Below, one piece after another: positions 1 through 64,000 of a stretch of DNA of 64,000 bases. The stretch's first letter is position 1; every line of letters begins with the position of its first letter. The stretch comes from a virus, in the IMG/VR virus record IMGVR_UViG_3300007511_001544, positions 1 through 64,000 of that record; one strand, given 5' to 3'. A model generated the notes under the pieces. That model was given only the letters and a program-made list of their open reading frames with translations, was not told the DNA's origin and did no database searches. A program made the translations under genes and the position numbers.

Positions 1-167
1 AAAATCGTACAGACCACAGTTGCGACAACCGAAGTCCAAACGACTGCTGAAAGGTAGTTGGTTTTTACTTTCTTGGCGGGTGGGGAGACATCAATAATCT
101 CAGGCTCGTACATAGAATTACGAGCGTCTTGTTCCATTTTTCTGTAGAAATCCCTTTCCCTACTCAT
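1..167 (-). CDS. Partial small membrane protein, C-terminus off the window
   Basis: An ORF opens at the ATG at 167 and runs off the left edge after 55 codons. The visible N-terminus (MSRERDFYRKMEQDAR) is charged and followed by Pro and Lys residues, then a hydrophobic stretch at residues 41-55 (LSAVVWTSVVATVVCTI) that looks like the start of a transmembrane helix, so the protein probably sits N-in in the inner membrane. There is no Shine-Dalgarno sequence. Instead a TATTTA hexamer lies 4 nt before the ATG, an arrangement shared with three other genes in the window. I do not recognise the family. Confidence 0.6.
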   Translation of the reverse strand, partial: MSRERDFYRKMEQDARNSMYEPEIIDVSPPAKKVKTNYLSAVVWTSVVATVVCTI

Positions 168-171
168 AAAG

Positions 172-177
172 TAAATA
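172..177 (-). promoter_or_regulatory. TATTTA element 4 nt before ATG
   Basis: The gap at 168-191 reads, on the minus strand, ...AAACTATTTACTTTATG. It has no Shine-Dalgarno sequence. The same TATTTA-N4-ATG layout occurs before the genes starting at 5164, 18215 and 39817. It could be a -10-like promoter giving leaderless mRNA or an SD-independent initiation signal; the sequence alone does not decide. Confidence 0.4.
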
Positions 178-191
178 GTTTGCGAAAGGGG

Positions 192-434
192 TTATTTCTT
201 TTTCTCGTCGTCCAGCGTTTTCTTGCTCTTTTTACTATCCGGCAAATGTTTCTCAATTCTAAAATTAAGTAATGGCTTGCCGTTGATGGTTGGTTGTCCG
301 AGTTCGTCAGTTCCGATTTCTTTTACGATTATTCTTTTGTTCTTGAATCTTCCGCCCAAAAGAACATCTCCAACTTTGATATCTAATTTCATTTCGTTTA
401 AATACTTCCGCCACTCTGTTAGTAGTTTTTTCAT
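192..434 (-). CDS. Small basic protein with capsid-targeting-like leader
   Basis: This 80-residue protein begins MKKLLTEWRKYLNE, the leader shared by five adjacent genes. It is an amphipathic stretch ending in Leu-Asn-Glu, which fits the (L/I)-x-E cleavage rule of T4-type prohead proteases. The body (residues 15-80) has a short beta-rich part with VGDVLLGGRF and IIVKEIG, which could be an SH3 or KOW-like barrel, and a Lys-rich tail (DSKKSKKTLDDEKKK). A basic packaged protein that binds DNA would fit, but that is inference. It follows the 435-1028 gene directly with a TAAATG junction, so translation is probably coupled. No family recognised beyond the leader. Confidence 0.75.
   Translation of the reverse strand: MKKLLTEWRKYLNEMKLDIKVGDVLLGGRFKNKRIIVKEIGTDELGQPTINGKPLLNFRIEKHLPDSKKSKKTLDDEKKK
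405..434 (-). repeat. Leader-coding repeat, copy 1
   Basis: These 30 nt encode the first ten residues of the 80-residue protein and match 999-1028 at 29 of 30 positions. The only difference is t against g within the Leu codon region. The coding sequence after the leader is unrelated in the two genes. Confidence 0.85.
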
Positions 435-1028
435 TTACGGCACCTGATACTCTTTTGTATCAACAATATCTATTTGATCAGATTTAAACACGATATAGGA
501 ATCGCCACCACCCTCAAAGGTGTTTTCATATTTTATGGAATCAAATCCCAAGGAGGAAAACCATTCTATAAACTCTTCCATCTCTTCTACGGGCTGAAAT
601 GATAAATCTTTAATATTTTCCCCAGACGGAGAAGTCACCACATCATCATAATAATCATTCACCATCTCGTCTGGAATTGCTGGGTGGGGTTCGCCGCCAA
701 AGCCTTCAAACATAGCCTGTAATATTGAATTGACTGACCAAGTTCCTGACCTGTTTTCTGGTAACTCCATCGTCTTGCCGCTGTCTAAATTAACTGTGTA
801 GAGGTAAACGGAGTCACCGGAGTTTATTTTTCCGTCTTTTTGTAATTTATCAGCGACGGTCAGAGCCGTCTCTTTTGTCCCAAAGTGAAAACCAACATCC
901 GAAGATATGGCTGGGTCGGCGGCCATCTGCTGCTGGAACCTATCAAATTTGGCGGGCGAGAGGTGGTAGAATGTTCCACCTGTATTTTCTTTCAAAAACT
1001 TCCGCCACTCTGTTAGGAGTTTTTTCAT
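435..1028 (-). CDS. ADP-ribosyltransferase-like protein with capsid-targeting-like leader
   Basis: The 197-residue protein starts with MKKLLTEWRKFLKE, ending in a Leu-Lys-Glu site. The body resembles the small ADP-ribosyltransferase-like domains found in phage polyvalent and MuF proteins. The opening strand TFYHLSPAKFDRF (19-31) has the family's YH-x-(S/T)-P layout, GFHFGTKETAL (46-56) fits the second conserved block, and a C-terminal GFDSIKY...EGGGDSYIVF (161-181) is the typical closing segment. The expected role is NAD-dependent modification of a host protein. T4 Alt is a precedent: an ART carried in the head behind a capsid-targeting sequence and injected. The start overlaps the upstream stop as ATATGA. 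Assignment rests on motif pattern only; the catalytic Glu is not certain. Confidence 0.6.
   Translation of the reverse strand: MKKLLTEWRKFLKENTGGTFYHLSPAKFDRFQQQMAADPAISSDVGFHFGTKETALTVADKLQKDGKINSGDSVYLYTVNLDSGKTMELPENRSGTWSVNSILQAMFEGFGGEPHPAIPDEMVNDYYDDVVTSPSGENIKDLSFQPVEEMEEFIEWFSSLGFDSIKYENTFEGGGDSYIVFKSDQIDIVDTKEYQVP
999..1028 (-). repeat. Leader-coding repeat, copy 2
   Basis: Second copy of the 30-nt leader-coding sequence, with one mismatch to 405-434. The high DNA identity with unrelated downstream sequence suggests recent duplication or exchange of the leader as a module. Confidence 0.85.
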
Positions 1029-1846
1029 ATCCCTACAGCCTCTGGGTATTTTGTTTTAGCGAACGCAATATATTTATCACGCAGTTCATTGTAAAAGAAG
1101 TCTTTCAGTTCTTCTTCTGTGTATTTTACTCTATATTCGCCGGGAGTTTCTTTCTCGTCTTCGGCGTTTATCTTGTCTCGGCGGCGGCGGAACATATCAA
1201 AGAATTGCTTGATACGCATGTCCAACGCTTCTGTGTAGGGCACCTTGTAATACTTTGCTCTTTTGTAGACCTCTTTGGTGTAGGTGTCCGTTTCAGAGTC
1301 CGAAGCATAATATCCACGAATGCCATCTATTTTATTGTAGTCCCAATTAAGTGGATTGAGAGGTCCTTTGGGTGGGTGAGCGGTGCCCAATACATCAGTG
1401 GTTTGGCCGCCGTGCTGAATTTCGTGGATAGTGATTGCTTTGAGTTCGCCGAGGTAAGCGTTGAGGTCTTGCTCGTTAAATCCGATATCTAAGTAGCTGT
1501 TGATTTTTATGTAGTCGTCTCGGCGGTCAGAGGGGTCACTCATGTGCATTCCGCCTATTTGAAACTTGTCGCCTGTTTCTTCCGCTAGTTTTTTATCAAT
1601 ATGGAAAGTAAACTCTGCTTTGTACATTTTATCTTCAAGTTCTTTTGGGAGGGTTTTGCCTGCTGAAAATGTTTTACCAACAACAAGAATTAAATCCTTG
1701 CGTGAGTTCTGAACATTCTCACTGGGAATAACCTCGTCAATAATATATTTGACGTGAGGTATCACCTTGCGGGTCAATTCTGTTGTGGCTGCTTCGTACC
1801 TTCCCTCTTGGAGAAAGCCTCGCCACTGTTCCATAATCAACTTCAT
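1025..1846 (-). CDS. Zinc-metallopeptidase-like protein with capsid-targeting-like leader
   Basis: The 273-residue protein begins MKLIMEQWRGFLQE (Leu-Gln-Glu site). Residues 139-145 read TIHEIQH, a HExxH zinc-binding motif preceded by hydrophobic residues, as in gluzincin or metzincin-type peptidases. About 40 residues on, DSETDTYTKEV (about 178-188) could supply the third acidic ligand. The region before it (75-130) is predicted to be mixed alpha/beta. The likely activity is peptide hydrolysis, in the head or in the host after injection, but no substrate can be read from the sequence. It ends in an ATGA-type overlap with the ART-like gene and follows the ParB-like gene by 1 nt. A degenerate, non-catalytic member is possible. 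Confidence 0.6.
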   Translation of the reverse strand: MKLIMEQWRGFLQEGRYEAATTELTRKVIPHVKYIIDEVIPSENVQNSRKDLILVVGKTFSAGKTLPKELEDKMYKAEFTFHIDKKLAEETGDKFQIGGMHMSDPSDRRDDYIKINSYLDIGFNEQDLNAYLGELKAITIHEIQHGGQTTDVLGTAHPPKGPLNPLNWDYNKIDGIRGYYASDSETDTYTKEVYKRAKYYKVPYTEALDMRIKQFFDMFRRRRDKINAEDEKETPGEYRVKYTEEELKDFFYNELRDKYIAFAKTKYPEAVGI

Positions 1847-1847
1847 A

Positions 1848-2714
1848 TTACTTGTCTTTTGGGTTCCAGTTTACTTCGCCAGCTTTCATCGCCGCCATTT
1901 TTGCTGTCTCTTTTGATTTTCCTTTAGCTGCGGTCTGTGGCATGAGCCCACGTTCAGGTCCAGCAGCGGCCGCCACCTGAGTAGCAGCAAATAAAGACTC
2001 GGCGTTATCAGCAATTTTGTTAATAACCTCCTCTCGGGTCTTTACCTGATAATGGGGAGCCAGAACTGCCGCAAGCTCTTCTGAGACTACCTTGGGGTTA
2101 CTTAATATTTTTACAATTGCCTCTCGGTCCCCATTTGTTTGAAATATATCCGTAGCGGCATCGGCTGGAACAAGGGGAACTGCTTTATCTACCGCAGCGA
2201 TGGCCAAATGAGCTAGCTTCAAAACGCCTTTAGGGCTATCTAATTTTCCGCCAACTTGAAAGTTATAGACTGGGATGGTGGCATCAGGATTGATCAAATA
2301 TACCTGGGACCATCTGTGGTGACCATCTACTATATATTTTCCGTTTGCCGTAATAATTCGCCCACCTACATTGGCTGGCTTTACTGATCCTTTGGCGATG
2401 GCGGAGCCGCCTTGAGGCGCTTGAGTTGAAAGGTAACCAAGAGAATCCGCTAGTCCAATCTGGCTTTGAGTTGGCTGAAGGTCTTTCACGGGTATATCCG
2501 CCTCTTCTACTGCCACCACATCATCTTGTGCTGCTTGATCTTCAATGCCCATATTTAAGAATTCTTGAAATTTGGGATCTTTGATGCTGTTTGCCAATTT
2601 GCCAACAAACTCTTCATAAGGAGCATCAATTAAGTCTAATAAAACTTTTCTTTTACTTTTATCATACTCTGCCTCTTTCAAAAAATTTCGCCATTCTGTC
2701 ATTAATTTTTTCAT
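1848..2714 (-). CDS. ParB/sulfiredoxin-like domain protein with capsid-targeting-like leader
   Basis: The 288-residue protein begins MKKLMTEWRNFLKE (Leu-Lys-Glu site). Its middle has the layout of the ParB/Srx fold: IPVKDLQPTQSQI (74-86) matches the opening strand and turn, and GKYIVDGHHRW (125-135) matches the nucleotide-binding box. Relatives with DGHHR include ParB-like nucleases and the free-serine kinase group, so the activity may be nucleotide hydrolysis or phosphotransfer. The C-terminal 100 residues are helical and Ala-rich (ATQVAAAAGPERG). It overlaps the next upstream gene by 4 nt and sits in a row of leader-bearing genes, so it is probably a head-packaged protein. Fold call is fair; function is open. 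Confidence 0.6.
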   Translation of the reverse strand: MKKLMTEWRNFLKEAEYDKSKRKVLLDLIDAPYEEFVGKLANSIKDPKFQEFLNMGIEDQAAQDDVVAVEEADIPVKDLQPTQSQIGLADSLGYLSTQAPQGGSAIAKGSVKPANVGGRIITANGKYIVDGHHRWSQVYLINPDATIPVYNFQVGGKLDSPKGVLKLAHLAIAAVDKAVPLVPADAATDIFQTNGDREAIVKILSNPKVVSEELAAVLAPHYQVKTREEVINKIADNAESLFAATQVAAAAGPERGLMPQTAAKGKSKETAKMAAMKAGEVNWNPKDK

Positions 2715-3322
2715 CGTGATTGTACGGTGTAAGTTTTTTGCTCACCGCCTCCAAAATTATCTGTACGGAAATCATCTTTCCTCATTACTGTAATTACTTT
2801 TATGGTGTCCGGACCTTTTCGCATATCCAAAACGGCTATGACGTTGAGGGCTGGAACTTTACCTCTGCCCACCATACGAATATGGAAAGGCTCATCGTTC
2901 GCAAGTTCGCCGTTCGCAAAGTCTTGAATGATTTTGCCGATGGCCATCTCAATTGCTTGGATGATGGCTTGGTTGGAAATCTTTTCGTCGTGGCGGAACT
3001 GGCGTTCCTTGCTGTGTCGGGTTCCCTCAAGGTCAGTATCTTTAAGATTGATAATGACGTTGATGCCTTTGACTTTGGTACTGTAGGCTTGGTCTGCATT
3101 TATGTCAGACATTTTATCTTCTTTGATGGCTGCTCGTCCAACTGTAATAACGCTTGTTCTATCTCTCTTATCGGTTACTTCTACCTTATAAGACTCGCCA
3201 TCAAATGATAGGACTTTGCCTTTGTTGGCGGCAAATAATCCACGAGGAAGTTTTACTATTTTTCCTACTAGACTTTTGTCTTCATTCAGGTATTTCCGCC
3301 ACTGTTCCATTAATAGTTTCAT
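2711..3322 (-). CDS. Two-domain protein with capsid-targeting-like leader, function unknown
   Basis: The 203-residue protein begins MKLLMEQWRKYLNE (Leu-Asn-Glu site). Residues 18-65 (VGKIVKLPRGLFAANKGKVL and on) look like a KOW or SH3-type barrel that could bind RNA or ribosome parts. Residues 100-200 carry RHSKERQFRHDEKIS followed by IIQAIEMAIGKII and VITVMRKDDF. The His/Arg-rich helix before a beta sheet recalls small BECR-fold toxins or RNases (RelE, BrnT, barnase-like), but I cannot align catalytic residues. The ATG has a clear GAGGAG Shine-Dalgarno sequence inside the end of the primase gene. It heads the leader-bearing gene row. Confidence 0.6.
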   Translation of the reverse strand: MKLLMEQWRKYLNEDKSLVGKIVKLPRGLFAANKGKVLSFDGESYKVEVTDKRDRTSVITVGRAAIKEDKMSDINADQAYSTKVKGINVIINLKDTDLEGTRHSKERQFRHDEKISNQAIIQAIEMAIGKIIQDFANGELANDEPFHIRMVGRGKVPALNVIAVLDMRKGPDTIKVITVMRKDDFRTDNFGGGEQKTYTVQSR

Positions 3323-3331
3323 TAATGCTCC

Positions 3332-4279
3332 TCATGCCATCAAAGCAATCTTGAATAAATAGGCATCAGAATCAATAAACGGCGCTTTGTCTTTCCGCTC
3401 TTGGAATACATCTGGTGGCATTTCTCCAATATCTTTATAGCCTGACGTGTCCATCAATCGAACTTCTATATCATAAGCCAGCAAAGCCTTCACAAGTTTC
3501 ATGGCTTTTTTGTGTGCGTCGTTGTCTAACCCCAGCAGAACTGGTGTGTCGTTTTTTACGATCTTCCTGAAAAGTCTGCTGTCTTCTCGTAGGGTTGAGC
3601 CGAGGAGCGGGATGCTGTTCTCACCAGCAACGATAGCATCAAAGACGCCCTCAACCAGAGTGACCTCTCGTTCCCAATCAATCAACAGTTCGTTAAATAT
3701 AATGTCTTTGTTTCCGGGTCCGTTCAAATACGGAGGCCAAATGTTGGGGTCATATGTGCGGGATGTAAAAAAGTTACAATAACCGTCTTCGTCAAATGAT
3801 GGGAGGATTATTCTGTTTTTGTATTCGCCGGAAGCACAGTAGCCTATCTTCCAAAACAGAATGTCTTTCCCTACAACGTCACGTTTGCGGAGATAGTTTA
3901 GGGCTAATCTTGCAGTGGTCGAATGAGAGCGACCAGTTAGTGTTTGAAACTCATTTGGAAGGTCAATTCTCTGCGGAGAATCTTCTTCCTTGGCGAATAG
4001 GTTGTCTAGGTCGCCTAGCTCAACATCGGCGTCAAAGTCCTTCCATCTATGGATGTGACTTATATCCCCCCAGCGACGTACAAGTCGTCGTAAGTTTTTT
4101 GTTCGCCAATCACATGCCCAACATTTAGCCACATTTTTGTCAAAGTTGACTGATAGTTTTGGCTTATGATGTGAGCAACATCTGGATTCGTACAGATACT
4201 CCTTACCCTGACGAGATGGTCTTCCCAGGATCTCGTCAAGGATTTTCTTTTTCTTTACTGAGTTGGGATCACTAAACAA
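3332..4279 (-). CDS. DNA primase, DnaG/T4 gp61-like
   Basis: The 315-residue protein has an N-terminal zinc-binding module with C34, H37/H38, C53 and C56 (CCSHH...CWAC) and a TOPRIM part with VTLVEGVFDAIVAG (the catalytic Glu) and VLLGLDND (the DxD metal site). This is the core of phage and DnaG primases, which lay RNA primers for lagging-strand synthesis. It is short compared with bacterial DnaG (about 580) and close to T4 gp61 (342), with no helicase domain visible. The start is a TTG directly after the TGA of the nucleotidase gene, with no ATG nearby, so translation is probably coupled. It stands beside other DNA metabolism genes. Confidence 0.85.
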   Translation of the reverse strand: MFSDPNSVKKKKILDEILGRPSRQGKEYLYESRCCSHHKPKLSVNFDKNVAKCWACDWRTKNLRRLVRRWGDISHIHRWKDFDADVELGDLDNLFAKEEDSPQRIDLPNEFQTLTGRSHSTTARLALNYLRKRDVVGKDILFWKIGYCASGEYKNRIILPSFDEDGYCNFFTSRTYDPNIWPPYLNGPGNKDIIFNELLIDWEREVTLVEGVFDAIVAGENSIPLLGSTLREDSRLFRKIVKNDTPVLLGLDNDAHKKAMKLVKALLAYDIEVRLMDTSGYKDIGEMPPDVFQERKDKAPFIDSDAYLFKIALMA

Positions 4280-4921
4280 TCAGAGTCCAAGTTCTTTGAG
4301 TTGTTCAATCGTTGCCGCAACATTGTCAGGGTCGTGCTTGATAGCGATGCCGCCACCCTCTCGGAACTCGTTGACGTACTTGTCTCGGTCGTCAATCAGA
4401 AGACCTTGTTTTCCGTTCCAGACTCCGTAGGGCTTCTTGCTGTCAGCCAAGTTGACTTTTTCCAGCGGAACACCCAGTTCCCGTTCAACCCACATCCGCT
4501 TGCCGACCTTAGAACCTTCAGCCATCGGGGCAGACAGAATCTCCAACCCTGGGATGTCTTTGATATAATCCCACAGTTCTTTGCCACCACGTTCCCAACC
4601 AAGGTTAGCCCACAACTCAACGTTGTCCTCTACCAGTCGGTACATGAAGTCTCGGATTCGCTTGTTGCGTCCAAGGCTTCCCTCTTGGTCAGAGCGGGCG
4701 ATGTGCCACCTGTTGATTTCTACGTCCCAGCCGCCAAGCTCTTTGGCTGCCGAGCGGGCAAGCTTGTAGAGCTTGTAATCAGGACTACCAGAGCCACGCA
4801 GGGCTTTGTACTCTTCCTGATTGCTCGCAATCTCTTGGAACTTTTCGTTCATATATTTTAGAACGCCGCCCTCAAAGTTGACGAGGACGCCATCCATATC
4901 ACTAAAGACTTGGTAACTCAT
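4280..4921 (-). CDS. 5'(3')-deoxyribonucleotidase-like HAD phosphatase
   Basis: HAD-superfamily protein of 213 residues. Motif I is FSDMDGVLVNFEGG just after the start, with Asp nucleophile and DxDG form, and the late acidic motif is LLIDDRDKYVNEF. GLEILSAP fits the Ser/Thr motif region. Phage and bacterial relatives dephosphorylate deoxynucleoside monophosphates, which would serve nucleotide-pool control. I place the start at the ATG at 4921. A longer reading from 4939 is possible, but its first codons (MEGG) are the Shine-Dalgarno GGAGGT of the inner ATG. A sigma70-like promoter lies just upstream at 4944-4971, so this gene may begin a transcript with the primase and the leader-bearing genes. 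Confidence 0.8.
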   Translation of the reverse strand: MSYQVFSDMDGVLVNFEGGVLKYMNEKFQEIASNQEEYKALRGSGSPDYKLYKLARSAAKELGGWDVEINRWHIARSDQEGSLGRNKRIRDFMYRLVEDNVELWANLGWERGGKELWDYIKDIPGLEILSAPMAEGSKVGKRMWVERELGVPLEKVNLADSKKPYGVWNGKQGLLIDDRDKYVNEFREGGGIAIKHDPDNVAATIEQLKELGL

Positions 4922-4943
4922 AGGAGCACCTCCCTCCATGAGT

Positions 4944-4971
4944 ATAATACCATTTGTTTTTAAGAAGTCAA
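4944..4971 (-). promoter_or_regulatory. Putative sigma70-type promoter
   Basis: On the minus strand TTGACT (4966-4971) and TATTAT (4944-4949) are separated by 16 nt in the short gap before the nucleotidase gene. A TATACT at 4941-4946 overlaps the -10. This is close to the bacterial TTGACA/TATAAT consensus and suggests early expression by host polymerase. The start point would fall within about 20 nt of the Shine-Dalgarno sequence or just inside it, so the leader would be very short. Confidence 0.45.
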
Positions 4972-4978
4972 GAAGTTT

Positions 4979-5164
4979 TTACTTCTTTTTTACGTCTGCC
5001 TTGCACATTTCTTCAGCTTCGGCTTTAGATAGTTTTGGCTTTCCTTTAAAGTTCTTGCGGGATTTGCCCGCTTGAGCACACGCCCATCGGCGTTGTTTTT
5101 CTGATTCTACTTCGTTAATAACTTCTTGTACCATTTGACGAAGCTGACTCATTGTAATCTTCAT
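4979..5164 (-). CDS. Small conserved protein with related N-terminal helix
   Basis: The 61-residue protein starts MKITMSQLRQMVQEVINEVE, an amphipathic helix related to the nearby leaders but without the Trp. It offers Val-Gln-Glu and Ile-Asn-Glu sites for a prohead protease. The body reads RRWACAQAGKSRKNFKGKP, then a helix (LSKAEAEEMCKADV) and a Lys tail, with two Cys. It could be a packaged protein or a small DNA-binding protein; I do not recognise a named family. The ATG has no Shine-Dalgarno sequence, only the TATTTA element 4 nt before it. Confidence 0.65.
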   Translation of the reverse strand: MKITMSQLRQMVQEVINEVESEKQRRWACAQAGKSRKNFKGKPKLSKAEAEEMCKADVKKK

Positions 5165-5168
5165 ATAA

Positions 5169-5174
5169 TAAATA
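5169..5174 (-). promoter_or_regulatory. TATTTA element 4 nt before ATG
   Basis: The gap at 5165-5179 reads TGTCATATTTATTATATG into the start codon. There is no Shine-Dalgarno sequence. Spacing to the ATG is 4 nt, as at 172, 18220 and 39822. Confidence 0.4.
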
Positions 5175-5179
5175 TGACA

Positions 5180-5749
5180 TCAATCAACTAAAACTATCTT
5201 TTCTGTTAAGAATCCCTTATTGTCTTTGTTCCGCAAAAGAAACTCACCAGCCCTGGCAATCACCACTGCATCCGCTCGATCATCGGTTCCCTTTTTGTAG
5301 TTTCTCCCGCCACGAGCCATCTCATACTTAAACGCTGTCTTCTCTTTCTCGATAACTGCTTCGATTACCATCTTTTTTCTTTTTGGTCCCTTTGTCCCTC
5401 TAGGAAAAGAAAGACCATAAAGAGAGCGGGCGGTATTGACATTGATGTAGGTGGGAGAAAAATCAAAACATTCGTAACAAATCCAAGAAATAATACCATT
5501 GAACTTGGCTAGCTTGATAATAGTGTCCGCACGAGACTTGCCGGGAAGAAACCTCTTCAAAGCTGTCTCGATAAAGACGTGCTCTATATTATATTCTGAC
5601 CGGAGAGAATAGAGTTCTGCTCCAATAAGCTCTGCCTTGTCGAAAGTTGTCTCGCATTTGGACAGATCCCAGTTCTCAGATTTTATCAGCTTAGGGTCCA
5701 AGACCGCACACCCAACCATGGTTGTTGATATGTCCAAACCTAAAATCAT
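5180..5749 (-). CDS. RuvC-like Holliday junction resolvase
   Basis: The 189-residue protein has the RNase H fold signature of the RuvC family: ILGLDISTTMVGCAVLD at the N-terminus (D6), HVFIETA with E61, and DDRADAVVIA near the C-terminus (D157 and D160). RuvC-like phage enzymes cut branched DNA before packaging, a role played by endonuclease VII in T4. The size is close to bacterial RuvC (about 170). A Lys/Arg-rich segment (RGTKGPKRKKM) before the last helix could contact DNA. The ATG follows the upstream stop by 11 nt without a clear Shine-Dalgarno sequence. It sits between the virion block and the replication genes. Confidence 0.8.
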   Translation of the reverse strand: MILGLDISTTMVGCAVLDPKLIKSENWDLSKCETTFDKAELIGAELYSLRSEYNIEHVFIETALKRFLPGKSRADTIIKLAKFNGIISWICYECFDFSPTYINVNTARSLYGLSFPRGTKGPKRKKMVIEAVIEKEKTAFKYEMARGGRNYKKGTDDRADAVVIARAGEFLLRNKDNKGFLTEKIVLVD

Positions 5750-5760
5750 AATTTAGTTTA

Positions 5761-7656
5761 CTACAAATCAAGTTTAAGTTTAAGTGTATAGGAGTCTGTT
5801 TCTCTTTTCAAGACAGGGGTAGCTAATTTTGCTATTCCAAGAAGGTTTTTGTCTTTGTCATAAATTCCAACTTTACTAATGAAAGTTTGTTTCTGAAAAT
5901 TGCCTTCGTGGTTGCTGTAATCGCTCTTGACTGTGTTCTTGATTTTCATAAGGTGAGGCTCAATATAAGAAGAGCTATCGAAATGTATTTGTTCTTTCCA
6001 AGATGAATTAGAGGAAGATATCCATGTTGGGTTTTGTGAATTGTTTAGCGAACCGAAAGGCGCATTTGCAAACATAGTAATTGTTGGAACAATATTTTTT
6101 CCTCTAAAGGATAAAGAAAAATGGCTGGCGCTTGGGAAGTATCCATAGTTTGCATCTGTTCTAACTGCGCCGCCTGGGGAGTGGTCACCAGACCCGGTTG
6201 CAATTCCTTGGCTACCCGATGATCCTGTGAGATGAGACATGAAATAAGTCCAGTTAGCCTGAAACCCTTTGCCTGCACCGGCTGAACCTGTTCCTGTATA
6301 GGAATCAATAGCACCGCTATCGATGGTTCTCTCGTTGTATAATAATATAAACCCTTCGTCATAAAGAACAACCCCAACTGTTGACCCACTAACTGATGAC
6401 CCCGATTTAGTAGAGATAAGTTCTCCATTTCTTTTTTCGTCTTTTGCTTGATCCAGCAGAGATCCTGTATAATAGAATTTTAAATCAACACTACCCTTTT
6501 CAATTTGAGATCCATAAAATATGGCTGGAACGCTAATAAGATTAATAGCTCCCGTAAGATAAGGGGGAATTGTCGGGTCGGCTGTTTTACTCCCCGAAAA
6601 AGTAAACGCTGGACTTTGAATCCTATACTTGTCTATTATATTTCTTAGGGCGAGCACAGGTCTACTTTGACTAAAATATGTATCAGTTGAGTGGAACCCT
6701 GGGTCGGCAGGATCTGTAGCTCCTTTGTTGTTTGGAGCAAACTTCCTATAAGGCAGCACACGACCGCCGTAAATATAGTTTCTATCAATGCTCGATGTTA
6801 GAGGGTATGCTCCCGTTAAAAGTGTGCCGTAATCTGCTTCATTATAAGTTCCTGTTGCAATACTCTTAAAAGACGACATGTTGCCATCTTTCACAACATA
6901 TGTGTGAATACTATTTTTGGCTGCACCGCCGCCAAAACCGACAGAACTTGCGCTCAAAGTTAAGTGGCACCCACTGCTGCTGTTTGCAATTAAGATAGGG
7001 GTGTTGCCCAAAATTCCAGGGTTGGAAGGAACAGCGTTTTGCATTGTGTATTTGCCCCTGGACTGTGTTAGGCTTAAAACATTTCCGTTCCTATGTACAT
7101 CAATTGCAAGGTCTGGGATAAGCTGCCCGGCACCCACAGAGTAGTCGATGGCGGGGGCTCTTCTGGTTCCGTTAGCTAGCGAAATGGCGTTAAATACAGC
7201 AATGGCATGGTCCGCATCGGTAGAATATCCGCCTTGGCAGCCTATCTTATACCAGGCAATAGCCCCATATCCCTTGACAAAATTAGAAGATGATATTGTT
7301 TCGTCCCCAAGATATTTAGTTGGTTTGGCTGCGGTATAATTCTCATCATATTGAAAGATTACTTTGCGCCCACCTCCATCCTCTAATACAATAGTTCCAC
7401 TGAGCACGGAAGCTGCTGAAATATCTAACAGAGTCAATGACCCCGTGGCTGATCTGTTTTCATCGGCACCAGAGATAGGAGTGCGATCAATATTTAATTC
7501 ATTTAAATTTACAGTGCCGGTTACAAGATTGTTTGCGGTAGGTTTTCCGTTGTTAAAATACAGGCTTCCGCTATATCCGACAAACTCATACTGCGGAGCC
7601 GTCTCAAGGCGATTAATGAATATGTCGTCTGGACCAAACTCGTGGAGGAATGGCAT
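5761..7656 (-). CDS. Virion structural protein, probable tail or baseplate
   Basis: This 631-residue protein is rich in Ser, Thr, Gly and Asn with TGS-type repeats, as in the neighbouring virion proteins. It opens MPFLHEFGPDDIFINRLET. Its end, near IGIYDKDKNLLGIAKLATPV and a final TDSYTLKLKLDL, closely parallels the end of the next protein upstream (GLYGANNELLAVAKLSEPL ... NEFTLRVRLDY). The two therefore share a C-terminal domain of about 50 residues and are probably paralogous at that end. A clear GGAGGTGG Shine-Dalgarno sequence precedes the ATG. No enzyme motif is visible. Assignment rests on composition, paralogy and position. Confidence 0.65.
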   Translation of the reverse strand: MPFLHEFGPDDIFINRLETAPQYEFVGYSGSLYFNNGKPTANNLVTGTVNLNELNIDRTPISGADENRSATGSLTLLDISAASVLSGTIVLEDGGGRKVIFQYDENYTAAKPTKYLGDETISSSNFVKGYGAIAWYKIGCQGGYSTDADHAIAVFNAISLANGTRRAPAIDYSVGAGQLIPDLAIDVHRNGNVLSLTQSRGKYTMQNAVPSNPGILGNTPILIANSSSGCHLTLSASSVGFGGGAAKNSIHTYVVKDGNMSSFKSIATGTYNEADYGTLLTGAYPLTSSIDRNYIYGGRVLPYRKFAPNNKGATDPADPGFHSTDTYFSQSRPVLALRNIIDKYRIQSPAFTFSGSKTADPTIPPYLTGAINLISVPAIFYGSQIEKGSVDLKFYYTGSLLDQAKDEKRNGELISTKSGSSVSGSTVGVVLYDEGFILLYNERTIDSGAIDSYTGTGSAGAGKGFQANWTYFMSHLTGSSGSQGIATGSGDHSPGGAVRTDANYGYFPSASHFSLSFRGKNIVPTITMFANAPFGSLNNSQNPTWISSSNSSWKEQIHFDSSSYIEPHLMKIKNTVKSDYSNHEGNFQKQTFISKVGIYDKDKNLLGIAKLATPVLKRETDSYTLKLKLDL

Positions 7657-7668
7657 TTTCCACCTCCA

Positions 7669-8808
7669 CTAATAGTCTAATCTAACCCGCAATGTAAACT
7701 CGTTTGATGGGGTTTTCTTGAGAGGTTCGCTGAGTTTGGCAACGGCTAAAAGCTCATTGTTTGCCCCATAGAGCCCAACAGTGGTAATGTAAGAAACAGG
7801 ACTATCCTCTCTTGTTTCCTTAACCCTAATTTGACTCTTGGATAAATATGTTGGGTTGCTGGAGTAATTAAACTCTCCGGCATTACCACGGCAGAAATAA
7901 ATTGTAGAATTTAGTTCTGTGGTGTTGGTAAAGTAAATATCCTGTAGTCTGTTTCTAAGATCGTCGCAAGTGCCACTAATAGATGCACTTACAATATCAT
8001 CATCGACTCCAAAGTTTGATGCACTGTTCATAGTCATCTTGCCGCCAGTATTTGCAGCAAGGTTTTCGCCCCAACCATAAAGTCCTCGACTAAGAAGACC
8101 ACCACTAGCAACAGTCTTGAATAACGATGAAGTCAAGACAACAATACCTGCTTGGTAATAAATCAGTCCGCAAGGAAGTCCTTGGTTGTCTGTTAGTATA
8201 GTCTCAAAGGTTCCACTATTAGAGGAAGTGGCATAAAGAATATTATATTCTCCAGCGGGAGAATTTGTCTTAAAGGAAGTTGAGCCGCTTGAATCTTGGA
8301 CCTTAATTACGTTGGTTGTTAAGGCAGCCTGGGAATAAGAGCTTGTAGGATTAACGCTAAAGTTCATTCGGAAAGTTCCTTTTTGGAACTCGTCTTTGGT
8401 CAGCAGGCGAGAGAAGTTAAAGAAGATAGCATCATCGAATTTATCACCACCTGTCAGGTCTCCATCTTTATCAAACTGCCTAATACTACCAGTCGCATCA
8501 TGACCGGCAAGTATTTGTGCCATTTGATTATATATTTGTAATTTTTGCTTCCCCTGGACTACTCCGGAACCAGAAAGAGCCGAGTTGGCACTAAGACCCA
8601 AAGTTATGTCAAAAATATGGTTAGCAGAAGAACTGAGGTACGGATAATCATAAACACTCTGGAACATACCATGAGTGTAATTTTTGATATTCAGTGTTGG
8701 TAAGTAAGTTCCAGAAACGATTGTACCAGTAATCGGAATCGCCTCGTGAAGCTTTGTCCTTGTTGACTGAATGTCCGATGTTTGTAGTGTTTTAAAAGAA
8801 GTAGCCAT
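7669..8808 (-). CDS. Virion structural protein, paralogous C-terminus with its neighbour
   Basis: The 379-residue protein is beta-rich with Ser/Thr/Gly runs. It starts MATSFKTLQTSDIQSTRTKLHE and ends with the shared closing domain (ISTVGLYG-type strand, LLAVAKLSEPLKKTPSNEF, final RVRLDY). Phage tail and baseplate proteins with a KVGIYD...LLAIAKL ending are usually trimeric or multimeric adaptors, but the exact role cannot be read here. A Shine-Dalgarno AAGGAAT precedes the ATG, 12 nt after the upstream stop. It stands in a row of structural genes that are almost contiguous, so it is expected in the virion. Confidence 0.65.
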   Translation of the reverse strand: MATSFKTLQTSDIQSTRTKLHEAIPITGTIVSGTYLPTLNIKNYTHGMFQSVYDYPYLSSSANHIFDITLGLSANSALSGSGVVQGKQKLQIYNQMAQILAGHDATGSIRQFDKDGDLTGGDKFDDAIFFNFSRLLTKDEFQKGTFRMNFSVNPTSSYSQAALTTNVIKVQDSSGSTSFKTNSPAGEYNILYATSSNSGTFETILTDNQGLPCGLIYYQAGIVVLTSSLFKTVASGGLLSRGLYGWGENLAANTGGKMTMNSASNFGVDDDIVSASISGTCDDLRNRLQDIYFTNTTELNSTIYFCRGNAGEFNYSSNPTYLSKSQIRVKETREDSPVSYITTVGLYGANNELLAVAKLSEPLKKTPSNEFTLRVRLDY

Positions 8809-8820
8809 GGTTATTCCTTA

Positions 8821-9867
8821 TCAAGTCTGCTTCAAATACCGAACAGGAATATCTACTCGGTATCCTGTCGTGAAGCCTGTGACTCTAATTGTGGAGTCAA
8901 TATATCTAAATGTGGTTCCCGTAGCGTTTACATAACTTGCGGCAGTTGTACCGCCAAGCTTGGTAAATAATACGTTGCTTGTTTGTAGGTTTTCTGCGGC
9001 CAGTATTCTGAACGACAGACGAGTTCCATATCGACCGCCGTTTGTGTTTCCGATAACAGAGAATGTATCTGCTGGATTGTCCTTGTTAGTTGAAACATTA
9101 AATTCTGCTACCCCTGGAGCATTTCCATCAGGGGCAGAAAAATAGTTTGCATTTGAGTTCAGAGAGAAGTAATAACTTGCAATGTTATCATCATCGACAA
9201 ATGACGGTCTAGCTACGGTAGTTCCGTCCATTGAGAGAATCTGCCCAAGGCGGTTGTCCATCTCTATCAAATATTGTGTTTCTCTAAGAGGGTCCGCAGC
9301 ATCTAATTTTTCAATTGACAGGTCCGTATTGTCAATCCCTTGATCAATACAAACGAATTGTCCTGCCGTAGCAAATGTTCTGTTTCCACGCAGTAGTCCA
9401 ATAAATGTTCTAAATGGGGACGTTGTTGCTGCGCTCGTTTTATAAGTATCAGGATTAGCCGTCGTGTAATCGGCTGCTATCAAATACCCTCCAGTAGGGA
9501 TATCGGTAAATGCCGTTGTGTTTTTATCAACAGTCTGCGACACTGTATCATTTATCTTGAGAACAGGAAGATACAAAAGATCTTCACGGGTATACGAAAC
9601 AAGTTTGTGGTTCAAGATCGAAGTATTATTTGTAAAAGCCTCTAAGACTGGTGTCTGTAAGATGTTTATATCATAATATGCTGAACCGCTAGGGTGAGCA
9701 CCTTCGGACGCATTACTGTTTCTATATAAACTGTAGTCTATTTCGTCATCACCAAAAGCAAATTTTGCTATACGAAAACTGCCGTCGCCGGCAGCAAGAC
9801 GCTTGCGTCCAGTATCCGTCAAAACTGCGTCCAAAATAATGTCACCGCTGTTGTCTAAAAATGCCAT
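8821..9867 (-). CDS. Conserved virion protein, MAFLDNSGDIILDAVLTD type
   Basis: The 348-residue protein starts MAFLDNSGDIILDAVLTDTG, followed by RKRLAAGDGSFRIAKFAFGDDEIDY. I recognise this N-terminus as recurring in virion proteins of large T4-like environmental phages; the 17193-18215 product has a related opening (IQIELTPHGKKVFSQGKF...FYDDDILYD). The rest is beta-rich. A start with GAGGAAG Shine-Dalgarno sequence lies in the 76-nt gap behind 9944, which also holds a TATTTA element. The likely place is the tail or baseplate periphery; the precise role is unknown. Confidence 0.7.
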   Translation of the reverse strand: MAFLDNSGDIILDAVLTDTGRKRLAAGDGSFRIAKFAFGDDEIDYSLYRNSNASEGAHPSGSAYYDINILQTPVLEAFTNNTSILNHKLVSYTREDLLYLPVLKINDTVSQTVDKNTTAFTDIPTGGYLIAADYTTANPDTYKTSAATTSPFRTFIGLLRGNRTFATAGQFVCIDQGIDNTDLSIEKLDAADPLRETQYLIEMDNRLGQILSMDGTTVARPSFVDDDNIASYYFSLNSNANYFSAPDGNAPGVAEFNVSTNKDNPADTFSVIGNTNGGRYGTRLSFRILAAENLQTSNVLFTKLGGTTAASYVNATGTTFRYIDSTIRVTGFTTGYRVDIPVRYLKQT

Positions 9868-9917
9868 GTTATCTTCCTCTTTGTGTAACTATTGTTTTGA
9901 GATTTTTTGGCTCTTAG

Positions 9918-9923
9918 TAAATA
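9918..9923 (-). promoter_or_regulatory. TATTTA element in a 76-nt intergenic gap
   Basis: The gap at 9868-9943 is among the longest in the window. On the minus strand it contains GACTATTTACTAAG about 50 nt before an ATG that has its own Shine-Dalgarno sequence. This fits a promoter with a normal leader, and supports reading the TATTTA at the SD-less starts as a promoter part as well. No hairpin terminator was seen. Confidence 0.35.
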
Positions 9924-9943
9924 GTCGCATTTTATTGTTTTTG

Positions 9944-12900
9944 TTAGTTTCTGGTTTTTTCGCTGCTCTCAAACTCAATTGCAATATCAATTTTCCTTCC
10001 TGTATCACGGGAAGTGAGCCTGACAACAAACTTGTTGTTCAGTATTCCGTTGGTTCCCGCTTGGTTGATCAAACTCTTAAAAGATGAAAAATACCCAGTA
10101 CGAGTATCTATAGCCCCAAGTGCTTGACTTGTTTCTTGATAGGGCAGTGATTGTATATCTGCTGCCTTTATCTCTACCTTTTTCACCATCTTTTTAGAGG
10201 GTGCTTTAGCAGTTGATATCGGCGGAACATACTCTTGAATTACTGCTGTTTTAAATCCTTCGTCCGACTGAAGCTCTACTTCGTATATCGGAGAAGGGTT
10301 TGACATTTGTTTTGCAAAGTTCATTGTTCTAAATGTATAATAATACTTTTTGTTCGGCTGCAAATCGTCTATAAAGTCGTAAGCTTTTGCTCGGCGGATC
10401 ATAGGAGCGTGAGGGTCTGGATCTAAAAGCTTATGTGGTGGACCAGCAAAACTCTCGTACAGTTGTTTATAGTTGGCAACATTTGGGTTTATTTTGTCAG
10501 TCCTGTAGATCATCATGATGACGTCATTCGTCGGGGTTTCTCTAAACTGCACTTTGTTTGGTGGCACCAGTGAGTTGCCAGTTCTTTGATCTTCTGAGAT
10601 GCTCCTAAAATAAGCCCTCTCTGCGTTACTAAAGGCTGTATAGTTTAAGGCATCTGCATCAAGATACTCTCCTGGCGTGGGTGCAAGATTTATAAGCAGC
10701 TTATCGTCTCGCCCTTTATAGGAAAACAAGGTGACTTGCGGGGGCAGCGGAGGATACGCTTGGACCCTGACTCTCGGGTAATTAACTCCTCCAACGATTT
10801 CGTCCGGACGTCCGCCCGGAAGCGGGCTTGCTTGGTTACTTGCATACGTCCCGCCCCGACCCGTGGCTGTGCTGACTTTCCACCTGTCCGAGTTAATAGG
10901 GTATTCAATTATTTTCACATTTGGTTTTGTGTCAACATTAAAAGAGAAAAAGCAAGCCTGCTTATTTGGCTCTGGGGCTTCGGGGCGGCCGCCACGAGGT
11001 CGAGGTCGAACGGGCGGATAAACCCCAACCCGAGTCCTAAACTCAAATTTCGAACCATAAACTACATCATAGGCGTACAATTCATAATGATAGTACTTAT
11101 CGTATTTAACCTGGGTGTCTACAAAATCAATCATATCGACCGTCGAGATGTTGGCGAAAAAATAGTTTTGTAATATGGTTTTCCTAAAGGGTCCTTGTGG
11201 GCGGGCTCTGTTTACGGGAACCATTTCGTATTTTACCAATTTAAACAAGATAGTTTCTGAATCGCTAAAAACTTTTTGCCCTCTGAGTAGTTCTTTGTAT
11301 GTTACCATCCTGTCTCTTGCGTGACTCAAGATGGCTCTTTTTGTGATGTTAAACCATGCTGTGGCAGTAGTGGGGCCGCCGTTCTGATCAAGAACTGGTC
11401 CCCTCGTAGTAATATCTGTGAGTCCGCCGTTGTTGTTTATATTTCTTAGAACGCTTTCACTCCAGCGGTCAAAATTAAATATTTTTAGATTTGCTCGCTG
11501 TCTAACGACCTCTGGTTGTCTTTGTCTTGTGTCATCCTCTTCTTCGCCAATACGGTCAGTGCCTTGGGGCGCAATTATTCCATAAGATGTTATTTTAAAA
11601 CTTTTTGCATTAGGGTTCATATTGGTCACAGAATTAACGAGACCTGTTGTAGTCAAAGTGTTGCTCACTAAATCTCCAAAAGTTCCTGTTGTTATCATGG
11701 GTATACCAAGCTCAACGTACCATGGAAAATCATATTTCTTGTGGTTCAGTTCAGAATATAAATCCATAGATCCCGCATCAGTTGCTATGTTGTAATAACG
11801 ACGAGCGAGTTCAGAGGTTAGGTCAACGGTTAAGTTTTTGTTTTGCATAACTCTTCCGTATTGCGTGAAATATGCTCTCATACCACCCTCATTAATTCTT
11901 GGTAGCGAGCCTGTTATAAATTCTCCTAACCTAATCAAGCGATCATAATTTCCCTGAAGTTCTCTGCCGTTAGGGGAATCATCCCACCCACGGCCGCCTA
12001 TGCGCTGCTCTAGTTGACGAACTTGTCTGCCCGCAGCTAGCTGATAAACATACATGTTGGGCAACGCCGCTTCGGGTATAATAAATTGTGCTAATGCATT
12101 TTGATATCCTCGGACTGCATAATTATACTCCGATGTAACATAGGCTCCTCTTTGTACACTGGCCTCAAAAGATTGGCGGGTCCCTGGAAGCTCGTTAAGA
12201 ACTCTTGTATATGGATCGTTCACAAACTTTGTTGTTGTTTGAAAATCGTAAAATTCATACGTTATGGGCGGCTTCCCTGTAACCAAGGCAATTCTTTCAG
12301 ATGGCAACAAACACTTTTCTGCTATGTCTAAAATTTCATCTAACTCTAGTTCTTCAGCCAGTTCCTTAAATACTGCATGAAGAGTGTGATTATAGCCCAC
12401 ATAAGGAGTTCCAACTGGGCGGTCATTGTCGTCAAGGTAATTGTTATTTCTGCCCCGTCGAGGATGCATAACTTTGTCGGGATCCGTATTCCCGCCCCCT
12501 CTTTCCATTAGGAAATTTTCATGATCATTATAAAAATTAGTAAACTGTGTCCACGGAGTGCCACCCTCTACGTCAAGCTCATTAAGAATAATTTTCATCC
12601 TAGCAGATGGTTCTGAGATTCTGGTATATCCTCCTCGCATACCTGGCCTCCAGATTGTCCCTTGTTGTCCTGGGGTGTTCCACGAAACAAAGTTTTGGCG
12701 ATACTTTTGGATTAACATTGTCTTGTGCCAGTCGCCCTGCGTTATGTCATTACCTGTTGATTGATCTGTGTCCCGTGCAAAAAAATCAAGAACCTCGTCA
12801 AGATCTTCGAAAGCTCGCAGTTGCCCTTGTTTTGCCAAGCGAACCAACTCTTTGGCAAAGTTAAATGGGTTAGAGTCTGTTGACCCACTTGGGTACCCTG

Positions 12901-13558
12901 CTGCAAATACGAGACTTTTGTGAGCCCCTTTGGCATCTCCAATGTTGCGAGGGGTTGCCGCAGGGTTTTGGTCGTACACTCGTGAATCTTCTTCTCCTGC
13001 TGGTGGTTTCTTTCCGGCATGGAAAGCGTCCCGCCACTCTTCTGCCTGTTTTACGGAGATGCCACGAGGCTTATATGTGGCCGCTTGTCTCATGTACCCC
13101 CCAAGGTTAAAGTTTATATTAACAGATGTTTGTCTTTCGAGAGTCAACCTTCGAAGAGTGCCCGGAGCATCATCATCTGTTTCCAGAGGGGTGTCAGAAA
13201 GCAGTTTAAAATTCTTATCCATACCCATAGAATAGAAACGATTTAAAGGGTCTAAATACTTGACATCTCTTTGTACAACTATATCTCTCGCTTCAAAGTT
13301 TGGGCTTCGGTCACCATACAAAACATCAAATGAATTAAATTTCTTTGCGCCCTGAGCCGGGGTGTAATCCTCCCTATCAATTTCATAAAAGTATCGGTTA
13401 CTTCCAACATAAGATCCAGTTTCATCTGCTGCTAATGTTAGGTCGTTAACAAAATCCTTTCGCCTATCCGCTAAAGTTGCCGGATTTACAACTACTTCAC
13501 CTCGTTGGTTTGGTCGTCGATATTGTCGTTCGTTCCTGTTGTTATCACCTGCTGCCAA
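9944..13558 (-). CDS. Large virion structural protein, 1204 residues
   Basis: The protein starts at a TTG (13558) with a good Shine-Dalgarno AGAGGA formed by the last codons of the upstream gene; the reading MAAGDNNRNERQYRRPNQRG is basic at the N-terminus. The middle is long and mixed in composition. The region from about residue 900 has Pro-rich strands (YPPLPPQVTLFSYKG) and NKKYYYTFRTMNFAKQMSNPS, which looks like a fibronectin type III-like closing fold. No enzyme motif is seen. With its neighbour of almost the same length it probably forms part of the tail or baseplate. The C-terminus ends with charged FESSEKTRN. Confidence 0.65.
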   Translation of the reverse strand: MAAGDNNRNERQYRRPNQRGEVVVNPATLADRRKDFVNDLTLAADETGSYVGSNRYFYEIDREDYTPAQGAKKFNSFDVLYGDRSPNFEARDIVVQRDVKYLDPLNRFYSMGMDKNFKLLSDTPLETDDDAPGTLRRLTLERQTSVNINFNLGGYMRQAATYKPRGISVKQAEEWRDAFHAGKKPPAGEEDSRVYDQNPAATPRNIGDAKGAHKSLVFAAGYPSGSTDSNPFNFAKELVRLAKQGQLRAFEDLDEVLDFFARDTDQSTGNDITQGDWHKTMLIQKYRQNFVSWNTPGQQGTIWRPGMRGGYTRISEPSARMKIILNELDVEGGTPWTQFTNFYNDHENFLMERGGGNTDPDKVMHPRRGRNNNYLDDNDRPVGTPYVGYNHTLHAVFKELAEELELDEILDIAEKCLLPSERIALVTGKPPITYEFYDFQTTTKFVNDPYTRVLNELPGTRQSFEASVQRGAYVTSEYNYAVRGYQNALAQFIIPEAALPNMYVYQLAAGRQVRQLEQRIGGRGWDDSPNGRELQGNYDRLIRLGEFITGSLPRINEGGMRAYFTQYGRVMQNKNLTVDLTSELARRYYNIATDAGSMDLYSELNHKKYDFPWYVELGIPMITTGTFGDLVSNTLTTTGLVNSVTNMNPNAKSFKITSYGIIAPQGTDRIGEEEDDTRQRQPEVVRQRANLKIFNFDRWSESVLRNINNNGGLTDITTRGPVLDQNGGPTTATAWFNITKRAILSHARDRMVTYKELLRGQKVFSDSETILFKLVKYEMVPVNRARPQGPFRKTILQNYFFANISTVDMIDFVDTQVKYDKYYHYELYAYDVVYGSKFEFRTRVGVYPPVRPRPRGGRPEAPEPNKQACFFSFNVDTKPNVKIIEYPINSDRWKVSTATGRGGTYASNQASPLPGGRPDEIVGGVNYPRVRVQAYPPLPPQVTLFSYKGRDDKLLINLAPTPGEYLDADALNYTAFSNAERAYFRSISEDQRTGNSLVPPNKVQFRETPTNDVIMMIYRTDKINPNVANYKQLYESFAGPPHKLLDPDPHAPMIRRAKAYDFIDDLQPNKKYYYTFRTMNFAKQMSNPSPIYEVELQSDEGFKTAVIQEYVPPISTAKAPSKKMVKKVEIKAADIQSLPYQETSQALGAIDTRTGYFSSFKSLINQAGTNGILNNKFVVRLTSRDTGRKIDIAIEFESSEKTRN

Positions 13559-13562
13559 CTGT

Positions 13563-16500
13563 TTATCCTCTCAGTACAAAATATCTATTGTATATAGGTA
13601 AATCAAATAAATCTTTGTAAGCTACGTCTACCCCGCTATTGATATTATTTGCCTTTCCGGCAGCAGGAGTTTCATCGGATCCTGCTTCATCTTGTACCAA
13701 CACAGGGACATCATCTTTGACAAACGTCCTAACCCTGCACAACAAACTTCCTCCGGAGGTATTTTGGTAATCTTGTAATGTGAATTTTCTCCAAACAGGC
13801 AGGAGGGGTTTGGCGGTAAAAACGGGGTTATTTTCATCTATATCTACGCCACGATCAGCAAAGGGTCTCACCTCAAGATTATTAAATCCTGATAAATATT
13901 CAATGACCCCTAGTTGTTTGTAGTTCATCCAAAAGGCTAAAAACTTAGAGTATATCTTCATAGGATCACGGGTTGTTTTATATGGCGGGAATTCGTCGTC
14001 TTCTGAAATATATGAGATCGACTCGGCAAAGGGAGCTTTGTCTACATCTTCAAGCTGAAACCTAACTGCGTCAAGATTTCCTGTAAGCTGTTTCTTGGCT
14101 TGTGAAGCAGCAACCACGAACATCGACTTTAGTTGATTTGGCATTTGTCTATATAAATTTTGCACAGAGGCGGCAACACTCTGGTCATCAAGTCCCAGAG
14201 AATTTATATTGTTAACCATAGAGTTAAACATTTCCTTTTGATAGGTCACTTGATCTATTATTGGATTTAGTTCCAACTCTCCAATAATTCCAAACGTAAG
14301 TTTTATGGGAGGTAAACCAACATCATCAAATTGAATATCAATGTCCTTGTCTTTAAATGATGGATCAACAACAGACCCATAAGACCCTGTGGCGGACGGA
14401 TTAAGTTCTGAGTCGGTATTTTTTAAGAAAGCCTTCACTGATTCTTCGGGGTCAGAATTTCCCCCCAGGATAGCTCCAACTAAGCCGTCACCCTTCATTA
14501 GATCTTTATCATGTCCTTCTTGCCCTACTTTAATAACCCTTCCCTTGACATTACTTGGGGAGGGAACCCCGAAAGGAGACTTTATACCTTCTGTTATTTG
14601 GCACGCATGAAATTGTAAGGACTCGCCTAGTGAATTAAAAAGCTGTCTCGTTGTTTGTGTTTTTGCTTGAATACTGTAAAAGGGGAGATTCTGTTTTACA
14701 GAAATATTTTTTCTTTTCACGAGGTCTGAAAACAACTCTCCGTAACGATTTAAGTCGTAGGCGGCGATGTTCTGTCCAATTGCTTTATAATCTGTCTGTA
14801 CAAGCGGTTCCTTTCCAAATATTTTTATTGCTTTGGGAGAAAAATATTGATAGCTAGAGTCTTGGAACGTTGTTCCTTGGGGGTCCACTTCATTAGATAC
14901 TGAATTCCCTTCCGTATAAGGAGAAAAATATTTGTTAAATTCTTCCTGTACTCTGTTACTAAAAAATTGTCTCGAATAGGTTGGCAGCCCGAATCTGTTT
15001 TCTATATCTCCCTGTGCCTGTCTAGAAAGATATAAATACCCCACCTCATAATCTTGACCAAATTCAAACAATTGACTAAAGTATTTTTTAGTACTTAAAA
15101 CAGGGAGGTCTTTTCCAACAGGATGTTCATCAATTTTGGCAGGTAATGTTGTGCCCTCCCCAAAGGGGTCTTTTGGCATCCACGAATCCAAAACTCTGTC
15201 TATACTCTGTTTAAAGAGTGCCACTATCTCTGAAAAACTTTTTATTCCGTCGGGATCTTTATCACCAACTAGCCCCGATAACATAGTCCCTATAGCATCA
15301 TAACTAAGACTTGTGACGGTTATTACTCTTGCATATAGAGAGATAAAAGTCTGTATGTCCTGCTCTAAGATTGTTTCTGCTGTTGATCCGGCTATAGCAA
15401 TCTTGTTTAAAGGAACCAGCACCTTATCATTTAATCTATCATATAATCCAACGCCATCCTTTATTTGTCCCTTGGGGCGAGGAAGGTCGGGATCGCTTGG
15501 TGGAGAATTTATGATCATGTCGTGTATCTCCATGGCATTTCTCTGCACCTTTCTTAATCTTAGTGACATTTTCCTAAGATAAAGAATGCTTGGATCTAAA
15601 ACATCAACAGAAACACCATATTGGTAAGTTCCTTGAGTTTGTGTCTTTGCGTCATCCGCATAAGTGTCGTATCCTTCGTAAAAGTTTAGCCGAGAAGTGT
15701 CCTGAGTATTTTGTGGGAATTGCATATTCGAGACAAACTGCGGTGGATCAACAACTTCTTCTGGTCTATAATATGTGCTTTCGTCGTGATCAGACCGCCC
15801 AAACGTAAGATCGTTGACAGCTATTGTACGATGTTCTTTTATTTGTCTTTTTGTCATTGAAACATTTAATACCTTTGCGGTTTCTCCAGAGGATATTTCC
15901 AGCATACCGCCGCCGTTAAACATTTCATTAACAATTAAAGGATTCGAATAGAGCCAGGGAAATCTACTATTTTTTATTAAAAACCCCAGTTTATCAAAAA
16001 CAAACCCGTACCTGGCATTATCATTTTCGCACTTTGTTACCCAAAAATTGGAAAAGTAATTTTCATCCTTTATAATATCTCCAACCCTAGCTTCGCCACC
16101 AAGACGCCTTAAAACTTTGCTGTAATCTTTGTACAATTGCTCCTTTACATCAACAAGTTTAAGGTTTCCATATTGTCTTCTGTCCCGTACATTTTTTTCA
16201 AGCGGTGCCGTGCGAGCAACTCTAAGAACCCTCGGGGGTGTGACTAATGGTGCCGCCTCTTGTTTCTTAAAAATGTTTTGTTCTCCTTTAAAGATACCAG
16301 GCGAAATAAATCCAACTCCTGTAGAAATTAAAGGTTTCTCTATTCTGGCTGTGCCAGAGTTTGCCCTCATTCCTCTACTCTCCATGAAGGCACCATAATC
16401 CATATAAGTGAACGCATAAAATCTTATATTTTCAAGACGGGTGTCAGAGTAAGTTTCATTCTTTCCAAAGCTAAAAGTTATCGGGTTTAATAATATCTTT

Positions 16501-17192
16501 TGATTAAAAAATCTAGGAAAATCTTCCGCACCATTAGCAGAGTTGTTTTTGGCTACTGGTGATAATCTCTCTCCTAAGAGGACTGCTCCGGCTGAATTTC
16601 TCCTAAGAACATCACCAATTGGTACATCATAAACCACAATATCAGATAAAGGGCTAAACGAATTGGGGCTATAGAAAACCCTGTCCGAGTTGTTCTTAAA
16701 TGAATCCAGCAACTCTTCTGCACCAAAAGGACCAATTGGTGACAACAAATTAGAGTCGTCACCAAGGCTTGTTCTCAAATTAGAATAAAAATCAACCTCT
16801 GCATTTTCGTCATTATAGCTTGCTAATCCGGCTTGGTATTCGTTCATTCTCTGGGAAATAAAATCCAAGTCGAACGAGTTTCTATTGCTGAAACATCCTA
16901 TGACACGGATCCTTATGTTCGAGAAGTAATCTGGGGTGTTGTACCATCGAGTAAACTCTTGATCTGCTGCCAATTCTCTTCTAATGGCTTCGTTCAGTGT
17001 GATATTGAGCGTGACCGAAATAGTTTCACTTTGAGCGTCACCGGAATTTTCTAGGTCTGTAGCAATATCCAAAGATTCATACTGAACTGACGGGTATGGT
17101 GATGACAAGTAAACCAAACCTGATTGTGTTTGTAGTGCCCTGTTGTTAACGGGGAAAAAATTTGTTCTGTCTGGTGTTATCTCTTGCGGCAT
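13563..17192 (-). CDS. Large virion structural protein, 1209 residues
   Basis: The protein opens MPQEITPDRTNFFPVNNRAL and is beta-rich early on (ETISVTLNITLNEAIRREL), then has charged helical stretches including KMSLRLRKVQRNAMEIHDMI. It contains no recognisable enzymatic motif. Its gene starts at TAAATG directly on the upstream stop with Shine-Dalgarno GAGGAACC, so translation is tightly coupled to the 340-residue protein. The near-equal length to the following 1204-residue protein and the shared context suggest they act together in the tail or baseplate, though I see no clear sequence similarity between them. Confidence 0.65.
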   Translation of the reverse strand: MPQEITPDRTNFFPVNNRALQTQSGLVYLSSPYPSVQYESLDIATDLENSGDAQSETISVTLNITLNEAIRRELAADQEFTRWYNTPDYFSNIRIRVIGCFSNRNSFDLDFISQRMNEYQAGLASYNDENAEVDFYSNLRTSLGDDSNLLSPIGPFGAEELLDSFKNNSDRVFYSPNSFSPLSDIVVYDVPIGDVLRRNSAGAVLLGERLSPVAKNNSANGAEDFPRFFNQKILLNPITFSFGKNETYSDTRLENIRFYAFTYMDYGAFMESRGMRANSGTARIEKPLISTGVGFISPGIFKGEQNIFKKQEAAPLVTPPRVLRVARTAPLEKNVRDRRQYGNLKLVDVKEQLYKDYSKVLRRLGGEARVGDIIKDENYFSNFWVTKCENDNARYGFVFDKLGFLIKNSRFPWLYSNPLIVNEMFNGGGMLEISSGETAKVLNVSMTKRQIKEHRTIAVNDLTFGRSDHDESTYYRPEEVVDPPQFVSNMQFPQNTQDTSRLNFYEGYDTYADDAKTQTQGTYQYGVSVDVLDPSILYLRKMSLRLRKVQRNAMEIHDMIINSPPSDPDLPRPKGQIKDGVGLYDRLNDKVLVPLNKIAIAGSTAETILEQDIQTFISLYARVITVTSLSYDAIGTMLSGLVGDKDPDGIKSFSEIVALFKQSIDRVLDSWMPKDPFGEGTTLPAKIDEHPVGKDLPVLSTKKYFSQLFEFGQDYEVGYLYLSRQAQGDIENRFGLPTYSRQFFSNRVQEEFNKYFSPYTEGNSVSNEVDPQGTTFQDSSYQYFSPKAIKIFGKEPLVQTDYKAIGQNIAAYDLNRYGELFSDLVKRKNISVKQNLPFYSIQAKTQTTRQLFNSLGESLQFHACQITEGIKSPFGVPSPSNVKGRVIKVGQEGHDKDLMKGDGLVGAILGGNSDPEESVKAFLKNTDSELNPSATGSYGSVVDPSFKDKDIDIQFDDVGLPPIKLTFGIIGELELNPIIDQVTYQKEMFNSMVNNINSLGLDDQSVAASVQNLYRQMPNQLKSMFVVAASQAKKQLTGNLDAVRFQLEDVDKAPFAESISYISEDDEFPPYKTTRDPMKIYSKFLAFWMNYKQLGVIEYLSGFNNLEVRPFADRGVDIDENNPVFTAKPLLPVWRKFTLQDYQNTSGGSLLCRVRTFVKDDVPVLVQDEAGSDETPAAGKANNINSGVDVAYKDLFDLPIYNRYFVLRG

Positions 17193-18215
17193 TTATGGTT
17201 CCTCGCACGGGTCGATTAGATCAGCAGGTTCATCACCAGAATACAAAGGAGTTCGTTCAGTTCGTCTGCCAAGATCATCAATCTCATCATCAGTCCTAAT
17301 AGACAAATAATATTCTACATAAGTTTCATCTATGAAGGGAACGGCTCTGTCGTACAATTTTTCGTTACCTGCGAGTAAGTGGTAATAATCATCCGGATTT
17401 GTTTGAACTTTTAGATTATCAGAGTGTTTGTACTCGTCATTGATAAACATTAGCTTAGTCATTGTTTTTTGGTTTCCCTCTTCGCTGGTGGGTGCCTTAA
17501 ACACTTCAATATCAAAATTCCCATTTCCCTTAAAATAGGTATTCGTTTCCTCTACGTCTAATAAAAGTCTTGCATCTTCTGTGAGTTCCCACACAAACCC
17601 TGGTGTTATCACGCCACCTTGTTGGACCACTTGACCGTCTTCGTTTACACGAACTCTGACTGTAAATTTATCATACTTTAAAGGCAAACTAGCCGAAATA
17701 CAAGGAACAATCACCTCTGAGCCAGACGCCCCGGTACGATGCGGAAATTCTTCTGTGCCTGAAACTCTCAAAGGTTCGCTGCCGTCCATAGTTTTTATTC
17801 GCCAAGAAGGGGCGTACACCTTAGAAGGATCACTGATCCCCAGGGTTCTTAGAAATTTGCTAGTTGAGGGCGTGGATTGGTTAGGGTTTGGATCGGCAAT
17901 ATTGGCTATTTGTGCGGGGGTTTCCCCAGAGGCTTCCCAGGATTTGTAGTTTTTTGCCCACCCTGTGTCGCTGAATATTTCCAATCGAGGGGTTTCTTTT
18001 ATACGATCAACGATATCATTTTGTTTCTCTTCTGAAACTTTTGGATTAGCATACTGAATACTTCCGCTTGGTCCAAATTCTTGATCATATAAAATATCAT
18101 CATCATAGAAAGCGTAATATTGAGGCGCAAATTTCCCTTGGGAAAATACTTTTTTTCCGTGAGGAGTAAGCTCTATTTGAATAACCTCTTCTTGTCTATT
18201 TATAAACTTTGCCAT
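17193..18215 (-). CDS. Conserved virion protein, MAKFINRQEEVIQIELTPHG type
   Basis: The 340-residue protein opens MAKFINRQEEVIQIELTPHG and then KKVFSQGKFAPQYYAFYDDDILYD, a pattern related to the opening of the 348-residue protein at 8821-9867 (both have a TxxG(K/R)(K/R) turn followed by AKF/KFAPQ and an acidic FYDD or FGDD strand). The rest is beta-rich with GNFDIEVFKAPTSEEGN. It ends acidic (DEPADLIDPCEEP). Its ATG has no Shine-Dalgarno sequence; TATTTA lies 4 nt upstream. It is probably a virion adaptor protein of the tail. Confidence 0.65.
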   Translation of the reverse strand: MAKFINRQEEVIQIELTPHGKKVFSQGKFAPQYYAFYDDDILYDQEFGPSGSIQYANPKVSEEKQNDIVDRIKETPRLEIFSDTGWAKNYKSWEASGETPAQIANIADPNPNQSTPSTSKFLRTLGISDPSKVYAPSWRIKTMDGSEPLRVSGTEEFPHRTGASGSEVIVPCISASLPLKYDKFTVRVRVNEDGQVVQQGGVITPGFVWELTEDARLLLDVEETNTYFKGNGNFDIEVFKAPTSEEGNQKTMTKLMFINDEYKHSDNLKVQTNPDDYYHLLAGNEKLYDRAVPFIDETYVEYYLSIRTDDEIDDLGRRTERTPLYSGDEPADLIDPCEEP

Positions 18216-18219
18216 AAAC

Positions 18220-18225
18220 TAAATA
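18220..18225 (-). promoter_or_regulatory. TATTTA element 4 nt before ATG
   Basis: The gap at 18216-18252 reads TTATAAAAAAGATATTTAGTTTATG into the start of the 340-residue protein. No Shine-Dalgarno sequence is present. The 4-nt spacing repeats that seen at 172, 5169 and 39822. Confidence 0.4.
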
Positions 18226-18252
18226 TCTTTTTTATAATTTAAATGCAACATT

Positions 18253-21200
18253 TCAATATCCGCCCCCAGTACCACCGCCGTCGCCGGAACCTGCACCGCC
18301 TCGGCGTCCATTTGCCGGCATGAGTGGTATGGGCGGTTGCTCTGGCGGCAGCCCTTCAGGAGTTCTCATATTTGGATTTTGTCTGACATACTCTGCCGGA
18401 CTCATTGGCGGTTGTTGATTTGTAAACTCTGGCGGAAGAACCTGGCTTGTTCTGAAGACTGGGGGAGGAGGTTGTACCATAGAAAATTCCATCTGAGCAC
18501 GCAATGTTGGGTTGTTTGCCATTTCCTGTGGTGAAGCCGGCATCCCAGGAGGTGGTGTCATCCCAGGAGGTGGTGTCATCCCAGGAGGTGGTGTCATCCC
18601 AGGAGGTGGTGTCATCCCAGGAGGTGGTGCCATGCCAGGAGGTGGTGCCATGCCAGGAGGTAGCTGAGTAGCTTTGGCTTGTGCTGCCACTAGCTGCTCC
18701 TGTTGTAGTGCTTGTTGTTCTTTTACAGCCCGCTCGCCTCGACTTCGGGCGTCTTTTTCTTGACCTTCTGAAATATCTTCCATCTCTCGGGCAAGTTCTG
18801 GGCGGAAGCCTGTTTTCATTGTCAGTTTTCCAAGCTCTATAAGAGAACAGTAATCATAAGGCCAGTTATAGGTGTTTCCGGCTTCGCCAAGCTTTTCACT
18901 AGACCAAAGGCGCTTGGTATATTCCACTTTTTTATTCTTTAAGAATTCTTTTTGTTCTTGTGGTAAATCTTCTGAAATATACCCAAATATACTGTTATAA
19001 GACAGGGACCCAGGACCACCGTTTAACTCTTCTAGGATCAGTTTTGAAAATTTATCTATCCCACGCTCTTTGACTTTAAATACCATCCATTTTATGTCGG
19101 GCTTAAAGCCATCTTGAGAACCCAGGGCTGCAATATCCAACATGTCAACTCGTGGGTGACCGTTTCTTGGAATACCCAACTCTAATTCCTTGAGAATTAA
19201 TTCTGGGAATACTGTTTTGCCATTTTTTGTCTCGACTGCTTCACCGGGCATATAGTGATCAATAGCTGAAACACTGGTCTTCATGGTGGCGGCAATATCT
19301 GGCATAATGCCTTGCCATATATCAGCCAAATCTTGACGTGAAAGTGCTACGCTATGCTCCATCAAATATACAATGGGAATACTGATCTCTTCCTTCGATG
19401 GGAGTACTTCATCATACTCATCTCCACCGAAAGGGTTAATGAAAGAAGGCACCTTTGGATAATTCGGTGGTAGCAAATTTTCTAAAGATTTCTTCAAGGC
19501 TGGCGGCAGCGAGTATTTTATAAACGCTTTTCTAAATTCTTTGAGCTTAGGCCCCAAAGCACTTGGGTTGGCTTTTAGAGTCATAACCTTCATAGATTGC
19601 GTGGTTTTGTCCATATAATAAGGCATCGCCACGATAGCTTCTGATATTGTTTTTTCATTGTCTTCCGCAATTTGTCCGAGCTTTCTCGCTCTTTCGGATA
19701 TGAAAGCTCCAGGCGGCTGGATATCCTCTTCCTTAAAGCCTACTAATCTAGCTAGTGAATCAACAGTCCTACCAGAATCAAACACAAACTTAGGAACTTT
19801 TCTCACAGCAACTACCTCGCCAGATCCTGTCATGTTGACACCTTGAGCAAAACTGCTTGGAGTTCCATTCTTGTGAGCGACAGTTCCAGTCGGGTTCCCG
19901 AGAAGTCTAAATTCTGTGGTGTCTACAGAAACATCCGAGATATACATAAAGACACCTTCGGCTGAAGATGACGGCATCACTCCGTATTGGTGCCACATAC
20001 CCGTTACGAATGGGTCGTGATCGCCGGACCCGGTAGAAGTAGAAAAGTCGTATCTGTCATAAACACGAGTAACTGCGCTAGCGCCCGCAACAACTGGTTT
20101 TTCTGTAGCATTGGTCGGAAAATCCAAAATTGGACATTCCCACTTGGGCATAATCACCCACTTGTTTTTGTCTCTGGGGGATATGTTTGCTCCATCCGTT
20201 GGGAACAAGTTGTCAATAACAATTGACGCATCAATATCCTGTCTGTTTTGCCAAGCACGATTCCAACCATAAGCCGGCATCCCATCAATGCTCTTAACTC
20301 GACCATCGTCGCCCATAAAAGACCCAGAATCAAAATCATAGTAATGCCCGTTCTCGTTAACAAACTCTATATACAAATCTTCGCCAGAGAGAATTTCCTC
20401 AAGAGACACTTCTTTATTTTCTTTCGGCACATAAGTTATTCGACATATTGCAGGTCCATAATAATATGCAGGTGTAAATGGAGCAAATTCAGCACGAGTA
20501 TATGGCCAACGGCGTCCTGCTGGTATGCTTCCTGTGGTTCCCAATTCAAGAGAAGCTTCTTGATAAAATGGTTTTGTTTGACCGCCAAAGAACGGTCCTT
20601 GCGGAACACCAACAGAATCGTCGGGGGAGCCGACTCTTGTTATAATATTTCCGTTTGAAGCACTTGTCAGAATATCATGAGTAAGAATAAGTGTGTCATC
20701 AGAACCAATAGTGGCGTATATGTCAGTATCGCCATTAGCATACGCTAAGTTGATGGAGGCGGTAATCCTACCAATACGGTGACTCACCGCTGCTAATGTG
20801 TCAGCTTCTTTATATCCAATCTCGTAAGTACCACTTCCACCTTCAGTCAAACCCTGAAGTCTTGATGGTGTGGTTTCGTCGGCGCTATACTTGAATATAA
20901 TCACAGAGGATCCTTGACTTGCGGTATTGAAAAATGATTGTCCCCAGATGTTCGATCCTGAATTTCCACTTATATCTCTGCCTGTGGTCGGATTCAAGCC
21001 GCCAGTCAATGCAAAACTGCTGCTCTTAACTATGTTTGGATCACTTGGAAGATTTTCCATACTTGCAGTTGCTCCGACTCCATAAGCGCCGACACCCTTC
21101 ACATTGGTACTTTTCATCTCGTTCCAGTCAGATGACCCTGTTGCAGTAGCATTACCAAAAGCAGCAGGGTTGCTATACATCATGTGTCTATCAGATTGTT

Positions 21201-24200
21201 TTAATCCAATTTCCATAATGTAAGCTTTTTCTTTTGAGACGGCGACTTTTCTTGCTTCGGTTTGTCCCGCTGGGGATGCGCCGGCTGGAGAGTCGGGGTT
21301 TGCTTTGGCAGGAATTTCTGCCACAAACTTGGACATGAAACCGCCGTCTTCTTGCTGTCTTAGGAAGAACTTCGGAATATTTGCCATAAAGTTTGACATA
21401 CCCAACTTATAAAGCTCATCGTCATAAAGCTTCATGGTGGTAGTTGTTGTGGTCCCGCCGGTCTCGGGGTCGGTTGTTGATGTTGTCTCAATCGAAGCTG
21501 ACGTATTTACAGACCCGGTTACTATACCAAAAAGGATAGGGTTGTGATCGCCCAGGATAATAGGTCTTACTTGGTCGCCGATATAATCTATGGGATTAAA
21601 TATACCCTCAAATGGAACAGTGTCCGAATAAAAGAAATTAGCTGGTCCGGCGGTTAACCTTGTTTCAGAGGCACCGAAAGCTAGCGTATCGTCGAAAAAC
21701 TCAAAGTTGGCTGCGCCACCTTCATTCCTTCTTCTTCGTCCGCCAGGAATGGTAATCGCTGCGTTGGTGGAACCTGTTGCTGTAGCCGTCATACCGCCTA
21801 CAGCGGGAGCATAGTAAGCACTAACCGCACCACTAAGAGGTCCTCCGGTCGGGTGCTCAATTGTGCCCCAGCGAAAATCTTCAACTGCATTTTTTCTCAA
21901 AATTGGGTAGGAAACACCCAAGCCAGATTTTATTGAGTTATAGACAATACCTGGGGCGAAGAAGGGTCTCGACAGTGCTCTAAACTGAGCGGATGCCATA
22001 CGGTATGAACCAGTGGTAGTATAAGGTGCTCCACCAACAGTATCTTGCCATTCATCTGCCGCTTTTCGGGGATAGAATTCATTAGGTTCGCCAGTGAATG
22101 TTGCATATTCTGCATATGATTTAGAAAATTGAGTCGCTAACTCTAAAGTTCTCAACACAGGGTAAAAACCCTCGTAGGGTAAAAGCTTTAGCGTTGCTTC
22201 TGATTTTAATTCTAGGTGCCTTGGGCTTTTATTAAATTGAGAATCTTTTGACTCCCTACTCATGAACACCTTGAGGTATTCTGCAACATCGGAAGTCCCA
22301 TACCTTGGTAAAAACTCTCTATTTTTTGTATTAAATGCAGCTTGACTATTGACATCGTTTGTTGCGCCTGTTATATCCAAAGCCGCAGAAAGAACCGTCG
22401 TAAAGTTACCAAGATCCTTATATTCATTCATCAAAGTGCTTATTCTAAACTCTGGTATGATTGTCTGGTCTTTTCCGGCTAAACGAACTTCTTGTGCCCA
22501 GTCTTCGTAGTTATTATACCAGGGGTATCTAGCTGGGGCAAGGTCTCCCTTCTTGGGTCCGTCCACAAACCTTCTTTGTTCTCCAGCCGTCCAGGCGGGT
22601 CGTGTTATGGGACCCCCAATAGCATTAAACTCAGCAACAAATTTCTTCTTACCGCCATCGCCGGTCTGGCGTAGAACCTCTGTTGGTACAGAATAAACAT
22701 ATTGACAAGAATTTAAACTTGAGGTATTCCAACGGATACCGCCCGTGCTTGTATCGCCTGCGCTGCCTGTGTTGTCCCCCGCCCCACTGAGGACAACTCC
22801 ATAGTGCGGCATCATCAATTCGCCCGCTGGTAACGTTGATGCCATACAAGCCAACAACTTGGTTGTTGGGGACGTTACGGCAGCCGATAGTGCCACCCCT
22901 GTAAGGTACGCCTGCAAGTGAGGGTGAGCATAATAAAAAGAATCCAAAGGCCATGTTGACGCAGACCCATAGTTGGAGAAAGACGGCTGTCCTCCCCCTG
23001 GAGCATTAACATACATTCCAAATTTCTTAGCATATCCCACAGTTCCTGAAGCAACTTTCCAAGATTCATTTGGTGATTCTTGATTGCTCCATGTAAATGA
23101 TCCAGTCGGAAACTGCTCATCCATTCTAACAAAATACCCAAACGAAGAACTGTATCCTTGTCCCTCTAATTGTCGATCATCTACTCTGCGGTTCCATGCA
23201 CGGTTCCAATCTTGAATATTCGCATCACTAATGAGTGACTCAAGAGTTGTGACCCCCTGTTTTAAAGTAAAAAGACTGCCTGTGTTTTCTATATCGCTGC
23301 GCCAAAAGCTATTTCTATAGTATTCTCTGGCACGGGAGGCGGAAGAATATGTATATATTTCTCGTGGGTATACTGTTTCTTCGTAAGTCATCATTTTTAT
23401 GAGTTCTACACCGTCCACTGATGGGTCCACATTGGCTACAAAATTATCTCTAAGAATTTCATAGGGTCTTTTTAATTGCCCAAGCTTAAATGATTGCTTG
23501 TTTCCAAGATCTACATTTAATCCTCGATTAGCAAATCCTTGCAATTCGTTACCATAAGAATATTTCATAGTTACATCAACAAATTCCTTCTCAGTTTTTG
23601 ATGGTGTCCCTCTTGGAGTCTTGATATGATGTATCAGGGGTTTATATCGAGAAGTTACAGCAGGCTCTTTATATCTTTTGCCTATGAAAAACGTGACGTT
23701 ATTACCGCCAAGAGGATTTGCAAAAGTCAGTGCTCTATCCTGATATTGGGTATTTGCCTTCAATTGGTCGGAAACGTCCTGCCCCCTTCTTTTTGATTGC
23801 ATCTTGTCACCATCAATTTGCTCAACCTTTTGGGCTTCATATGTTATTGTCGGAGCGTCTATAATGTAATAATTCTGTTTTGCGTTATATCTCCCCAAGG
23901 TGGTGTATTGCCCAAATCGTGTTTGAGTCCAGGGTACCCACCCATAGGGACCATTAACTTCCCAGAGATACTGTATTTGTCCCGCTGAGTTACTAAAGAC
24001 ACCGTTAGATTGCACACCAAATCCACCTGGGTATAATTTCCATTTTTCGGCGTTTGCAACAGAAGAAGTATGAAGAGTAATATTTTCTGGGAATCTTGAC
24101 GAAGATAGTATAAACTTATGAAAATTATCCGCATAATTTTGTCCCGGCCAATCCCCAATAGCCCCTTGAGAGTGAGACATTCTCATGAACCATGCGATTC

Positions 24201-27200
24201 TGTCTCCGTCGGGAATAGGTCTTGTAATATAAGCGTTATCTCTCAAAGAGCCCGTCGCCATAATCTCCACCAAAGGAGAATTTAAATTTCCAGAAACTAA
24301 CCTTGGTCGTAAAATCGTGTTTCTTTGTGTTTTGTGTATGGCCACCAACGAAGCAGTTGCATCAGAAACATCATCTCCATATACAGCAGGAAATGCTCCC
24401 GACGGAGTAACAACACCTTCATTAAAAGAGGGCATGTCTATCGAATCAAAACGAGTTAACAATGTATTGAGAGATGCGGTTTGGAACCCTCCCCATCCCG
24501 TATGTCTTTTGAGCAGTGTTTGTAGTTTTTGCCGCACAACAATATTTCTAAATGGTAATGCATTGTTCGGCGCAAACTGGTCGGACGGGCGGTCCCTGAA
24601 CATTTGCGTTGAATCAAACTTACTGCCCGGCGCAGCAAATCTCTCTGCAATAATTGCTTTATTCACTTTTACATTGGATCGTTGCCTTGGGGCATCATAA
24701 TCTACGGAACCTGTGTCGCCTGAAGTTCTTCTAGCGGGCGTCGTTACAAAAGGAGTGGGCATAGAACCACTTGTAAAGGTGGGGTTTTTAAAATAGGTTT
24801 CTGTGTTCAAAGCAAAATCTAAATTCGTCTTTGATCGATCTTGCGTTTGATATATCTCATAAGTTTTAGTATAATTACCTATAGCAGAAGCGCCGCCGTC
24901 AGGAGCCAGTGTTCCCGTAGGTGTTTTTATATTTTCAATATTTACAGGTCGAGATGTGCCAGGACCTCTTGTATACTGTCCTTTTGGTGTTTCATCTGTT
25001 TTATGTGTACTAAATGATCCGCCACCAGTTACCAAGTCTAGCTTAAATGATTCTTTTCTTTCATTTCTAGATGGAACTTTTTGTGCAGCAGGAGGAACAG
25101 ATCGAGCTTGTTGTCCGCCTACATGTTGTTTTGTAAATGGGGTTTGTATACTTTCTTGACGATGATGTAGGTTAGCAAAATCTACATTCGTAATCCCTTT
25201 GTCTTGTAGTTGTTTCTGGTAGCCCGTATCGACAGTAGAACTAACAGGCGTGAACGGAATGAGTTTCTCTCCCTGCATGTCTCCTGAACCAGGGAGAGAT
25301 GCGCTAAGGCTTCTTTTTATTTTCTTAATTTCGTTTGGAATTATTTCCTCATCTATGTCTTTTTCTGCTACTAGTCCACCAAAATTTATTTCCGCAAGCC
25401 CGACTTGTTTTACTTTCTCCCTCATTTTTTCTTCTAATTTAGACATTTGAGGCGCAAACGCACTAATCGAAACAAGACCGATTGGGTTATAGCTTCTTTG
25501 TGCCGCAGCAAATATTGCTTCTCTAGATTCCATCACCCCAGGGTTCGATTGGGAAATTACAGGATTGTCTCTTTCGGCTCTAGATTGCCACCAGAAAGCA
25601 TTTTGGTTTTCCTTTTGCGGCGAAGAAGGAAGAGGGGCGTGAGAGAACTTCCACCCAAAAGGTTGAATGAGTCCTTCTTTGGAAATATTACTTCCTTTTC
25701 CTTTCTGGCGGACTGCCTTAATTGGTTGACCACCCTTGTTGCTAAGTTCTGGATTGATTCTGGCCTGGTCTGGTGGTGGTGTGGGAATAATTTGTGCGCC
25801 GTTACCACCCTCAGAAGCTGGTAAAGACTGTTGTCTGTTACCCATAAAATTGTATTCAAGCTTTGGTCTTTCAAGAAGGTGGTTCTCAATCATCGTGCGA
25901 ACACCTGGGGCAAACCTTGCACTAGCTGGGAACAACTGCTCTAACATGTGTCCCAGGGCAGAATCTACCCATTTATAATATTTCAGGTATTTCTCTAGGT
26001 CTGGTGTATTCCCCACTTTTGAAAAGAATATTTGCCTCAATTTCTCCATGGATTTATATTTTGGACGAAAGCGATTTACTGGCTCGCCTATCATATTGTT
26101 AAGGTCATCAATAGAGGCAAAAAGATTTAACATCTTTTGAGAAATGCTTCTATACATGCTTTTCTCAATTGCATAATAGAACCTTTCCGGGCGCATCATA
26201 GGGGCGAAAGCTTCGTCGTCTATATCCTTCAAAGTCACCATCTCACTACTCAAAGCATATTCTGGCAATTGTATGCGATCAGTATATACAAATTCTTTTC
26301 TTATAGGGGCTGAAGAGGTTGGGAAGAAATCTCCTCGACCAGTATGAAATCTGTAACTTATGTGCTGAGGGGATTCCTGATATAAACTTCCACGAGAACC
26401 TGATGCGAGCGAACCAGAAGAAAAATCTGACACGTTGAATCGACCGCTTGGATCACTACCTGTAACATCTGCAAAATCCCAGTTTAAAGCAAGGGTGTCT
26501 ATTTGCGGAATGTAAACAGAGGGATTGTATGTCTGGAACAGATAAGAATTTCTGGTGGGGTGGAGTCTTCCGTAACTATCGACTTCTCTGGAGTGTAGAT
26601 CAATGGTTCCGGTCGGAAGAACATCGGTCCAATAACGAAGACTAGAAGCCCTAACATCACTTGCAGTCAACAACGATCCAGTGAAATTTGTCCTACGAGC
26701 ACCAACATAAAATCTTTTTGCAGAGGATACAATATCTGATCCTGATTTATATGTCAGAGATGCTGTGGTATAAAAGCTATTTCTTTGTATCCCAGAGTCA
26801 TAATTTACAGCATAGAATTTAAGGTCGTAGCCTTCCGAAATATCAGCCAACGACGCTGAATTCTGTGCGAACGGAAAATCTTTTGGAGCAACCGTTAATG
26901 AAATATTCCATTTTTGATTGTCATAAACGTTTGTAAAAACAGAAGAAGTAAGCAGAACATTGTTATGCCTGTCTAAAACTTTAAAGAAAGCGTCCCTTAC
27001 TTCGTCAATTGGGGACTCTACCTCTGCCATTAGGGACGCTGACTTAATTGCTACAACTTGTAACCCAGAGTCATAGTGGGGTCCCCACCAAGTTGTATCC
27101 GTAGATGATGATAGAATATCTTTTGGTGTGTGCCACCCAAACAAAGATGAAGTAGACACCTGGCGTGGAGTATAATCGAGTTTATCCACATGTATTTTAT

Positions 27201-29274
27201 TTGGGAACACGAACTCGCATTCCGCTGTAAACCCAAATTCCAACAAAGAAAGGCTTCCGCTACTGCCGCTTATAATCCCATATGATTCGGGCAAATCTGG
27301 ATTGGGATATTGATATATTGTAGCTGCGGAGGAAGACTGGTCTATTAGTCCCGTAAAATCTGCATATTTTTTATTACTAACATCTGCTCTATAATTCGTA
27401 CTTAATTTATAGTCGGAATTTGAACTATACATGTTTAAGTGAAGTATTTCTTCATCTATTCCAAAACAACGTATAAAATTTCGTACCGCCTTTTCGTTGC
27501 CTTTGGATTTAAAAATATGAGTAATGTTATTATATAAGTTTTTGTAGATTGTGTTCTTTACGGAACTTAAATCTTGTTCAAAATTTATGTCTTCGTCTCG
27601 TTTTAAGAACTGTGCCAAAAGGCTTGCATTAGCAAACAATTCTGGTGCCTCAAAACCCAAACTCTCCAAGACACGATCATTGTAAGGAAATTCATTTATG
27701 CTACCAGTCGAACTACCGCTCAAATAGCGCATGTCTTTAATCTTTGTTAGTTGTGAGATTTGTGCATGTAAAGTATCAAAATAATTTGCGATTACTTGTG
27801 ATACATTTTTAAGCTCGTCTCCAGAATTTGCATCTTCTTCTGTAATCCATGCCGGCAATGTATTTAAAATATAAGAAGAGTTTCCATAGTCGTACTGCCG
27901 ACCAAGATCGGTCAATTCTTCCTTTCTAACTGTCATAGTAGAAGCAGAGGGGATAACAATGGGATCCTCGGGTTCTGTCCTAGAGTCAACAGAAGACGTC
28001 AAAGACTGTTGGGTTATTGCGGAACCTGTGTTTCTTGCACCGGCAGCATATCCCGTCCAAGTACCATTGGAAATTCTTCCTGAGTAATCTAGTACTAAAT
28101 TATCAACACTACTTGTTCCTGTAACCCCTTCGTTAAACTTATAATAAACACCTAGATCAACATTGGCATCTTGTGTATTTGTGCCGCCGTGTACATGGGA
28201 AAACCAATACCTTCCGACTTGCTGTCCCGTTCTGGCTGATTTCCAGAACCTGAATTCATCTAAAGATGCTGATAATTTTCCATACCCTTCGAGCGGATCT
28301 TTTGTTCCGGAGGGCGGATTACGGAGGGCACCAATGTTACCTATCATTGAGCCCGTAACCAGGCTAATTTGACCTGCTTGATGTCCACTAGCGGTTATGT
28401 TTGATTCGTGGCAAGCTCCATTAATATAGAAGTCAATTGCGGGCGTAGTTCCTGAAGTATTAAAAACAAACGAAAAATGATTCCAGCCGCTTCCAGTGAT
28501 GTATTTTCCAACACCGCCGGTTGTTGGAATGGATTGTGTCACATAGCCAGTTGTGCCCGAAAGCATCGTGACCAAAAATCGATCCTCTAAGCTTTTAGAA
28601 AGTTCAATTCGAAGATTTCCGAAACACCCATTTGTTACATCGCTTTCGACAGATCCTGTCCTAACCCCATTCCACAGGTCAAAAACAACCTGTATTGGAG
28701 ATTGGGTGTCGGTGCCAGGGTCTCCAGGGATTGCCGACTTTGATAGGAAGAACTCGACAGTGGAACCACTTGGTCCACCAAATTCTAGGTTGTTTTGCCT
28801 ATATTTAGTAGAGAAAAGTGTTCCAGAGTGCGGACCACCCTTGATTTGAATATACTCTGTTTTGCTACCGGGAGTGTAATAGTGAGAGCTTTTTGACACT
28901 GGTGTGCCGTATGCCGTACCAAGACTGACGAACCCTGTTGACTTAGGGTATCTTTCATCTAAAATATATTTTTCTAACGGATTTAATTCGTTATAAAACT
29001 TTTCTTTTTCGTACTTTGATCCGTCATATGGGTAGTTGTTCGTAATATAGTTAAAAGCATTTTCGTAATATTTTTCTGCGGAACCATATTTTGCAAATTC
29101 TTCAGGATTTCCATAATCCAAAGGAGGAATAAATGCATCACGTCTTTTGATGCTCTCGCTTAAATGATGTGCAGATTCTATGCCTCCACTTAGAGTACCG
29201 GCGGCGCTCTTGGCAAGATATTTGCCGACGACCTCTCCTGTGCTATTTTGTTGAAATAACTTTTTTATGCTCAT
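18253..29274 (-). CDS. Giant virion protein, 3673 residues, with LamG-like domain and Pro-Gly-Met repeats
   Basis: This is the longest gene in the window (11 kb). Residues about 140-400 have a concanavalin/LamG-like layout: TVEFFLSK, GWNHFSFVFNTSG, IDFYINGA, LSASLDEFRFWKSART and VYYKFNEG, which in other proteins is a carbohydrate or cell-surface binding fold. Residues about 570-620 (NTIYKNLYNNITHIFKSKGN then EKAVRNFIRCFG) recall P2 gpI-like tail proteins. A long beta-rich middle follows. The C-terminus is helical and Gln-rich, then has seven PPGM repeats and a Gly-rich end (GAGSGDGGGTGGGY). It is probably a tail or baseplate protein with receptor or scaffold roles. Its gene overlaps the upstream one by 4 nt. 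I found no frameshift. Confidence 0.75.
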   Translation of the reverse strand: MSIKKLFQQNSTGEVVGKYLAKSAAGTLSGGIESAHHLSESIKRRDAFIPPLDYGNPEEFAKYGSAEKYYENAFNYITNNYPYDGSKYEKEKFYNELNPLEKYILDERYPKSTGFVSLGTAYGTPVSKSSHYYTPGSKTEYIQIKGGPHSGTLFSTKYRQNNLEFGGPSGSTVEFFLSKSAIPGDPGTDTQSPIQVVFDLWNGVRTGSVESDVTNGCFGNLRIELSKSLEDRFLVTMLSGTTGYVTQSIPTTGGVGKYITGSGWNHFSFVFNTSGTTPAIDFYINGACHESNITASGHQAGQISLVTGSMIGNIGALRNPPSGTKDPLEGYGKLSASLDEFRFWKSARTGQQVGRYWFSHVHGGTNTQDANVDLGVYYKFNEGVTGTSSVDNLVLDYSGRISNGTWTGYAAGARNTGSAITQQSLTSSVDSRTEPEDPIVIPSASTMTVRKEELTDLGRQYDYGNSSYILNTLPAWITEEDANSGDELKNVSQVIANYFDTLHAQISQLTKIKDMRYLSGSSTGSINEFPYNDRVLESLGFEAPELFANASLLAQFLKRDEDINFEQDLSSVKNTIYKNLYNNITHIFKSKGNEKAVRNFIRCFGIDEEILHLNMYSSNSDYKLSTNYRADVSNKKYADFTGLIDQSSSAATIYQYPNPDLPESYGIISGSSGSLSLLEFGFTAECEFVFPNKIHVDKLDYTPRQVSTSSLFGWHTPKDILSSSTDTTWWGPHYDSGLQVVAIKSASLMAEVESPIDEVRDAFFKVLDRHNNVLLTSSVFTNVYDNQKWNISLTVAPKDFPFAQNSASLADISEGYDLKFYAVNYDSGIQRNSFYTTASLTYKSGSDIVSSAKRFYVGARRTNFTGSLLTASDVRASSLRYWTDVLPTGTIDLHSREVDSYGRLHPTRNSYLFQTYNPSVYIPQIDTLALNWDFADVTGSDPSGRFNVSDFSSGSLASGSRGSLYQESPQHISYRFHTGRGDFFPTSSAPIRKEFVYTDRIQLPEYALSSEMVTLKDIDDEAFAPMMRPERFYYAIEKSMYRSISQKMLNLFASIDDLNNMIGEPVNRFRPKYKSMEKLRQIFFSKVGNTPDLEKYLKYYKWVDSALGHMLEQLFPASARFAPGVRTMIENHLLERPKLEYNFMGNRQQSLPASEGGNGAQIIPTPPPDQARINPELSNKGGQPIKAVRQKGKGSNISKEGLIQPFGWKFSHAPLPSSPQKENQNAFWWQSRAERDNPVISQSNPGVMESREAIFAAAQRSYNPIGLVSISAFAPQMSKLEEKMREKVKQVGLAEINFGGLVAEKDIDEEIIPNEIKKIKRSLSASLPGSGDMQGEKLIPFTPVSSTVDTGYQKQLQDKGITNVDFANLHHRQESIQTPFTKQHVGGQQARSVPPAAQKVPSRNERKESFKLDLVTGGGSFSTHKTDETPKGQYTRGPGTSRPVNIENIKTPTGTLAPDGGASAIGNYTKTYEIYQTQDRSKTNLDFALNTETYFKNPTFTSGSMPTPFVTTPARRTSGDTGSVDYDAPRQRSNVKVNKAIIAERFAAPGSKFDSTQMFRDRPSDQFAPNNALPFRNIVVRQKLQTLLKRHTGWGGFQTASLNTLLTRFDSIDMPSFNEGVVTPSGAFPAVYGDDVSDATASLVAIHKTQRNTILRPRLVSGNLNSPLVEIMATGSLRDNAYITRPIPDGDRIAWFMRMSHSQGAIGDWPGQNYADNFHKFILSSSRFPENITLHTSSVANAEKWKLYPGGFGVQSNGVFSNSAGQIQYLWEVNGPYGWVPWTQTRFGQYTTLGRYNAKQNYYIIDAPTITYEAQKVEQIDGDKMQSKRRGQDVSDQLKANTQYQDRALTFANPLGGNNVTFFIGKRYKEPAVTSRYKPLIHHIKTPRGTPSKTEKEFVDVTMKYSYGNELQGFANRGLNVDLGNKQSFKLGQLKRPYEILRDNFVANVDPSVDGVELIKMMTYEETVYPREIYTYSSASRAREYYRNSFWRSDIENTGSLFTLKQGVTTLESLISDANIQDWNRAWNRRVDDRQLEGQGYSSSFGYFVRMDEQFPTGSFTWSNQESPNESWKVASGTVGYAKKFGMYVNAPGGGQPSFSNYGSASTWPLDSFYYAHPHLQAYLTGVALSAAVTSPTTKLLACMASTLPAGELMMPHYGVVLSGAGDNTGSAGDTSTGGIRWNTSSLNSCQYVYSVPTEVLRQTGDGGKKKFVAEFNAIGGPITRPAWTAGEQRRFVDGPKKGDLAPARYPWYNNYEDWAQEVRLAGKDQTIIPEFRISTLMNEYKDLGNFTTVLSAALDITGATNDVNSQAAFNTKNREFLPRYGTSDVAEYLKVFMSRESKDSQFNKSPRHLELKSEATLKLLPYEGFYPVLRTLELATQFSKSYAEYATFTGEPNEFYPRKAADEWQDTVGGAPYTTTGSYRMASAQFRALSRPFFAPGIVYNSIKSGLGVSYPILRKNAVEDFRWGTIEHPTGGPLSGAVSAYYAPAVGGMTATATGSTNAAITIPGGRRRRNEGGAANFEFFDDTLAFGASETRLTAGPANFFYSDTVPFEGIFNPIDYIGDQVRPIILGDHNPILFGIVTGSVNTSASIETTSTTDPETGGTTTTTTMKLYDDELYKLGMSNFMANIPKFFLRQQEDGGFMSKFVAEIPAKANPDSPAGASPAGQTEARKVAVSKEKAYIMEIGLKQSDRHMMYSNPAAFGNATATGSSDWNEMKSTNVKGVGAYGVGATASMENLPSDPNIVKSSSFALTGGLNPTTGRDISGNSGSNIWGQSFFNTASQGSSVIIFKYSADETTPSRLQGLTEGGSGTYEIGYKEADTLAAVSHRIGRITASINLAYANGDTDIYATIGSDDTLILTHDILTSASNGNIITRVGSPDDSVGVPQGPFFGGQTKPFYQEASLELGTTGSIPAGRRWPYTRAEFAPFTPAYYYGPAICRITYVPKENKEVSLEEILSGEDLYIEFVNENGHYYDFDSGSFMGDDGRVKSIDGMPAYGWNRAWQNRQDIDASIVIDNLFPTDGANISPRDKNKWVIMPKWECPILDFPTNATEKPVVAGASAVTRVYDRYDFSTSTGSGDHDPFVTGMWHQYGVMPSSSAEGVFMYISDVSVDTTEFRLLGNPTGTVAHKNGTPSSFAQGVNMTGSGEVVAVRKVPKFVFDSGRTVDSLARLVGFKEEDIQPPGAFISERARKLGQIAEDNEKTISEAIVAMPYYMDKTTQSMKVMTLKANPSALGPKLKEFRKAFIKYSLPPALKKSLENLLPPNYPKVPSFINPFGGDEYDEVLPSKEEISIPIVYLMEHSVALSRQDLADIWQGIMPDIAATMKTSVSAIDHYMPGEAVETKNGKTVFPELILKELELGIPRNGHPRVDMLDIAALGSQDGFKPDIKWMVFKVKERGIDKFSKLILEELNGGPGSLSYNSIFGYISEDLPQEQKEFLKNKKVEYTKRLWSSEKLGEAGNTYNWPYDYCSLIELGKLTMKTGFRPELAREMEDISEGQEKDARSRGERAVKEQQALQQEQLVAAQAKATQLPPGMAPPPGMAPPPGMTPPPGMTPPPGMTPPPGMTPPPGMPASPQEMANNPTLRAQMEFSMVQPPPPVFRTSQVLPPEFTNQQPPMSPAEYVRQNPNMRTPEGLPPEQPPIPLMPANGRRGGAGSGDGGGTGGGY
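18541..18660 (-). repeat. 18-nt tandem repeat encoding PPPGM(T/A)
   Basis: Seven nearly perfect units of 18 nt (catcccaggaggtggtgt, with catgcc and gcc variants at one end) encode PPGM-APPPGM-APPPGM followed by four TPPPGM units. The repeats lie in the C-terminal tail of the 3673-residue protein and are expected to vary in copy number between related phages. Confidence 0.95.
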
Positions 29275-30764
29275 GGGGCTTCTTCATCTACCCTAAACTT
29301 AAATACTTCGGGTTGTTCTCTGTATTTACCCTCAAGGTAATATACAAATTGTAAACCATAAGCATAGCCGGGCTCCAACCACTGCGTGTCTATTTCGAAA
29401 TAATTTCCACTAACATCATACGACATTTTTGTCTCATTGAACGACCCTGTACCATAAGAGACTATTTCCATACTGTCAACAACCCTAAACAATTTCCAGT
29501 ATGCATCTTCGATAATTTCAGAAGGCGGTGCCGAATTAGCTACGCTATAAATGTTCGGATTCCAATTTTTCTCTCGTGCGTAAACTCGAAATGTTGGTTT
29601 TTGACCCTTAACGTAGGAACTTTGAAGATTTGTTATGTCCGAAATATATTGTTTCTCATATTGCAGAAAACTTGCTGTTAAACCTGTTAAATCTATTGAC
29701 CCCGTGAAATATTCTGTTGATCCAGAGTGCCACATATCATGAACAGTTTCTAAAGAACCAGTAATAACAAACGAACAACTGTAAATACCAGTGTGCGCTG
29801 CGCCATTTTCAACCAAAATACCGCCCGTTATTTCTTGTTGTACAGCCCCGGCTGAATCTAAAACGTGTAGTCTGTGTCCTGCTGGCAAGTTGTCATTACT
29901 ACTACTAAAAAAGCTGACATATATTTTTTGTTCTGTGCCAACAAGGCTGGGGATGTTTTTTAACTGTCCACGGATTCTGTTATAGAGGTAAATAGTGTTT
30001 ACATTATCAGAGGATGGAGCTAACGCACTAGAAATAAAGCACTGCCCTCTGTGGTCTTTTCTTGATGAGTCCCAACTGGCTTCGATATAAGGTCTCTTGT
30101 GGAAATAGTCGCTTGTTCTTCCAAAAAACTTTTTCGTATAAAAAGATCCTGAACTACCCGAAATTACCGAATCTTCGTGTCTTAATATAAGTCCGTAATT
30201 TGAAGCGGTGCCGATGCCATCAGTTCGCCACAAATCGACAGCGAACGATACATCCATATCAATATCTTCTAAACCACCAGAAAAGTAGACACTGGAAGAG
30301 TAGCTGCTACTATTGATATAATAATCTCCGCCTGCTACTAGCCAGGCTGTTCCGTCGGCCCCAGAAACCCAGTTACTAACTCCAGCATCAGTATAATTAT
30401 CCATATCAAGTCCACGACCTTCTGTCCAAGACTTGCTCATCATTGATACCTTTAATGTGTAAGCATAAGGAACACTTTCGGCATGAGGGGCATTAAACAT
30501 CTTCAGTCTATATTGGACACTGGATGACGGAATGGTGCCGTCAGATATGTCTGATACAATAGAATCAATAGGAAATTGAACTAATATTCTTGCCTGTTCG
30601 GCGTTAGTTGCATTAATAGAAGCAGAAGTCTGCCCATGAATAACGAATGTTTCTAATATATCGGACGCCCCCATGTTAGAGCCCGTACCACGAGTCAAGA
30701 GATTTTCCTCAAAAGCATTGGTAATAGTGTTATCTTTGGTGGCGTAATATCTTTTAATTCCCAT
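29271..30764 (-). CDS. Virion protein with DNRLRE-like N-terminal domain
   Basis: The 497-residue protein opens MGIKRYYATKDNTITNAFEE. Its first 200 residues have the features of the DNRLRE/CBM-like beta-sandwich: ARILVQFPIDSI, VQYRLKMFNA, LKVSMMSKSWTEGRGLDMDN (the W-x-EG-x-G signature) and a following W-V-S strand. Such domains appear in surface proteins and phage tail proteins as structural or sugar-contact modules. The rest is beta-rich and ends FKFRVDEEAP. Its ATG overlaps the gp6-like gene by 1 nt and its stop overlaps the giant gene by 4 nt. This is consistent with a baseplate-associated protein acting between the wedge and the 3673-residue protein. Confidence 0.65.
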   Translation of the reverse strand: MGIKRYYATKDNTITNAFEENLLTRGTGSNMGASDILETFVIHGQTSASINATNAEQARILVQFPIDSIVSDISDGTIPSSSVQYRLKMFNAPHAESVPYAYTLKVSMMSKSWTEGRGLDMDNYTDAGVSNWVSGADGTAWLVAGGDYYINSSSYSSSVYFSGGLEDIDMDVSFAVDLWRTDGIGTASNYGLILRHEDSVISGSSGSFYTKKFFGRTSDYFHKRPYIEASWDSSRKDHRGQCFISSALAPSSDNVNTIYLYNRIRGQLKNIPSLVGTEQKIYVSFFSSSNDNLPAGHRLHVLDSAGAVQQEITGGILVENGAAHTGIYSCSFVITGSLETVHDMWHSGSTEYFTGSIDLTGLTASFLQYEKQYISDITNLQSSYVKGQKPTFRVYAREKNWNPNIYSVANSAPPSEIIEDAYWKLFRVVDSMEIVSYGTGSFNETKMSYDVSGNYFEIDTQWLEPGYAYGLQFVYYLEGKYREQPEVFKFRVDEEAP

Positions 30765-32557
30765 TATCTAACAACTCCCGTAATATCATTTTCTGGATTA
30801 AGAACGTCTGCTACCGCATTCTGAGGTATTATCAGAAATCTGCCGTCATCTGAAAGGTTTTTTTCCATGTCATACCTAAAGTCGCTATACCCTCCGCCAA
30901 CTTTGTTTGTCAGTTTTACCGAGACCGTATCGACAACCCCTCCAACATCATTTAGGTGCTTGTATATGTCTGTCAAAAATACTGGTTCGCCCATCTGCTT
31001 TTTAACGTTAAATAACTTATCTATCAACCTTCGTGTGCAGGCATTTAACACTTCAAATTTATTGGAGTTCAGATCTACAATAATCTCAAAACTAACCCCA
31101 AAATTTATTATCTTTCCATCTAAAATATCAACCGTATCATTTATCATGCGATATCTATCTAGCCACACTTTAAGGTTATTTTTTAACTGAGGTGTAGCCT
31201 GGGTAAAGTCCCCATTCGTATTTTCCGAAAGAACATACATGTTTAAGTTTCTTTTTGTTGACCTGGGGTCTTGTGTTATGTTTGCTCGTTTAACTTTGCC
31301 AAATCCTGACGGCATACGATAAGATAAAGCAATGTAGTCTGTTCTTGTTACTGCCCTATTTTGGGAAGCAAAAGTTGCATAAGCACGAGTCTTTATCTCT
31401 TCGGCTGTTGGGTCCGAAGTGTCCCCAAGAAGTGGCAAAACATTCTCAACTTCCAAAGAAGCCTCAACATCAGTAACTTTTTCTCTGGTTAGGTCGTTCC
31501 TGTTTGCAAAAGTAAACAAAGGCAAAACAACACTATTAACGGTTCCAACAGGGGCACTAACGTTGTCTGTGCTGTTTGCTCTGTATTTTATAGTTAGTGT
31601 TGTGTTTTCAGGCACAACTCCAAATTTATCTGACTTAATTAAGTTTGTTGGATCAAAAGTTGTGTCGGAGATATATTCTCTCCCTGTGACATCCAAAACA
31701 ACATCGGCAGGATCTGCCACTAAATCACCAGTTAAATTATCGGAAGACCCGTACCCAAATTGGATAAAAGTATTTCCGTCAGCATCAAATTCGGTAACAA
31801 ACCTTCTGGGAACTGGTCTTGTTTTCATTATAAAAGGAACTAAATCTCTATTTGTTCCTCTGTTTGGTTCTTTTACCATGACAACATCTTGTGTTAGATA
31901 ATCTACTTGATAATATTCATTTCCTTGAGTATCTACTATTGAGATGACTTCTGTGAGATTTGAAGCTTTCATTCTTAGTCGAAGAAATCTTTGATAATTT
32001 TCCACCTCTATATCTTCTAGAAGAATTTGCCCCGAGGCAACAATCCCTTGCCCCTTTATTGCAAAAAAGGTAGGCACACCAGTATCTGAATCTACTCTTG
32101 CTACTGTGATTTCATTATTAGCCGCAGTAAAATCTACGTCCTGAAGTAAAGTAAAAACTCCGCCGCCATCTCCTGAAATAATAGTTCCTCTCTTTAATAT
32201 CGGAATGTAGTCAGTGTCAGGTCCGCCAACAGTGGTTGACGCTGGGACTATAACATAAAAATTACAAGGACCTGTGGAAGAAGGAGTTCCTGTCTGGCGG
32301 TATCCTAGTTGTTTTGCTAATCTGTTAACATTTTCAATTTCCATCGCAGTGTCAAGAAAGCTTTCGTTTGCCTGATAGTCCGTATAGAACGAAAGTTGGT
32401 CGCCGACGTAGGAGACAAGATCAAGCATCATGGCACCAAAAGATGCCTCATTAAAATCTTGATATGTGTTGGCATAATAACGTTTTGCGTAGTTTACTAA
32501 CGAGTTTTTGATGCTCTCAAAATCTCGGCTCGTATATGAGATTGGTCGTTTGGACAT
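30764..32557 (-). CDS. Baseplate wedge protein, T4 gp6-like (baseplate J family)
   Basis: The 597-residue protein has the classic N-terminus of gp6-type wedge proteins: MSKRPISYTSRDFESIKNSL, then FNEASFGAMMLDLVSYVGDQLSFYTD and LDTAMEIENVNRLAKQLGY. In T4, gp6 (660 residues) forms the inner ring of the baseplate with gp7 and gp53 and drives the change of baseplate shape during infection. The middle has PTAEEIKTRAYATFASQNRAVTRTDY, the usual baseplate J domain segment. It has a GAGGAA Shine-Dalgarno sequence and follows the gp25-like gene, the standard order in many contractile-tail phages. Confidence 0.9.
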   Translation of the reverse strand: MSKRPISYTSRDFESIKNSLVNYAKRYYANTYQDFNEASFGAMMLDLVSYVGDQLSFYTDYQANESFLDTAMEIENVNRLAKQLGYRQTGTPSSTGPCNFYVIVPASTTVGGPDTDYIPILKRGTIISGDGGGVFTLLQDVDFTAANNEITVARVDSDTGVPTFFAIKGQGIVASGQILLEDIEVENYQRFLRLRMKASNLTEVISIVDTQGNEYYQVDYLTQDVVMVKEPNRGTNRDLVPFIMKTRPVPRRFVTEFDADGNTFIQFGYGSSDNLTGDLVADPADVVLDVTGREYISDTTFDPTNLIKSDKFGVVPENTTLTIKYRANSTDNVSAPVGTVNSVVLPLFTFANRNDLTREKVTDVEASLEVENVLPLLGDTSDPTAEEIKTRAYATFASQNRAVTRTDYIALSYRMPSGFGKVKRANITQDPRSTKRNLNMYVLSENTNGDFTQATPQLKNNLKVWLDRYRMINDTVDILDGKIINFGVSFEIIVDLNSNKFEVLNACTRRLIDKLFNVKKQMGEPVFLTDIYKHLNDVGGVVDTVSVKLTNKVGGGYSDFRYDMEKNLSDDGRFLIIPQNAVADVLNPENDITGVVR

Positions 32558-32583
32558 TTTTATTCCTCAGATTGCTTCAATAA

Positions 32584-32988
32584 TTAGTCATTCGCCTGAG
32601 TTATTATCAAGGTATCATTCTCATCAATAGAGCCAATGTTGTATTGCAGTATCATACGAACACCATTTGCGGTTAAATCTGGATCGTCGTTCGAAGTTAT
32701 AACATTGAAATTAACCACATTAACGAAAGGCATATATCTTGCTATTTGTGACATGATTCTTGCCCTGGCTTCAGAAAATGTGTTAGAATTATAAGGCTCA
32801 AAAAACAGTTCTCTGATCCCTGCACCAAAATCTGGTATCATTATTCTTTCGCCGGGAGAAGTTAGAATAAGATTTTTTAGATTTTGTTTAACAACATCTT
32901 TCAGCGTCTTGTTTAGGCGGTAAGGCCCATCTACTGAATCATACTCAAGCGGAAGTGCAACCGATATTCCATACATTTTGTTTGCCAT
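32584..32988 (-). CDS. Baseplate wedge protein, T4 gp25-like
   Basis: The 134-residue protein matches T4 gp25 (132 residues) in length and in its motif: TLKDVVKQNLKNLILTSPGERIMIPDFGAGIRELFFEP, the widely conserved PGE(R)xxxPxFG block. gp25 is part of the wedge core that starts sheath assembly, and is found in all contractile injection systems. The rest is a three-strand sheet (VVNFNVITSNDDPD, RMILQYNIGS). The gene begins in close contact with the stop of the large LysM protein and lies immediately before the gp6-like gene. Confidence 0.9.
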   Translation of the reverse strand: MANKMYGISVALPLEYDSVDGPYRLNKTLKDVVKQNLKNLILTSPGERIMIPDFGAGIRELFFEPYNSNTFSEARARIMSQIARYMPFVNVVNFNVITSNDDPDLTANGVRMILQYNIGSIDENDTLIITQAND

Positions 32989-32989
32989 T

Positions 32990-35900
32990 TTATGTTCTTC
33001 CCTCTATAGCTAGTCGTAACTGTTCTATAAGTGACTCAATTCGCTGCCGCTTGTTCACATCCCAAGTGCCGTATTCCTCTACCATTATATTTAATTGATC
33101 TAATTGTCTTGTTTTTAGCGATATATTTGCTAATATACCTATGATGTTGCTGTCAGATTCAGCAACTCTCTGCCTTGATCTTATAGCATATTCCGAATTG
33201 CTTGACAGGCGGCGGGTTGGCGGTGTTCTCTCGAAGGTTCCCCAGAATTTTTCAATAGCGGCAATGAGATTCTGATAATATATAAGGTCGCCGGTATCTC
33301 TCATGCCGCCTGATTGCGCCATAAATCCTTGCTCCATCAAGGAGACGAATGCCCATAGTTTTCTGTTTCCTTCGACAGCTTGTGTTCGATTAATAAGCCT
33401 ACCTTGGTGGTATGCTTCCCCAACTCTAAAGTCTGCGCTAGTAATACTGTCTGCTCCTCTAACTTTCAAATCCGTTTCGGGATTATATTCACTATTACCT
33501 CCTGCGCCTCCATAATTAGAAATATTTAAAGAGGTGTTTTGGTTAATAATGCGAATAATTTGTTGCAACTTTCCACGCATAGCCTCTCTGTTGCTTATCC
33601 TAAATCGATCATAAGGTGCGCCGCCTTTTGCTTCCTCGGCTTGATTTAAATAAGAGCCCATACTCTCAAGCCTTCGCTGAAGATTAAGCTTCAAATTCTT
33701 TAGTGTTAGAGTTTTATCTCTAACTTGAGTTAGGTATCTGTGCCTGGCTTGGAGTTCGTCTAAGCTTCTATATGTTCTTCCGCCAATAGTAACAGGATAA
33801 GGTGATGGTCCAGGCGGCGGCATTTCACGAGCTTCTGGCTCGACGTCAGAGGGGGGCGGCAAACGTCGGGGAGGCGGTGGAGGCGGTGCGGGATCTTCTT
33901 GTGGCGGCGGCAACCGTGGCGGTGGTGGAGGCGGTGGGGGCGGGGGCTGCTGGCGGCCGCCTTGTTGTTCTTGTTGTTGTTCGTCTTCTCTTTGCTGTTG
34001 TTGCTGCTCTTGTTGTTGCTCTTGTTGTTCTCTCTGTTCTGGTTGGTTTTGTTGCTCTTGTTGCTCTTGCTCTTGTTGCTCTTGTTGCTCTCCCTCTTGG
34101 CGAGCAACTCTTTGCCGGTCTCGTATATCTTGCTGTTCTCGTTCAGCTTGTTGGCGCTGTTGTTCTTGGTTTTGCCGGCGCTCACTTTCTTTCCAGGGTT
34201 TCATTATAGCATCGTTTTGGTCTGCCTCGATATTCCTCGAACCGGCTAGAACACTGTCTGATCTTTTAAGTTCCTTCTTTAAATCATAGTCAGTGTATTC
34301 GGAAGACAACGCAGGAGGAAAATATTCTGGATCTAGGGATTGCATTGCTTGAATGTCAGCCATTCGAACTTTTGTCCTTTCTTGGAACGCTAGATTGGGG
34401 GTGTTTTGGGTAATGTTTACAACCTTATCAATATAGATGTACTGGAGACCGACAAGTAGCGGTATCGGCATATAAGCTAAATACCTTTCGTTTATAAAAT
34501 CTTCGTCAGACATGTTTCTGACATCTTCTAGTCTATTAAACCCAAGTTGTTCACGGTTCCCTCCACCCAAAGTGAGCCAACCACCAAGAGAAATGTGGTC
34601 GCCCTGGTTCTCTCTTGTATACCCTTTTTTCAGATATCTTGCCAAAAGCTTATATCTATCTCCAAAGCCAGAAAGAGGTCCCCCAAGTTCTTCCCCCGCA
34701 TTATCCTCGACGATTTTAAAATAATTTCTCTTGGTTGTTACATATCCTTGAAATTCTAGGTCATCTCCATCTAATGTTTCTGTTATGGCTGATCCAGCAG
34801 AAACATTCAGAAGCATTCTTTTTAACATCTGCCTAATGATATAATGAAACATCCCAGGCAAGTCTGTTCCGGTGTCTTGTTCAGACAAATTATCAAATCT
34901 AAACTCAACTTTGTCATCTTCTGTATCTTCTTTGAGCGGCAATGGGTTTCCGGCATCATCTGTTTCGTTCCCATATAGGGTGCATGTTTTAGATATTATC
35001 TCAACCCCTTCCCATATTTTTTGCATAGAGATTGACCCTTGACTGTCTTTTTCATACAGGTCGTTTAAGATCTTATTACTTAAATAAGATCCTAACATAT
35101 TAATCGTATCCGGCGTCATCAAACTATAACCGTTATTAAACCACGGCAACCCGTTCATTATGAACGATATAAGTCTTACCTGAAACATGTTGAGGACTGT
35201 TCTGGCTTTAAATTCTTCTGTTGGTAAATTGCAAGGGTCTGAGTTGGGGCCAAAAACAGGCACAGAAGCTCGGATCAAAGTGTCCGTTAGTCTTCTTTGA
35301 AGGTCTCGTCTTTGTGATCCGTATGTAACCTTGACAACAGTATCAGGTATGTTATAATAATTATTTACAGTCGGATAAGCGAGCGCATGGACATCCACCC
35401 AAGCCTTGTCTGATGGGTTTCGCCCTTCTCCAAGGTTATATCTTTGAGCAATTTGTCTGGCTCCGCCGAGTGCTCCGCCTCTACCACCAATCGGCATTTC
35501 TTGTTCTCCCCGTTCTGGGGCGTAGCCCATATAAAGAAGTGCTTTAATATATCTGTTGAGCCTGGTGCGCTGGGCTGTGTCAAAATGAGATGGGTCAACT
35601 CTCGAAAGATGGTTTTTAATTGAATAGTTTGCCAACTGAGATTCTGGGAGATTATCCTCAGCTAGGTGAAACTCTGCCAAAACTCGCTCTGGCTCATATA
35701 AAGGTGGGAATTTAAGCTGATTTATTCGCCGCTGCGACATACCTCCCTGCCGCAACAAGCGTTCTTGCCCTTCGGTCATGGGACCTCGGACGCCGACTGT
35801 GCGATTAAAAACCACCTTACATGTTCCTCTAGGAGAACCAGATAAACTGGGGTCGCCTGGAATATATACAAGCTCTACTTCTCCACGAGCGACGTTGTAT

Positions 35901-38900
35901 TTAGCATCTTGGGTTCCCACTACCCATCTAGGTGATCTTACTTGATTCTCTCTATCGCTTCGCTCGACCATTCTTACCGTGCTGGCTAATTGTAGTCCGG
36001 GGTCATCGTTACTGCCGCCACCCCAGAAACGATAAAAATATCTTCCTACTTCCGTATCTTCTGGACGGACTGGGTTGATTTGATTATTTGCATCTAATTC
36101 TGCCTCGTCGTCTTCAGCCTGCGACTTAATCCGAATGCCGTATTTTACTGCTCCCTCTGCTTGCATACGAAGAACATTTTGCATCAAACCTCGAATCATA
36201 CCCAATAATTTAAGGAAAAACGCAGGAAACGGAATTAGGTCCCAAAAATTTTGCACATCTGCTATAAAATCAAAATCGCTGGCGTTCAGGTCGCACAAAG
36301 AGGTAATTCTTCTCGTATCGCTATCAATCTGTCCCCTTATTTGTTTTAATATTTGTTTTTTTGATAACCCGCCAGCAACAACAGCATCGTCGTCTTCGCC
36401 CTCACTCAAAGAATCAATATCTACAGCGGCTCCTAGTCCATACCCTAGAATATCTCCCCTTTCACAAAGGTCCAATTTTGGATCTAGTTGTTCTTCAAGT
36501 CCAAGAACAACTTCTGCGCCGAGAAGCTGCCCCAGTCTTTTAAAGTACTTCCTTATGTTCCTTCTGTCTAAATTAAGACTTCCATATCTTGTATCTCCCG
36601 CTCTTGCGGACTCCTGAAATTCCCCTACAATCGCCTTGGCGAACTTAGCTTTTATTTGGTTGTTTTCTATTTGCCTTCTTAAAGAAGTATCAATAGAATT
36701 TAAATCAATGGGTCCCATATTGAACGTTCGATACAACAAATTGATAGTTTCCGACGGGGCTGTACCCTGAAGTAGTGCTGTCAAATCTATATCTACTAGA
36801 ACCTCGGAAGCGTCGTCATTCAATTGTCGTAATTGCTCTTCTGTCGCAGGGCTTATTTTTAGATTATCTTCTCTGTATAGGGTGTTGTATAAATTTAATT
36901 CGGCAGCCATTTCCTCTAAATCAATCCCCTTATAGTCAACGAGTTCATTAATGTTTATCGCATTATATCGAGAAGGGGCGAAGTTCGCAGCAGAAGCTCC
37001 ACTTCTTTTTTTAGGACCTTTTGAAGAATCAACTACTGTCTGTCCGCCGCAGCCAGCAGAAGCGAGTAAAAGCTCTTTAAATGCTGATAATATTAGCTGT
37101 TTTATAAATTCCAAAACCAGCATCTTGATCATCTCTCGCCATATTTTAGCAAGATCTGGTATTGAAATTGATGTAAAATTTATGCCACGAGGAGGTGTTA
37201 GTCCGGCTTTCACAAGTTTTGTCACTTCAGGAGGTACGCCGCCAGGGTCTAAAACTTCGTTTTCCAAAATATCACCCAATAAACCAAAGAGGCACATTAT
37301 CTCTTGGTTTATTTGAGATTCTATTTGTTTCCAAAGAAGATCTGGGTTATCAGTATACCCTGCGCCGAGAAGCAACAACTGTTCTTGTTGTTTGCTTATC
37401 ATAATATCTTCTTTAATCAACCTTAAAACTGTCGCCACCAACTCTTTAAAGGAGCATTTACCACCCATAAGTTGAAACAAAAGAAATGCGTCATTTAAAT
37501 ACTTTGCCAAAGGCGACTCACAGCCAGCATTATTTAAGACCCCAATGTAGCCGCCCATAAATTGCTTTCCTCGTGCAAGCCTTTTATCAAATTCTTTTTG
37601 AACTTCAGACTCTGTCTTGAACGAGGGGTTTTCATTTTCTGGTGGAGCAGATCTGCCAAAACTATTTGACCCCAGGGCAGCACCAGTTGGTTCAGAGGGG
37701 TATTTATTTTCTTCTAAGTTTTTTTCTTTTTTGGCAGCAATTTCAGTAGGTCTTATAATCGGACTTGGGTAAATAAATCGTGTAACAAACTCGGTTGCCG
37801 GGGGTCTCTCGCTTTTTCTCATTCTCCTGATTTGAGTGATTTTTTCCCCGAAGAAGACAAGGGCAAATGTTACCGACCACACACCTTCAAACTCTGGGTC
37901 TGGTAAAATATCGATACTTCCGTCGTCATACATTTCGTGCGAGACTTTATGTACTGCGCCATTATAATAAATCAACTGTAGGGTAAACTCTTCAGTTAAA
38001 AGAAACTCTATCCGATCACTGTCGCTAATGGTTATATTTCTATTCTGTGTCCATGTCTCTATCTTATTGTAGAAGGTATTAATATGTTCTGCTTCTTCTA
38101 ATAGATTAACACCCTCCATCATCGAAGGAGTAATGCCATCGTTTGCCAACTCGGCGTATGTTGCTTCTAACATCTTAGAAATGTTTCTTAAATTTGTTTT
38201 AAGCTTTGATATAGTAAAAGGCGCACGTCGTGCGGGCACTTCTAAATTCATAATCGCTTTGGACACAACAAGGGGGTCTGGCTCATCTTCCTCTTTTCCT
38301 ATTGAGCCGTCGTCGTCGAATCGCCGAAGGATCCAATCGTCTATCCTTGTAGAAATCAACCAAACATCAGTACCAGCGGGTATCGGCTGTGGTCTACCTG
38401 GGTGTCCGTAGTGGCTGGCGAAAAATATTTCAACCGAAGAGTCGTCAGTATTGTGTTCTCTTATTATTTGATTATAATTGTCCTCAGAATATTTGTCTGC
38501 TGCTTTTAGTATCTCCTCTGTTGAAATTTTCATCCACTCATAAGCATTGCCACCAGTTATTACACCCGCATCGTCATCTTCTTGATTGGCTATGTCAAAT
38601 GCTTGGGGATTCCTTGCCATTGTGGTTGCCACGCAATACCATGACTTATCTGAAGAATTATAATATACTTTTCTCGGTATTTTCTTTAACTGACTGGGTA
38701 GTTGCCAAACCATGTTGTTTGTGGTCATTAAAGCCTCTAGAGCGGTGGCTGGAGGCTTTATCTGCGGACAATTACCCCAGGGAGAATTTAGGTCAACTCC
38801 ACGGTCGGCTGATCTAACTGATGGTGTTGGTGCCTCTAATAAAGTTGCGCCTCCACCCGAATTAGGTCCCGGCGGAATCTCTGACGCAATATCATACTCT

Positions 38901-39817
38901 TTTTTTCTTACCTTGCTAACGGTTGGCGTTACCGAGGGCATCCTAGAAACAGCCACCGAGCTTGGCAATGTTACTATATCGCCAGGATATATCCAATGAC
39001 CATTTTCTGATCTTTTTCGCCCTTGATCGTCTGTTGGGGCTCCAATTATGTATGAATTTTGTGGTATTTCCAAAATTTTAGCAACGGTAGTGTCATGGCG
39101 GGTTGCTATCCTTGATAGCCAATCACCCTTCTTAACAACATATTTGCCTACGGGAAGTGGGGTTGACAGCGATCCTCTGTCGTTTGCTTCCGGTGTTTGA
39201 TTCGATGGCTTTTGAGCGTCATCTGTTGTAACAGTTTCTAATGCTGTTTTGTTTTCTGGGGACTCTCTCTTGACATCTTTTACTACTTTTTTTAATGTTT
39301 GTGCTTTTTCTATAGAACTCAAAGGAACAAGTGCAATAATATATCCACCTATTCTTGGGTTATCTTTTCCGTTGGGAGTTCCGGATGCTGTCATTACAAC
39401 TTTGGCGTTTTGTGGATATAGAGCGGCATAGGCCAACAGATCGTTAATTGTAATAAATGAATTATCAGCGTTAAGTCCATTGTTTTCGTTCCAAAGCCTT
39501 TCGATGACCCTGTTTCCCATCGGAGGAAAATCTTTTCCTTTTTTAAACGTTTCGTGAAGCCAGCCAATGAACCACTTATTTCTTTTACTGCTATAGTCGT
39601 AATCTAAACCACGCCGTTCTCCTTCAGTTGTTTTACCCCAGTTTTGGGGCACACCTCTCCATTCAAGCACAGCATCACGAATTGTCCCCGCTTCGTAGCC
39701 AAAGAGCGTTTTTTTTCTATACGGTCGGGGGCCCCTTCTGGCTTGGGGGACCGCAGAAGTGTATCGTTCTGGGTTAGGATTTACAATGTCTCTTTTGTCT
39801 TGCTTGTTTTCAGCCAT
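32990..39817 (-). CDS. Very large LysM-domain baseplate or tail protein, 2275 residues
   Basis: Residues 224-287 form a LysM module (KYVVKKGDWLSRIATRHDTT, ending HWIYPGDIVTLP), which binds peptidoglycan or joins baseplate parts, as gp53-like proteins do. The rest is long and mostly helical with Asp/Glu-rich loops. Residues about 1875-1960 are a Gln/Glu tract, followed by a Pro-rich tract to about 2005 (RQQ then ten Pro, RLPPP, PAPPPPPPRRLPPP). A coiled helical C-terminus follows. A baseplate hub or wedge role is likely from position beside gp25 and gp6 homologues. The ATG has no Shine-Dalgarno sequence, only TATTTA 4 nt upstream. Confidence 0.7.
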   Translation of the reverse strand: MAENKQDKRDIVNPNPERYTSAVPQARRGPRPYRKKTLFGYEAGTIRDAVLEWRGVPQNWGKTTEGERRGLDYDYSSKRNKWFIGWLHETFKKGKDFPPMGNRVIERLWNENNGLNADNSFITINDLLAYAALYPQNAKVVMTASGTPNGKDNPRIGGYIIALVPLSSIEKAQTLKKVVKDVKRESPENKTALETVTTDDAQKPSNQTPEANDRGSLSTPLPVGKYVVKKGDWLSRIATRHDTTVAKILEIPQNSYIIGAPTDDQGRKRSENGHWIYPGDIVTLPSSVAVSRMPSVTPTVSKVRKKEYDIASEIPPGPNSGGGATLLEAPTPSVRSADRGVDLNSPWGNCPQIKPPATALEALMTTNNMVWQLPSQLKKIPRKVYYNSSDKSWYCVATTMARNPQAFDIANQEDDDAGVITGGNAYEWMKISTEEILKAADKYSEDNYNQIIREHNTDDSSVEIFFASHYGHPGRPQPIPAGTDVWLISTRIDDWILRRFDDDGSIGKEEDEPDPLVVSKAIMNLEVPARRAPFTISKLKTNLRNISKMLEATYAELANDGITPSMMEGVNLLEEAEHINTFYNKIETWTQNRNITISDSDRIEFLLTEEFTLQLIYYNGAVHKVSHEMYDDGSIDILPDPEFEGVWSVTFALVFFGEKITQIRRMRKSERPPATEFVTRFIYPSPIIRPTEIAAKKEKNLEENKYPSEPTGAALGSNSFGRSAPPENENPSFKTESEVQKEFDKRLARGKQFMGGYIGVLNNAGCESPLAKYLNDAFLLFQLMGGKCSFKELVATVLRLIKEDIMISKQQEQLLLLGAGYTDNPDLLWKQIESQINQEIMCLFGLLGDILENEVLDPGGVPPEVTKLVKAGLTPPRGINFTSISIPDLAKIWREMIKMLVLEFIKQLILSAFKELLLASAGCGGQTVVDSSKGPKKRSGASAANFAPSRYNAININELVDYKGIDLEEMAAELNLYNTLYREDNLKISPATEEQLRQLNDDASEVLVDIDLTALLQGTAPSETINLLYRTFNMGPIDLNSIDTSLRRQIENNQIKAKFAKAIVGEFQESARAGDTRYGSLNLDRRNIRKYFKRLGQLLGAEVVLGLEEQLDPKLDLCERGDILGYGLGAAVDIDSLSEGEDDDAVVAGGLSKKQILKQIRGQIDSDTRRITSLCDLNASDFDFIADVQNFWDLIPFPAFFLKLLGMIRGLMQNVLRMQAEGAVKYGIRIKSQAEDDEAELDANNQINPVRPEDTEVGRYFYRFWGGGSNDDPGLQLASTVRMVERSDRENQVRSPRWVVGTQDAKYNVARGEVELVYIPGDPSLSGSPRGTCKVVFNRTVGVRGPMTEGQERLLRQGGMSQRRINQLKFPPLYEPERVLAEFHLAEDNLPESQLANYSIKNHLSRVDPSHFDTAQRTRLNRYIKALLYMGYAPERGEQEMPIGGRGGALGGARQIAQRYNLGEGRNPSDKAWVDVHALAYPTVNNYYNIPDTVVKVTYGSQRRDLQRRLTDTLIRASVPVFGPNSDPCNLPTEEFKARTVLNMFQVRLISFIMNGLPWFNNGYSLMTPDTINMLGSYLSNKILNDLYEKDSQGSISMQKIWEGVEIISKTCTLYGNETDDAGNPLPLKEDTEDDKVEFRFDNLSEQDTGTDLPGMFHYIIRQMLKRMLLNVSAGSAITETLDGDDLEFQGYVTTKRNYFKIVEDNAGEELGGPLSGFGDRYKLLARYLKKGYTRENQGDHISLGGWLTLGGGNREQLGFNRLEDVRNMSDEDFINERYLAYMPIPLLVGLQYIYIDKVVNITQNTPNLAFQERTKVRMADIQAMQSLDPEYFPPALSSEYTDYDLKKELKRSDSVLAGSRNIEADQNDAIMKPWKESERRQNQEQQRQQAEREQQDIRDRQRVARQEGEQQEQQEQEQQEQQNQPEQREQQEQQQEQQQQQREDEQQQEQQGGRQQPPPPPPPPPPRLPPPQEDPAPPPPPPRRLPPPSDVEPEAREMPPPGPSPYPVTIGGRTYRSLDELQARHRYLTQVRDKTLTLKNLKLNLQRRLESMGSYLNQAEEAKGGAPYDRFRISNREAMRGKLQQIIRIINQNTSLNISNYGGAGGNSEYNPETDLKVRGADSITSADFRVGEAYHQGRLINRTQAVEGNRKLWAFVSLMEQGFMAQSGGMRDTGDLIYYQNLIAAIEKFWGTFERTPPTRRLSSNSEYAIRSRQRVAESDSNIIGILANISLKTRQLDQLNIMVEEYGTWDVNKRQRIESLIEQLRLAIEGRT
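33800..34190 (-). repeat. Gln- and Pro-coding low-complexity tract
   Basis: The DNA is a run of CAA/CAG/GAG-type triplets (ttgttgctcttg on the plus strand) followed by ccg/ggt triplets encoding poly-Pro. It encodes a Gln/Glu-rich stretch of about 85 residues and two Pro runs in the LysM protein. Long open frames on the other strand here are side effects of the triplet repeats. Confidence 0.9.
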
Positions 39818-39821
39818 AAGA

Positions 39822-39827
39822 TAAATA
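39822..39827 (-). promoter_or_regulatory. TATTTA element 4 nt before ATG
   Basis: The gap at 39818-39828 reads TAAGTATTTATCTTATG, from the upstream stop TAA straight into the start of the 2275-residue protein. It leaves no room for a Shine-Dalgarno sequence. Spacing to the ATG is 4 nt. Confidence 0.4.
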
Positions 39828-39828
39828 C

Positions 39829-40812
39829 TTAGTTGGTGTTATTATGCACACTGAGGATGTATTTTGCACCAAATCCTCTTGCTCCTTTTTTAACTTTCTG
39901 TATGCCAGGGATTCCATCGTCTGGGTCTACATAAGTAAAATTCCATCCTACCGTATTTTTACTTGTCATTAGAGCTTTTCCGGCAGCGAAACCAAAGGCT
40001 CCGGCGGCGGAGGCGCAGGCTGGCGCACAAATTATAAAATCAGGGGCAGTTGGTCCTCCCGTAGGGGACGAAATATGGAAGTGTGCAGCCAGGGCCGAAC
40101 AAAAGGCTATCATGGTTCTTGATATAAATCCAACATTGTCACTAACTTCGTTAACAAGTTTTGATAAATCAGCCAAAGCATGGCACAGATTATTACCCTT
40201 GACCAAGGGCTGAAGGTCTTCATCACTGTTTCCAGCGATTAAGTCAATCCCAGATTGTATTCCAATTCGAACACCCCTAGAGTCGTAGGTGTCTGTTCCT
40301 GTAACAAGTTTTATTCCGTCACGAGCAATAATTCTAACTCCGTCGGCTTTAACAGCAACGGCAGATTTTGCCGGCTCATTACCTACCACTCCTTCTGGAA
40401 GTTTAAAATACTTGTCAATGTCGGCTCGTTGAGAAATATAAATTCTGGCAGAATCCAAAAACGGATCTTTGTCGGTTGTAACCATGACCCCTGTTTCTGG
40501 GTCTTCTTCTCTTGCTAAAGGTCCTCCCATGCCGGCGATAATATCAATACAGGCAGCGTGGGAATGACCTGCGCCACCGTAACCGCTTGCTGGTCCTCGG
40601 GGTCGATCACGTCCTATAATTATGAATTGATTGTTCTTCCCTTGGATTACCCTTTCTGGGATTGTTTTATTGTATTTTGGATGGGCTTCTGCCATATAGT
40701 CATTAAAAATTCCGTCGTTCAGCCACTTTTTTTCTTTATGAGATATTTCTGCAAGACGTTTTTTGTCTGCTTTCTTCATCCCTACTCTTTCAACGTCTTT
40801 TTTAAGAACCAT
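39829..40812 (-). CDS. Probable tail-spike beta-helix protein
   Basis: The 327-residue protein has a central ladder of short repeated strands: DSARIYISQRADIDKYF, KSAVAVKADGVRIIARDGIK, LVTG and RGVRIGIQSGIDLIAGN. Strands of the A-x-x-x-x-A-D-G-V-R-I type are the mark of the triple beta-helix of gp5 and VgrG-type spikes. It starts after a charged N-terminal helix (MVLKKDVERVGMKKADKKRL). A C-terminal stretch with LCHALADLSKLVNEVSD and ICAPACASAAGAFGFAAG may fold on the helix or join another part. It lies next to the M15 peptidase protein. I suggest the two together do the job of T4 gp5, split into hub/lysin and needle. A Shine-Dalgarno GAGGAAAG precedes the ATG. Confidence 0.6.
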   Translation of the reverse strand: MVLKKDVERVGMKKADKKRLAEISHKEKKWLNDGIFNDYMAEAHPKYNKTIPERVIQGKNNQFIIIGRDRPRGPASGYGGAGHSHAACIDIIAGMGGPLAREEDPETGVMVTTDKDPFLDSARIYISQRADIDKYFKLPEGVVGNEPAKSAVAVKADGVRIIARDGIKLVTGTDTYDSRGVRIGIQSGIDLIAGNSDEDLQPLVKGNNLCHALADLSKLVNEVSDNVGFISRTMIAFCSALAAHFHISSPTGGPTAPDFIICAPACASAAGAFGFAAGKALMTSKNTVGWNFTYVDPDDGIPGIQKVKKGARGFGAKYILSVHNNTN

Positions 40813-40824
40813 GGTGCTTTCCTC

Positions 40825-42390
40825 TTATCTTCTTATTCCATCTAAGTCTGGATAAATATAATTTCTGGGTCCGCTGGGTCTAGACGGATCAAAAGGACCC
40901 ACTTTGGCTTGTTTCGGATCTTCAACAGTCTTGCCTGCCATAACTCGTCGGTACATGTCCCTAGTCCTTGTGACTCCAATCTGAAAGTGGGGTCCGTCAA
41001 AGAAACCTCGAAATTCACCCCCCCACTCAAAGCCATGTTCCTTGCCCATTCTACCAATATCATGCCATCGTTTCTTGGGGTACCGCTCATCAAACCCGAA
41101 TGGAATTCCACGCTGAGGGTTTTCTACCACATCGAACGCTATTCCGTAATTGTGATAACTTTGACCGCCCCTGGCTTTAGAAACACCTCGCCTACGCATT
41201 TGGTCTTGTTCGGGAAATGTCCTATATGTAGCAGTAATCTTAATATTATAGCCACGACTGCGAGCATCTCTAATAAAATCTGCCGTTTGTTTTCTGATAT
41301 CTGGGTGTAACTGTTTGATCAATTGATCTGTGAGTCTGTGTCCTGTCTTTGGAATGGACTGAGGTTGTGCCATTTTAGCAGTACTATCTGGTTCGGAGGA
41401 TTTTTTTTGTTTTGGTTGTTTTTTTCCAGATGCTCCGGCTTCGCCGTCACCGCCAGTAAAATCTCTGTTCGTATAAATTACGTCGCACTCAACACACGAA
41501 GACGGTGTTGAATTAGATCCACGAGGGGCGGCGGCGAAGGGGGGATGTCCTACCAAATTTGGGCCCGGTGGAGCGGGATCTCTATCTTTCGCTGTCGGTC
41601 TAGAAGGAGCACTGGTGTCTCCTGCTGGTTGTCTTGTAACAGGGTCGATTCCCTGGTCATCTGTCGGGTTGTTTAATTGTCTAGGATTATTAGATCCCTG
41701 TGTTAAATCATCAAGTAATCCTTTGATCAGTCCGCCAAAAGATGGCTTTACTGTAGTCTCAACACTTTTCTTTAGGCTTTCACATGCGGAAAGCCTGTCC
41801 GTAACACCCGCTTTACTAAAATGAGAACGAACAGCAGCTTCTCTTGCTGCGATGGCTCCTTCGGTTCCCTCAACAACTTTTGTTACAGACTCTCCAAGCG
41901 CAACAATTATACCATTGCCGATAATTTTGGACTTAATATCAGGATTCTTAAAGCTGACCTTTATTATGTCGCCAACCTTTGGCTCGGTGCCTCCGATATC
42001 ATCTAAAAATCCTACAAATTCGGGATGAAGATTAATAAGATGTTGGTCGTTCTCGTCTTTTGGTCTCGGGAACGGATGAGCGGCCGCCAATTCTGAATCT
42101 TTTATTCTTGCTCTTACCCTGACCGGGTTTTTTTCATACCACTTAAACCAATCCCATGATTTTTTAGATCTCGAATTTGCATTGGCTTGCGAATCAATCC
42201 TAAGCACCTCTGCGTAATAAAACGCTTGTTCTTTATCTGCTGTGGAAGAAAATTGTTTTCGGATCTGTTGTGATATTTGATCTTCACGGGTTGACATGCC
42301 CGGTTGGAAAGATGGCTTTCTTTTTTTATATGAAGGTCTAGATACGCTAAAATCTGCTGGTTTCTTTTTTCCGTTGATTTTTCTTGTCAT
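40825..42390 (-). CDS. Baseplate hub/lysin with M15 peptidase domain
   Basis: The 521-residue protein has three parts. Residues 50-170 (AFYYAEVLRIDSQ, VRVRARI, VGDIIKVSFKNP) look like an OB-type barrel as in gp5/gpV hub proteins. Residues 175-345 are a linker rich in Pro, Ser and Lys. Residues 350-480 form an M15-type peptidase (L-Ala-D-Glu or D-Ala-D-Ala endopeptidase) with SYHNYGIAFD, giving zinc ligands H413 and D420, and GPHF, giving H468. Such a domain would cut peptide cross-links in the cell wall as the tail penetrates. In T4 the same role is filled by the lysozyme domain of gp5. It sits directly before the spike gene. Little doubt about the peptidase; the hub part is inference. Confidence 0.8.
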   Translation of the reverse strand: MTRKINGKKKPADFSVSRPSYKKRKPSFQPGMSTREDQISQQIRKQFSSTADKEQAFYYAEVLRIDSQANANSRSKKSWDWFKWYEKNPVRVRARIKDSELAAAHPFPRPKDENDQHLINLHPEFVGFLDDIGGTEPKVGDIIKVSFKNPDIKSKIIGNGIIVALGESVTKVVEGTEGAIAAREAAVRSHFSKAGVTDRLSACESLKKSVETTVKPSFGGLIKGLLDDLTQGSNNPRQLNNPTDDQGIDPVTRQPAGDTSAPSRPTAKDRDPAPPGPNLVGHPPFAAAPRGSNSTPSSCVECDVIYTNRDFTGGDGEAGASGKKQPKQKKSSEPDSTAKMAQPQSIPKTGHRLTDQLIKQLHPDIRKQTADFIRDARSRGYNIKITATYRTFPEQDQMRRRGVSKARGGQSYHNYGIAFDVVENPQRGIPFGFDERYPKKRWHDIGRMGKEHGFEWGGEFRGFFDGPHFQIGVTRTRDMYRRVMAGKTVEDPKQAKVGPFDPSRPSGPRNYIYPDLDGIRR

Positions 42391-42400
42391 TTTGTATGCC

Positions 42401-42697
42401 TTATTTATCTTTTATTAAGTCAAACAATTCCGCTTTATCTGAATCGGATAACCCATCATTTGATTTAAGTGCTTCTTTTTTGTGAACCAAGGTGGCTAAC
42501 TTGACCAGTTGTTCATTACTTCTTTGTAGTGTTTCGACAAATTTTGCAGCAATAGGCCCGGAATCCGAATAACGATCTTGGTTACCCGGAACAGCCATGT
42601 ATTCCCGAAGTTGACTCAGAAGAATTTCTGTTGTCTGTCGGTCGTTATTTATATTATCTAGGGCTTGCTCGATAAGAGAGTTGAGATCCTTTTTCAT
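42401..42697 (-). CDS. Small helical phage protein, unknown role
   Basis: The 98-residue protein is nearly all helix: MKKDLNSLIEQALDNINNDR, then ETLQRSNEQLVKLATLVHKK and DSDKAELFDLIKDK. It has no Cys and no signal or membrane segment. The length and helical layout could suit a small terminase subunit, a chaperone or an assembly factor; none can be confirmed. The start follows a 34-nt gap with a clear ACGAGG Shine-Dalgarno sequence and an upstream TATTTA element pair. The gene lies between the sigma factor and the hub protein, so late expression is likely. Confidence 0.6.
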   Translation of the reverse strand: MKKDLNSLIEQALDNINNDRQTTEILLSQLREYMAVPGNQDRYSDSGPIAAKFVETLQRSNEQLVKLATLVHKKEALKSNDGLSDSDKAELFDLIKDK

Positions 42698-42716
42698 ACT
42701 TTGTCCTCGTTAAGTA

Positions 42717-42726
42717 TAAATAAATA
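42717..42726 (-). promoter_or_regulatory. Overlapping TATTTA elements, possible promoter
   Basis: On the minus strand the gap at 42698-42731 reads CCTATTTATTTATAC, about 20 nt before the ATG of the 98-residue protein, with its own Shine-Dalgarno sequence between. On the opposite strand 42715-42722 is TATAAATA, a perfect match to the T4 late promoter, but it would point away from all known genes. Confidence 0.35.
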
Positions 42727-42731
42727 GGTTC

Positions 42732-43412
42732 TCACATAATTTCTCCGCTATCCCATTTTTCTCTAAATATCTTATATCTTGACCTCATTTTATTCAAGCA
42801 GCTTACAATTTGCTTGGTATTGAGTCCCGTAATTTCTCGGAGATATAAGTATATTGCTTTTTTATTAAAGATTTCTATTTGCTCAATGTTTTCCATTAGT
42901 AACAAAACAGCATCTAAAACCTTTTTTTCATTCTCTTTTAATTTAAGGTTTTGCCAGTTTTCAACCTCGGTCAAAAGCAACGACCAAAATTGCTTCTCTT
43001 CTTGGTCGTCCAAAAAATCGCTATCAGAGGTTCCAATCGCCTCAACCTCTCGATACATTTCATCATAATTTATTTCTCTTTTGTTTTTTATGTTTTGTTT
43101 TTTTGCCTTGTGTGTAAACCAGTTTTTTGTTACAACAGAAAAATATGAAAAGGCTTTGGTGCCCTTGTTCGGATTAAATTTGCCGAGAATTGTTGTGAGC
43201 CAAATTTTACAATCATCCTTTAAGCTGTCTATATTACTCAAGGAAGTAAATTTATAGGTGTAAACAATTTTATCAACCATTTCGTTAAACGCCGGCTGGA
43301 TATGTTTTACATACAAATCCGTCCGTATAGTATGGCACTCGGTAGCGCAATAATTGACTATTGCCTGTTCTGTTTCCGAAGTGAAATAATGTTTACCCTT
43401 CGGTTTCTTCAT
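42732..43412 (-). CDS. Late-transcription sigma factor, T4 gp55-like
   Basis: This 226-residue protein has the layout of gp55-type sigma factors of T4-like phages: YFTSETEQAIVNYC, then YVKHIQPAFNEMVDKIVYTYKF, and the region 2-like KFNPNKGTKAFSYFSVVTKNWF that contacts core polymerase and the -10 element. A helix-turn-helix-like end (YLREITGLNTKQIVSCLNKMRSRYKIF) could bind DNA. It would direct host RNA polymerase to late promoters with a sliding clamp. T4 gp55 is 185 residues. I start it at the ATG at 43412, which has a strong AGGAG Shine-Dalgarno sequence; the ORF also runs on to a GTG at 43439. It overlaps the upstream gene by about 20 nt. Confidence 0.8.
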   Translation of the reverse strand: MKKPKGKHYFTSETEQAIVNYCATECHTIRTDLYVKHIQPAFNEMVDKIVYTYKFTSLSNIDSLKDDCKIWLTTILGKFNPNKGTKAFSYFSVVTKNWFTHKAKKQNIKNKREINYDEMYREVEAIGTSDSDFLDDQEEKQFWSLLLTEVENWQNLKLKENEKKVLDAVLLLMENIEQIEIFNKKAIYLYLREITGLNTKQIVSCLNKMRSRYKIFREKWDSGEIM

Positions 43413-43710
43413 GTATTTTTTCTCCTCTATTTTCTTCACCCAAATAAAATATTTCGCTAAGATCGTCTAAGTCTTGAGCTAAATCTTTTGTATGTTGTAG
43501 TAATCCTCGCAGGGTGTCATCGCCGTAAAACATCGGTAGGTCGTAAACCTTTTGCAAATGATCTTTATAATTTTTAATGATCTCTAGTAAACTAGAACTA
43601 TTTTCGCTAATATATCTGAACCTTTGTAGAAGTTGCGAGGCGTACCAAACCATTAATAGAAAACACGCAAAAGACGCAACAAACAAGAGTGCTAAAATCC
43701 AGACCATCAT
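43393..43710 (-). CDS. Small membrane-anchored protein
   Basis: The 105-residue protein starts with a strong transmembrane helix (MVWILALLFVASFACFLLMVWYA, residues 2-24) followed by a helical, charged cytoplasmic or periplasmic part (YISENSSSLLEIIKNYKDHLQKVYD, LLQHTKDLAQDLDDLSEIF). There is no cleavage signal. Possible roles are a membrane-bound lysis or superinfection factor or a replication anchor, but no family is recognised. The start overlaps the upstream stop as ATGATG, so translation is coupled with the zinc-ribbon gene; the C-terminus overlaps the sigma factor start. Confidence 0.6.
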   Translation of the reverse strand: MMVWILALLFVASFACFLLMVWYASQLLQRFRYISENSSSLLEIIKNYKDHLQKVYDLPMFYGDDTLRGLLQHTKDLAQDLDDLSEIFYLGEENRGEKIHEETEG

Positions 43711-43964
43711 TTGTTCTCTCTTTTCTTCAGCTTTTCTTTTTCTTGTTTGATTTCGTTTTTTATTTCTTCTATTGTTGTATGGACAACTGCACCTGTCTTT
43801 GTCTGGTTGTTGGTTTTTTTAGACAATATTTTCACAGGAGTGTTCAGTATTTTAATTAGCGTTGGCTTTTTACACTCTGTGCAATCTGTTTTTAGCTCTT
43901 TGTAGGAATGACGAAATTCTAAAATCGCATCACAGCTTTGACACTTATAACAATAGGTAGGCAC
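43707..43964 (-). CDS. FmdB-type zinc-ribbon protein
   Basis: The 85-residue protein begins at a GTG (43964) overlapping the upstream TAG by 1 nt. It opens MPTYCYKCQSCDAILEFRHSY, with C5, C8 and C11, and has a second pair in DCTECKKPT. This is the FmdB-like zinc ribbon of small regulatory proteins. The rest is a Lys-rich helix (EEIKNEIKQEKEKLKKRENK). T4-like phages carry such proteins near transcription genes. It could bind nucleic acid or polymerase and take part in late transcription beside the sigma factor, but this is inference from position. Confidence 0.7.
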   Translation of the reverse strand: MPTYCYKCQSCDAILEFRHSYKELKTDCTECKKPTLIKILNTPVKILSKKTNNQTKTGAVVHTTIEEIKNEIKQEKEKLKKRENK

Positions 43965-44170
43965 TATTCTGTCTCGAAAACTCTTTTTTCAGTTCCAGCT
44001 TCAGTGTCTGTATGGGGGGTATATACAGGTGGCGGATTGTCTACATATAATTCATCACCCTTCAGGGACAAGTCCCAATTTGCCAAAAGTTCAGTTATGT
44101 CGGTTTCTTCCGCCAGACATTTTTGTAATGTCATTAGAAGTGCTCCAACTGCTTGTTTCGAAAGTTTCAT
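43964..44170 (-). CDS. Small conserved phage protein, unknown role
   Basis: The 68-residue protein reads MKLSKQAVGALLMTLQKCLAEE then TDITELLANWDLSLKGDELYVDNPPPVYTP. It has a helix, a short beta hairpin and a Pro-rich tail. I know similar small proteins from T4-like environmental phages, where they often lie near sigma or clamp-loader genes, but no function is known to me. It starts at an ATG with a GGAG Shine-Dalgarno sequence inside the upstream gene's end, and its stop overlaps the GTG start of the zinc-ribbon protein. Confidence 0.6.
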   Translation of the reverse strand: MKLSKQAVGALLMTLQKCLAEETDITELLANWDLSLKGDELYVDNPPPVYTPHTDTEAGTEKRVFETE

Positions 44171-44171
44171 T

Positions 44172-44477
44172 TTATTCTCCTTCTTTAAAGAAATCTGCTG
44201 TATTTACAGCCTTGTCACATATAAAAATATCATAGGGAGGCTTCCACATTTTTATTTCGTGGTATTTGGCTCCCCACACATTAAGTTGCTCGTGCGTGAG
44301 GGCTGTCCAATCTATTCCCGTTGTCCCGCCACGAGCCGTCCAGTACACAATAGTATCACCACTATCGTACATTTGGTTTATCTTTTCGATGTTCTTCATG
44401 ATCGGTATCGCAGAGGGATAATGTCTTTCCCCCTCATAAGTACATATTGTATCATCTATGTCAACGTAAACTAAAAT
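44172..44477 (-). CDS. HAD-like sugar-operon phosphatase with probable ATT start
   Basis: The visible frame translates to LVYVDIDDTICTYEGERHYP, which is the HAD motif I with the Asp pair, then the Thr/Ser-type YWTARGG motif and a late CDKAVNT motif. Relatives of about 100-120 residues occur in capsule and LPS operons and are often annotated as phosphatase or phosphoheptose isomerase. No ATG, GTG or TTG lies before motif I in frame. The first usable codon is ATT at 44477, with a GGAGA Shine-Dalgarno sequence 7-8 nt upstream, and it overlaps the stop of the nucleotidyltransferase gene. An internal ATG at 44399 would remove the catalytic Asp and is unlikely. Spacing suggests translational coupling. 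Function: dephosphorylation of a sugar phosphate, inferred. Confidence 0.65.
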   Translation of the reverse strand: MLVYVDIDDTICTYEGERHYPSAIPIMKNIEKINQMYDSGDTIVYWTARGGTTGIDWTALTHEQLNVWGAKYHEIKMWKPPYDIFICDKAVNTADFFKEGE

Positions 44478-44866
44478 TTCTGTTTCTCCAGTATTTTTGT
44501 GGTAGAATAATTGCCGATCCTGTCAAAGAAATCAACCCTGCCTGCATACTGACTGCCGACAACCTCTTTGCCTCTCCAGTCAGATCCTACAACTAGAATA
44601 TCAGGTTTTGTTAATTTTATTAAGTTCTCTAATTCTTTTCTAGACCCAAAATCATATACTTCGTCAACATACCTTATGGAAGATACTAAAAACATTCTAT
44701 CCCCCAAGCTGTTAAAAGGTCGGTCATTACCCTTTACAGCTTTGACTTTTTCATCAGTATCAATTCCAACAATCAGCGTATCTCCAAGAGATTTTGCATA
44801 TTTAAACATCTCAATGTGCCCTCTATGTAAAACATCAAAGCACCCATTTGTCCAAACTGTAGTCAT
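44471..44866 (-). CDS. HldE/RfaE2-like sugar-1-phosphate nucleotidyltransferase
   Basis: The 131-residue protein starts MTTVWTNGCFDVLHRGHIEM, with the HxGH motif (14-17) of the cytidylyl/adenylyltransferase fold, and has the RPFNSLGDRMFLVSSIRYVDEV and VVGSDWRGKEVVGS blocks of the heptose-1-phosphate adenylyltransferase domain of HldE. The YSTTKI end is also typical. It would activate a heptose or related sugar phosphate with ATP or CTP. The true start is the ATG at 44866, which overlaps the stop of the kinase gene as ATGA; a longer reading from 44908 adds 14 Cys-rich residues and no homology. Together with the kinase gene it is a split HldE. Confidence 0.75.
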   Translation of the reverse strand: MTTVWTNGCFDVLHRGHIEMFKYAKSLGDTLIVGIDTDEKVKAVKGNDRPFNSLGDRMFLVSSIRYVDEVYDFGSRKELENLIKLTKPDILVVGSDWRGKEVVGSQYAGRVDFFDRIGNYSTTKILEKQKF

Positions 44867-45609
44867 ACGATACTTACACCCCTCTTTTGGACAACTTTTG
44901 TAGCACACTCATTGGCGAACTTGATAGCTTCCTTAATATCGTTTGTTTCCAAATATTTTGCCACAAGTCCTGCTATAAATGTATCACCACCACCTGAAGA
45001 GTCTTTGATTTCCACCTTTGGAACAGGAAATACTTCGTCACGATATTTACATCCTTCAGAGCCGAGCGTAATAATCAACTTGTCATATATGTTTTGGTTA
45101 AGTAAGTGTTTTGTCCGATTATGCTCATAGTAGTTTATCTTTATAAATTCTATATTATCACACCAGGGTCCCAACAATCTCTTAGTATCCAGAAACACAT
45201 TCTGGTTGAGAAGAGATATTTGTTTCATTGATTTTTCCGTCAAAAACCCCTTACAGTAGTCAGATATGATTACTGCGTCATATTCTCTTATCGCCTCTTC
45301 TTTTAGCAAAAATGCGTCAAAAGGTTGGGAAACTTCGTCATTTTCATCTATGCGGAGGAGCATTTGGTTGGTTTTGTCATCAATATAACGACTTTTTTTA
45401 GATTTTTCCCAACCATCGTTCGTGAGAATATCAACCGCTACCCCTAGAGATGTGATATTTTGAGCAACATTCATCGCCATACCGTTAGTCTCTACTGTGT
45501 TGATTCCGTTGAAAACAGGAACAGGTGCGTCGGGGCATAACCTGTCGCAGTTACCATAGTTAAATATATCTTTGCAGCTTTCGCCTATTATCAAAACCTT
45601 CTTAGACAT
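44863..45609 (-). CDS. HldE/RfaE1-like sugar kinase (PfkB family)
   Basis: The 248-residue protein has the PfkB features of heptose-7-phosphate kinase: GESCKDIFNYGNCDRLCPDAPVP resembles the RISPEAPVPV block of RfaE1, MNVAQNITSLG follows, and SSGGGDTFIAG (204-214) holds the catalytic D209. It would phosphorylate a heptose phosphate at C1 before nucleotide transfer by the downstream partner. It is about 60 residues shorter than the HldE kinase domain, so parts of the lid may be missing. Its start overlaps the upstream stop as TAATG. No heptose isomerase (GmhA) is visible in the window, so the host may supply the substrate. Confidence 0.75.
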   Translation of the reverse strand: MSKKVLIIGESCKDIFNYGNCDRLCPDAPVPVFNGINTVETNGMAMNVAQNITSLGVAVDILTNDGWEKSKKSRYIDDKTNQMLLRIDENDEVSQPFDAFLLKEEAIREYDAVIISDYCKGFLTEKSMKQISLLNQNVFLDTKRLLGPWCDNIEFIKINYYEHNRTKHLLNQNIYDKLIITLGSEGCKYRDEVFPVPKVEIKDSSGGGDTFIAGLVAKYLETNDIKEAIKFANECATKVVQKRGVSIV

Positions 45610-46619
45610 TACCTCGCCAAAAACTCCCTACCATTTTGCACTCTTTCTCGCCAATAATTAAGCAAATCATTCATAGTTTTTTCAAATGAGATTTCAGGGC
45701 ACCAGCCTGTGTGGGATTTAAATTTGGTTGCATCGGGAACCTGTAGGTCTGCGTCGATTGGTCTCAATCTATCAGGGTCAACCTCAACCTTAATATTTTT
45801 CACTGTTGACTGAGATAAGAGGTAATCAAGCATCTCCTTTACGGTGCAGCTAAAAGTCCCTCCAATGTTGTAATATTCCCCCGCTATTGGATTTTTTGTA
45901 ACAAGCATATAGTAAGCCCTTACTGCATCTCTAACATCAGACCAAGTTCTTAGAGAATCAAGGTTTCCTACTTTTAGAACAGGTGGCAACATTCCTGCTT
46001 CAATCATCGCAATCTGTTTAGCAAAGGTTGACTCTGCGAAAACATCTCCACGGCGTGGTCCTGTGTGAGTAAACATTCTAGTTGTCATAACAGTTAATCC
46101 GTAAGCCTCCGCATAGAATCTACCAACAAGATCTGTACCAACCTTGGAAATAGCATACGGGGACGCTGGGTGAAATTTGACTTCTTCGTGTATTGGTAAA
46201 AATTCTTTTGGTACTCTCCCAAAAACTTCCGACGAAGCACAAACATGGATAACTGGTTTTTTCTTCAGAACCCTTATGGCTTCCAAAAGTTTTGCAGTTC
46301 CAAGAATGTTTGTCTCAAATGTTTCAAGAGGGGCGTCGAAACTTGTCCTCGGATAGCTTTGTGCCGCAAGATGAAAAACATAATCCGGGTCACTGTTTTC
46401 GACAGTCGTCAACAAAGAGGGAAGATCGTTAAGGTCGCCGTATATAAGTTGGACCCTATCTTTGGAATTTATTCTCCCAAATAGATGTTCTAAATTCTCA
46501 AAGTTGTCGTTCCAGCGGCAAAAGCCATAAATGTCCCAGTCTGTATTTTCTAAAAGAAAGTCCGCCAAATGCGAGCCAACCATTCCTGTTATACCAGTTA
46601 CCAGGGCACGTTTGGTCAT
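45609..46619 (-). CDS. GDP-mannose 4,6-dehydratase-like NAD-dependent enzyme
   Basis: The 336-residue extended SDR has GITGMVGSH (GxxGxxG), SSEVFG, the catalytic YAISK pair and RMFTHTGPRRGDVF, the block typical of GDP-mannose 4,6-dehydratases. The final region (HTGWCPEISFEKTMNDLL) is also of this type. It likely makes a GDP-4-keto-6-deoxy sugar from GDP-mannose or from a GDP-heptose, since kinase and nucleotidyltransferase genes for a heptose follow. The start overlaps the upstream stop. Substrate remains a guess; a dTDP or UDP-sugar enzyme cannot be excluded. Confidence 0.75.
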   Translation of the reverse strand: MTKRALVTGITGMVGSHLADFLLENTDWDIYGFCRWNDNFENLEHLFGRINSKDRVQLIYGDLNDLPSLLTTVENSDPDYVFHLAAQSYPRTSFDAPLETFETNILGTAKLLEAIRVLKKKPVIHVCASSEVFGRVPKEFLPIHEEVKFHPASPYAISKVGTDLVGRFYAEAYGLTVMTTRMFTHTGPRRGDVFAESTFAKQIAMIEAGMLPPVLKVGNLDSLRTWSDVRDAVRAYYMLVTKNPIAGEYYNIGGTFSCTVKEMLDYLLSQSTVKNIKVEVDPDRLRPIDADLQVPDATKFKSHTGWCPEISFEKTMNDLLNYWRERVQNGREFLAR

Positions 46620-47563
46620 TTTATATTTTCCTTATACCAGTTCAGAGTTTTTTCAATTCCCTCTTCTAAGCTTATTTCTGGTTTCCACCCCAGTTCTCGC
46701 ACCGCTTTACTCCAGTTTAAAAACAAGCTTGTTTTGATAGTTGGTTTAGATAAGTCATTTTCAATTACCAAATCTTTTCCAGAGGCATCAATAATTTTCT
46801 GAACAAGATCACGGACGGCGACAGCCTCCCCTAACCCAACGTTGTATAGCTCATAACTTGTTTTTTGTTTTTGTGTGGCAGCCTCTACGAATTTACATAA
46901 ATCCTCAACATGAAGAAGATCTCTCTTCTCTTCTCCTGTTCCCCACATTACCACTTTATTTTCTGCTGTCATAACTTTTGTAACTGTAGCACCAAAGACA
47001 TGGCTTCTCTCTAAATCATATTTATCATAGGGTCCATAAATATTTGAGTGCCTTAAAACCGTATGCTTAGTTCTTCCAAGTCGTGAATAAAATTCACACA
47101 TTTTTTCGATATAAACCTTGGTGTTTCCCACGCCAAAATATTTTGAGTGAATCTCATCGCTGCCATCAAAGTCCTCTTCAGTTAAAGCTATATCACTTGG
47201 TTGGTACATTACTGTACAACTTGGGAAAACAAAATGTTCTACTCCATTTTCGTATGCAGATCTTAACAGCAACGAGTTCATAACAGCATTATCTGTCACA
47301 TGAATATAGGGCTTGGTTGTAATATCTTTGGCTCCGGAGGTGGTTGCAGCAAACTGAAGGATAATATCGACATCTTGCATTACCCTCTCTACATCATGTG
47401 GATTATTCAAGTCAGCATAGCACCACTCTACATCATATTCAGTAAGTGCTTCCTTCTTGTGGTAAATTGCACGAATACTGTAAAAGGGATTGCCATAAAA
47501 GTGTTCCAAGAGATTCCTGCCAATAAATCCAGTGGCTCCGCACAAAAGTATTTTCTTACTCAT
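46616..47563 (-). CDS. NAD-dependent epimerase/reductase, GDP-fucose-synthase-like
   Basis: The 315-residue extended SDR starts MSKKILLCGATGFIGRNLLE and has SCTVMY, RHSNIYGPYDKYDLERSHV and the C-terminal LGWKPEISLEEGI. The normal YxxxK pair is not in its usual place: the region reads KYFGVGNTKVYIEK, with Tyr seven residues before the first Lys. The sequence type is known to me from bacterial surface-sugar clusters. Likely role: epimerisation or reduction of a keto sugar nucleotide. Start and stop overlap the neighbours, as throughout this block. Confidence 0.7.
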   Translation of the reverse strand: MSKKILLCGATGFIGRNLLEHFYGNPFYSIRAIYHKKEALTEYDVEWCYADLNNPHDVERVMQDVDIILQFAATTSGAKDITTKPYIHVTDNAVMNSLLLRSAYENGVEHFVFPSCTVMYQPSDIALTEEDFDGSDEIHSKYFGVGNTKVYIEKMCEFYSRLGRTKHTVLRHSNIYGPYDKYDLERSHVFGATVTKVMTAENKVVMWGTGEEKRDLLHVEDLCKFVEAATQKQKTSYELYNVGLGEAVAVRDLVQKIIDASGKDLVIENDLSKPTIKTSLFLNWSKAVRELGWKPEISLEEGIEKTLNWYKENIK

Positions 47564-48296
47564 TTCTATTCCTCAAATATCTTCGAATATTATCTTCTGA
47601 CGACAAGGCAGCCGTTGGAAAAACCTCTACCAACTCTTGGTTAGGTAGGTTTGGTGTTTTGTAGGTGTATTTTCCAAACTTGACCTCTTTCTTTAAAAGA
47701 TCAGCTACCTGCTTAAAATCAACATTTCCCGACGATATAAAGTCAACAATTCCATTATATTTGCTCATATAGGACATCTTTATAAAACTGAGAATATCTT
47801 CTTGTAGAATATAATTGAAAGTGGATTTTCCTGATAAAGAGACTTCTGGGTTTTCGTCCTCGATGATCTTTCGAAAATTGTTTTTTCTCATCGTTTCTCC
47901 AAGAATAGCTCCGCAACGAAGGATAAGAGTTCTAGTTGTTAACCTTTTAACAATAGACTCTGCCATTAATTTTGTTGTTTTATATAAGCTGCTTTCATCA
48001 CGATATACATCAATAGAGGATAAAAATACAAATTTATGATGAGGTAACAATGATACACTTCTCGTTAGAAAAACATTATCCTCAAGCAATCCATAATAAT
48101 CATTCGTATCTTTGGTCGAATTAAAGGCACAATGAATAATGAGATCGAACGGCTTTGTTTTGTACTTGGATAAAATCTCTTGGCAGTTTTCTCGTGTCAT
48201 TGCCACACATTCTATCTGTGATGCAATATATTTACCAAGTCCGCTTCCTGCTCCCGTTACTAAAACTCTACTTCCTGAAAGCGTTGTGTCTGTCAT
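47556..48296 (-). CDS. Short NAD-dependent epimerase/reductase
   Basis: The 246-residue SDR has GAGSGLGKYI at the N-terminus, LIIHCAFNS, SSIDVY and the catalytic Tyr-Lys pair in YKTTK. It is shorter than the extended family (about 310-340) and lacks most of the C-terminal substrate domain, ending in EDNIRRYLRNRNE. A role as 4-keto reductase of a nucleotide sugar is likely. The ATG at 48296 has a GGAG Shine-Dalgarno sequence and overlaps the upstream gene by 29 nt, the largest overlap between sound genes in this block. Confidence 0.65.
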   Translation of the reverse strand: MTDTTLSGSRVLVTGAGSGLGKYIASQIECVAMTRENCQEILSKYKTKPFDLIIHCAFNSTKDTNDYYGLLEDNVFLTRSVSLLPHHKFVFLSSIDVYRDESSLYKTTKLMAESIVKRLTTRTLILRCGAILGETMRKNNFRKIIEDENPEVSLSGKSTFNYILQEDILSFIKMSYMSKYNGIVDFISSGNVDFKQVADLLKKEVKFGKYTYKTPNLPNQELVEVFPTAALSSEDNIRRYLRNRNE

Positions 48297-49245
48297 CGAT
48301 TACACTCCTATTTTTCTCAAACCATTCAATAGTTTCTTCAATTCCGTCAGACAGGCTAATGGTTGTCTCGAATCCGACCTCTTTCGCACGAGTGGAATCA
48401 AGAATCCTTCTCTTGTCCCCCGTCGGTTTCGTGGTGTCCCAAACAACTTCAATATCCTTCGGACATTTCTCTACCACGATATCAACAATTTCTTTAATGG
48501 TTACCCCTTCTCCAGAGCCAAGATTGACTGGGACGTTTACCTCATTTTCTACCATGTGCAACATCCCAAGTGCTACATCTCTGGAGTGAATAAAATCCCT
48601 TATCGGGGACCCGTCACCCCAAACTTCCAGCTTATCGTTTTCATATGCTTTCCTGATTAGAGATGGGATAACCATGGCGTTTTCTGGGTCGAAATTGTCA
48701 TATGGTCCGTATACGTTTGCTGGGCGCACGATGGAAACACGGTCCCAACCATATTGAATTTTATAAGCTTCAGCCTGAAGCTCTCCTATCCTTTTTGCCC
48801 ATCCTGCAAATCTGTCATTCTCAGACGGGAAAGTGGACCAAACATCGTCTTCTTTAAAAACTTCTGCTGGGTGATAAACTCCCACACTACTTGTATAAAG
48901 ATACCAGTCAACACCTGCCAACCTTGCAGCTTCCATCATATTGGTATTGAATTGTAACATTGGAACCATAAAATCGGCTGGCTGCTCCTTGCACATCTTT
49001 GGGGACCCCTTTACGCCAACTAGATTGAAAACGTAATCCATACCCTCACATAAACTCTTACACACAGCAAACTCTGTAAGATTGCCGTGGACAAATTTTA
49101 CTGACTGAGGCAGTCCTGCTGGAGGGTCCAAGGATACCACTGATACTTCTGCACCACGCTCAACTAAAAGATCCACGAGTTGGCGACCAATCATACCTGT
49201 GCCGCCGGTAACTAAAACTTTTTTATCTCTATAATCAACAAACAT
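48268..49245 (-). CDS. GDP-fucose-synthase-like epimerase/reductase with altered YxxxK
   Basis: The 325-residue extended SDR has GGTGMIGRQL, YTSSVGVYHP, RPANVYGPYDNFDPENAMVIPSL and WGDGSPIRDFIHSRDVA, all typical of the GDP-4-keto-6-deoxymannose epimerase/reductase family. The catalytic motif, YxxxK in relatives (as in YGWSK), reads AGWAKR here, preceded by Phe, so the usual Tyr is missing. The protein may use another acid or act only as an epimerase. The gene follows the ColD-like gene with an 11-nt overlap, and the two could act in sequence on a GDP sugar. Confidence 0.7.
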   Translation of the reverse strand: MFVDYRDKKVLVTGGTGMIGRQLVDLLVERGAEVSVVSLDPPAGLPQSVKFVHGNLTEFAVCKSLCEGMDYVFNLVGVKGSPKMCKEQPADFMVPMLQFNTNMMEAARLAGVDWYLYTSSVGVYHPAEVFKEDDVWSTFPSENDRFAGWAKRIGELQAEAYKIQYGWDRVSIVRPANVYGPYDNFDPENAMVIPSLIRKAYENDKLEVWGDGSPIRDFIHSRDVALGMLHMVENEVNVPVNLGSGEGVTIKEIVDIVVEKCPKDIEVVWDTTKPTGDKRRILDSTRAKEVGFETTISLSDGIEETIEWFEKNRSVIDDRHNAFRK

Positions 49246-50410
49246 TCAAAGCCTCACATAGTTCTCTAATTTGTGTTTCCGTTAGATCTGTATGGTTACC
49301 CACATAAAGACCGAAATCATGAATATGATCTGCATTTTTAAGGTCGCCAACAACTCTATGTCTATATCCCTCCAGATATGGTTGACGGGCTTGGTTTCCC
49401 CCGCCTGCTGTTCCTATCCTATATTCGACACCCATAGTGCGAAGGGTTTTTTCCACATTTTTCATTCTATTTTTGTCCTTGTCTAACAAGATGAGCGGTA
49501 GTGCGAAATTACTGTTTCCATCAAACTTGAAATCGGTATAATACTTTTTACTATCCAAAAACTCCAACCATATACCAAGATTGAAAGACCTTATTTTACA
49601 CGCCTGATCTAAACGCTTTATTTGTTGCAACCCCAATACAGCATTAAACTCAGTATTTCTTAAATTATAACCAGGGACAGCAAATGTAAACAGCGGATTT
49701 AAATCGGGATACTTTTTTTCATAATATTCTTGTAATTTAGTGTCAGCTTCTCTAATCATACCATGAGATCTAAACATTTTTGCAAGCTCATAAACTTTCT
49801 CATCGTTAGTGCAAACAACTCCTCCCTCTACGGTAGTGATGTGGTGCCCAAAATAAAATGAAAAGTTTGACATCAACCCATGAGAACCAACAAGTCTTCC
49901 ATTATGGGTTGCGCCATGTGACTCACAACAATCCTCAATAAGAATTAAATCGTGTTCTTTTGCTATTTTTACAAGCTCATCTGTAAGTCCATCAAACCCC
50001 AGAGCGTGAACCAAAGTAATGCCAATCGTCCTGTCGGTTATAGCATTTTTAATATTCTCAGCAGTAATAGCCATACTGCTCATGTCAACATCAACAAAGA
50101 CTGGCGTCATGCCAAGATTTACAATAGGGGCAATATCAGACACCCAACCTATGGGCGGAACAATAACTTCCCCTCTACCTTTCATTTCTTTGAGGATAGA
50201 TGCCATAATATAATTGGCGGACGCTCCGGAGTTGACAAATACAGTATATTTTACGCCAAGCCATTTTGACCACTCTTCCTCAAACTTTCGCACATATTTT
50301 GACTGAGTGAAGCGAACGTTTGGTTCTTTTAACCAGTCAATAAGTGCGTATTTATCTGATTCTGTAATATTGTCGTTTATTAGAGGCCATGTGAATTTAC
50401 TTTGTCCCAT
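49235..50410 (-). CDS. ColD-like PLP sugar 3-dehydratase (DegT family, His in place of Lys)
   Basis: The 391-residue protein belongs to the DegT/DnrJ/EryC1 family: VNSGASANYIMAS, PPIGWVSDI, DVDMSSMAIT, IEDCCESHGA and FSFYFGHHITTVEGG. Where aminotransferases of the family have the PLP-binding Lys, this one has His (H189 when started at 50410), as in ColD, the GDP-4-keto-6-deoxymannose 3-dehydratase of colitose synthesis (about 388 residues, His188). No Fe-S Cys set is present, unlike RfbH. It likely removes the C3 hydroxyl to give a 3,6-dideoxy sugar. The start at 50410 has GGAG 6 nt upstream; an ATG at 50422 is the alternative. Confidence 0.8.
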   Translation of the reverse strand: MGQSKFTWPLINDNITESDKYALIDWLKEPNVRFTQSKYVRKFEEEWSKWLGVKYTVFVNSGASANYIMASILKEMKGRGEVIVPPIGWVSDIAPIVNLGMTPVFVDVDMSSMAITAENIKNAITDRTIGITLVHALGFDGLTDELVKIAKEHDLILIEDCCESHGATHNGRLVGSHGLMSNFSFYFGHHITTVEGGVVCTNDEKVYELAKMFRSHGMIREADTKLQEYYEKKYPDLNPLFTFAVPGYNLRNTEFNAVLGLQQIKRLDQACKIRSFNLGIWLEFLDSKKYYTDFKFDGNSNFALPLILLDKDKNRMKNVEKTLRTMGVEYRIGTAGGGNQARQPYLEGYRHRVVGDLKNADHIHDFGLYVGNHTDLTETQIRELCEALNVC

Positions 50411-50933
50411 AGAATTCTCCATATTCTACAAGAAGTGTTGATTTTGAATCTAATCGCTCGTAAGCGTTCTTAAATTCTGCGAATATATCCTCTGCCTCAT
50501 AAAGTTCTACGACCTCTACCTCTGTTAACATTTTACGAAGGGCTTCAGTGTGGTTCTGGGTGTGCTGTGGACCTGCATCAATTGGATTCTTTGACCCTAT
50601 AGCAACCCGAATAATAACACGAGGTGTCATATCACCCTTTGACATGTCCCTCATTTTATCTAAATGGTTAACCAATTGATTACAGGCAAGAATAAAGAAA
50701 TCGAAGCGAGGATACATTGTTATGGGTACATAACCCTCCAGGGCCATTCCGGTTGAAATACCCATCTGTGTTTCTTCAAAAACTGGTAATTCAATTCTTT
50801 TTTCGTCTGGGACTTTTTCTAAAGTGCTGGAGATTGCGTGTCCGCTAACCTTGCAGGCTTGTCCTAAAAAGATTGTATCTTCTTTCCGAGATAACCACTC
50901 CATCGACCTAATAAGTTCACTCTTATAACTCAT
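50397..50933 (-). CDS. TPP enzyme, pyrimidine-binding subunit (E1-beta-like), minimal
   Basis: The 178-residue protein has the pyrimidine-binding domain of transketolase-type enzymes: FLGQACKVSGHAIS and VFEETQMGISTGMALEGYVP, where the Glu of FEET (53-54) activates the cofactor. E1-beta subunits are normally about 325 residues because of a C-terminal transketolase domain, which is absent here. With the next gene it makes a complete but minimal TPP enzyme, as in sulfopyruvate decarboxylase ComD/ComE. A two-carbon transfer to a keto sugar, as in branched sugars, is a reasonable guess. Confidence 0.75.
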   Translation of the reverse strand: MSYKSELIRSMEWLSRKEDTIFLGQACKVSGHAISSTLEKVPDEKRIELPVFEETQMGISTGMALEGYVPITMYPRFDFFILACNQLVNHLDKMRDMSKGDMTPRVIIRVAIGSKNPIDAGPQHTQNHTEALRKMLTEVEVVELYEAEDIFAEFKNAYERLDSKSTLLVEYGEFYGTK

Positions 50934-51560
50934 TTAAAAATTGACCCACTTTCCTGTCCCGTGATGGGGGTACTCCATTTCATACTTGTAATAAATGACA
51001 CCATCAGGTGCTTCTTGTTTTTTGCCCCATGCCATCTCGGTTGGTGTATGAACACTCATATTGTTATCTTCGACCACCCACTGAAGGGGGAGATTGAAAT
51101 TTTTTGCGTACTTGTATGCCTCGTGAAACACACCAGTTTCCATCGTCATATCGCCTACAAAACACCAAACCCTTTTATTGGACCCCTTTGTTTTTAGCGC
51201 AAGAGCGGTACCTAAAGCTAGAGGTATAATGCCACCCACAATAGAAGAGGCATAAAAGTTTGGCTTTATGTTGTTTGTCCCCATGCTTCTACCTTCTACA
51301 ATAGAATTAAACAGCTTTTCTGGATCAACTCCATGTAAAAGAGCGTGGTAGTGATTTCTCCAGGGGACAAAAACCCAATCATCTGGACTTATGTACTGAA
51401 ATATTTCTATCAGTTGTTCTTCGTTATTCTTGGCGAGGTGGATTGGTCCCTTGACTTTTCCCGCCTCATAAGTATCTCTAACTTTAGACTCAAAATCAAT
51501 AAGTTCTTGAGGACTCAAAGAAACCTTTCTAACTTTTTTAAGATGATTTGGAATGTTCAT
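50934..51560 (-). CDS. TPP enzyme, pyrophosphate-binding subunit (E1-alpha-like), minimal
   Basis: The 208-residue protein has VPWRNHYHALLHGVDP (65-80), which matches the YRxHxHxLxxG block of E1-alpha subunits, and the TPP motif GD (136-137) ... NN (166-167) in FVGDMTMETGVFHEAYKYA and VVEDNNMSVHTP. E1-alpha is normally 320-360 residues, so this is the core domain only. Start and stop abut the beta-type gene. It sits between an RmlC-like epimerase and the ColD-like dehydratase, which points to sugar synthesis rather than central metabolism. Confidence 0.75.
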   Translation of the reverse strand: MNIPNHLKKVRKVSLSPQELIDFESKVRDTYEAGKVKGPIHLAKNNEEQLIEIFQYISPDDWVFVPWRNHYHALLHGVDPEKLFNSIVEGRSMGTNNIKPNFYASSIVGGIIPLALGTALALKTKGSNKRVWCFVGDMTMETGVFHEAYKYAKNFNLPLQWVVEDNNMSVHTPTEMAWGKKQEAPDGVIYYKYEMEYPHHGTGKWVNF

Positions 51561-52060
51561 TTGTCTCTCGCTTGTAATATTGGATTACTGGTTGGCCAGT
51601 CTATGTTAACACGAGGATCGTTCCATTTTAAGGTAAATTGTTGATCAACGTCAGAATACTCTCCATCGTATGCGAGCTTATAACTGAAAACGGCTGTATC
51701 GCTCATCACACAAAACCCATTTCCGAAGCCGGGCGGAAGTAAAACTTGTTTTCTTTCTTTGTCGTCAAGTATCATCCAATCCCACTGGAGGTATGTTTCT
51801 GAGTCGGGGCGGTTATCAACCACAACAAAATAAATCTCTCCGTGTATACAACTAACCATCTTCCAAGTTTTATAATCTCCGTGGATTCCACGAATCACAC
51901 TCTTCCTAGAAGATGAAAATTTATCATGAATAAAATCTAGTTTTATTGCGGATGTTTTCTTTTTATAAGTTGTCCAAATATCGCCCCGATAGTCTCGGAA
52001 CATGTCAGAATCAAAAACTCCAACTTCTGGGAATGTGTTGTTTACCAACTGATGTCCCAA
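51557..52060 (-). CDS. RmlC-like dTDP-sugar 3,5-epimerase (cupin)
   Basis: The 167-residue protein has the RmlC cupin: FRDYRGDIWTTYKK, VIRGIHGDYKTWKMVSCIHG with the catalytic-type His, EIYFVVVDNRPDSETYLQW and LLPPGFGNGFCVMSD. It would epimerise C3 and/or C5 of a keto sugar nucleotide. The family is about 180 residues, so it is full length. There is no ATG start. The ORF begins at a TTG at 52060 that overlaps the upstream gene, and a second TTG at 52048 with GGGA before it is an alternative. Confidence 0.75.
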   Translation of the reverse strand: MGHQLVNNTFPEVGVFDSDMFRDYRGDIWTTYKKKTSAIKLDFIHDKFSSSRKSVIRGIHGDYKTWKMVSCIHGEIYFVVVDNRPDSETYLQWDWMILDDKERKQVLLPPGFGNGFCVMSDTAVFSYKLAYDGEYSDVDQQFTLKWNDPRVNIDWPTSNPILQARDK

Positions 52061-52440
52061 TCTTTAAACTCAGCCGCTAAACAATCGATCTTATAATCTT
52101 TTCTTCCGCCTGCAAGTTCTTGAATTTTATTTTTCGCCGTGTTTCTGATTCCGTTTAGCCCATGTGTTAGTTCGAGATTGTTACCGTCCTTGATTCCCTT
52201 CCTATAATTTGATTCATTGTGCCAAATATGTAAATTCATTTGAGCAAGAACAACGATAGCACGAATAGTATCCGCATCAATAACATCAGCTTTATCTAAA
52301 ATTAGCTGGATGTCGTGACAGATATCGGAAATTTCTTTTGCGTATTCTTCTTTATGATCGGTTATGAACACTTCTTTTAGTTGGGCAATGGATAGCCTAT
52401 CGATCAATTCGGATAAGGTAGGCAAATATTTTCTAGTCAT
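52042..52440 (-). CDS. Conserved helical protein of surface-sugar clusters, unknown role
   Basis: The 132-residue protein is predicted almost entirely helical: LPTLSELIDRLSIAQLKEVFI, EYAKEISDICHDIQLILDK, AIVVLAQMNLHIWHNESNYR and GIRNTAKNKIQELAGG. It has no membrane segment. I believe I have seen similar small proteins near sugar genes of phages and bacteria, but I cannot name the family or its function. The C-terminus (DCLAAEFKDWDISW) overlaps the start of the RmlC-like gene. Its ATG overlaps the stop of the glycosyltransferase gene. Confidence 0.55.
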   Translation of the reverse strand: MTRKYLPTLSELIDRLSIAQLKEVFITDHKEEYAKEISDICHDIQLILDKADVIDADTIRAIVVLAQMNLHIWHNESNYRKGIKDGNNLELTHGLNGIRNTAKNKIQELAGGRKDYKIDCLAAEFKDWDISW

Positions 52441-53356
52441 CTAAAAGCTCCGGTATAGTTTTTATTAAATTCTCCGCAAACGTATCGTCCATAGACACAT
52501 ATTTTTTTGCAATTTCAAAATTTTCCTTGACGTATTTTAGTTTACTGTTATATAAATCTTCTGATAGGTTATCGAGTATTTCTACCAACTGTTGCCCTGT
52601 GTCAAATTGTAGAATTCCCTTCTCGTTAAAAAACTCTCCCACATTTGGGCAGCCCCAGAATATAGGAATAGTGCCGTGGCGAAAAACATCAACGAGTGTT
52701 TCTGTAAAATAGTTTTCCTCTTTTGAATTCATCACTGTGATACTAAAGCGATAATCTTTTAGGGGCTCGGTCTTTCCTTCTCGAATAGCTCCGGCGGTCA
52801 GTCCTATGTTGCCTTTTCCAAAAGGCTTATATGCTCCTCCCCACAGGTCAACATCGTATTTATCCTTTATAGCATTTGCTATTTTGTGTCGAAGGCGGTG
52901 GCCACGGGTCATTGTCTGTTTTGAGGCAATAAGTGATAACATCTTGTTCTTCTTGTGTAGTCCCGCATCCTCGTCAGAAACACGAGAAGTTGCAATCAAA
53001 TTCCTAACATATTTCGGGCTGCTTTCTAAAAGCTCCCTGTCAAAGGTAAAAACATGATCAAACTTGTGTTCCACAAATTTTATGTGGTCATATGCAAACG
53101 AGTGAACACCTCTGCATTCCACAATCCAGGCAACCCTGTATTTACTTTTTACATTATCAACCCAGGGGGACAATAAATCTTTGTCTGTAAATACAGTTAC
53201 TCCATCAAATTCTGGGTGTCCGAGCCCTGTTCCTTGTTTAAGCCACTCAATCTTTGTTGGTTCAAATTCACTAGAGAAATTTTGACAGCCCCAATATTCA
53301 TCGTAGTGGGGTGGTGCGAGGCTATCAAACAAATTTACTTTTATCTTTTTAGTCAC
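52433..53356 (-). CDS. GT10-like glycosyltransferase (fucosyltransferase type)
   Basis: The 307-residue protein has the C-terminal acceptor and donor motif of GT10 enzymes at 202-235: YRFSITVMNSKEENYFTETL followed by VDVFRHGTIPIFWG, matching the F-x-x-x-x-E-N-S...Y-x-T-E-K block of alpha-1,3-fucosyltransferases. The N-terminal half (VFTDKDLLSPWVDNVKSKYRV and FVEHKFDHVFTFDRELL) is the usual acceptor-side domain. It probably transfers a 6-deoxy or 3,6-dideoxy sugar from a GDP donor made by the neighbouring enzymes. The start is a GTG at 53356 overlapping the cupin gene. Confidence 0.75.
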   Translation of the reverse strand: MTKKIKVNLFDSLAPPHYDEYWGCQNFSSEFEPTKIEWLKQGTGLGHPEFDGVTVFTDKDLLSPWVDNVKSKYRVAWIVECRGVHSFAYDHIKFVEHKFDHVFTFDRELLESSPKYVRNLIATSRVSDEDAGLHKKNKMLSLIASKQTMTRGHRLRHKIANAIKDKYDVDLWGGAYKPFGKGNIGLTAGAIREGKTEPLKDYRFSITVMNSKEENYFTETLVDVFRHGTIPIFWGCPNVGEFFNEKGILQFDTGQQLVEILDNLSEDLYNSKLKYVKENFEIAKKYVSMDDTFAENLIKTIPELLDD

Positions 53357-53702
53357 CTTTCACCACCCTATAACTGTCGCTGTCAAAATGCTGTGTTGAA
53401 AACTCAAAAAGTTCTGAGTCTTCTAAGGCGATCATCTGATGTCTAAGCCCTCTATATACATGAAAATTGTCACCTGCATTAAGGATAAGCTCGTTCGCAT
53501 CCTCCAAGCTGTCATCATCACCATATTTGATCAACATCTTACCGGACTGAAGATAGAATACTTCGTCCTTTAGTTTGTGATAGTGCCAAGAACATCGCTT
53601 GTCTTTATTGAAGAATAGAAGTTTTCCGCAATACTCCTCTTTGTTGACGATCCATCTTTCCCAGCCCCAGCCTTTATCAACATGTGTCATCTCTAATGTC
53701 AT
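53349..53702 (-). CDS. Cupin protein, sugar-metabolism type
   Basis: The 117-residue protein from the ATG at 53702 is a single cupin: CSWHYHKLKDEVFYLQSGKM gives the HxH...E metal set and FHVYRGLRHQM the last His. The opening MTLEMTHVDKGWGWERWIVN with Trp and KGWGWE is close to type II mannose-6-phosphate isomerase cupins. It could isomerise or bind a sugar. The ORF is open to 53738, but those codons are inside the SDR gene and add no homology. It begins right after the stop of that gene. Confidence 0.7.
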   Translation of the reverse strand: MTLEMTHVDKGWGWERWIVNKEEYCGKLLFFNKDKRCSWHYHKLKDEVFYLQSGKMLIKYGDDDSLEDANELILNAGDNFHVYRGLRHQMIALEDSELFEFSTQHFDSDSYRVVKGD

Positions 53703-53703
53703 T

Positions 53704-54453
53704 TTATAACCCCTTTGCGGTCCAGCCGCCGTCAACATAAATGTCTTGTCCTGTAATATAAGAAGAGGCGTCAGATGCTAGGAATAATACAGTCCCTGCA
53801 ATATCTGTTGGTGTCCCCCAGCGATTAAGAAAAGTTTTCTTTTTCCTCTCTTCGTGGATTGTATCATTTGACCAACTCTTCTTTGTCATTTCTGTTTTGA
53901 TATAGCCAGGACCAACGTTGTTTACTCTAATATTTTTTCTCCCCAACTCAAGGGCTAAAGTTTTTGTTAAACCCTTTAAGCCATGTTTTGTGGTAACATA
54001 AGCTGGATTATTGGGAAAGGCTAGTTCGGCATTTAGGCTCGTTATATTTATAATAGAGCCCCCGAGCATATTTTTAGCCAAACTCCTTGAGAGTAAATAT
54101 GGGGCTAGTAAATTAACCTTATATGTCATGTCCCAATCTTCGTTAGAGTAGTTAAAAAAATCATTAGTAAACGTAACTCCGGCACAATTGACCAAAATGT
54201 CTGCCCCACGAGGGTGCTTCAGACTAACTTGTTCGGCAAAATTATTAATCTGATTTTCGTCTCGCAGGTCTATGGAAAAGTTCTCAATGTTACTATTTGG
54301 CCATTCGGCATTGCTTTCCAAATCTAGTGCGTAAACCTTGCTGGCTCCTGCTTCCGCAAGAGATAAGGTTATTGCTTGCCCAATACCTCCGTTGGCACCA
54401 GTAACAACAGCCACCTTACCAGATAAGGAGAATACGCTATCCAAATAACTCAA
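53704..54453 (-). CDS. SDR oxidoreductase, FabG-like
   Basis: The 249-residue protein is a classical short-chain dehydrogenase: VAVVTGANGGIGQAITLSLA (TGxxxGxG), LVNCAGVTF (NAG-like), ITSLNAE (Ser), YVTTK (catalytic Tyr-Lys), PGYIKTEM, and ITGQDIYVDGG at the end. It likely oxidises or reduces a keto or hydroxy group on a sugar or small acid. The start is TTG at 54453 with a GAGGA Shine-Dalgarno sequence 6 nt upstream and a TTGA overlap with the previous stop. No closer substrate call is possible. Confidence 0.8.
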   Translation of the reverse strand: MSYLDSVFSLSGKVAVVTGANGGIGQAITLSLAEAGASKVYALDLESNAEWPNSNIENFSIDLRDENQINNFAEQVSLKHPRGADILVNCAGVTFTNDFFNYSNEDWDMTYKVNLLAPYLLSRSLAKNMLGGSIINITSLNAELAFPNNPAYVTTKHGLKGLTKTLALELGRKNIRVNNVGPGYIKTEMTKKSWSNDTIHEERKKKTFLNRWGTPTDIAGTVLFLASDASSYITGQDIYVDGGWTAKGL

Positions 54454-54881
54454 CGCAGTTCCTCTACTAGTTCTATTAGACTGCCATCAGGATCTTTACA
54501 AAATGTAACTTTAGCAAACCCATCAGGAGATAACTGGGGTGGGCTGTTAAAATAAACTCCTGCCTCCACTAATCTTTCATAGGTTTCATCTAAATTTTTT
54601 ACTGTCATCGCAAAATGAGAACATCCGATTCTGGTTATTGGTCGGCTCATATCAGGCTCTTCTGGGTGTGTTTCGTACCAGAGAAGTTCTACCATATCAT
54701 CATTCTCTAGCGTCATTTTTATTGTGCGAACCCTGACGTTCTTGAGGGCAGAAAAATTATCAATATAATCTCCCGACTCCATCATATCCTTCTTGATTCT
54801 AAATCCCAAAAGGTTAGTGTAGAAATCTATTGACTTCTCTGCGTCACTAACAACAATACCAGTGTGTCGTATATTAAGCAT
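54450..54881 (-). CDS. VOC/glyoxalase-family protein
   Basis: The 143-residue protein has two beta-alpha-beta-beta-beta units: RHTGIVVSDAEKSIDFYTNLLGF and CSHFAMTVKNLDETYERLVEAG, with DPDGSLIELVEEL at the end. Metal ligands are probably the His of RHTG and CSHF and the Glu of IEL. Members include glyoxalases, dioxygenases and methylmalonyl-CoA epimerase. In a sugar cluster it may epimerise a keto or acyl compound. I put the start at ATG 54881 (GGTG Shine-Dalgarno sequence); earlier GTG and TTG codons are also open. Confidence 0.7.
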   Translation of the reverse strand: MLNIRHTGIVVSDAEKSIDFYTNLLGFRIKKDMMESGDYIDNFSALKNVRVRTIKMTLENDDMVELLWYETHPEEPDMSRPITRIGCSHFAMTVKNLDETYERLVEAGVYFNSPPQLSPDGFAKVTFCKDPDGSLIELVEELR

Positions 54882-55665
54882 TCTTTTCACCAATCACAAT
54901 AAATTCATCTTCTAATAAGTCGTCATCCTTATTCCAGCTTTCAAATATTTGGATATTATCAAATCCAGCTAAGAACAGTAAATGAAGTATATCAGAGCGT
55001 TGATAATTTTTTAATACCACATTACTTTTTGATGTCTCTGAGAGGTTTCTCTTTATGAATGTTTTATTCAAGGTTAGGTGATTATTCTTTAGGTTACAGT
55101 CCCAAAGAAGATATTGCCAAGGATCTGGTTCTTTAAATTCTTGCCATGTTTTTATTTTTCCGTCTTCCATTTTATTAACAAGTCTTTCGTGACAGTCAAG
55201 CTCTAATACTACTTTGCCACCGTTTTTTAAGCGACCATAAATCGACTTTAGAATTTTTAAATCGCCCTCTGATTCAATTGGTTCCAAAAACTGAAAGGCT
55301 AGATCTACACAATAAACGAGATCAAAAGTTGGTAATCTGTCAAACCTTGTTTTTAAAATGTCCTCTTTGATGTTATGAACATTTTCAATCCCCAAATCCC
55401 GTTTCCACTCATCGGCGAACCTATTTCTGCTTTTACTCACCTCAAATCCATACCCTTCATCTAGCATGTTTTCTATTTCTAGGGCGTATAAGAATTTTGA
55501 GTTTCCGGACCCTATCTCAAGCACTCTTAACTTTTTGTCAAAGTTGTTTTTTATGAAAGAGATATTCTTCCGAACTCCCTTCAATTTTGAGGCTCGATAA
55601 ACAGAGATGTTCTCTTTAGAATCAAAAACCTCATGGTCGTCATAAGCCAAAAGATTCGGGTGCAT
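54874..55665 (-). CDS. SAM-dependent methyltransferase
   Basis: The 263-residue protein from the ATG at 55665 has the class I methyltransferase signature VLEIGSGNSKFLYALEI (motif I, about residues 49-65), DLVYCVDLAFQFLEP (motif IV region) and GGKVVLELDCHERL. It could methylate a sugar hydroxyl or carboxyl group in the glycan. The start overlaps the upstream stop as TAATG. A longer reading from 55686 is possible but adds only seven residues. Relatives often appear in O-antigen clusters as sugar O- or N-methyltransferases. Confidence 0.75.
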   Translation of the reverse strand: MHPNLLAYDDHEVFDSKENISVYRASKLKGVRKNISFIKNNFDKKLRVLEIGSGNSKFLYALEIENMLDEGYGFEVSKSRNRFADEWKRDLGIENVHNIKEDILKTRFDRLPTFDLVYCVDLAFQFLEPIESEGDLKILKSIYGRLKNGGKVVLELDCHERLVNKMEDGKIKTWQEFKEPDPWQYLLWDCNLKNNHLTLNKTFIKRNLSETSKSNVVLKNYQRSDILHLLFLAGFDNIQIFESWNKDDDLLEDEFIVIGEKNA

Positions 55666-56924
55666 TACTGGTTCCTTTGGATGCACTCTTCTATAACATC
55701 AAAAGCTTCATGAATAGCATCTACTGGTATCGTTAGTGGTGGACCAAGCTTAATTGATTCTCTAAATGTGCAAACAGGAAGCACTCCATGCTCAATACAG
55801 TCAAACACTATTTTGTTTGTTCTTTCTGTTGTGTCAAATACAATACCTGCGACGATGCCCCTGGCGTTGATAGCCTCCACGCATTGATATTTTAACAGGT
55901 CTTGACTTCTTCTCTCAAATGCGTTAACTCTTTCTTTTAATTCCCTTTGAAACTCTTCGTCGGTTAATATATCAAGGTTTGCCAAGCAAGCAGCAGACCC
56001 TAGCGCATTACCAGCATGAGTTCCGCTCAAGTTTGCGTTTAAATCAACATCAATAATCTCCTCTGTACCAAGGACAGCAGCCATCGGCAAAGAGGATGAA
56101 ATACCCTTCCCTAAACATATCAGATCAGGCTTGATGTTTTCTCCATAAGTCATATAGCCGTACATTTTACCCATGCGGTAAAACCCTGCCTGAACTTCAT
56201 CAAAACAAATAAGGGCTCCGTTATCTCTGGCAAATTTATAGAGCGCCTGGATATATTGAGGAGGGTACATCCACGCTGCCCACCCTTGGTATGTTTCAAT
56301 CATAAATGCAGCAATATTAGCGGGATCTCCCAATATTGTGGGATCAAACTCGGCACCCTGGTCTGTCGGGAAATCTATAAATATAACATCGTCATCAACT
56401 ACCGAAGACCAATCTGCTGCCCCCTTTGATCCGCACACTAAAGCAGACCCAAGAACCCGCCCGTGGTAACTTCCATTGAAAGTAACAATATATTTCTTGT
56501 TGTTTTTCTTTGCCCATAACTTGATCAGTTTATAGGCTACGTCCGTGGCTTCTGAGCCTGTATTCATCAGGATGGTTTTATCAAAATGATCTGGGGAGCT
56601 ATCCAAAAGCTTTTCGACAAACTGCTGTCTTATCTCCGTTATATATTGATAAGCGAAAATAAGGTTTTTATCCAGTTGGTTCTGAATAGCTTCTTTAATC
56701 TTTGGGTTGGAGTGTCCTGCGTTTGCCGCAAAGATGCCGGCAGTCATATCAATCCATTTATTACCCTGCTTGTCGAAAACGTTATAGTCGATAGCACTAT
56801 CCCAAACGACAGGGACTTGGTGTCCGTTGGCTTTTGTTTCTAACTCGTGGCGGCGGTCATTGAGTTCTGTTTCTTCTAGCTTATATCCAGCATTAATTTT
56901 TCTATGTTTTGTCTCAATGCTCAT
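55665..56924 (-). CDS. Class III PLP aminotransferase
   Basis: The 419-residue protein is a typical class III enzyme: LMNTGSEATDVAYKLIK (119-135), GSYHGR (151-156), FDEVQAGFYRMGKMYG with D242, and ICLGKGISSSLPMAAVLG with the PLP Lys K273. It is full length (family about 420-450). The family includes acetylornithine and glutamate-1-semialdehyde enzymes; in a surface-glycan cluster it may add an amino group to a keto acid or sugar, or make a building block that is later attached. It follows the nonulosonate genes with a small overlap. Confidence 0.8.
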   Translation of the reverse strand: MSIETKHRKINAGYKLEETELNDRRHELETKANGHQVPVVWDSAIDYNVFDKQGNKWIDMTAGIFAANAGHSNPKIKEAIQNQLDKNLIFAYQYITEIRQQFVEKLLDSSPDHFDKTILMNTGSEATDVAYKLIKLWAKKNNKKYIVTFNGSYHGRVLGSALVCGSKGAADWSSVVDDDVIFIDFPTDQGAEFDPTILGDPANIAAFMIETYQGWAAWMYPPQYIQALYKFARDNGALICFDEVQAGFYRMGKMYGYMTYGENIKPDLICLGKGISSSLPMAAVLGTEEIIDVDLNANLSGTHAGNALGSAACLANLDILTDEEFQRELKERVNAFERRSQDLLKYQCVEAINARGIVAGIVFDTTERTNKIVFDCIEHGVLPVCTFRESIKLGPPLTIPVDAIHEAFDVIEECIQRNQ

Positions 56925-57639
56925 TTTTTAATTCACCCAATAAAACATGACCCTTTGAATTAAGTTGACTCTCAAGAAGTTCGAATTGAAATGGTGTATC
57001 AACCTCTATGACAAACTCCGTCACAATGGGCAAAATGTTATCTCCGAACGTATCGCCAACATCAAGAGTGGCTCTTTTAACAATATCCAAATACCCATTT
57101 GGTTGATATGCTTTCGGAAATATTTGTCTCGGTAAGTTTGTGTAGTTTTTTATCCCATCGAAATCATCAAAAAAACCACGGCAATAACCATTTTTGTCTA
57201 TTTGGAACATCTTGTGCGGCGATTCTGGCAATTCATGCATGGACCGAACCCCCGTTGAGCACAATATTTTTGTATGAAAATATTCTCTAATATTCTCATC
57301 AATAAATTTTGGATCTCTCAAGGGCGTTGTTGGTCTAATGTATGCAACATCTGCATCGCCAGTTACATCAAAATAGTGTTTAATGACTTCCATGTCCCTC
57401 GACTTGTCGGTTGCCAATTCAGCGGGTCGCATAAATGGCACTTCTGCTCCGTATTTCAGCGCCACCTCGGCTATTTCTTCATCATCGGTAGATACTATAA
57501 TTCTACCAATCATATCCGACATTTTACAAGCGATTATAGAATAGGCTATTAGAGGATGCCCATGTAATAGCTTTATATTCTTTTTGTGTATTCCCTTGCT
57601 TCCACCTCTTGCAGGAATGAGGGCAGAAATTTGTCTCAC
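56914..57639 (-). CDS. neuA: CMP-nonulosonate (acylneuraminate) cytidylyltransferase
   Basis: The 241-residue protein has ALIPARGGSKGIHKKN, the CTP-binding motif of CMP-sialic acid synthetases, IIVSTDDEEIAEVALKYGAEV, FMRPAELATD and YIRPTTPLRDP. It would make CMP-nonulosonate from CTP and the product of the neighbouring NeuB-type enzyme. It lies directly after NeuB, with the GTG start at 57639 overlapping the upstream TGA. Family length is about 230, so it is complete. Which nonulosonate (sialic, legionaminic or other) cannot be read. Confidence 0.85.
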   Translation of the reverse strand: MRQISALIPARGGSKGIHKKNIKLLHGHPLIAYSIIACKMSDMIGRIIVSTDDEEIAEVALKYGAEVPFMRPAELATDKSRDMEVIKHYFDVTGDADVAYIRPTTPLRDPKFIDENIREYFHTKILCSTGVRSMHELPESPHKMFQIDKNGYCRGFFDDFDGIKNYTNLPRQIFPKAYQPNGYLDIVKRATLDVGDTFGDNILPIVTEFVIEVDTPFQFELLESQLNSKGHVLLGELKNEH

Positions 57640-58472
57640 AGGGTGTCAAACTTTCTGAGTTTTTCGGCAATGTCCACCTCTGTCCTCATCACTCTTTTTT
57701 CCGGTGAGCCCATAGATTTTGTAATATCTCTGACATACTCCATCAATTTATTCAGTCCTCCAATTTCCAGAGAAGCTGACTGATCCGATCCATACATTGC
57801 TCTATCAAGTGTGATGTGGCGCTCAAGAGATGAGGCACCCATAGCAACTGCCGCACAACTAACGATAACACCACTCTCATGACCACTATATCCAACGTTA
57901 CAATTATAGCGTTCCTGAAGAGTGTGCATAACCTTTAAATTTGCATCTTCGACCGGCATTGGGTAGGTACTATTGCAGTGCATGAGTTCATACGAACAAT
58001 CAGCGTCCTCAAAGATCTGTACAGCCTTATCAATCTGTTCCAGGGTGCTCATTCCAGTCGAAATGAACGTATGTTTCTTCTCCGAAGCAATCGTTTTTAA
58101 CAATTCTCTATGTGTCAACATTGCTGACGCCACTTTATTATATTTGCAATCAAACTGACGTAGAAACTTCTGACTTTCTACATCCCATGCAGATGCAAGC
58201 CACTCGATGCCCGCATTTTTACAATATTGATCGATCTCTTGGTAATCTTCCTTGGTAAACTCCAGTCCATATTTTTGTTGACGGTTTGTAGTTCCCCACG
58301 GACTCTCCCTCGGCTTGTCTAACTCCTCCTTGGTGTATACAACATCCACCGTTCTCTTTTGAAACTTAACAGCATCACAGCCAGCCTCGACGGCGGCATC
58401 AATTAGCTGCTTCGCAATATCAAGACTCCCGTTGTGGTTAATTCCAACCTCAGCAATCACAAAAACACTCAT
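57636..58472 (-). CDS. neuB: N-acetylneuraminate synthase-like enzyme without SAF domain
   Basis: The 278-residue protein has the NeuB barrel: VIAEVGINHNGSLDIAKQLI, AVKFQKRTVDVVYT, EWLASAWDVESQKFL, KVASAMLT, FISTGMSTL, MHCNSTYPMP, VGYSGHESG and LERHITLDR. It condenses phosphoenolpyruvate with an N-acyl hexosamine. Bacterial NeuB is about 340 residues with a C-terminal SAF (antifreeze-like) domain that reaches over the partner's active site; that domain is absent here, and the reading stops just after IAEKLRKFDTL. The gene is followed at once by NeuA. It is probably active in a shorter form or with a different partner. Confidence 0.85.
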   Translation of the reverse strand: MSVFVIAEVGINHNGSLDIAKQLIDAAVEAGCDAVKFQKRTVDVVYTKEELDKPRESPWGTTNRQQKYGLEFTKEDYQEIDQYCKNAGIEWLASAWDVESQKFLRQFDCKYNKVASAMLTHRELLKTIASEKKHTFISTGMSTLEQIDKAVQIFEDADCSYELMHCNSTYPMPVEDANLKVMHTLQERYNCNVGYSGHESGVIVSCAAVAMGASSLERHITLDRAMYGSDQSASLEIGGLNKLMEYVRDITKSMGSPEKRVMRTEVDIAEKLRKFDTL

Positions 58473-59407
58473 AGACCTAAGTCTCCTTTCTTAAACACAT
58501 CATACCATGCGTTTTTATTAAGGTTAATAATTTCTATACCATTTAAATCTGCACTCTCACGCAAAATCCTCATATCATCTGTTAGAAATTCTTGGAAGAC
58601 GTGACGCCAGTGTCCAACGTTACCTGGGTTAGGAACATAATAGGGCTTGTCGGCACCTTCAGCATACCCAAGCGTATAGTCTAAATCAAGTCCGGTAACA
58701 TATATTGGATTACACCCCATCATAACAGCAAACATAACACAAAACAATCCTACCGTCTGTCCAACGCCCATATGTTGGGGGTGTCCAGTTATCTCTTGTA
58801 ATTTTTCTTGTATAGTTGTTTCCTGCATCAAATGACAACACTTTCCAAAGCGTGACCAGCCGCCCGCAACGACCCCATGTACCTGAGCACAGTGTGGGTT
58901 TACACTTCTTGTATCTGGGAGTTGCCACATTTGGGCATTATTCCCGTACATTCTAAAATCTAGATTCCTGTTTTCATCGTGATATTTTTTAAAGTTTTTC
59001 AAAATGTCCAGACACTTATGTCCTTTAAAGTGTCTATTATCGAACGGAAGATAATCACACTTTAAGTTCTTATCTACAAAATCTGGATCTGTCAAATCGG
59101 CTGTTCTGTTATATAATAGAGGTACCCCCTGAGTATTAAAAACATCTGGTGGGTATCCTCTCATTTTCCAAATGTTCTCGTTTAATACTGAGTCCCTAAT
59201 ATTAAGCTCGGCATTGGAAATTACCCAATAATCTGGCTTTTCTTTAAAGAAATCAAACCACTCATTTACAGAAATTCTTATTATTTTATCCTGTTTTTGG
59301 AGGTTTTGAATTTCATCTATGTGTGGTGATAAACTGGGTCCATGGAGAGCAACCACACACGGCTTTCCTTTGTGTTTATTAATAATATCTTTGTAATCTA
59401 ATCTCAT
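58469..59407 (-). CDS. DUF115/sialyltransferase-like protein
   Basis: The 312-residue protein has CVVALHGPSLSPHIDEI near the N-terminus and FCVMFAVMMGCNPIYVTGLDLDYT near the C-terminus. The G-PSL loop and the later G-x-D-x-x-Y strand occur in GT42 sialyltransferases and in DUF115/Maf-type proteins that handle nonulosonates. Being next to NeuB and NeuA, it could transfer the CMP-nonulosonate to a glycan or protein. The middle (DFRMYGNNAQMWQLPDTRSV) is unlike anything I know. I treat the transferase role as a hypothesis. Confidence 0.55.
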   Translation of the reverse strand: MRLDYKDIINKHKGKPCVVALHGPSLSPHIDEIQNLQKQDKIIRISVNEWFDFFKEKPDYWVISNAELNIRDSVLNENIWKMRGYPPDVFNTQGVPLLYNRTADLTDPDFVDKNLKCDYLPFDNRHFKGHKCLDILKNFKKYHDENRNLDFRMYGNNAQMWQLPDTRSVNPHCAQVHGVVAGGWSRFGKCCHLMQETTIQEKLQEITGHPQHMGVGQTVGLFCVMFAVMMGCNPIYVTGLDLDYTLGYAEGADKPYYVPNPGNVGHWRHVFQEFLTDDMRILRESADLNGIEIINLNKNAWYDVFKKGDLGL

Positions 59408-59411
59408 TTTC

Positions 59412-60362
59412 TTACCATATAAAATTTTTCTTATAAAAAGAAACTATTTCGTCTATTTCTTCATCAAATATCTTCTTAGGTGTCCAACCAAGAGATCTTA
59501 TTTTGTTGTCATCTAAACAATATCTCATATCCTGACCTTCTCTCTCATATGAATAATCAACATACTTTTCCCAGTCGTCATCTGTTCCATAGAATGACTT
59601 GATAATCTTTCGGACAGTTTCTGCGTTTGTTTGCTCAAAATCGCCGGCAATGTTGAAAATATCATTTGTTACCCCAGAATCAATAAGAGTCATGATTGCT
59701 TCAGCCGTGTCATCTGCGTGAAGCCAGTTCCTTACAGGTGTTCCGTTGTTGTGGAGCCAAATCTTCCTGTCACGCAACAGATTCTTCACACTGAGAGGTA
59801 TAAGCTTTTCTGGATATTGTCTCATACCGTAATTGTTTGTTGGTCTGGCTATCAAATATTTAATACCATAAGTTCTTGCCCAGGCAAAGACCAGCATATC
59901 TGCTGCTGCTTTGGCTGCCGAATATGGATTGCTTGGGTGTAACAAGTCTGTCTCTTTGTGAGACCCTTCTTCTATATCTCCGTAAACCTCGTCAGTACTT
60001 ACATGTAAAAAGATTGGTCTCTCTCCACAGTTTATTGGTTTAAACCTAACTAAGTCTAAAAGGTTTTTTGTACCCACGATGTTAGTGTTTATAAATTCAT
60101 CGCTGTTTATAATACTGTTACCAACATGTGATTCTGCTGCAAAGTTGACAACATAATCGCAATCGTATAAAACATCCAGATCTTTAATATCTTCCTGTTT
60201 AAACCTAAAGTTTTCATAAGTCTGGAACTCTTTTAGAATTTTTGTATTTGCGGCGTAAGTAACTTTATCTACACCATAAACCATCCATCCTCTTTCTAGG
60301 CACTTTTTCGTAAAATACGATGGAATAAAACCAAGACAACCAGTAATATATACTATTTTCAT
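59412..60362 (-). CDS. NAD-dependent 4,6-dehydratase-like enzyme (RmlB type) with unusual glycine motif
   Basis: The 316-residue protein starting at ATG 60362 has KIVYITGCLGFIPSYFTKKC, LHVSTDEVYGDIEEG with the catalytic Thr-Asp-Glu, NPYSAAKAAADML with the Tyr-Lys pair, ARPTNNYGMRQYPEKLIPL and RNWLHADDTAEAI. This set marks dTDP-glucose 4,6-dehydratase relatives. The Rossmann GxxGxxG reads G-C-L-G-F-I-P, so the third glycine is Pro. A longer reading to 60401 overlaps the RfbH gene and adds no homology. It may make the 4-keto-6-deoxy intermediate used by RfbH or by the RmlC-like enzyme. Confidence 0.8.
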   Translation of the reverse strand: MKIVYITGCLGFIPSYFTKKCLERGWMVYGVDKVTYAANTKILKEFQTYENFRFKQEDIKDLDVLYDCDYVVNFAAESHVGNSIINSDEFINTNIVGTKNLLDLVRFKPINCGERPIFLHVSTDEVYGDIEEGSHKETDLLHPSNPYSAAKAAADMLVFAWARTYGIKYLIARPTNNYGMRQYPEKLIPLSVKNLLRDRKIWLHNNGTPVRNWLHADDTAEAIMTLIDSGVTNDIFNIAGDFEQTNAETVRKIIKSFYGTDDDWEKYVDYSYEREGQDMRYCLDDNKIRSLGWTPKKIFDEEIDEIVSFYKKNFIW

Positions 60363-60363
60363 A

Positions 60364-61707
60364 TTACACCCTCTCGAAGAAGTTGTCAACAACTTTTTCA
60401 ATATAATCCAACTTTTGGTCGGTTATCCCAATGAAGGTTCCCATAAAAAAAGTATCAACGGTAGCAACGTGAGCGTTTGGAAATCTTTCTATAAGGTTTT
60501 CATATTTAGAAGCATATTCCTTATATGCTGGGTGGTATAAGCAGTTACCTGTGAAATATGATCTTGTCTGGATCTTGTGTTCTTCCAGATACTCAACCAA
60601 ATCCTGTTTTGTGAACTTGTTGTTTTGTTTTACTGTCGTCATAAACCCAAACCAACAGGGATCTGATTTTGGAGTTGCAGTTGGAAGCATAAAATATTCG
60701 TTATATTTTGAAAATATTTCCTTGAGGCGAAGAAAGTTCTTGCGCCGAGCAGAATCCATTGATGGAAGTTTTTCTATTTGTTCAAGTCCTATTGCTGACT
60801 GAAGCTCTAATGGTTTTAGATTAAAGCCTACCTCATCAAACACATATCGATGATCATAAACAAAACTCTGATTGCCATCTCTTAACCACTCTCTAAATCT
60901 GTTTCCACAGGCTGTGCCGTCTGTAACATCTCCTGGCTTTTTCTCGTTGCAGTAACAAGCACGACCCCAATCTCTAAAGCTTGCCAGAACCCTTCGGATT
61001 CTTGGGTCATCTGTTGCTACAAAACCTCCTTCCCCCATTGTCATATGGTGCGCTGGATAAAACGAACACGAAGAGGCATGGCCAAAAGACCCCAAAGGTT
61101 TTCCGTCATAAAAAGACCCCAAGGCATCGCACGAATCTTCTAGAAATATTAGATCATATTTCTCAACCAAACTCATAACCCTGTCCATATCTGGTGGGTT
61201 TCCTAAAACGTGAGCGAACATTAGTCCTTTTATGTCTTTGTCTGTTTCTAATAATCTTTCTACTTCGTCTAAATTTAGATTAAGAGATGGTAAGTCAACA
61301 TCAACAAATACTGGCTCGAATCCTGCCTGAATAATAGGATTAATCGTAGTAGGGAAACAAACTACAGGCGTGATGATTTTACTCCCCTTTGGGAGGTGAT
61401 ATTTCTTCATAAACTTTTGCTTGCTTGTAAAGGCATGTACCATTACAAGATTAGCAGAACTGCCAGAATTTGTCAGAATTCCGTACCTCTTGCCCAGGTG
61501 CGATGGAAATCTATTCTCAAATTCCCTAGATCTTTTTCCTATAACAAGCCATCCGTCCAGTAGTGTTTCTACGGCGGCCGCATACTCATCCGAAGAAAAA
61601 TTAGGACCAGAATAATTAATCCAATCACCCTCCTCCCATGATTTTTTGAGGAGATTTTCTTCTGCGTACTCTCTTACAAGTGAAAGTATCTCTTCTAGCT
61701 TATTCAC
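60364..61707 (-). CDS. rfbH: RfbH/DdhC-type CDP-4-keto-6-deoxyglucose 3-dehydratase
   Basis: The 447-residue protein (family about 437) carries all marks of the E1 enzyme of 3,6-dideoxyhexose synthesis: YPAHHMTMGEGG with H220 in place of the PLP Lys, EDSCDALGSF with C193, and RDWGRACYCNEKKPGDVTDG then TACGNRF with C251, C253 and C267 as likely ligands of the [2Fe-2S] cluster. The spacing before the last Cys is longer than the usual seven residues. It removes the C3 hydroxyl of a CDP-4-keto-6-deoxy sugar. The partner reductase E3 (AscD/DdhD) is not visible. The start is a GTG (61707). Genes for CDP-glucose formation probably lie beyond the right edge. Confidence 0.9.
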   Translation of the reverse strand: MNKLEEILSLVREYAEENLLKKSWEEGDWINYSGPNFSSDEYAAAVETLLDGWLVIGKRSREFENRFPSHLGKRYGILTNSGSSANLVMVHAFTSKQKFMKKYHLPKGSKIITPVVCFPTTINPIIQAGFEPVFVDVDLPSLNLNLDEVERLLETDKDIKGLMFAHVLGNPPDMDRVMSLVEKYDLIFLEDSCDALGSFYDGKPLGSFGHASSCSFYPAHHMTMGEGGFVATDDPRIRRVLASFRDWGRACYCNEKKPGDVTDGTACGNRFREWLRDGNQSFVYDHRYVFDEVGFNLKPLELQSAIGLEQIEKLPSMDSARRKNFLRLKEIFSKYNEYFMLPTATPKSDPCWFGFMTTVKQNNKFTKQDLVEYLEEHKIQTRSYFTGNCLYHPAYKEYASKYENLIERFPNAHVATVDTFFMGTFIGITDQKLDYIEKVVDNFFERV

Positions 61708-62530
61708 TTAATCTTTCCGTCAAATTTCTCAACCCTACAACAAGACCCTGTAGGTCAAGACCAAGAGTTTCCAATTTATCACTACACCCAGTATAGGTGT
61801 TTGCAAACCCATCTTCTTCTAATATTATATCAGAACTAGAATTTGTTAAAGTTACAATCTCTGCTGCTATATTCCTTAATGTATGTTTTTCTTTGTAGCA
61901 TATGTTGATATTTTCATAATCTTTCCCTGGATCATTTTCCAAATAGTGACGAACAACAGTTGCCACGTCATCTGATGAAACAAAATCCATCATCTTATTT
62001 TTATGAATTAATATTGGCTCTCCTTTTAAAGCCCTTAAAATGGAAGATTTTATAAACCTAGTTTTTGCTTCATGAAACCCAAAGCACCCGAACAACCTAA
62101 GATTATAAACATCAAACAATTTATCGCACTCACGGGCGATTATGTTTTTCGACATCCCATAATAATCAGAGGGTGTAAATGAGTAAATTCTGTTTTCTTG
62201 GTATTTGTATATATCAGCATTTTTTCCGAAAGCTGCCCCAGAACAGAAGTTGATTAGTTTTCCAAAAGAATGCCTGTTTGCTACCAAATTATTAAACATC
62301 GAAATGTTGTCAACAAAGGTTTGGAGAGTATCTGTTTCGTTTCTTCTGCCTCCGATTATGGCAGTGTGTACGACGGCATCAAACCTGTTTTGTTGCAAGA
62401 ATATTCTTACAGACTGACTGTCCGTTAAGTTTACTTCTTTTCTTCCGGCACAAGTTATATCAAGATCGTCAAATTTCTCGTATAACTCTTTTGCTAAAAA
62501 ACCGTTTCGCCCAGTTATTAGGACCTTCAT
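61700..62530 (-). CDS. RmlD-like SDR sugar reductase
   Basis: The 276-residue protein has KVLITGRNGFLAKELYEKF, VNLTDSQSVRIFLQ, FDAVVHTAIIGG, FCSGAAFG, DYYGMSK with the catalytic Tyr-Lys pair and LRLFGCFGFHE. The opening GR-NGFLA-K is near dTDP-4-dehydrorhamnose reductases. It probably reduces a 4-keto group on a nucleotide sugar after the dehydratase, or the branched product of the TPP enzyme. Its ends overlap the RfbH and PanB genes by a few nucleotides. Substrate unknown. Confidence 0.7.
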   Translation of the reverse strand: MKVLITGRNGFLAKELYEKFDDLDITCAGRKEVNLTDSQSVRIFLQQNRFDAVVHTAIIGGRRNETDTLQTFVDNISMFNNLVANRHSFGKLINFCSGAAFGKNADIYKYQENRIYSFTPSDYYGMSKNIIARECDKLFDVYNLRLFGCFGFHEAKTRFIKSSILRALKGEPILIHKNKMMDFVSSDDVATVVRHYLENDPGKDYENINICYKEKHTLRNIAAEIVTLTNSSSDIILEEDGFANTYTGCSDKLETLGLDLQGLVVGLRNLTERLSE

Positions 62531-63465
62531 TTTTTATTATTGAAAATATCTTCTTTAGGGGTTACTGTGTTTGGAGTTGGACTATGGTTAGTTGGAAATC
62601 CTTGATCGGTTTCATACTTCCATTTTGCATTAGAAAGAAGTTTCTCAAGCTCCTCATCTTTAATTTCATAGAAGTTTTCTTCTGAGGGAAACACTCCATT
62701 GCGAACTTCTTCGGCATATTGTTCCAAAGCCGTTTGAATAATGGCTCCAGCCTCGCAGTATCTCTTAACAAACTTGGACTTAAACTCCCAAAATAACCCA
62801 ACCAAGTCGTGCATAATAACAAGCTGACCATCCACCAAATCCCCAGCGCCAATACCATACACCGGGATGCTCAACTCTTTCGCTACTGCTTGTGCTGATT
62901 CTCTTGGCATCGCCTCTAACAGAAGGAAGGCACATCCGGCCTCTTGTAGTTCGAGTGCTTGATTAAGAATAATTTCTGTGCTCTCCGCAGTTTTTCCCTG
63001 AACTCTATAGCCACCTAACTTTGCTCTTGTGTGAGGGGTGAGACCTAAGTGACTCTGAACGAGAATTCCGGCATCAGCAATTGCTTTGATACGATCCACC
63101 ATCGCTCCCTCGACTTTGACAGAATCCATGCCAGCCCGAATAAACCGACCAGCATTATGTACTGCTTCGCTGTTTGAAGCTTGATAAGACATGTAAGGCA
63201 TGTCTCCCACCAGAAAAGCACTCTTGGCTCCACGGGCAACTGCTTCGGCGTGCAGAATCATAGCGTCCATTGTAACTGGTATAGTTGTTTTATGACCCAA
63301 GGTGGTCATCCCTAAAGAATCGCCAACAAGTATCCCATCAACTCCCGCCTTGTCAGCGAGTAGTGCCTGTGGATAATCATAGGCGGTCACAAATACAGAT
63401 TTCTTTTCTTGTCTCTTGTGCCTCCTTAGTGTTAAAATAGTTGTCTTTTTTGGGTCGGTTGCCAT
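62527..63465 (-). CDS. panB: Ketopantoate hydroxymethyltransferase
   Basis: The 312-residue protein has the full PanB set: ILVGDSLGMTTLGH (D49), FLVGDMPYMSYQ (D88), SVKVEGA (K117, E119), LVQSHLGLTPH, and FLLLEAMP (E184), matching the metal and catalytic residues of E. coli PanB (D45, D84, K112, E114, E181). It transfers a hydroxymethyl group from methylene-tetrahydrofolate to alpha-ketoisovalerate. It has a C-terminal tail of about 45 residues beyond the family's usual 264, ending DIFNNKK. A pantothenate gene is odd in a phage sugar block; it may act here on a keto sugar or keto acid. ATG start with short leader. Confidence 0.85.
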   Translation of the reverse strand: MATDPKKTTILTLRRHKRQEKKSVFVTAYDYPQALLADKAGVDGILVGDSLGMTTLGHKTTIPVTMDAMILHAEAVARGAKSAFLVGDMPYMSYQASNSEAVHNAGRFIRAGMDSVKVEGAMVDRIKAIADAGILVQSHLGLTPHTRAKLGGYRVQGKTAESTEIILNQALELQEAGCAFLLLEAMPRESAQAVAKELSIPVYGIGAGDLVDGQLVIMHDLVGLFWEFKSKFVKRYCEAGAIIQTALEQYAEEVRNGVFPSEENFYEIKDEELEKLLSNAKWKYETDQGFPTNHSPTPNTVTPKEDIFNNKK

Positions 63466-63468
63466 TTT

Positions 63469-64000
63469 TTATTCCTCATAGTTTATAGGCTCGATAATCA
63501 TGTTATCGTAAAATTCTTCTCTAGTTAAGAGCGGATACATATCTTCGAATGGTCTAGACACGATTCTTCCGTCTTTTGTCTTTGTCGATATAAGCGTTGG
63601 AACAACTTCTTGCCATTTTTGACACATCACCTCACACACAACTGGACCATCATAATTCAGAACCTTTTGTATGCCATCTTCCAACCCCTCAACAGTTTCA
63701 ATCTTAAAATACTTCAGCCCGTAGGCGTCGGTAATTTTTTCTATGTTTGGAAGTGACACTCCAGAATCGCCGTCAACACCTATAAATCTGCCATCAAAAA
63801 ACTTTCTCTGTGTTGTTCTGATAGACAAATATCCGTGATTGTTCCACACGAAAAGTTTTATCGGTAGGTTATAATGTTTTATTGTCTGAAGTTCTTGGAT
63901 GTTTGTTTGGAAAGATCCATCGCCTGTAATTCCTATAACCTCTTTATCTCCCCTTGCAACACTAACCCCAATGGCGGCGGGGATCGTAAACCCCATGTCT
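63469..64000 (-). CDS. Partial acetolactate-synthase-like TPP enzyme (C-terminal part)
   Basis: The reading frame is open to the right edge of the window, so the N-terminus is missing. The visible 177 residues begin DMGFTIPAAIGVSVARG and contain the TPP-binding motif ITGDGSFQTNIQEL followed by VWNNHGYLSIR. This is the C-terminal domain of acetolactate-synthase-type enzymes. In sugar clusters such enzymes (YerE type) add a two-carbon unit to a 4-keto or 3,6-dideoxy sugar to form branched sugars. It lies directly before PanB, the RmlD-like reductase and RfbH, which supports that role. Full length is expected to be about 550 residues. Confidence 0.8.
   Translation of the reverse strand, partial: DMGFTIPAAIGVSVARGDKEVIGITGDGSFQTNIQELQTIKHYNLPIKLFVWNNHGYLSIRTTQRKFFDGRFIGVDGDSGVSLPNIEKITDAYGLKYFKIETVEGLEDGIQKVLNYDGPVVCEVMCQKWQEVVPTLISTKTKDGRIVSRPFEDMYPLLTREEFYDNMIIEPINYEE

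Follow-up and report, generated by a model that had tools for sequence, protein, structure and literature searches.

Bacteriophage T4 packages the internal proteins IPI, IPII and IPIII and the ADP-ribosyltransferase Alt by means of an N-terminal capsid-targeting sequence (CTS; Mullaney and Black; reviewed in PMC9026906, PMC3012670). IPII and IPIII begin with MKTYQEFIAE, of which residues 4 and 7 drive targeting and residues 8 and 10 processing, and the gp21 (S77) prohead protease follows the cleavage rule L/I-x-E (PMC9026906). Diverse T-even internal proteins sharing only a CTS have been described (PMC3012670, PMC9026906). In the T4-like cyanophages S-CREM2 and S-SCSM1 a SAM lyase homologue, a kinase and a nucleotidyltransferase with an MKxFxxFLxE-type start were found in the virion, and the Cas9-like nuclease has a related motif at residues 19-25 (PMC10665884, PMC9602691). 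In the giant phages phiKZ, 201phi2-1 and SPN3US many head proteins are processed C-terminal to Glu by a prohead protease, with a different cleavage motif (S/A-x-E in phiKZ; PMC10052503, PMC9026906). Polyvalent proteins, which are predicted to be injected with the DNA, carry ART-PolyVal, ParB-like and peptidase domains in one large multidomain protein (Iyer et al., 2017, PMC5512222).

Here, a 64,000-nt window of a marine T4-like phage (IMG/VR record IMGVR_UViG_3300007511_001544, positions 1 to 64,000), which is part of a 118.6-kb contig, was analyzed. The original prediction of five adjacent proteins sharing a capsid-targeting-like leader that ends in L-x-E was confirmed. All five ORFs exist with ATG starts, and each leader ends in L-x-E at residues 12-14, after which the proteins diverge. 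The ORFs lie on the minus strand, which had not been stated, so that 2711-3322 is the first gene and 192-434 the last. The identified features are as follows:

2711-3322, minus strand: leader protein 1, 203 aa (MKLLMEQWRKYLNE followed by DKSLV), function unknown
3281-3322, minus strand: W-class leader of protein 1
1848-2714, minus strand: leader protein 2, 288 aa (MKKLMTEWRNFLKE followed by AEYD), weak ParB-like nuclease domain (PF08857, E 0.008, below cut-off; phrog_2859, E 5e-7)
2673-2714, minus strand: W-class leader of protein 2
1025-1846, minus strand: leader protein 3, 273 aa (MKLIMEQWRGFLQE followed by GRYE), HExxH metallopeptidase-like, with H-E-x-x-H invariant in the six aligned sequences
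1805-1846, minus strand: W-class leader of protein 3
435-1028, minus strand: leader protein 4, 197 aa (MKKLLTEWRKFLKE followed by NTGG), ADP-ribosyltransferase of the polyvalent-protein type (PF18760, E 3e-4, below cut-off; weak here, stronger in other leader proteins)
987-1028, minus strand: W-class leader of protein 4
192-434, minus strand: leader protein 5, 80 aa (MKKLLTEWRKYLNE followed by MKLD), function unknown, highly charged C-terminus
393-434, minus strand: W-class leader of protein 5
4979-5164, minus strand: protein of a second leader class (K-class), 61 aa (MKITMSQLRQMVQEVINEVE)

The set is larger than originally predicted. Four more W-leader ORFs were found on the same contig outside the window (about 95.4-99.1 kb), as well as several ORFs of the second type, one of them inside the window at 4979-5164 (MKITMSQLRQMVQEV). 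The leaders had also been described as short amphipathic basic helices. The basic character is mild (net about +2), whereas the two predicted structures, of the HExxH and ART proteins, show a helix at this place only at very low confidence (pLDDT 43 and 36) and were not used.

To determine whether the leader could occur by chance, a 13-column matrix derived from the five sequences was scored over all six frames of a different 190-kb phage, the relative G002. This resulted in 8 hits of 23.5 bits or more, all of them at ATG/GTG. The best hit not at a start reached 19.3 bits and the best of 583,542 shuffled positions 14.8 bits. In the IMG/VR viral contigs more than 118 stretches matched the leader pattern, compared to 0 for a codon-scrambled pattern. 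One leader was found in 141 distinct proteins that fall into 61 unrelated body clusters. The synonymous codons are nearly independent (0.515 vs. 0.564), so the peptide itself is selected. Since related sequences share ancestry, some of these counts are not independent.

The leaders are largely consistent with the T4 CTS. They are short N-terminal sequences located at the true protein start, and the W-class (W8-x-x-F/Y11-L12-x-E14) and the K-class (L8-x-x-I11-I12-x-E14) show the same spacing as the T4 residues shown to matter. The W-class leader (MKKLLTEWRKFLKE) is four residues longer than that of T4 and has Trp instead of Tyr/Phe, while the second class is aliphatic (MKITKSQLRKIIKEEL-xxx-LxE). 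Nine or more W-leader genes are present per contig, compared to about four proteins in T4, and the enzyme repertoire is broad. Of 25 leaders lacking L/I-x-E at residue 14, 17 have this motif within the next residues (control 11.5%). For the K leaders, a second L/I-x-E at residue 22 was identified in 28% (background about 1%). In addition, K and W leaders were found on the same body, which is 98.2% identical over 111 aa starting at the first residue after the L-x-E of the W leader. A resemblance of the leader to the N-terminus of the major capsid protein of this group (ALLSKWEKTGLLEGL) is not claimed, since its spacing differs and the leader matrix does not score it at 8 bits or more in G002.

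The S77 protease could not be found on the contig of the window. This may be due to fragmentation. The absence of a T4-type protease from the genome, named in the original prediction as a refutation, cannot be tested on this contig, which is a fragment lacking the head genes. An S77 protease is encoded by the near-identical overlapping record G001 (97.7 bits) and by G002 (106.5 bits; cut-off 27), matching the T4 gp21 structure (5JBL, E 9e-19). It was identified in all 7 leader contigs of at least 170 kb and in 16 of 22 of at least 100 kb, compared to 2 of 11 random contigs. The latter were selected by an arbitrary 15-mer, as the scrambled pattern yielded no control contigs. The capsid protein of this group has LLKE followed by QTTMQAG at what appears to be the place where T4 gp23 is cut.

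Next, the leaders were compared to published virion proteomes. In S-CREM2, 4 of 219 ORFs have the N-terminal motif and all 4 are among the 52 proteins detected by mass spectrometry (p 0.003), including a homologue of the W-leader cargo SAM lyase. Using loose hydrophobic classes, the enrichment weakens (5 of 9, p 0.04). The leader of this phage is short and T4-like rather than of the W or K type, the authors do not mention a leader, and they warn of possible carry-over of abundant proteins in CsCl fractions, leaving open that the enzymes are contaminants (PMC10665884). In S-SCSM1, the virion NMNAT starts with MKSFLQFLKE followed by A (PMC9602691).

The W-class cargo domains are host-directed enzymes, namely ADP-ribosyltransferase, SAM lyase, GNAT, C39 and C70-like peptidases, exonuclease and 2H phosphodiesterase. 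ART-PolyVal was detected in four of 61 leader-body representatives (best E 6e-15). These domain types fit those of the polyvalent proteins, but the five proteins of the window are separate, small (80-288 aa) and have at most one recognizable domain each, each with its own tag. For the ART of the window and the HExxH protein of a relative, no tblastn match was found among cultured phages.

Taken together, the leader is most likely a T4-type CTS, as originally predicted, although this reading rests on indirect evidence, since no virion of this lineage has been analyzed and no cleaved N-terminus was found reported for these leaders. Late in infection it would dock each tagged protein into the scaffolding core of the prohead. 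The S77 protease would then cut after the Glu of L-x-E, and the freed body would stay among the packaged DNA and be ejected with it into the next host, to act before phage transcription starts (against restriction, RNA polymerase or other host targets). Core docking, cleavage at residue 14, injection and the target of each cargo are inferred. Gene turnover would place new effector bodies behind the same 14-residue tag, so that tags and cargoes would recombine freely. The original prediction took the system as not described for this phage type, but the principle is known from T4. The leader classes, their interchangeability and the scale are new, and a literature search for the K-leader peptide found nothing. 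It is slightly more likely than not that T4-superfamily phages of the ocean use a general, interchangeable address-tag system with at least two tag classes, which loads on the order of twenty different proteins per virion, and that the tag alone predicts injected effectors, including anti-restriction SAM lyases and ADP-ribosyltransferases, across a great many uncultured phages. If the tag is the packaging address, raw environmental sequence could be turned into a catalogue of head-delivered effectors, which are usually unknown without purified virions. This would also explain why enzymes such as SAM lyase, NMNAT and kinases keep turning up in cyanophage virions, and would give two new short tags for loading chosen proteins into phage heads as well as a natural experiment on which CTS residues matter.

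Alternatively, the tagged proteins could be core or maturation proteins that stay in or shape the head. T4 core proteins are also packaged and cut, IPIII affects head morphology (PMC9026906), and many K-class cargoes are small and acidic without recognizable domains. This is considered unlikely, since the W-class cargo domains are host-directed and the cargo turns over between close relatives at one locus, unlike structural proteins. A localization helix acting inside the infected cell (on membrane, polymerase or another partner) would fit a short, mildly basic N-terminus on many unrelated proteins, as would any docking peptide. It does not explain the shifted L-x-E sites, the homology breaks right after L-x-E, the T4 CTS spacing or the virion detection in S-CREM2, and is therefore very unlikely. 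Least likely is a DNA- or RNA-level element (recombination hotspot, ribosome binding or 5′ coding signal) or a recent duplication without a role for the peptide. The genes are packed with 4-nt overlaps and the leader would make a convenient recombination junction, but codons for identical residues differ almost as often as if drawn at random. Moreover, W8, L12 and E14 are invariant across the 61 bodies, although partly fixed by the search pattern, and no unusual RNA fold was found over one leader start (z -0.79).

The C-terminal body of protein 1 also occurs in relatives behind other upstream segments, always preceded by I-K-E, L-M-E or L-T-E. The SAM-lyase body is also carried by the Campylobacter phages CP220, CPt10 and IBB_35, although the published gel list of CP220 does not name it. 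In four phages with different leaders, the SAM lyase bodies begin at SSLSR directly after an E, which belongs to L-x-E in three of them and to F-N-E in CPt10.

The window comprises the first 64 kb of a 118,568-bp viral record with a T4-type contractile-tail baseplate. The five ORFs are located on the minus strand, almost without gaps or with 4-nt overlaps, downstream of a primase-like gene. Their N-termini are as described in the original prediction, which had proposed a shared capsid-targeting-like leader ending in L-x-E. Besides these five tryptophan-containing (W) leaders, further leader ORFs, including those of a second (K) type, were found on the contig:
About 95.4-99.1 kb: further W-leader ORFs (MKLLMENWRKFLKE, MKHKLIMENWRLYEQRLLWE, MKHLMREWRKFLSE, MKKLMDRWRVFINE)
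4979-5164, in the window: second leader type (MKITMSQLRQMVQE)
95,130: second leader type (MKITKALLRTIIKE)

To determine whether the leader could occur by chance, a matrix built from the five leaders was run over all six frames of G002, a 190-kb relative. Eight hits of 23.5 bits or more were obtained, all of which were located at ATG or GTG, whereas the best other hit reached 19.3 and the best shuffled score was 14.8. The 141 distinct leader proteins fall into 61 body clusters without detectable similarity. M1, K2, W8, L12 and E14 are invariant, although these positions were partly fixed by the pattern used. Synonymous codons differ in 51.5% of the comparable pairs, compared to 56.4% expected if drawn independently. 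Selection is therefore on the peptide.

Next, the leaders were compared to the T4 internal proteins. IPII and IPIII, as read from the T4 record, begin with MKTYQEFIAE. It has been described that the first ten residues suffice, that residues 4 and 7 matter for targeting and residues 8 and 10 for processing, and that gp21 cuts after L/I-x-E (PMC9026906, a review of Black's work). The W leader is MKKLLTE-W8-RK-F11-L12-K-E14 and the K leader is MKITKSQ-L8-RK-I11-I12-K-E14, which is the same spacing with four additional residues at the front. For the K leaders, a second L/I-x-E peak was found at residue 22 (28% against a background of about 1%). In locus L162, a K leader (MKITRRQLKQIIKEEL) lies inside an open frame far from its start, at about residue 277, as if two tagged units were fused head to tail (K-leader protein of 375 aa starting at 484; second leader at about 1315).

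For the analysis of the cleavage site, a pattern was used that stops before the L-x-E. In 201 of 226 W leaders [LIVM]-x-E was found at the expected place. Of the 25 leaders in which it was missing, 17 have L/I-x-E within the next 14 residues (for example MKQLLTEWRKFVLTE/G and MKDLLTEWRKYEQQVLLVE/G, the slash marking the predicted cut), against 11.5% of the control windows. The binomial p of 5e-11 is too optimistic, since some of the 25 leaders are related to each other. A helix alone would not require such a site.

Leader and body were found to be separate modules, which are joined at the predicted cut. Locus L068 has MRITKSQLRQIIKEEVSSVLNE/EEEYYHIEDATYEDGTL and locus L010 has MKKLLTEWRQFLNE/EEEYYHISDATYEDGTL, whereas the bodies are 98.2% identical over 111 residues starting right after the L-x-E of the W leader. 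A second pair was also identified. The body of the window protein at 2711-3322 recurs in relatives behind different upstream segments and is always preceded by I-K-E, L-M-E or L-T-E. Between conserved flanking genes, six close relatives carry 20 different families at this locus.

The S77 protease could not be found on the contig of the window, but the head genes were not found on that contig either. The record G001, which overlaps the left end of the window with the same genes, carries S77 about 18 kb further on, next to terminase-, portal-, scaffold- and capsid-like genes (these head-gene names were read from sequence and not from a family search). The same arrangement was found in G002, whose protease matches T4 gp21 (5JBL) with an E-value of 9e-19. 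Among the leader contigs, S77 was found in 7 of 7 contigs of at least 170 kb, in 16 of 22 of at least 100 kb and in 6 of 17 of 65-100 kb. In comparison, it was found in 2 of 11 random contigs of at least 65 kb.

Independent virion data are available for the cyanophage S-CREM2, whose S77 is 46% identical to the G002 enzyme and for which 52 of 219 proteins were found in the virion (PMC10665884). Exactly four S-CREM2 ORFs start with aromatic-xx-aromatic-L/I/M/F/V-x-E within the first residues, and all four are in the virion (p = 0.003). These are the SAM hydrolase ORF6 (MKDFDSFLEE), the APH-like kinase ORF14 (MKRFDAFLTE), ORF136 (MQTFSMFFSE) and the cytidylyltransferase ORF154 (MKNFSSFLTE). In addition, the Cas9-like ORF12 has the motif at residues 19-25. 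The authors of that study do not mention a leader and caution about carry-over. The virion NMNAT of S-SCSM1 starts with MKSFLQFLKE/A. A 69-aa virion protein of the same phage (ORF93; locus L376, 16627-16836) ends with RTFKEFLEYIE, a leader-like motif at the C-terminus instead of the N-terminus. NMNAT-like proteins are found in cyanophage virions, but a 657-aa protein at 73,571-75,544 of record G000 (locus L001), which has a KVDGQN motif like nucleotidyltransferases near the N-terminus and a GGFKPPHAGHF cytidylyltransferase/NMNAT-like part, lacks the leader.

ORF6 of S-CREM2 carries the same body family as the largest W-leader cluster (26 proteins), which was recognized as SAM lyase (PF23780, E 1.7e-9). 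In Microcystis phage Mel-JY01 and Alishewanella phage Slicko01 this body follows other leaders ending in ILGE and LSE. In Campylobacter phage CPt10 the residues preceding it are FNE, which does not fit L/I-x-E.

Besides SAM lyase, the cargo comprises ADP-ribosyltransferases (four clusters), GNAT acetyltransferases, C39/C70-like peptidases, an NTN-type acyltransferase, a P-loop AAA_33, a 2H phosphodiesterase, an RNase T-like exonuclease and ParB-like domains. In the window, an ART-like, an HExxH metallopeptidase-like and a ParB-like protein as well as two unknown proteins were identified, where the ART and ParB matches of the window are below the Pfam cut-offs.

The proposed model (docking to the prohead core, cleavage by S77 after L-x-E, release among the DNA and ejection) follows what is known from T4, although targeting, cleavage and ejection were not observed for these leaders. 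Most likely the K class works in the same way, but no K-leader protein has virion data. The K-leader proteins, such as that at 4979-5164 in the window and those of many other K-class loci, are mostly small, acidic and unclassified and are very common in viral contigs. They could be core components rather than effectors.

T-even internal proteins have already been described as diverse defence proteins that share only a capsid-targeting sequence (CTS; PMC3012670), and the CTS has been proposed as a general route in Black's review (PMC9026906), so that the principle is known. As far as the searched literature shows, which was restricted to open-licence papers, the two leader classes, their interchangeability, their spread over at least 61 body types in viral contigs and the enzyme repertoire are new.

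Furthermore, the phage encodes a PrkA kinase, a SpoVR protein and a DUF444 protein in a row (G000 90,655-95,101, locus L002, and G002 95,847-100,294), a trio known from bacterial stress responses. At 77,330-80,318 of G000 (locus L001), a trypsin-like protease with a lipoprotein-type signal was found and, on the opposite strand, a lipoprotein-like protein with repeats and a possible von Willebrand A region. In the window, about 20 genes at 44,471-63,996 look like sugar-nucleotide, lipopolysaccharide or nonulosonate biosynthesis genes (short-chain dehydrogenases, NeuB-like, CMP-sugar transferase-like), as read from N-terminal sequences only. A single ORF of 3,673 aa (18253-29274), which is located between tail genes, probably encodes a large tail-fibre or adhesin-like protein.
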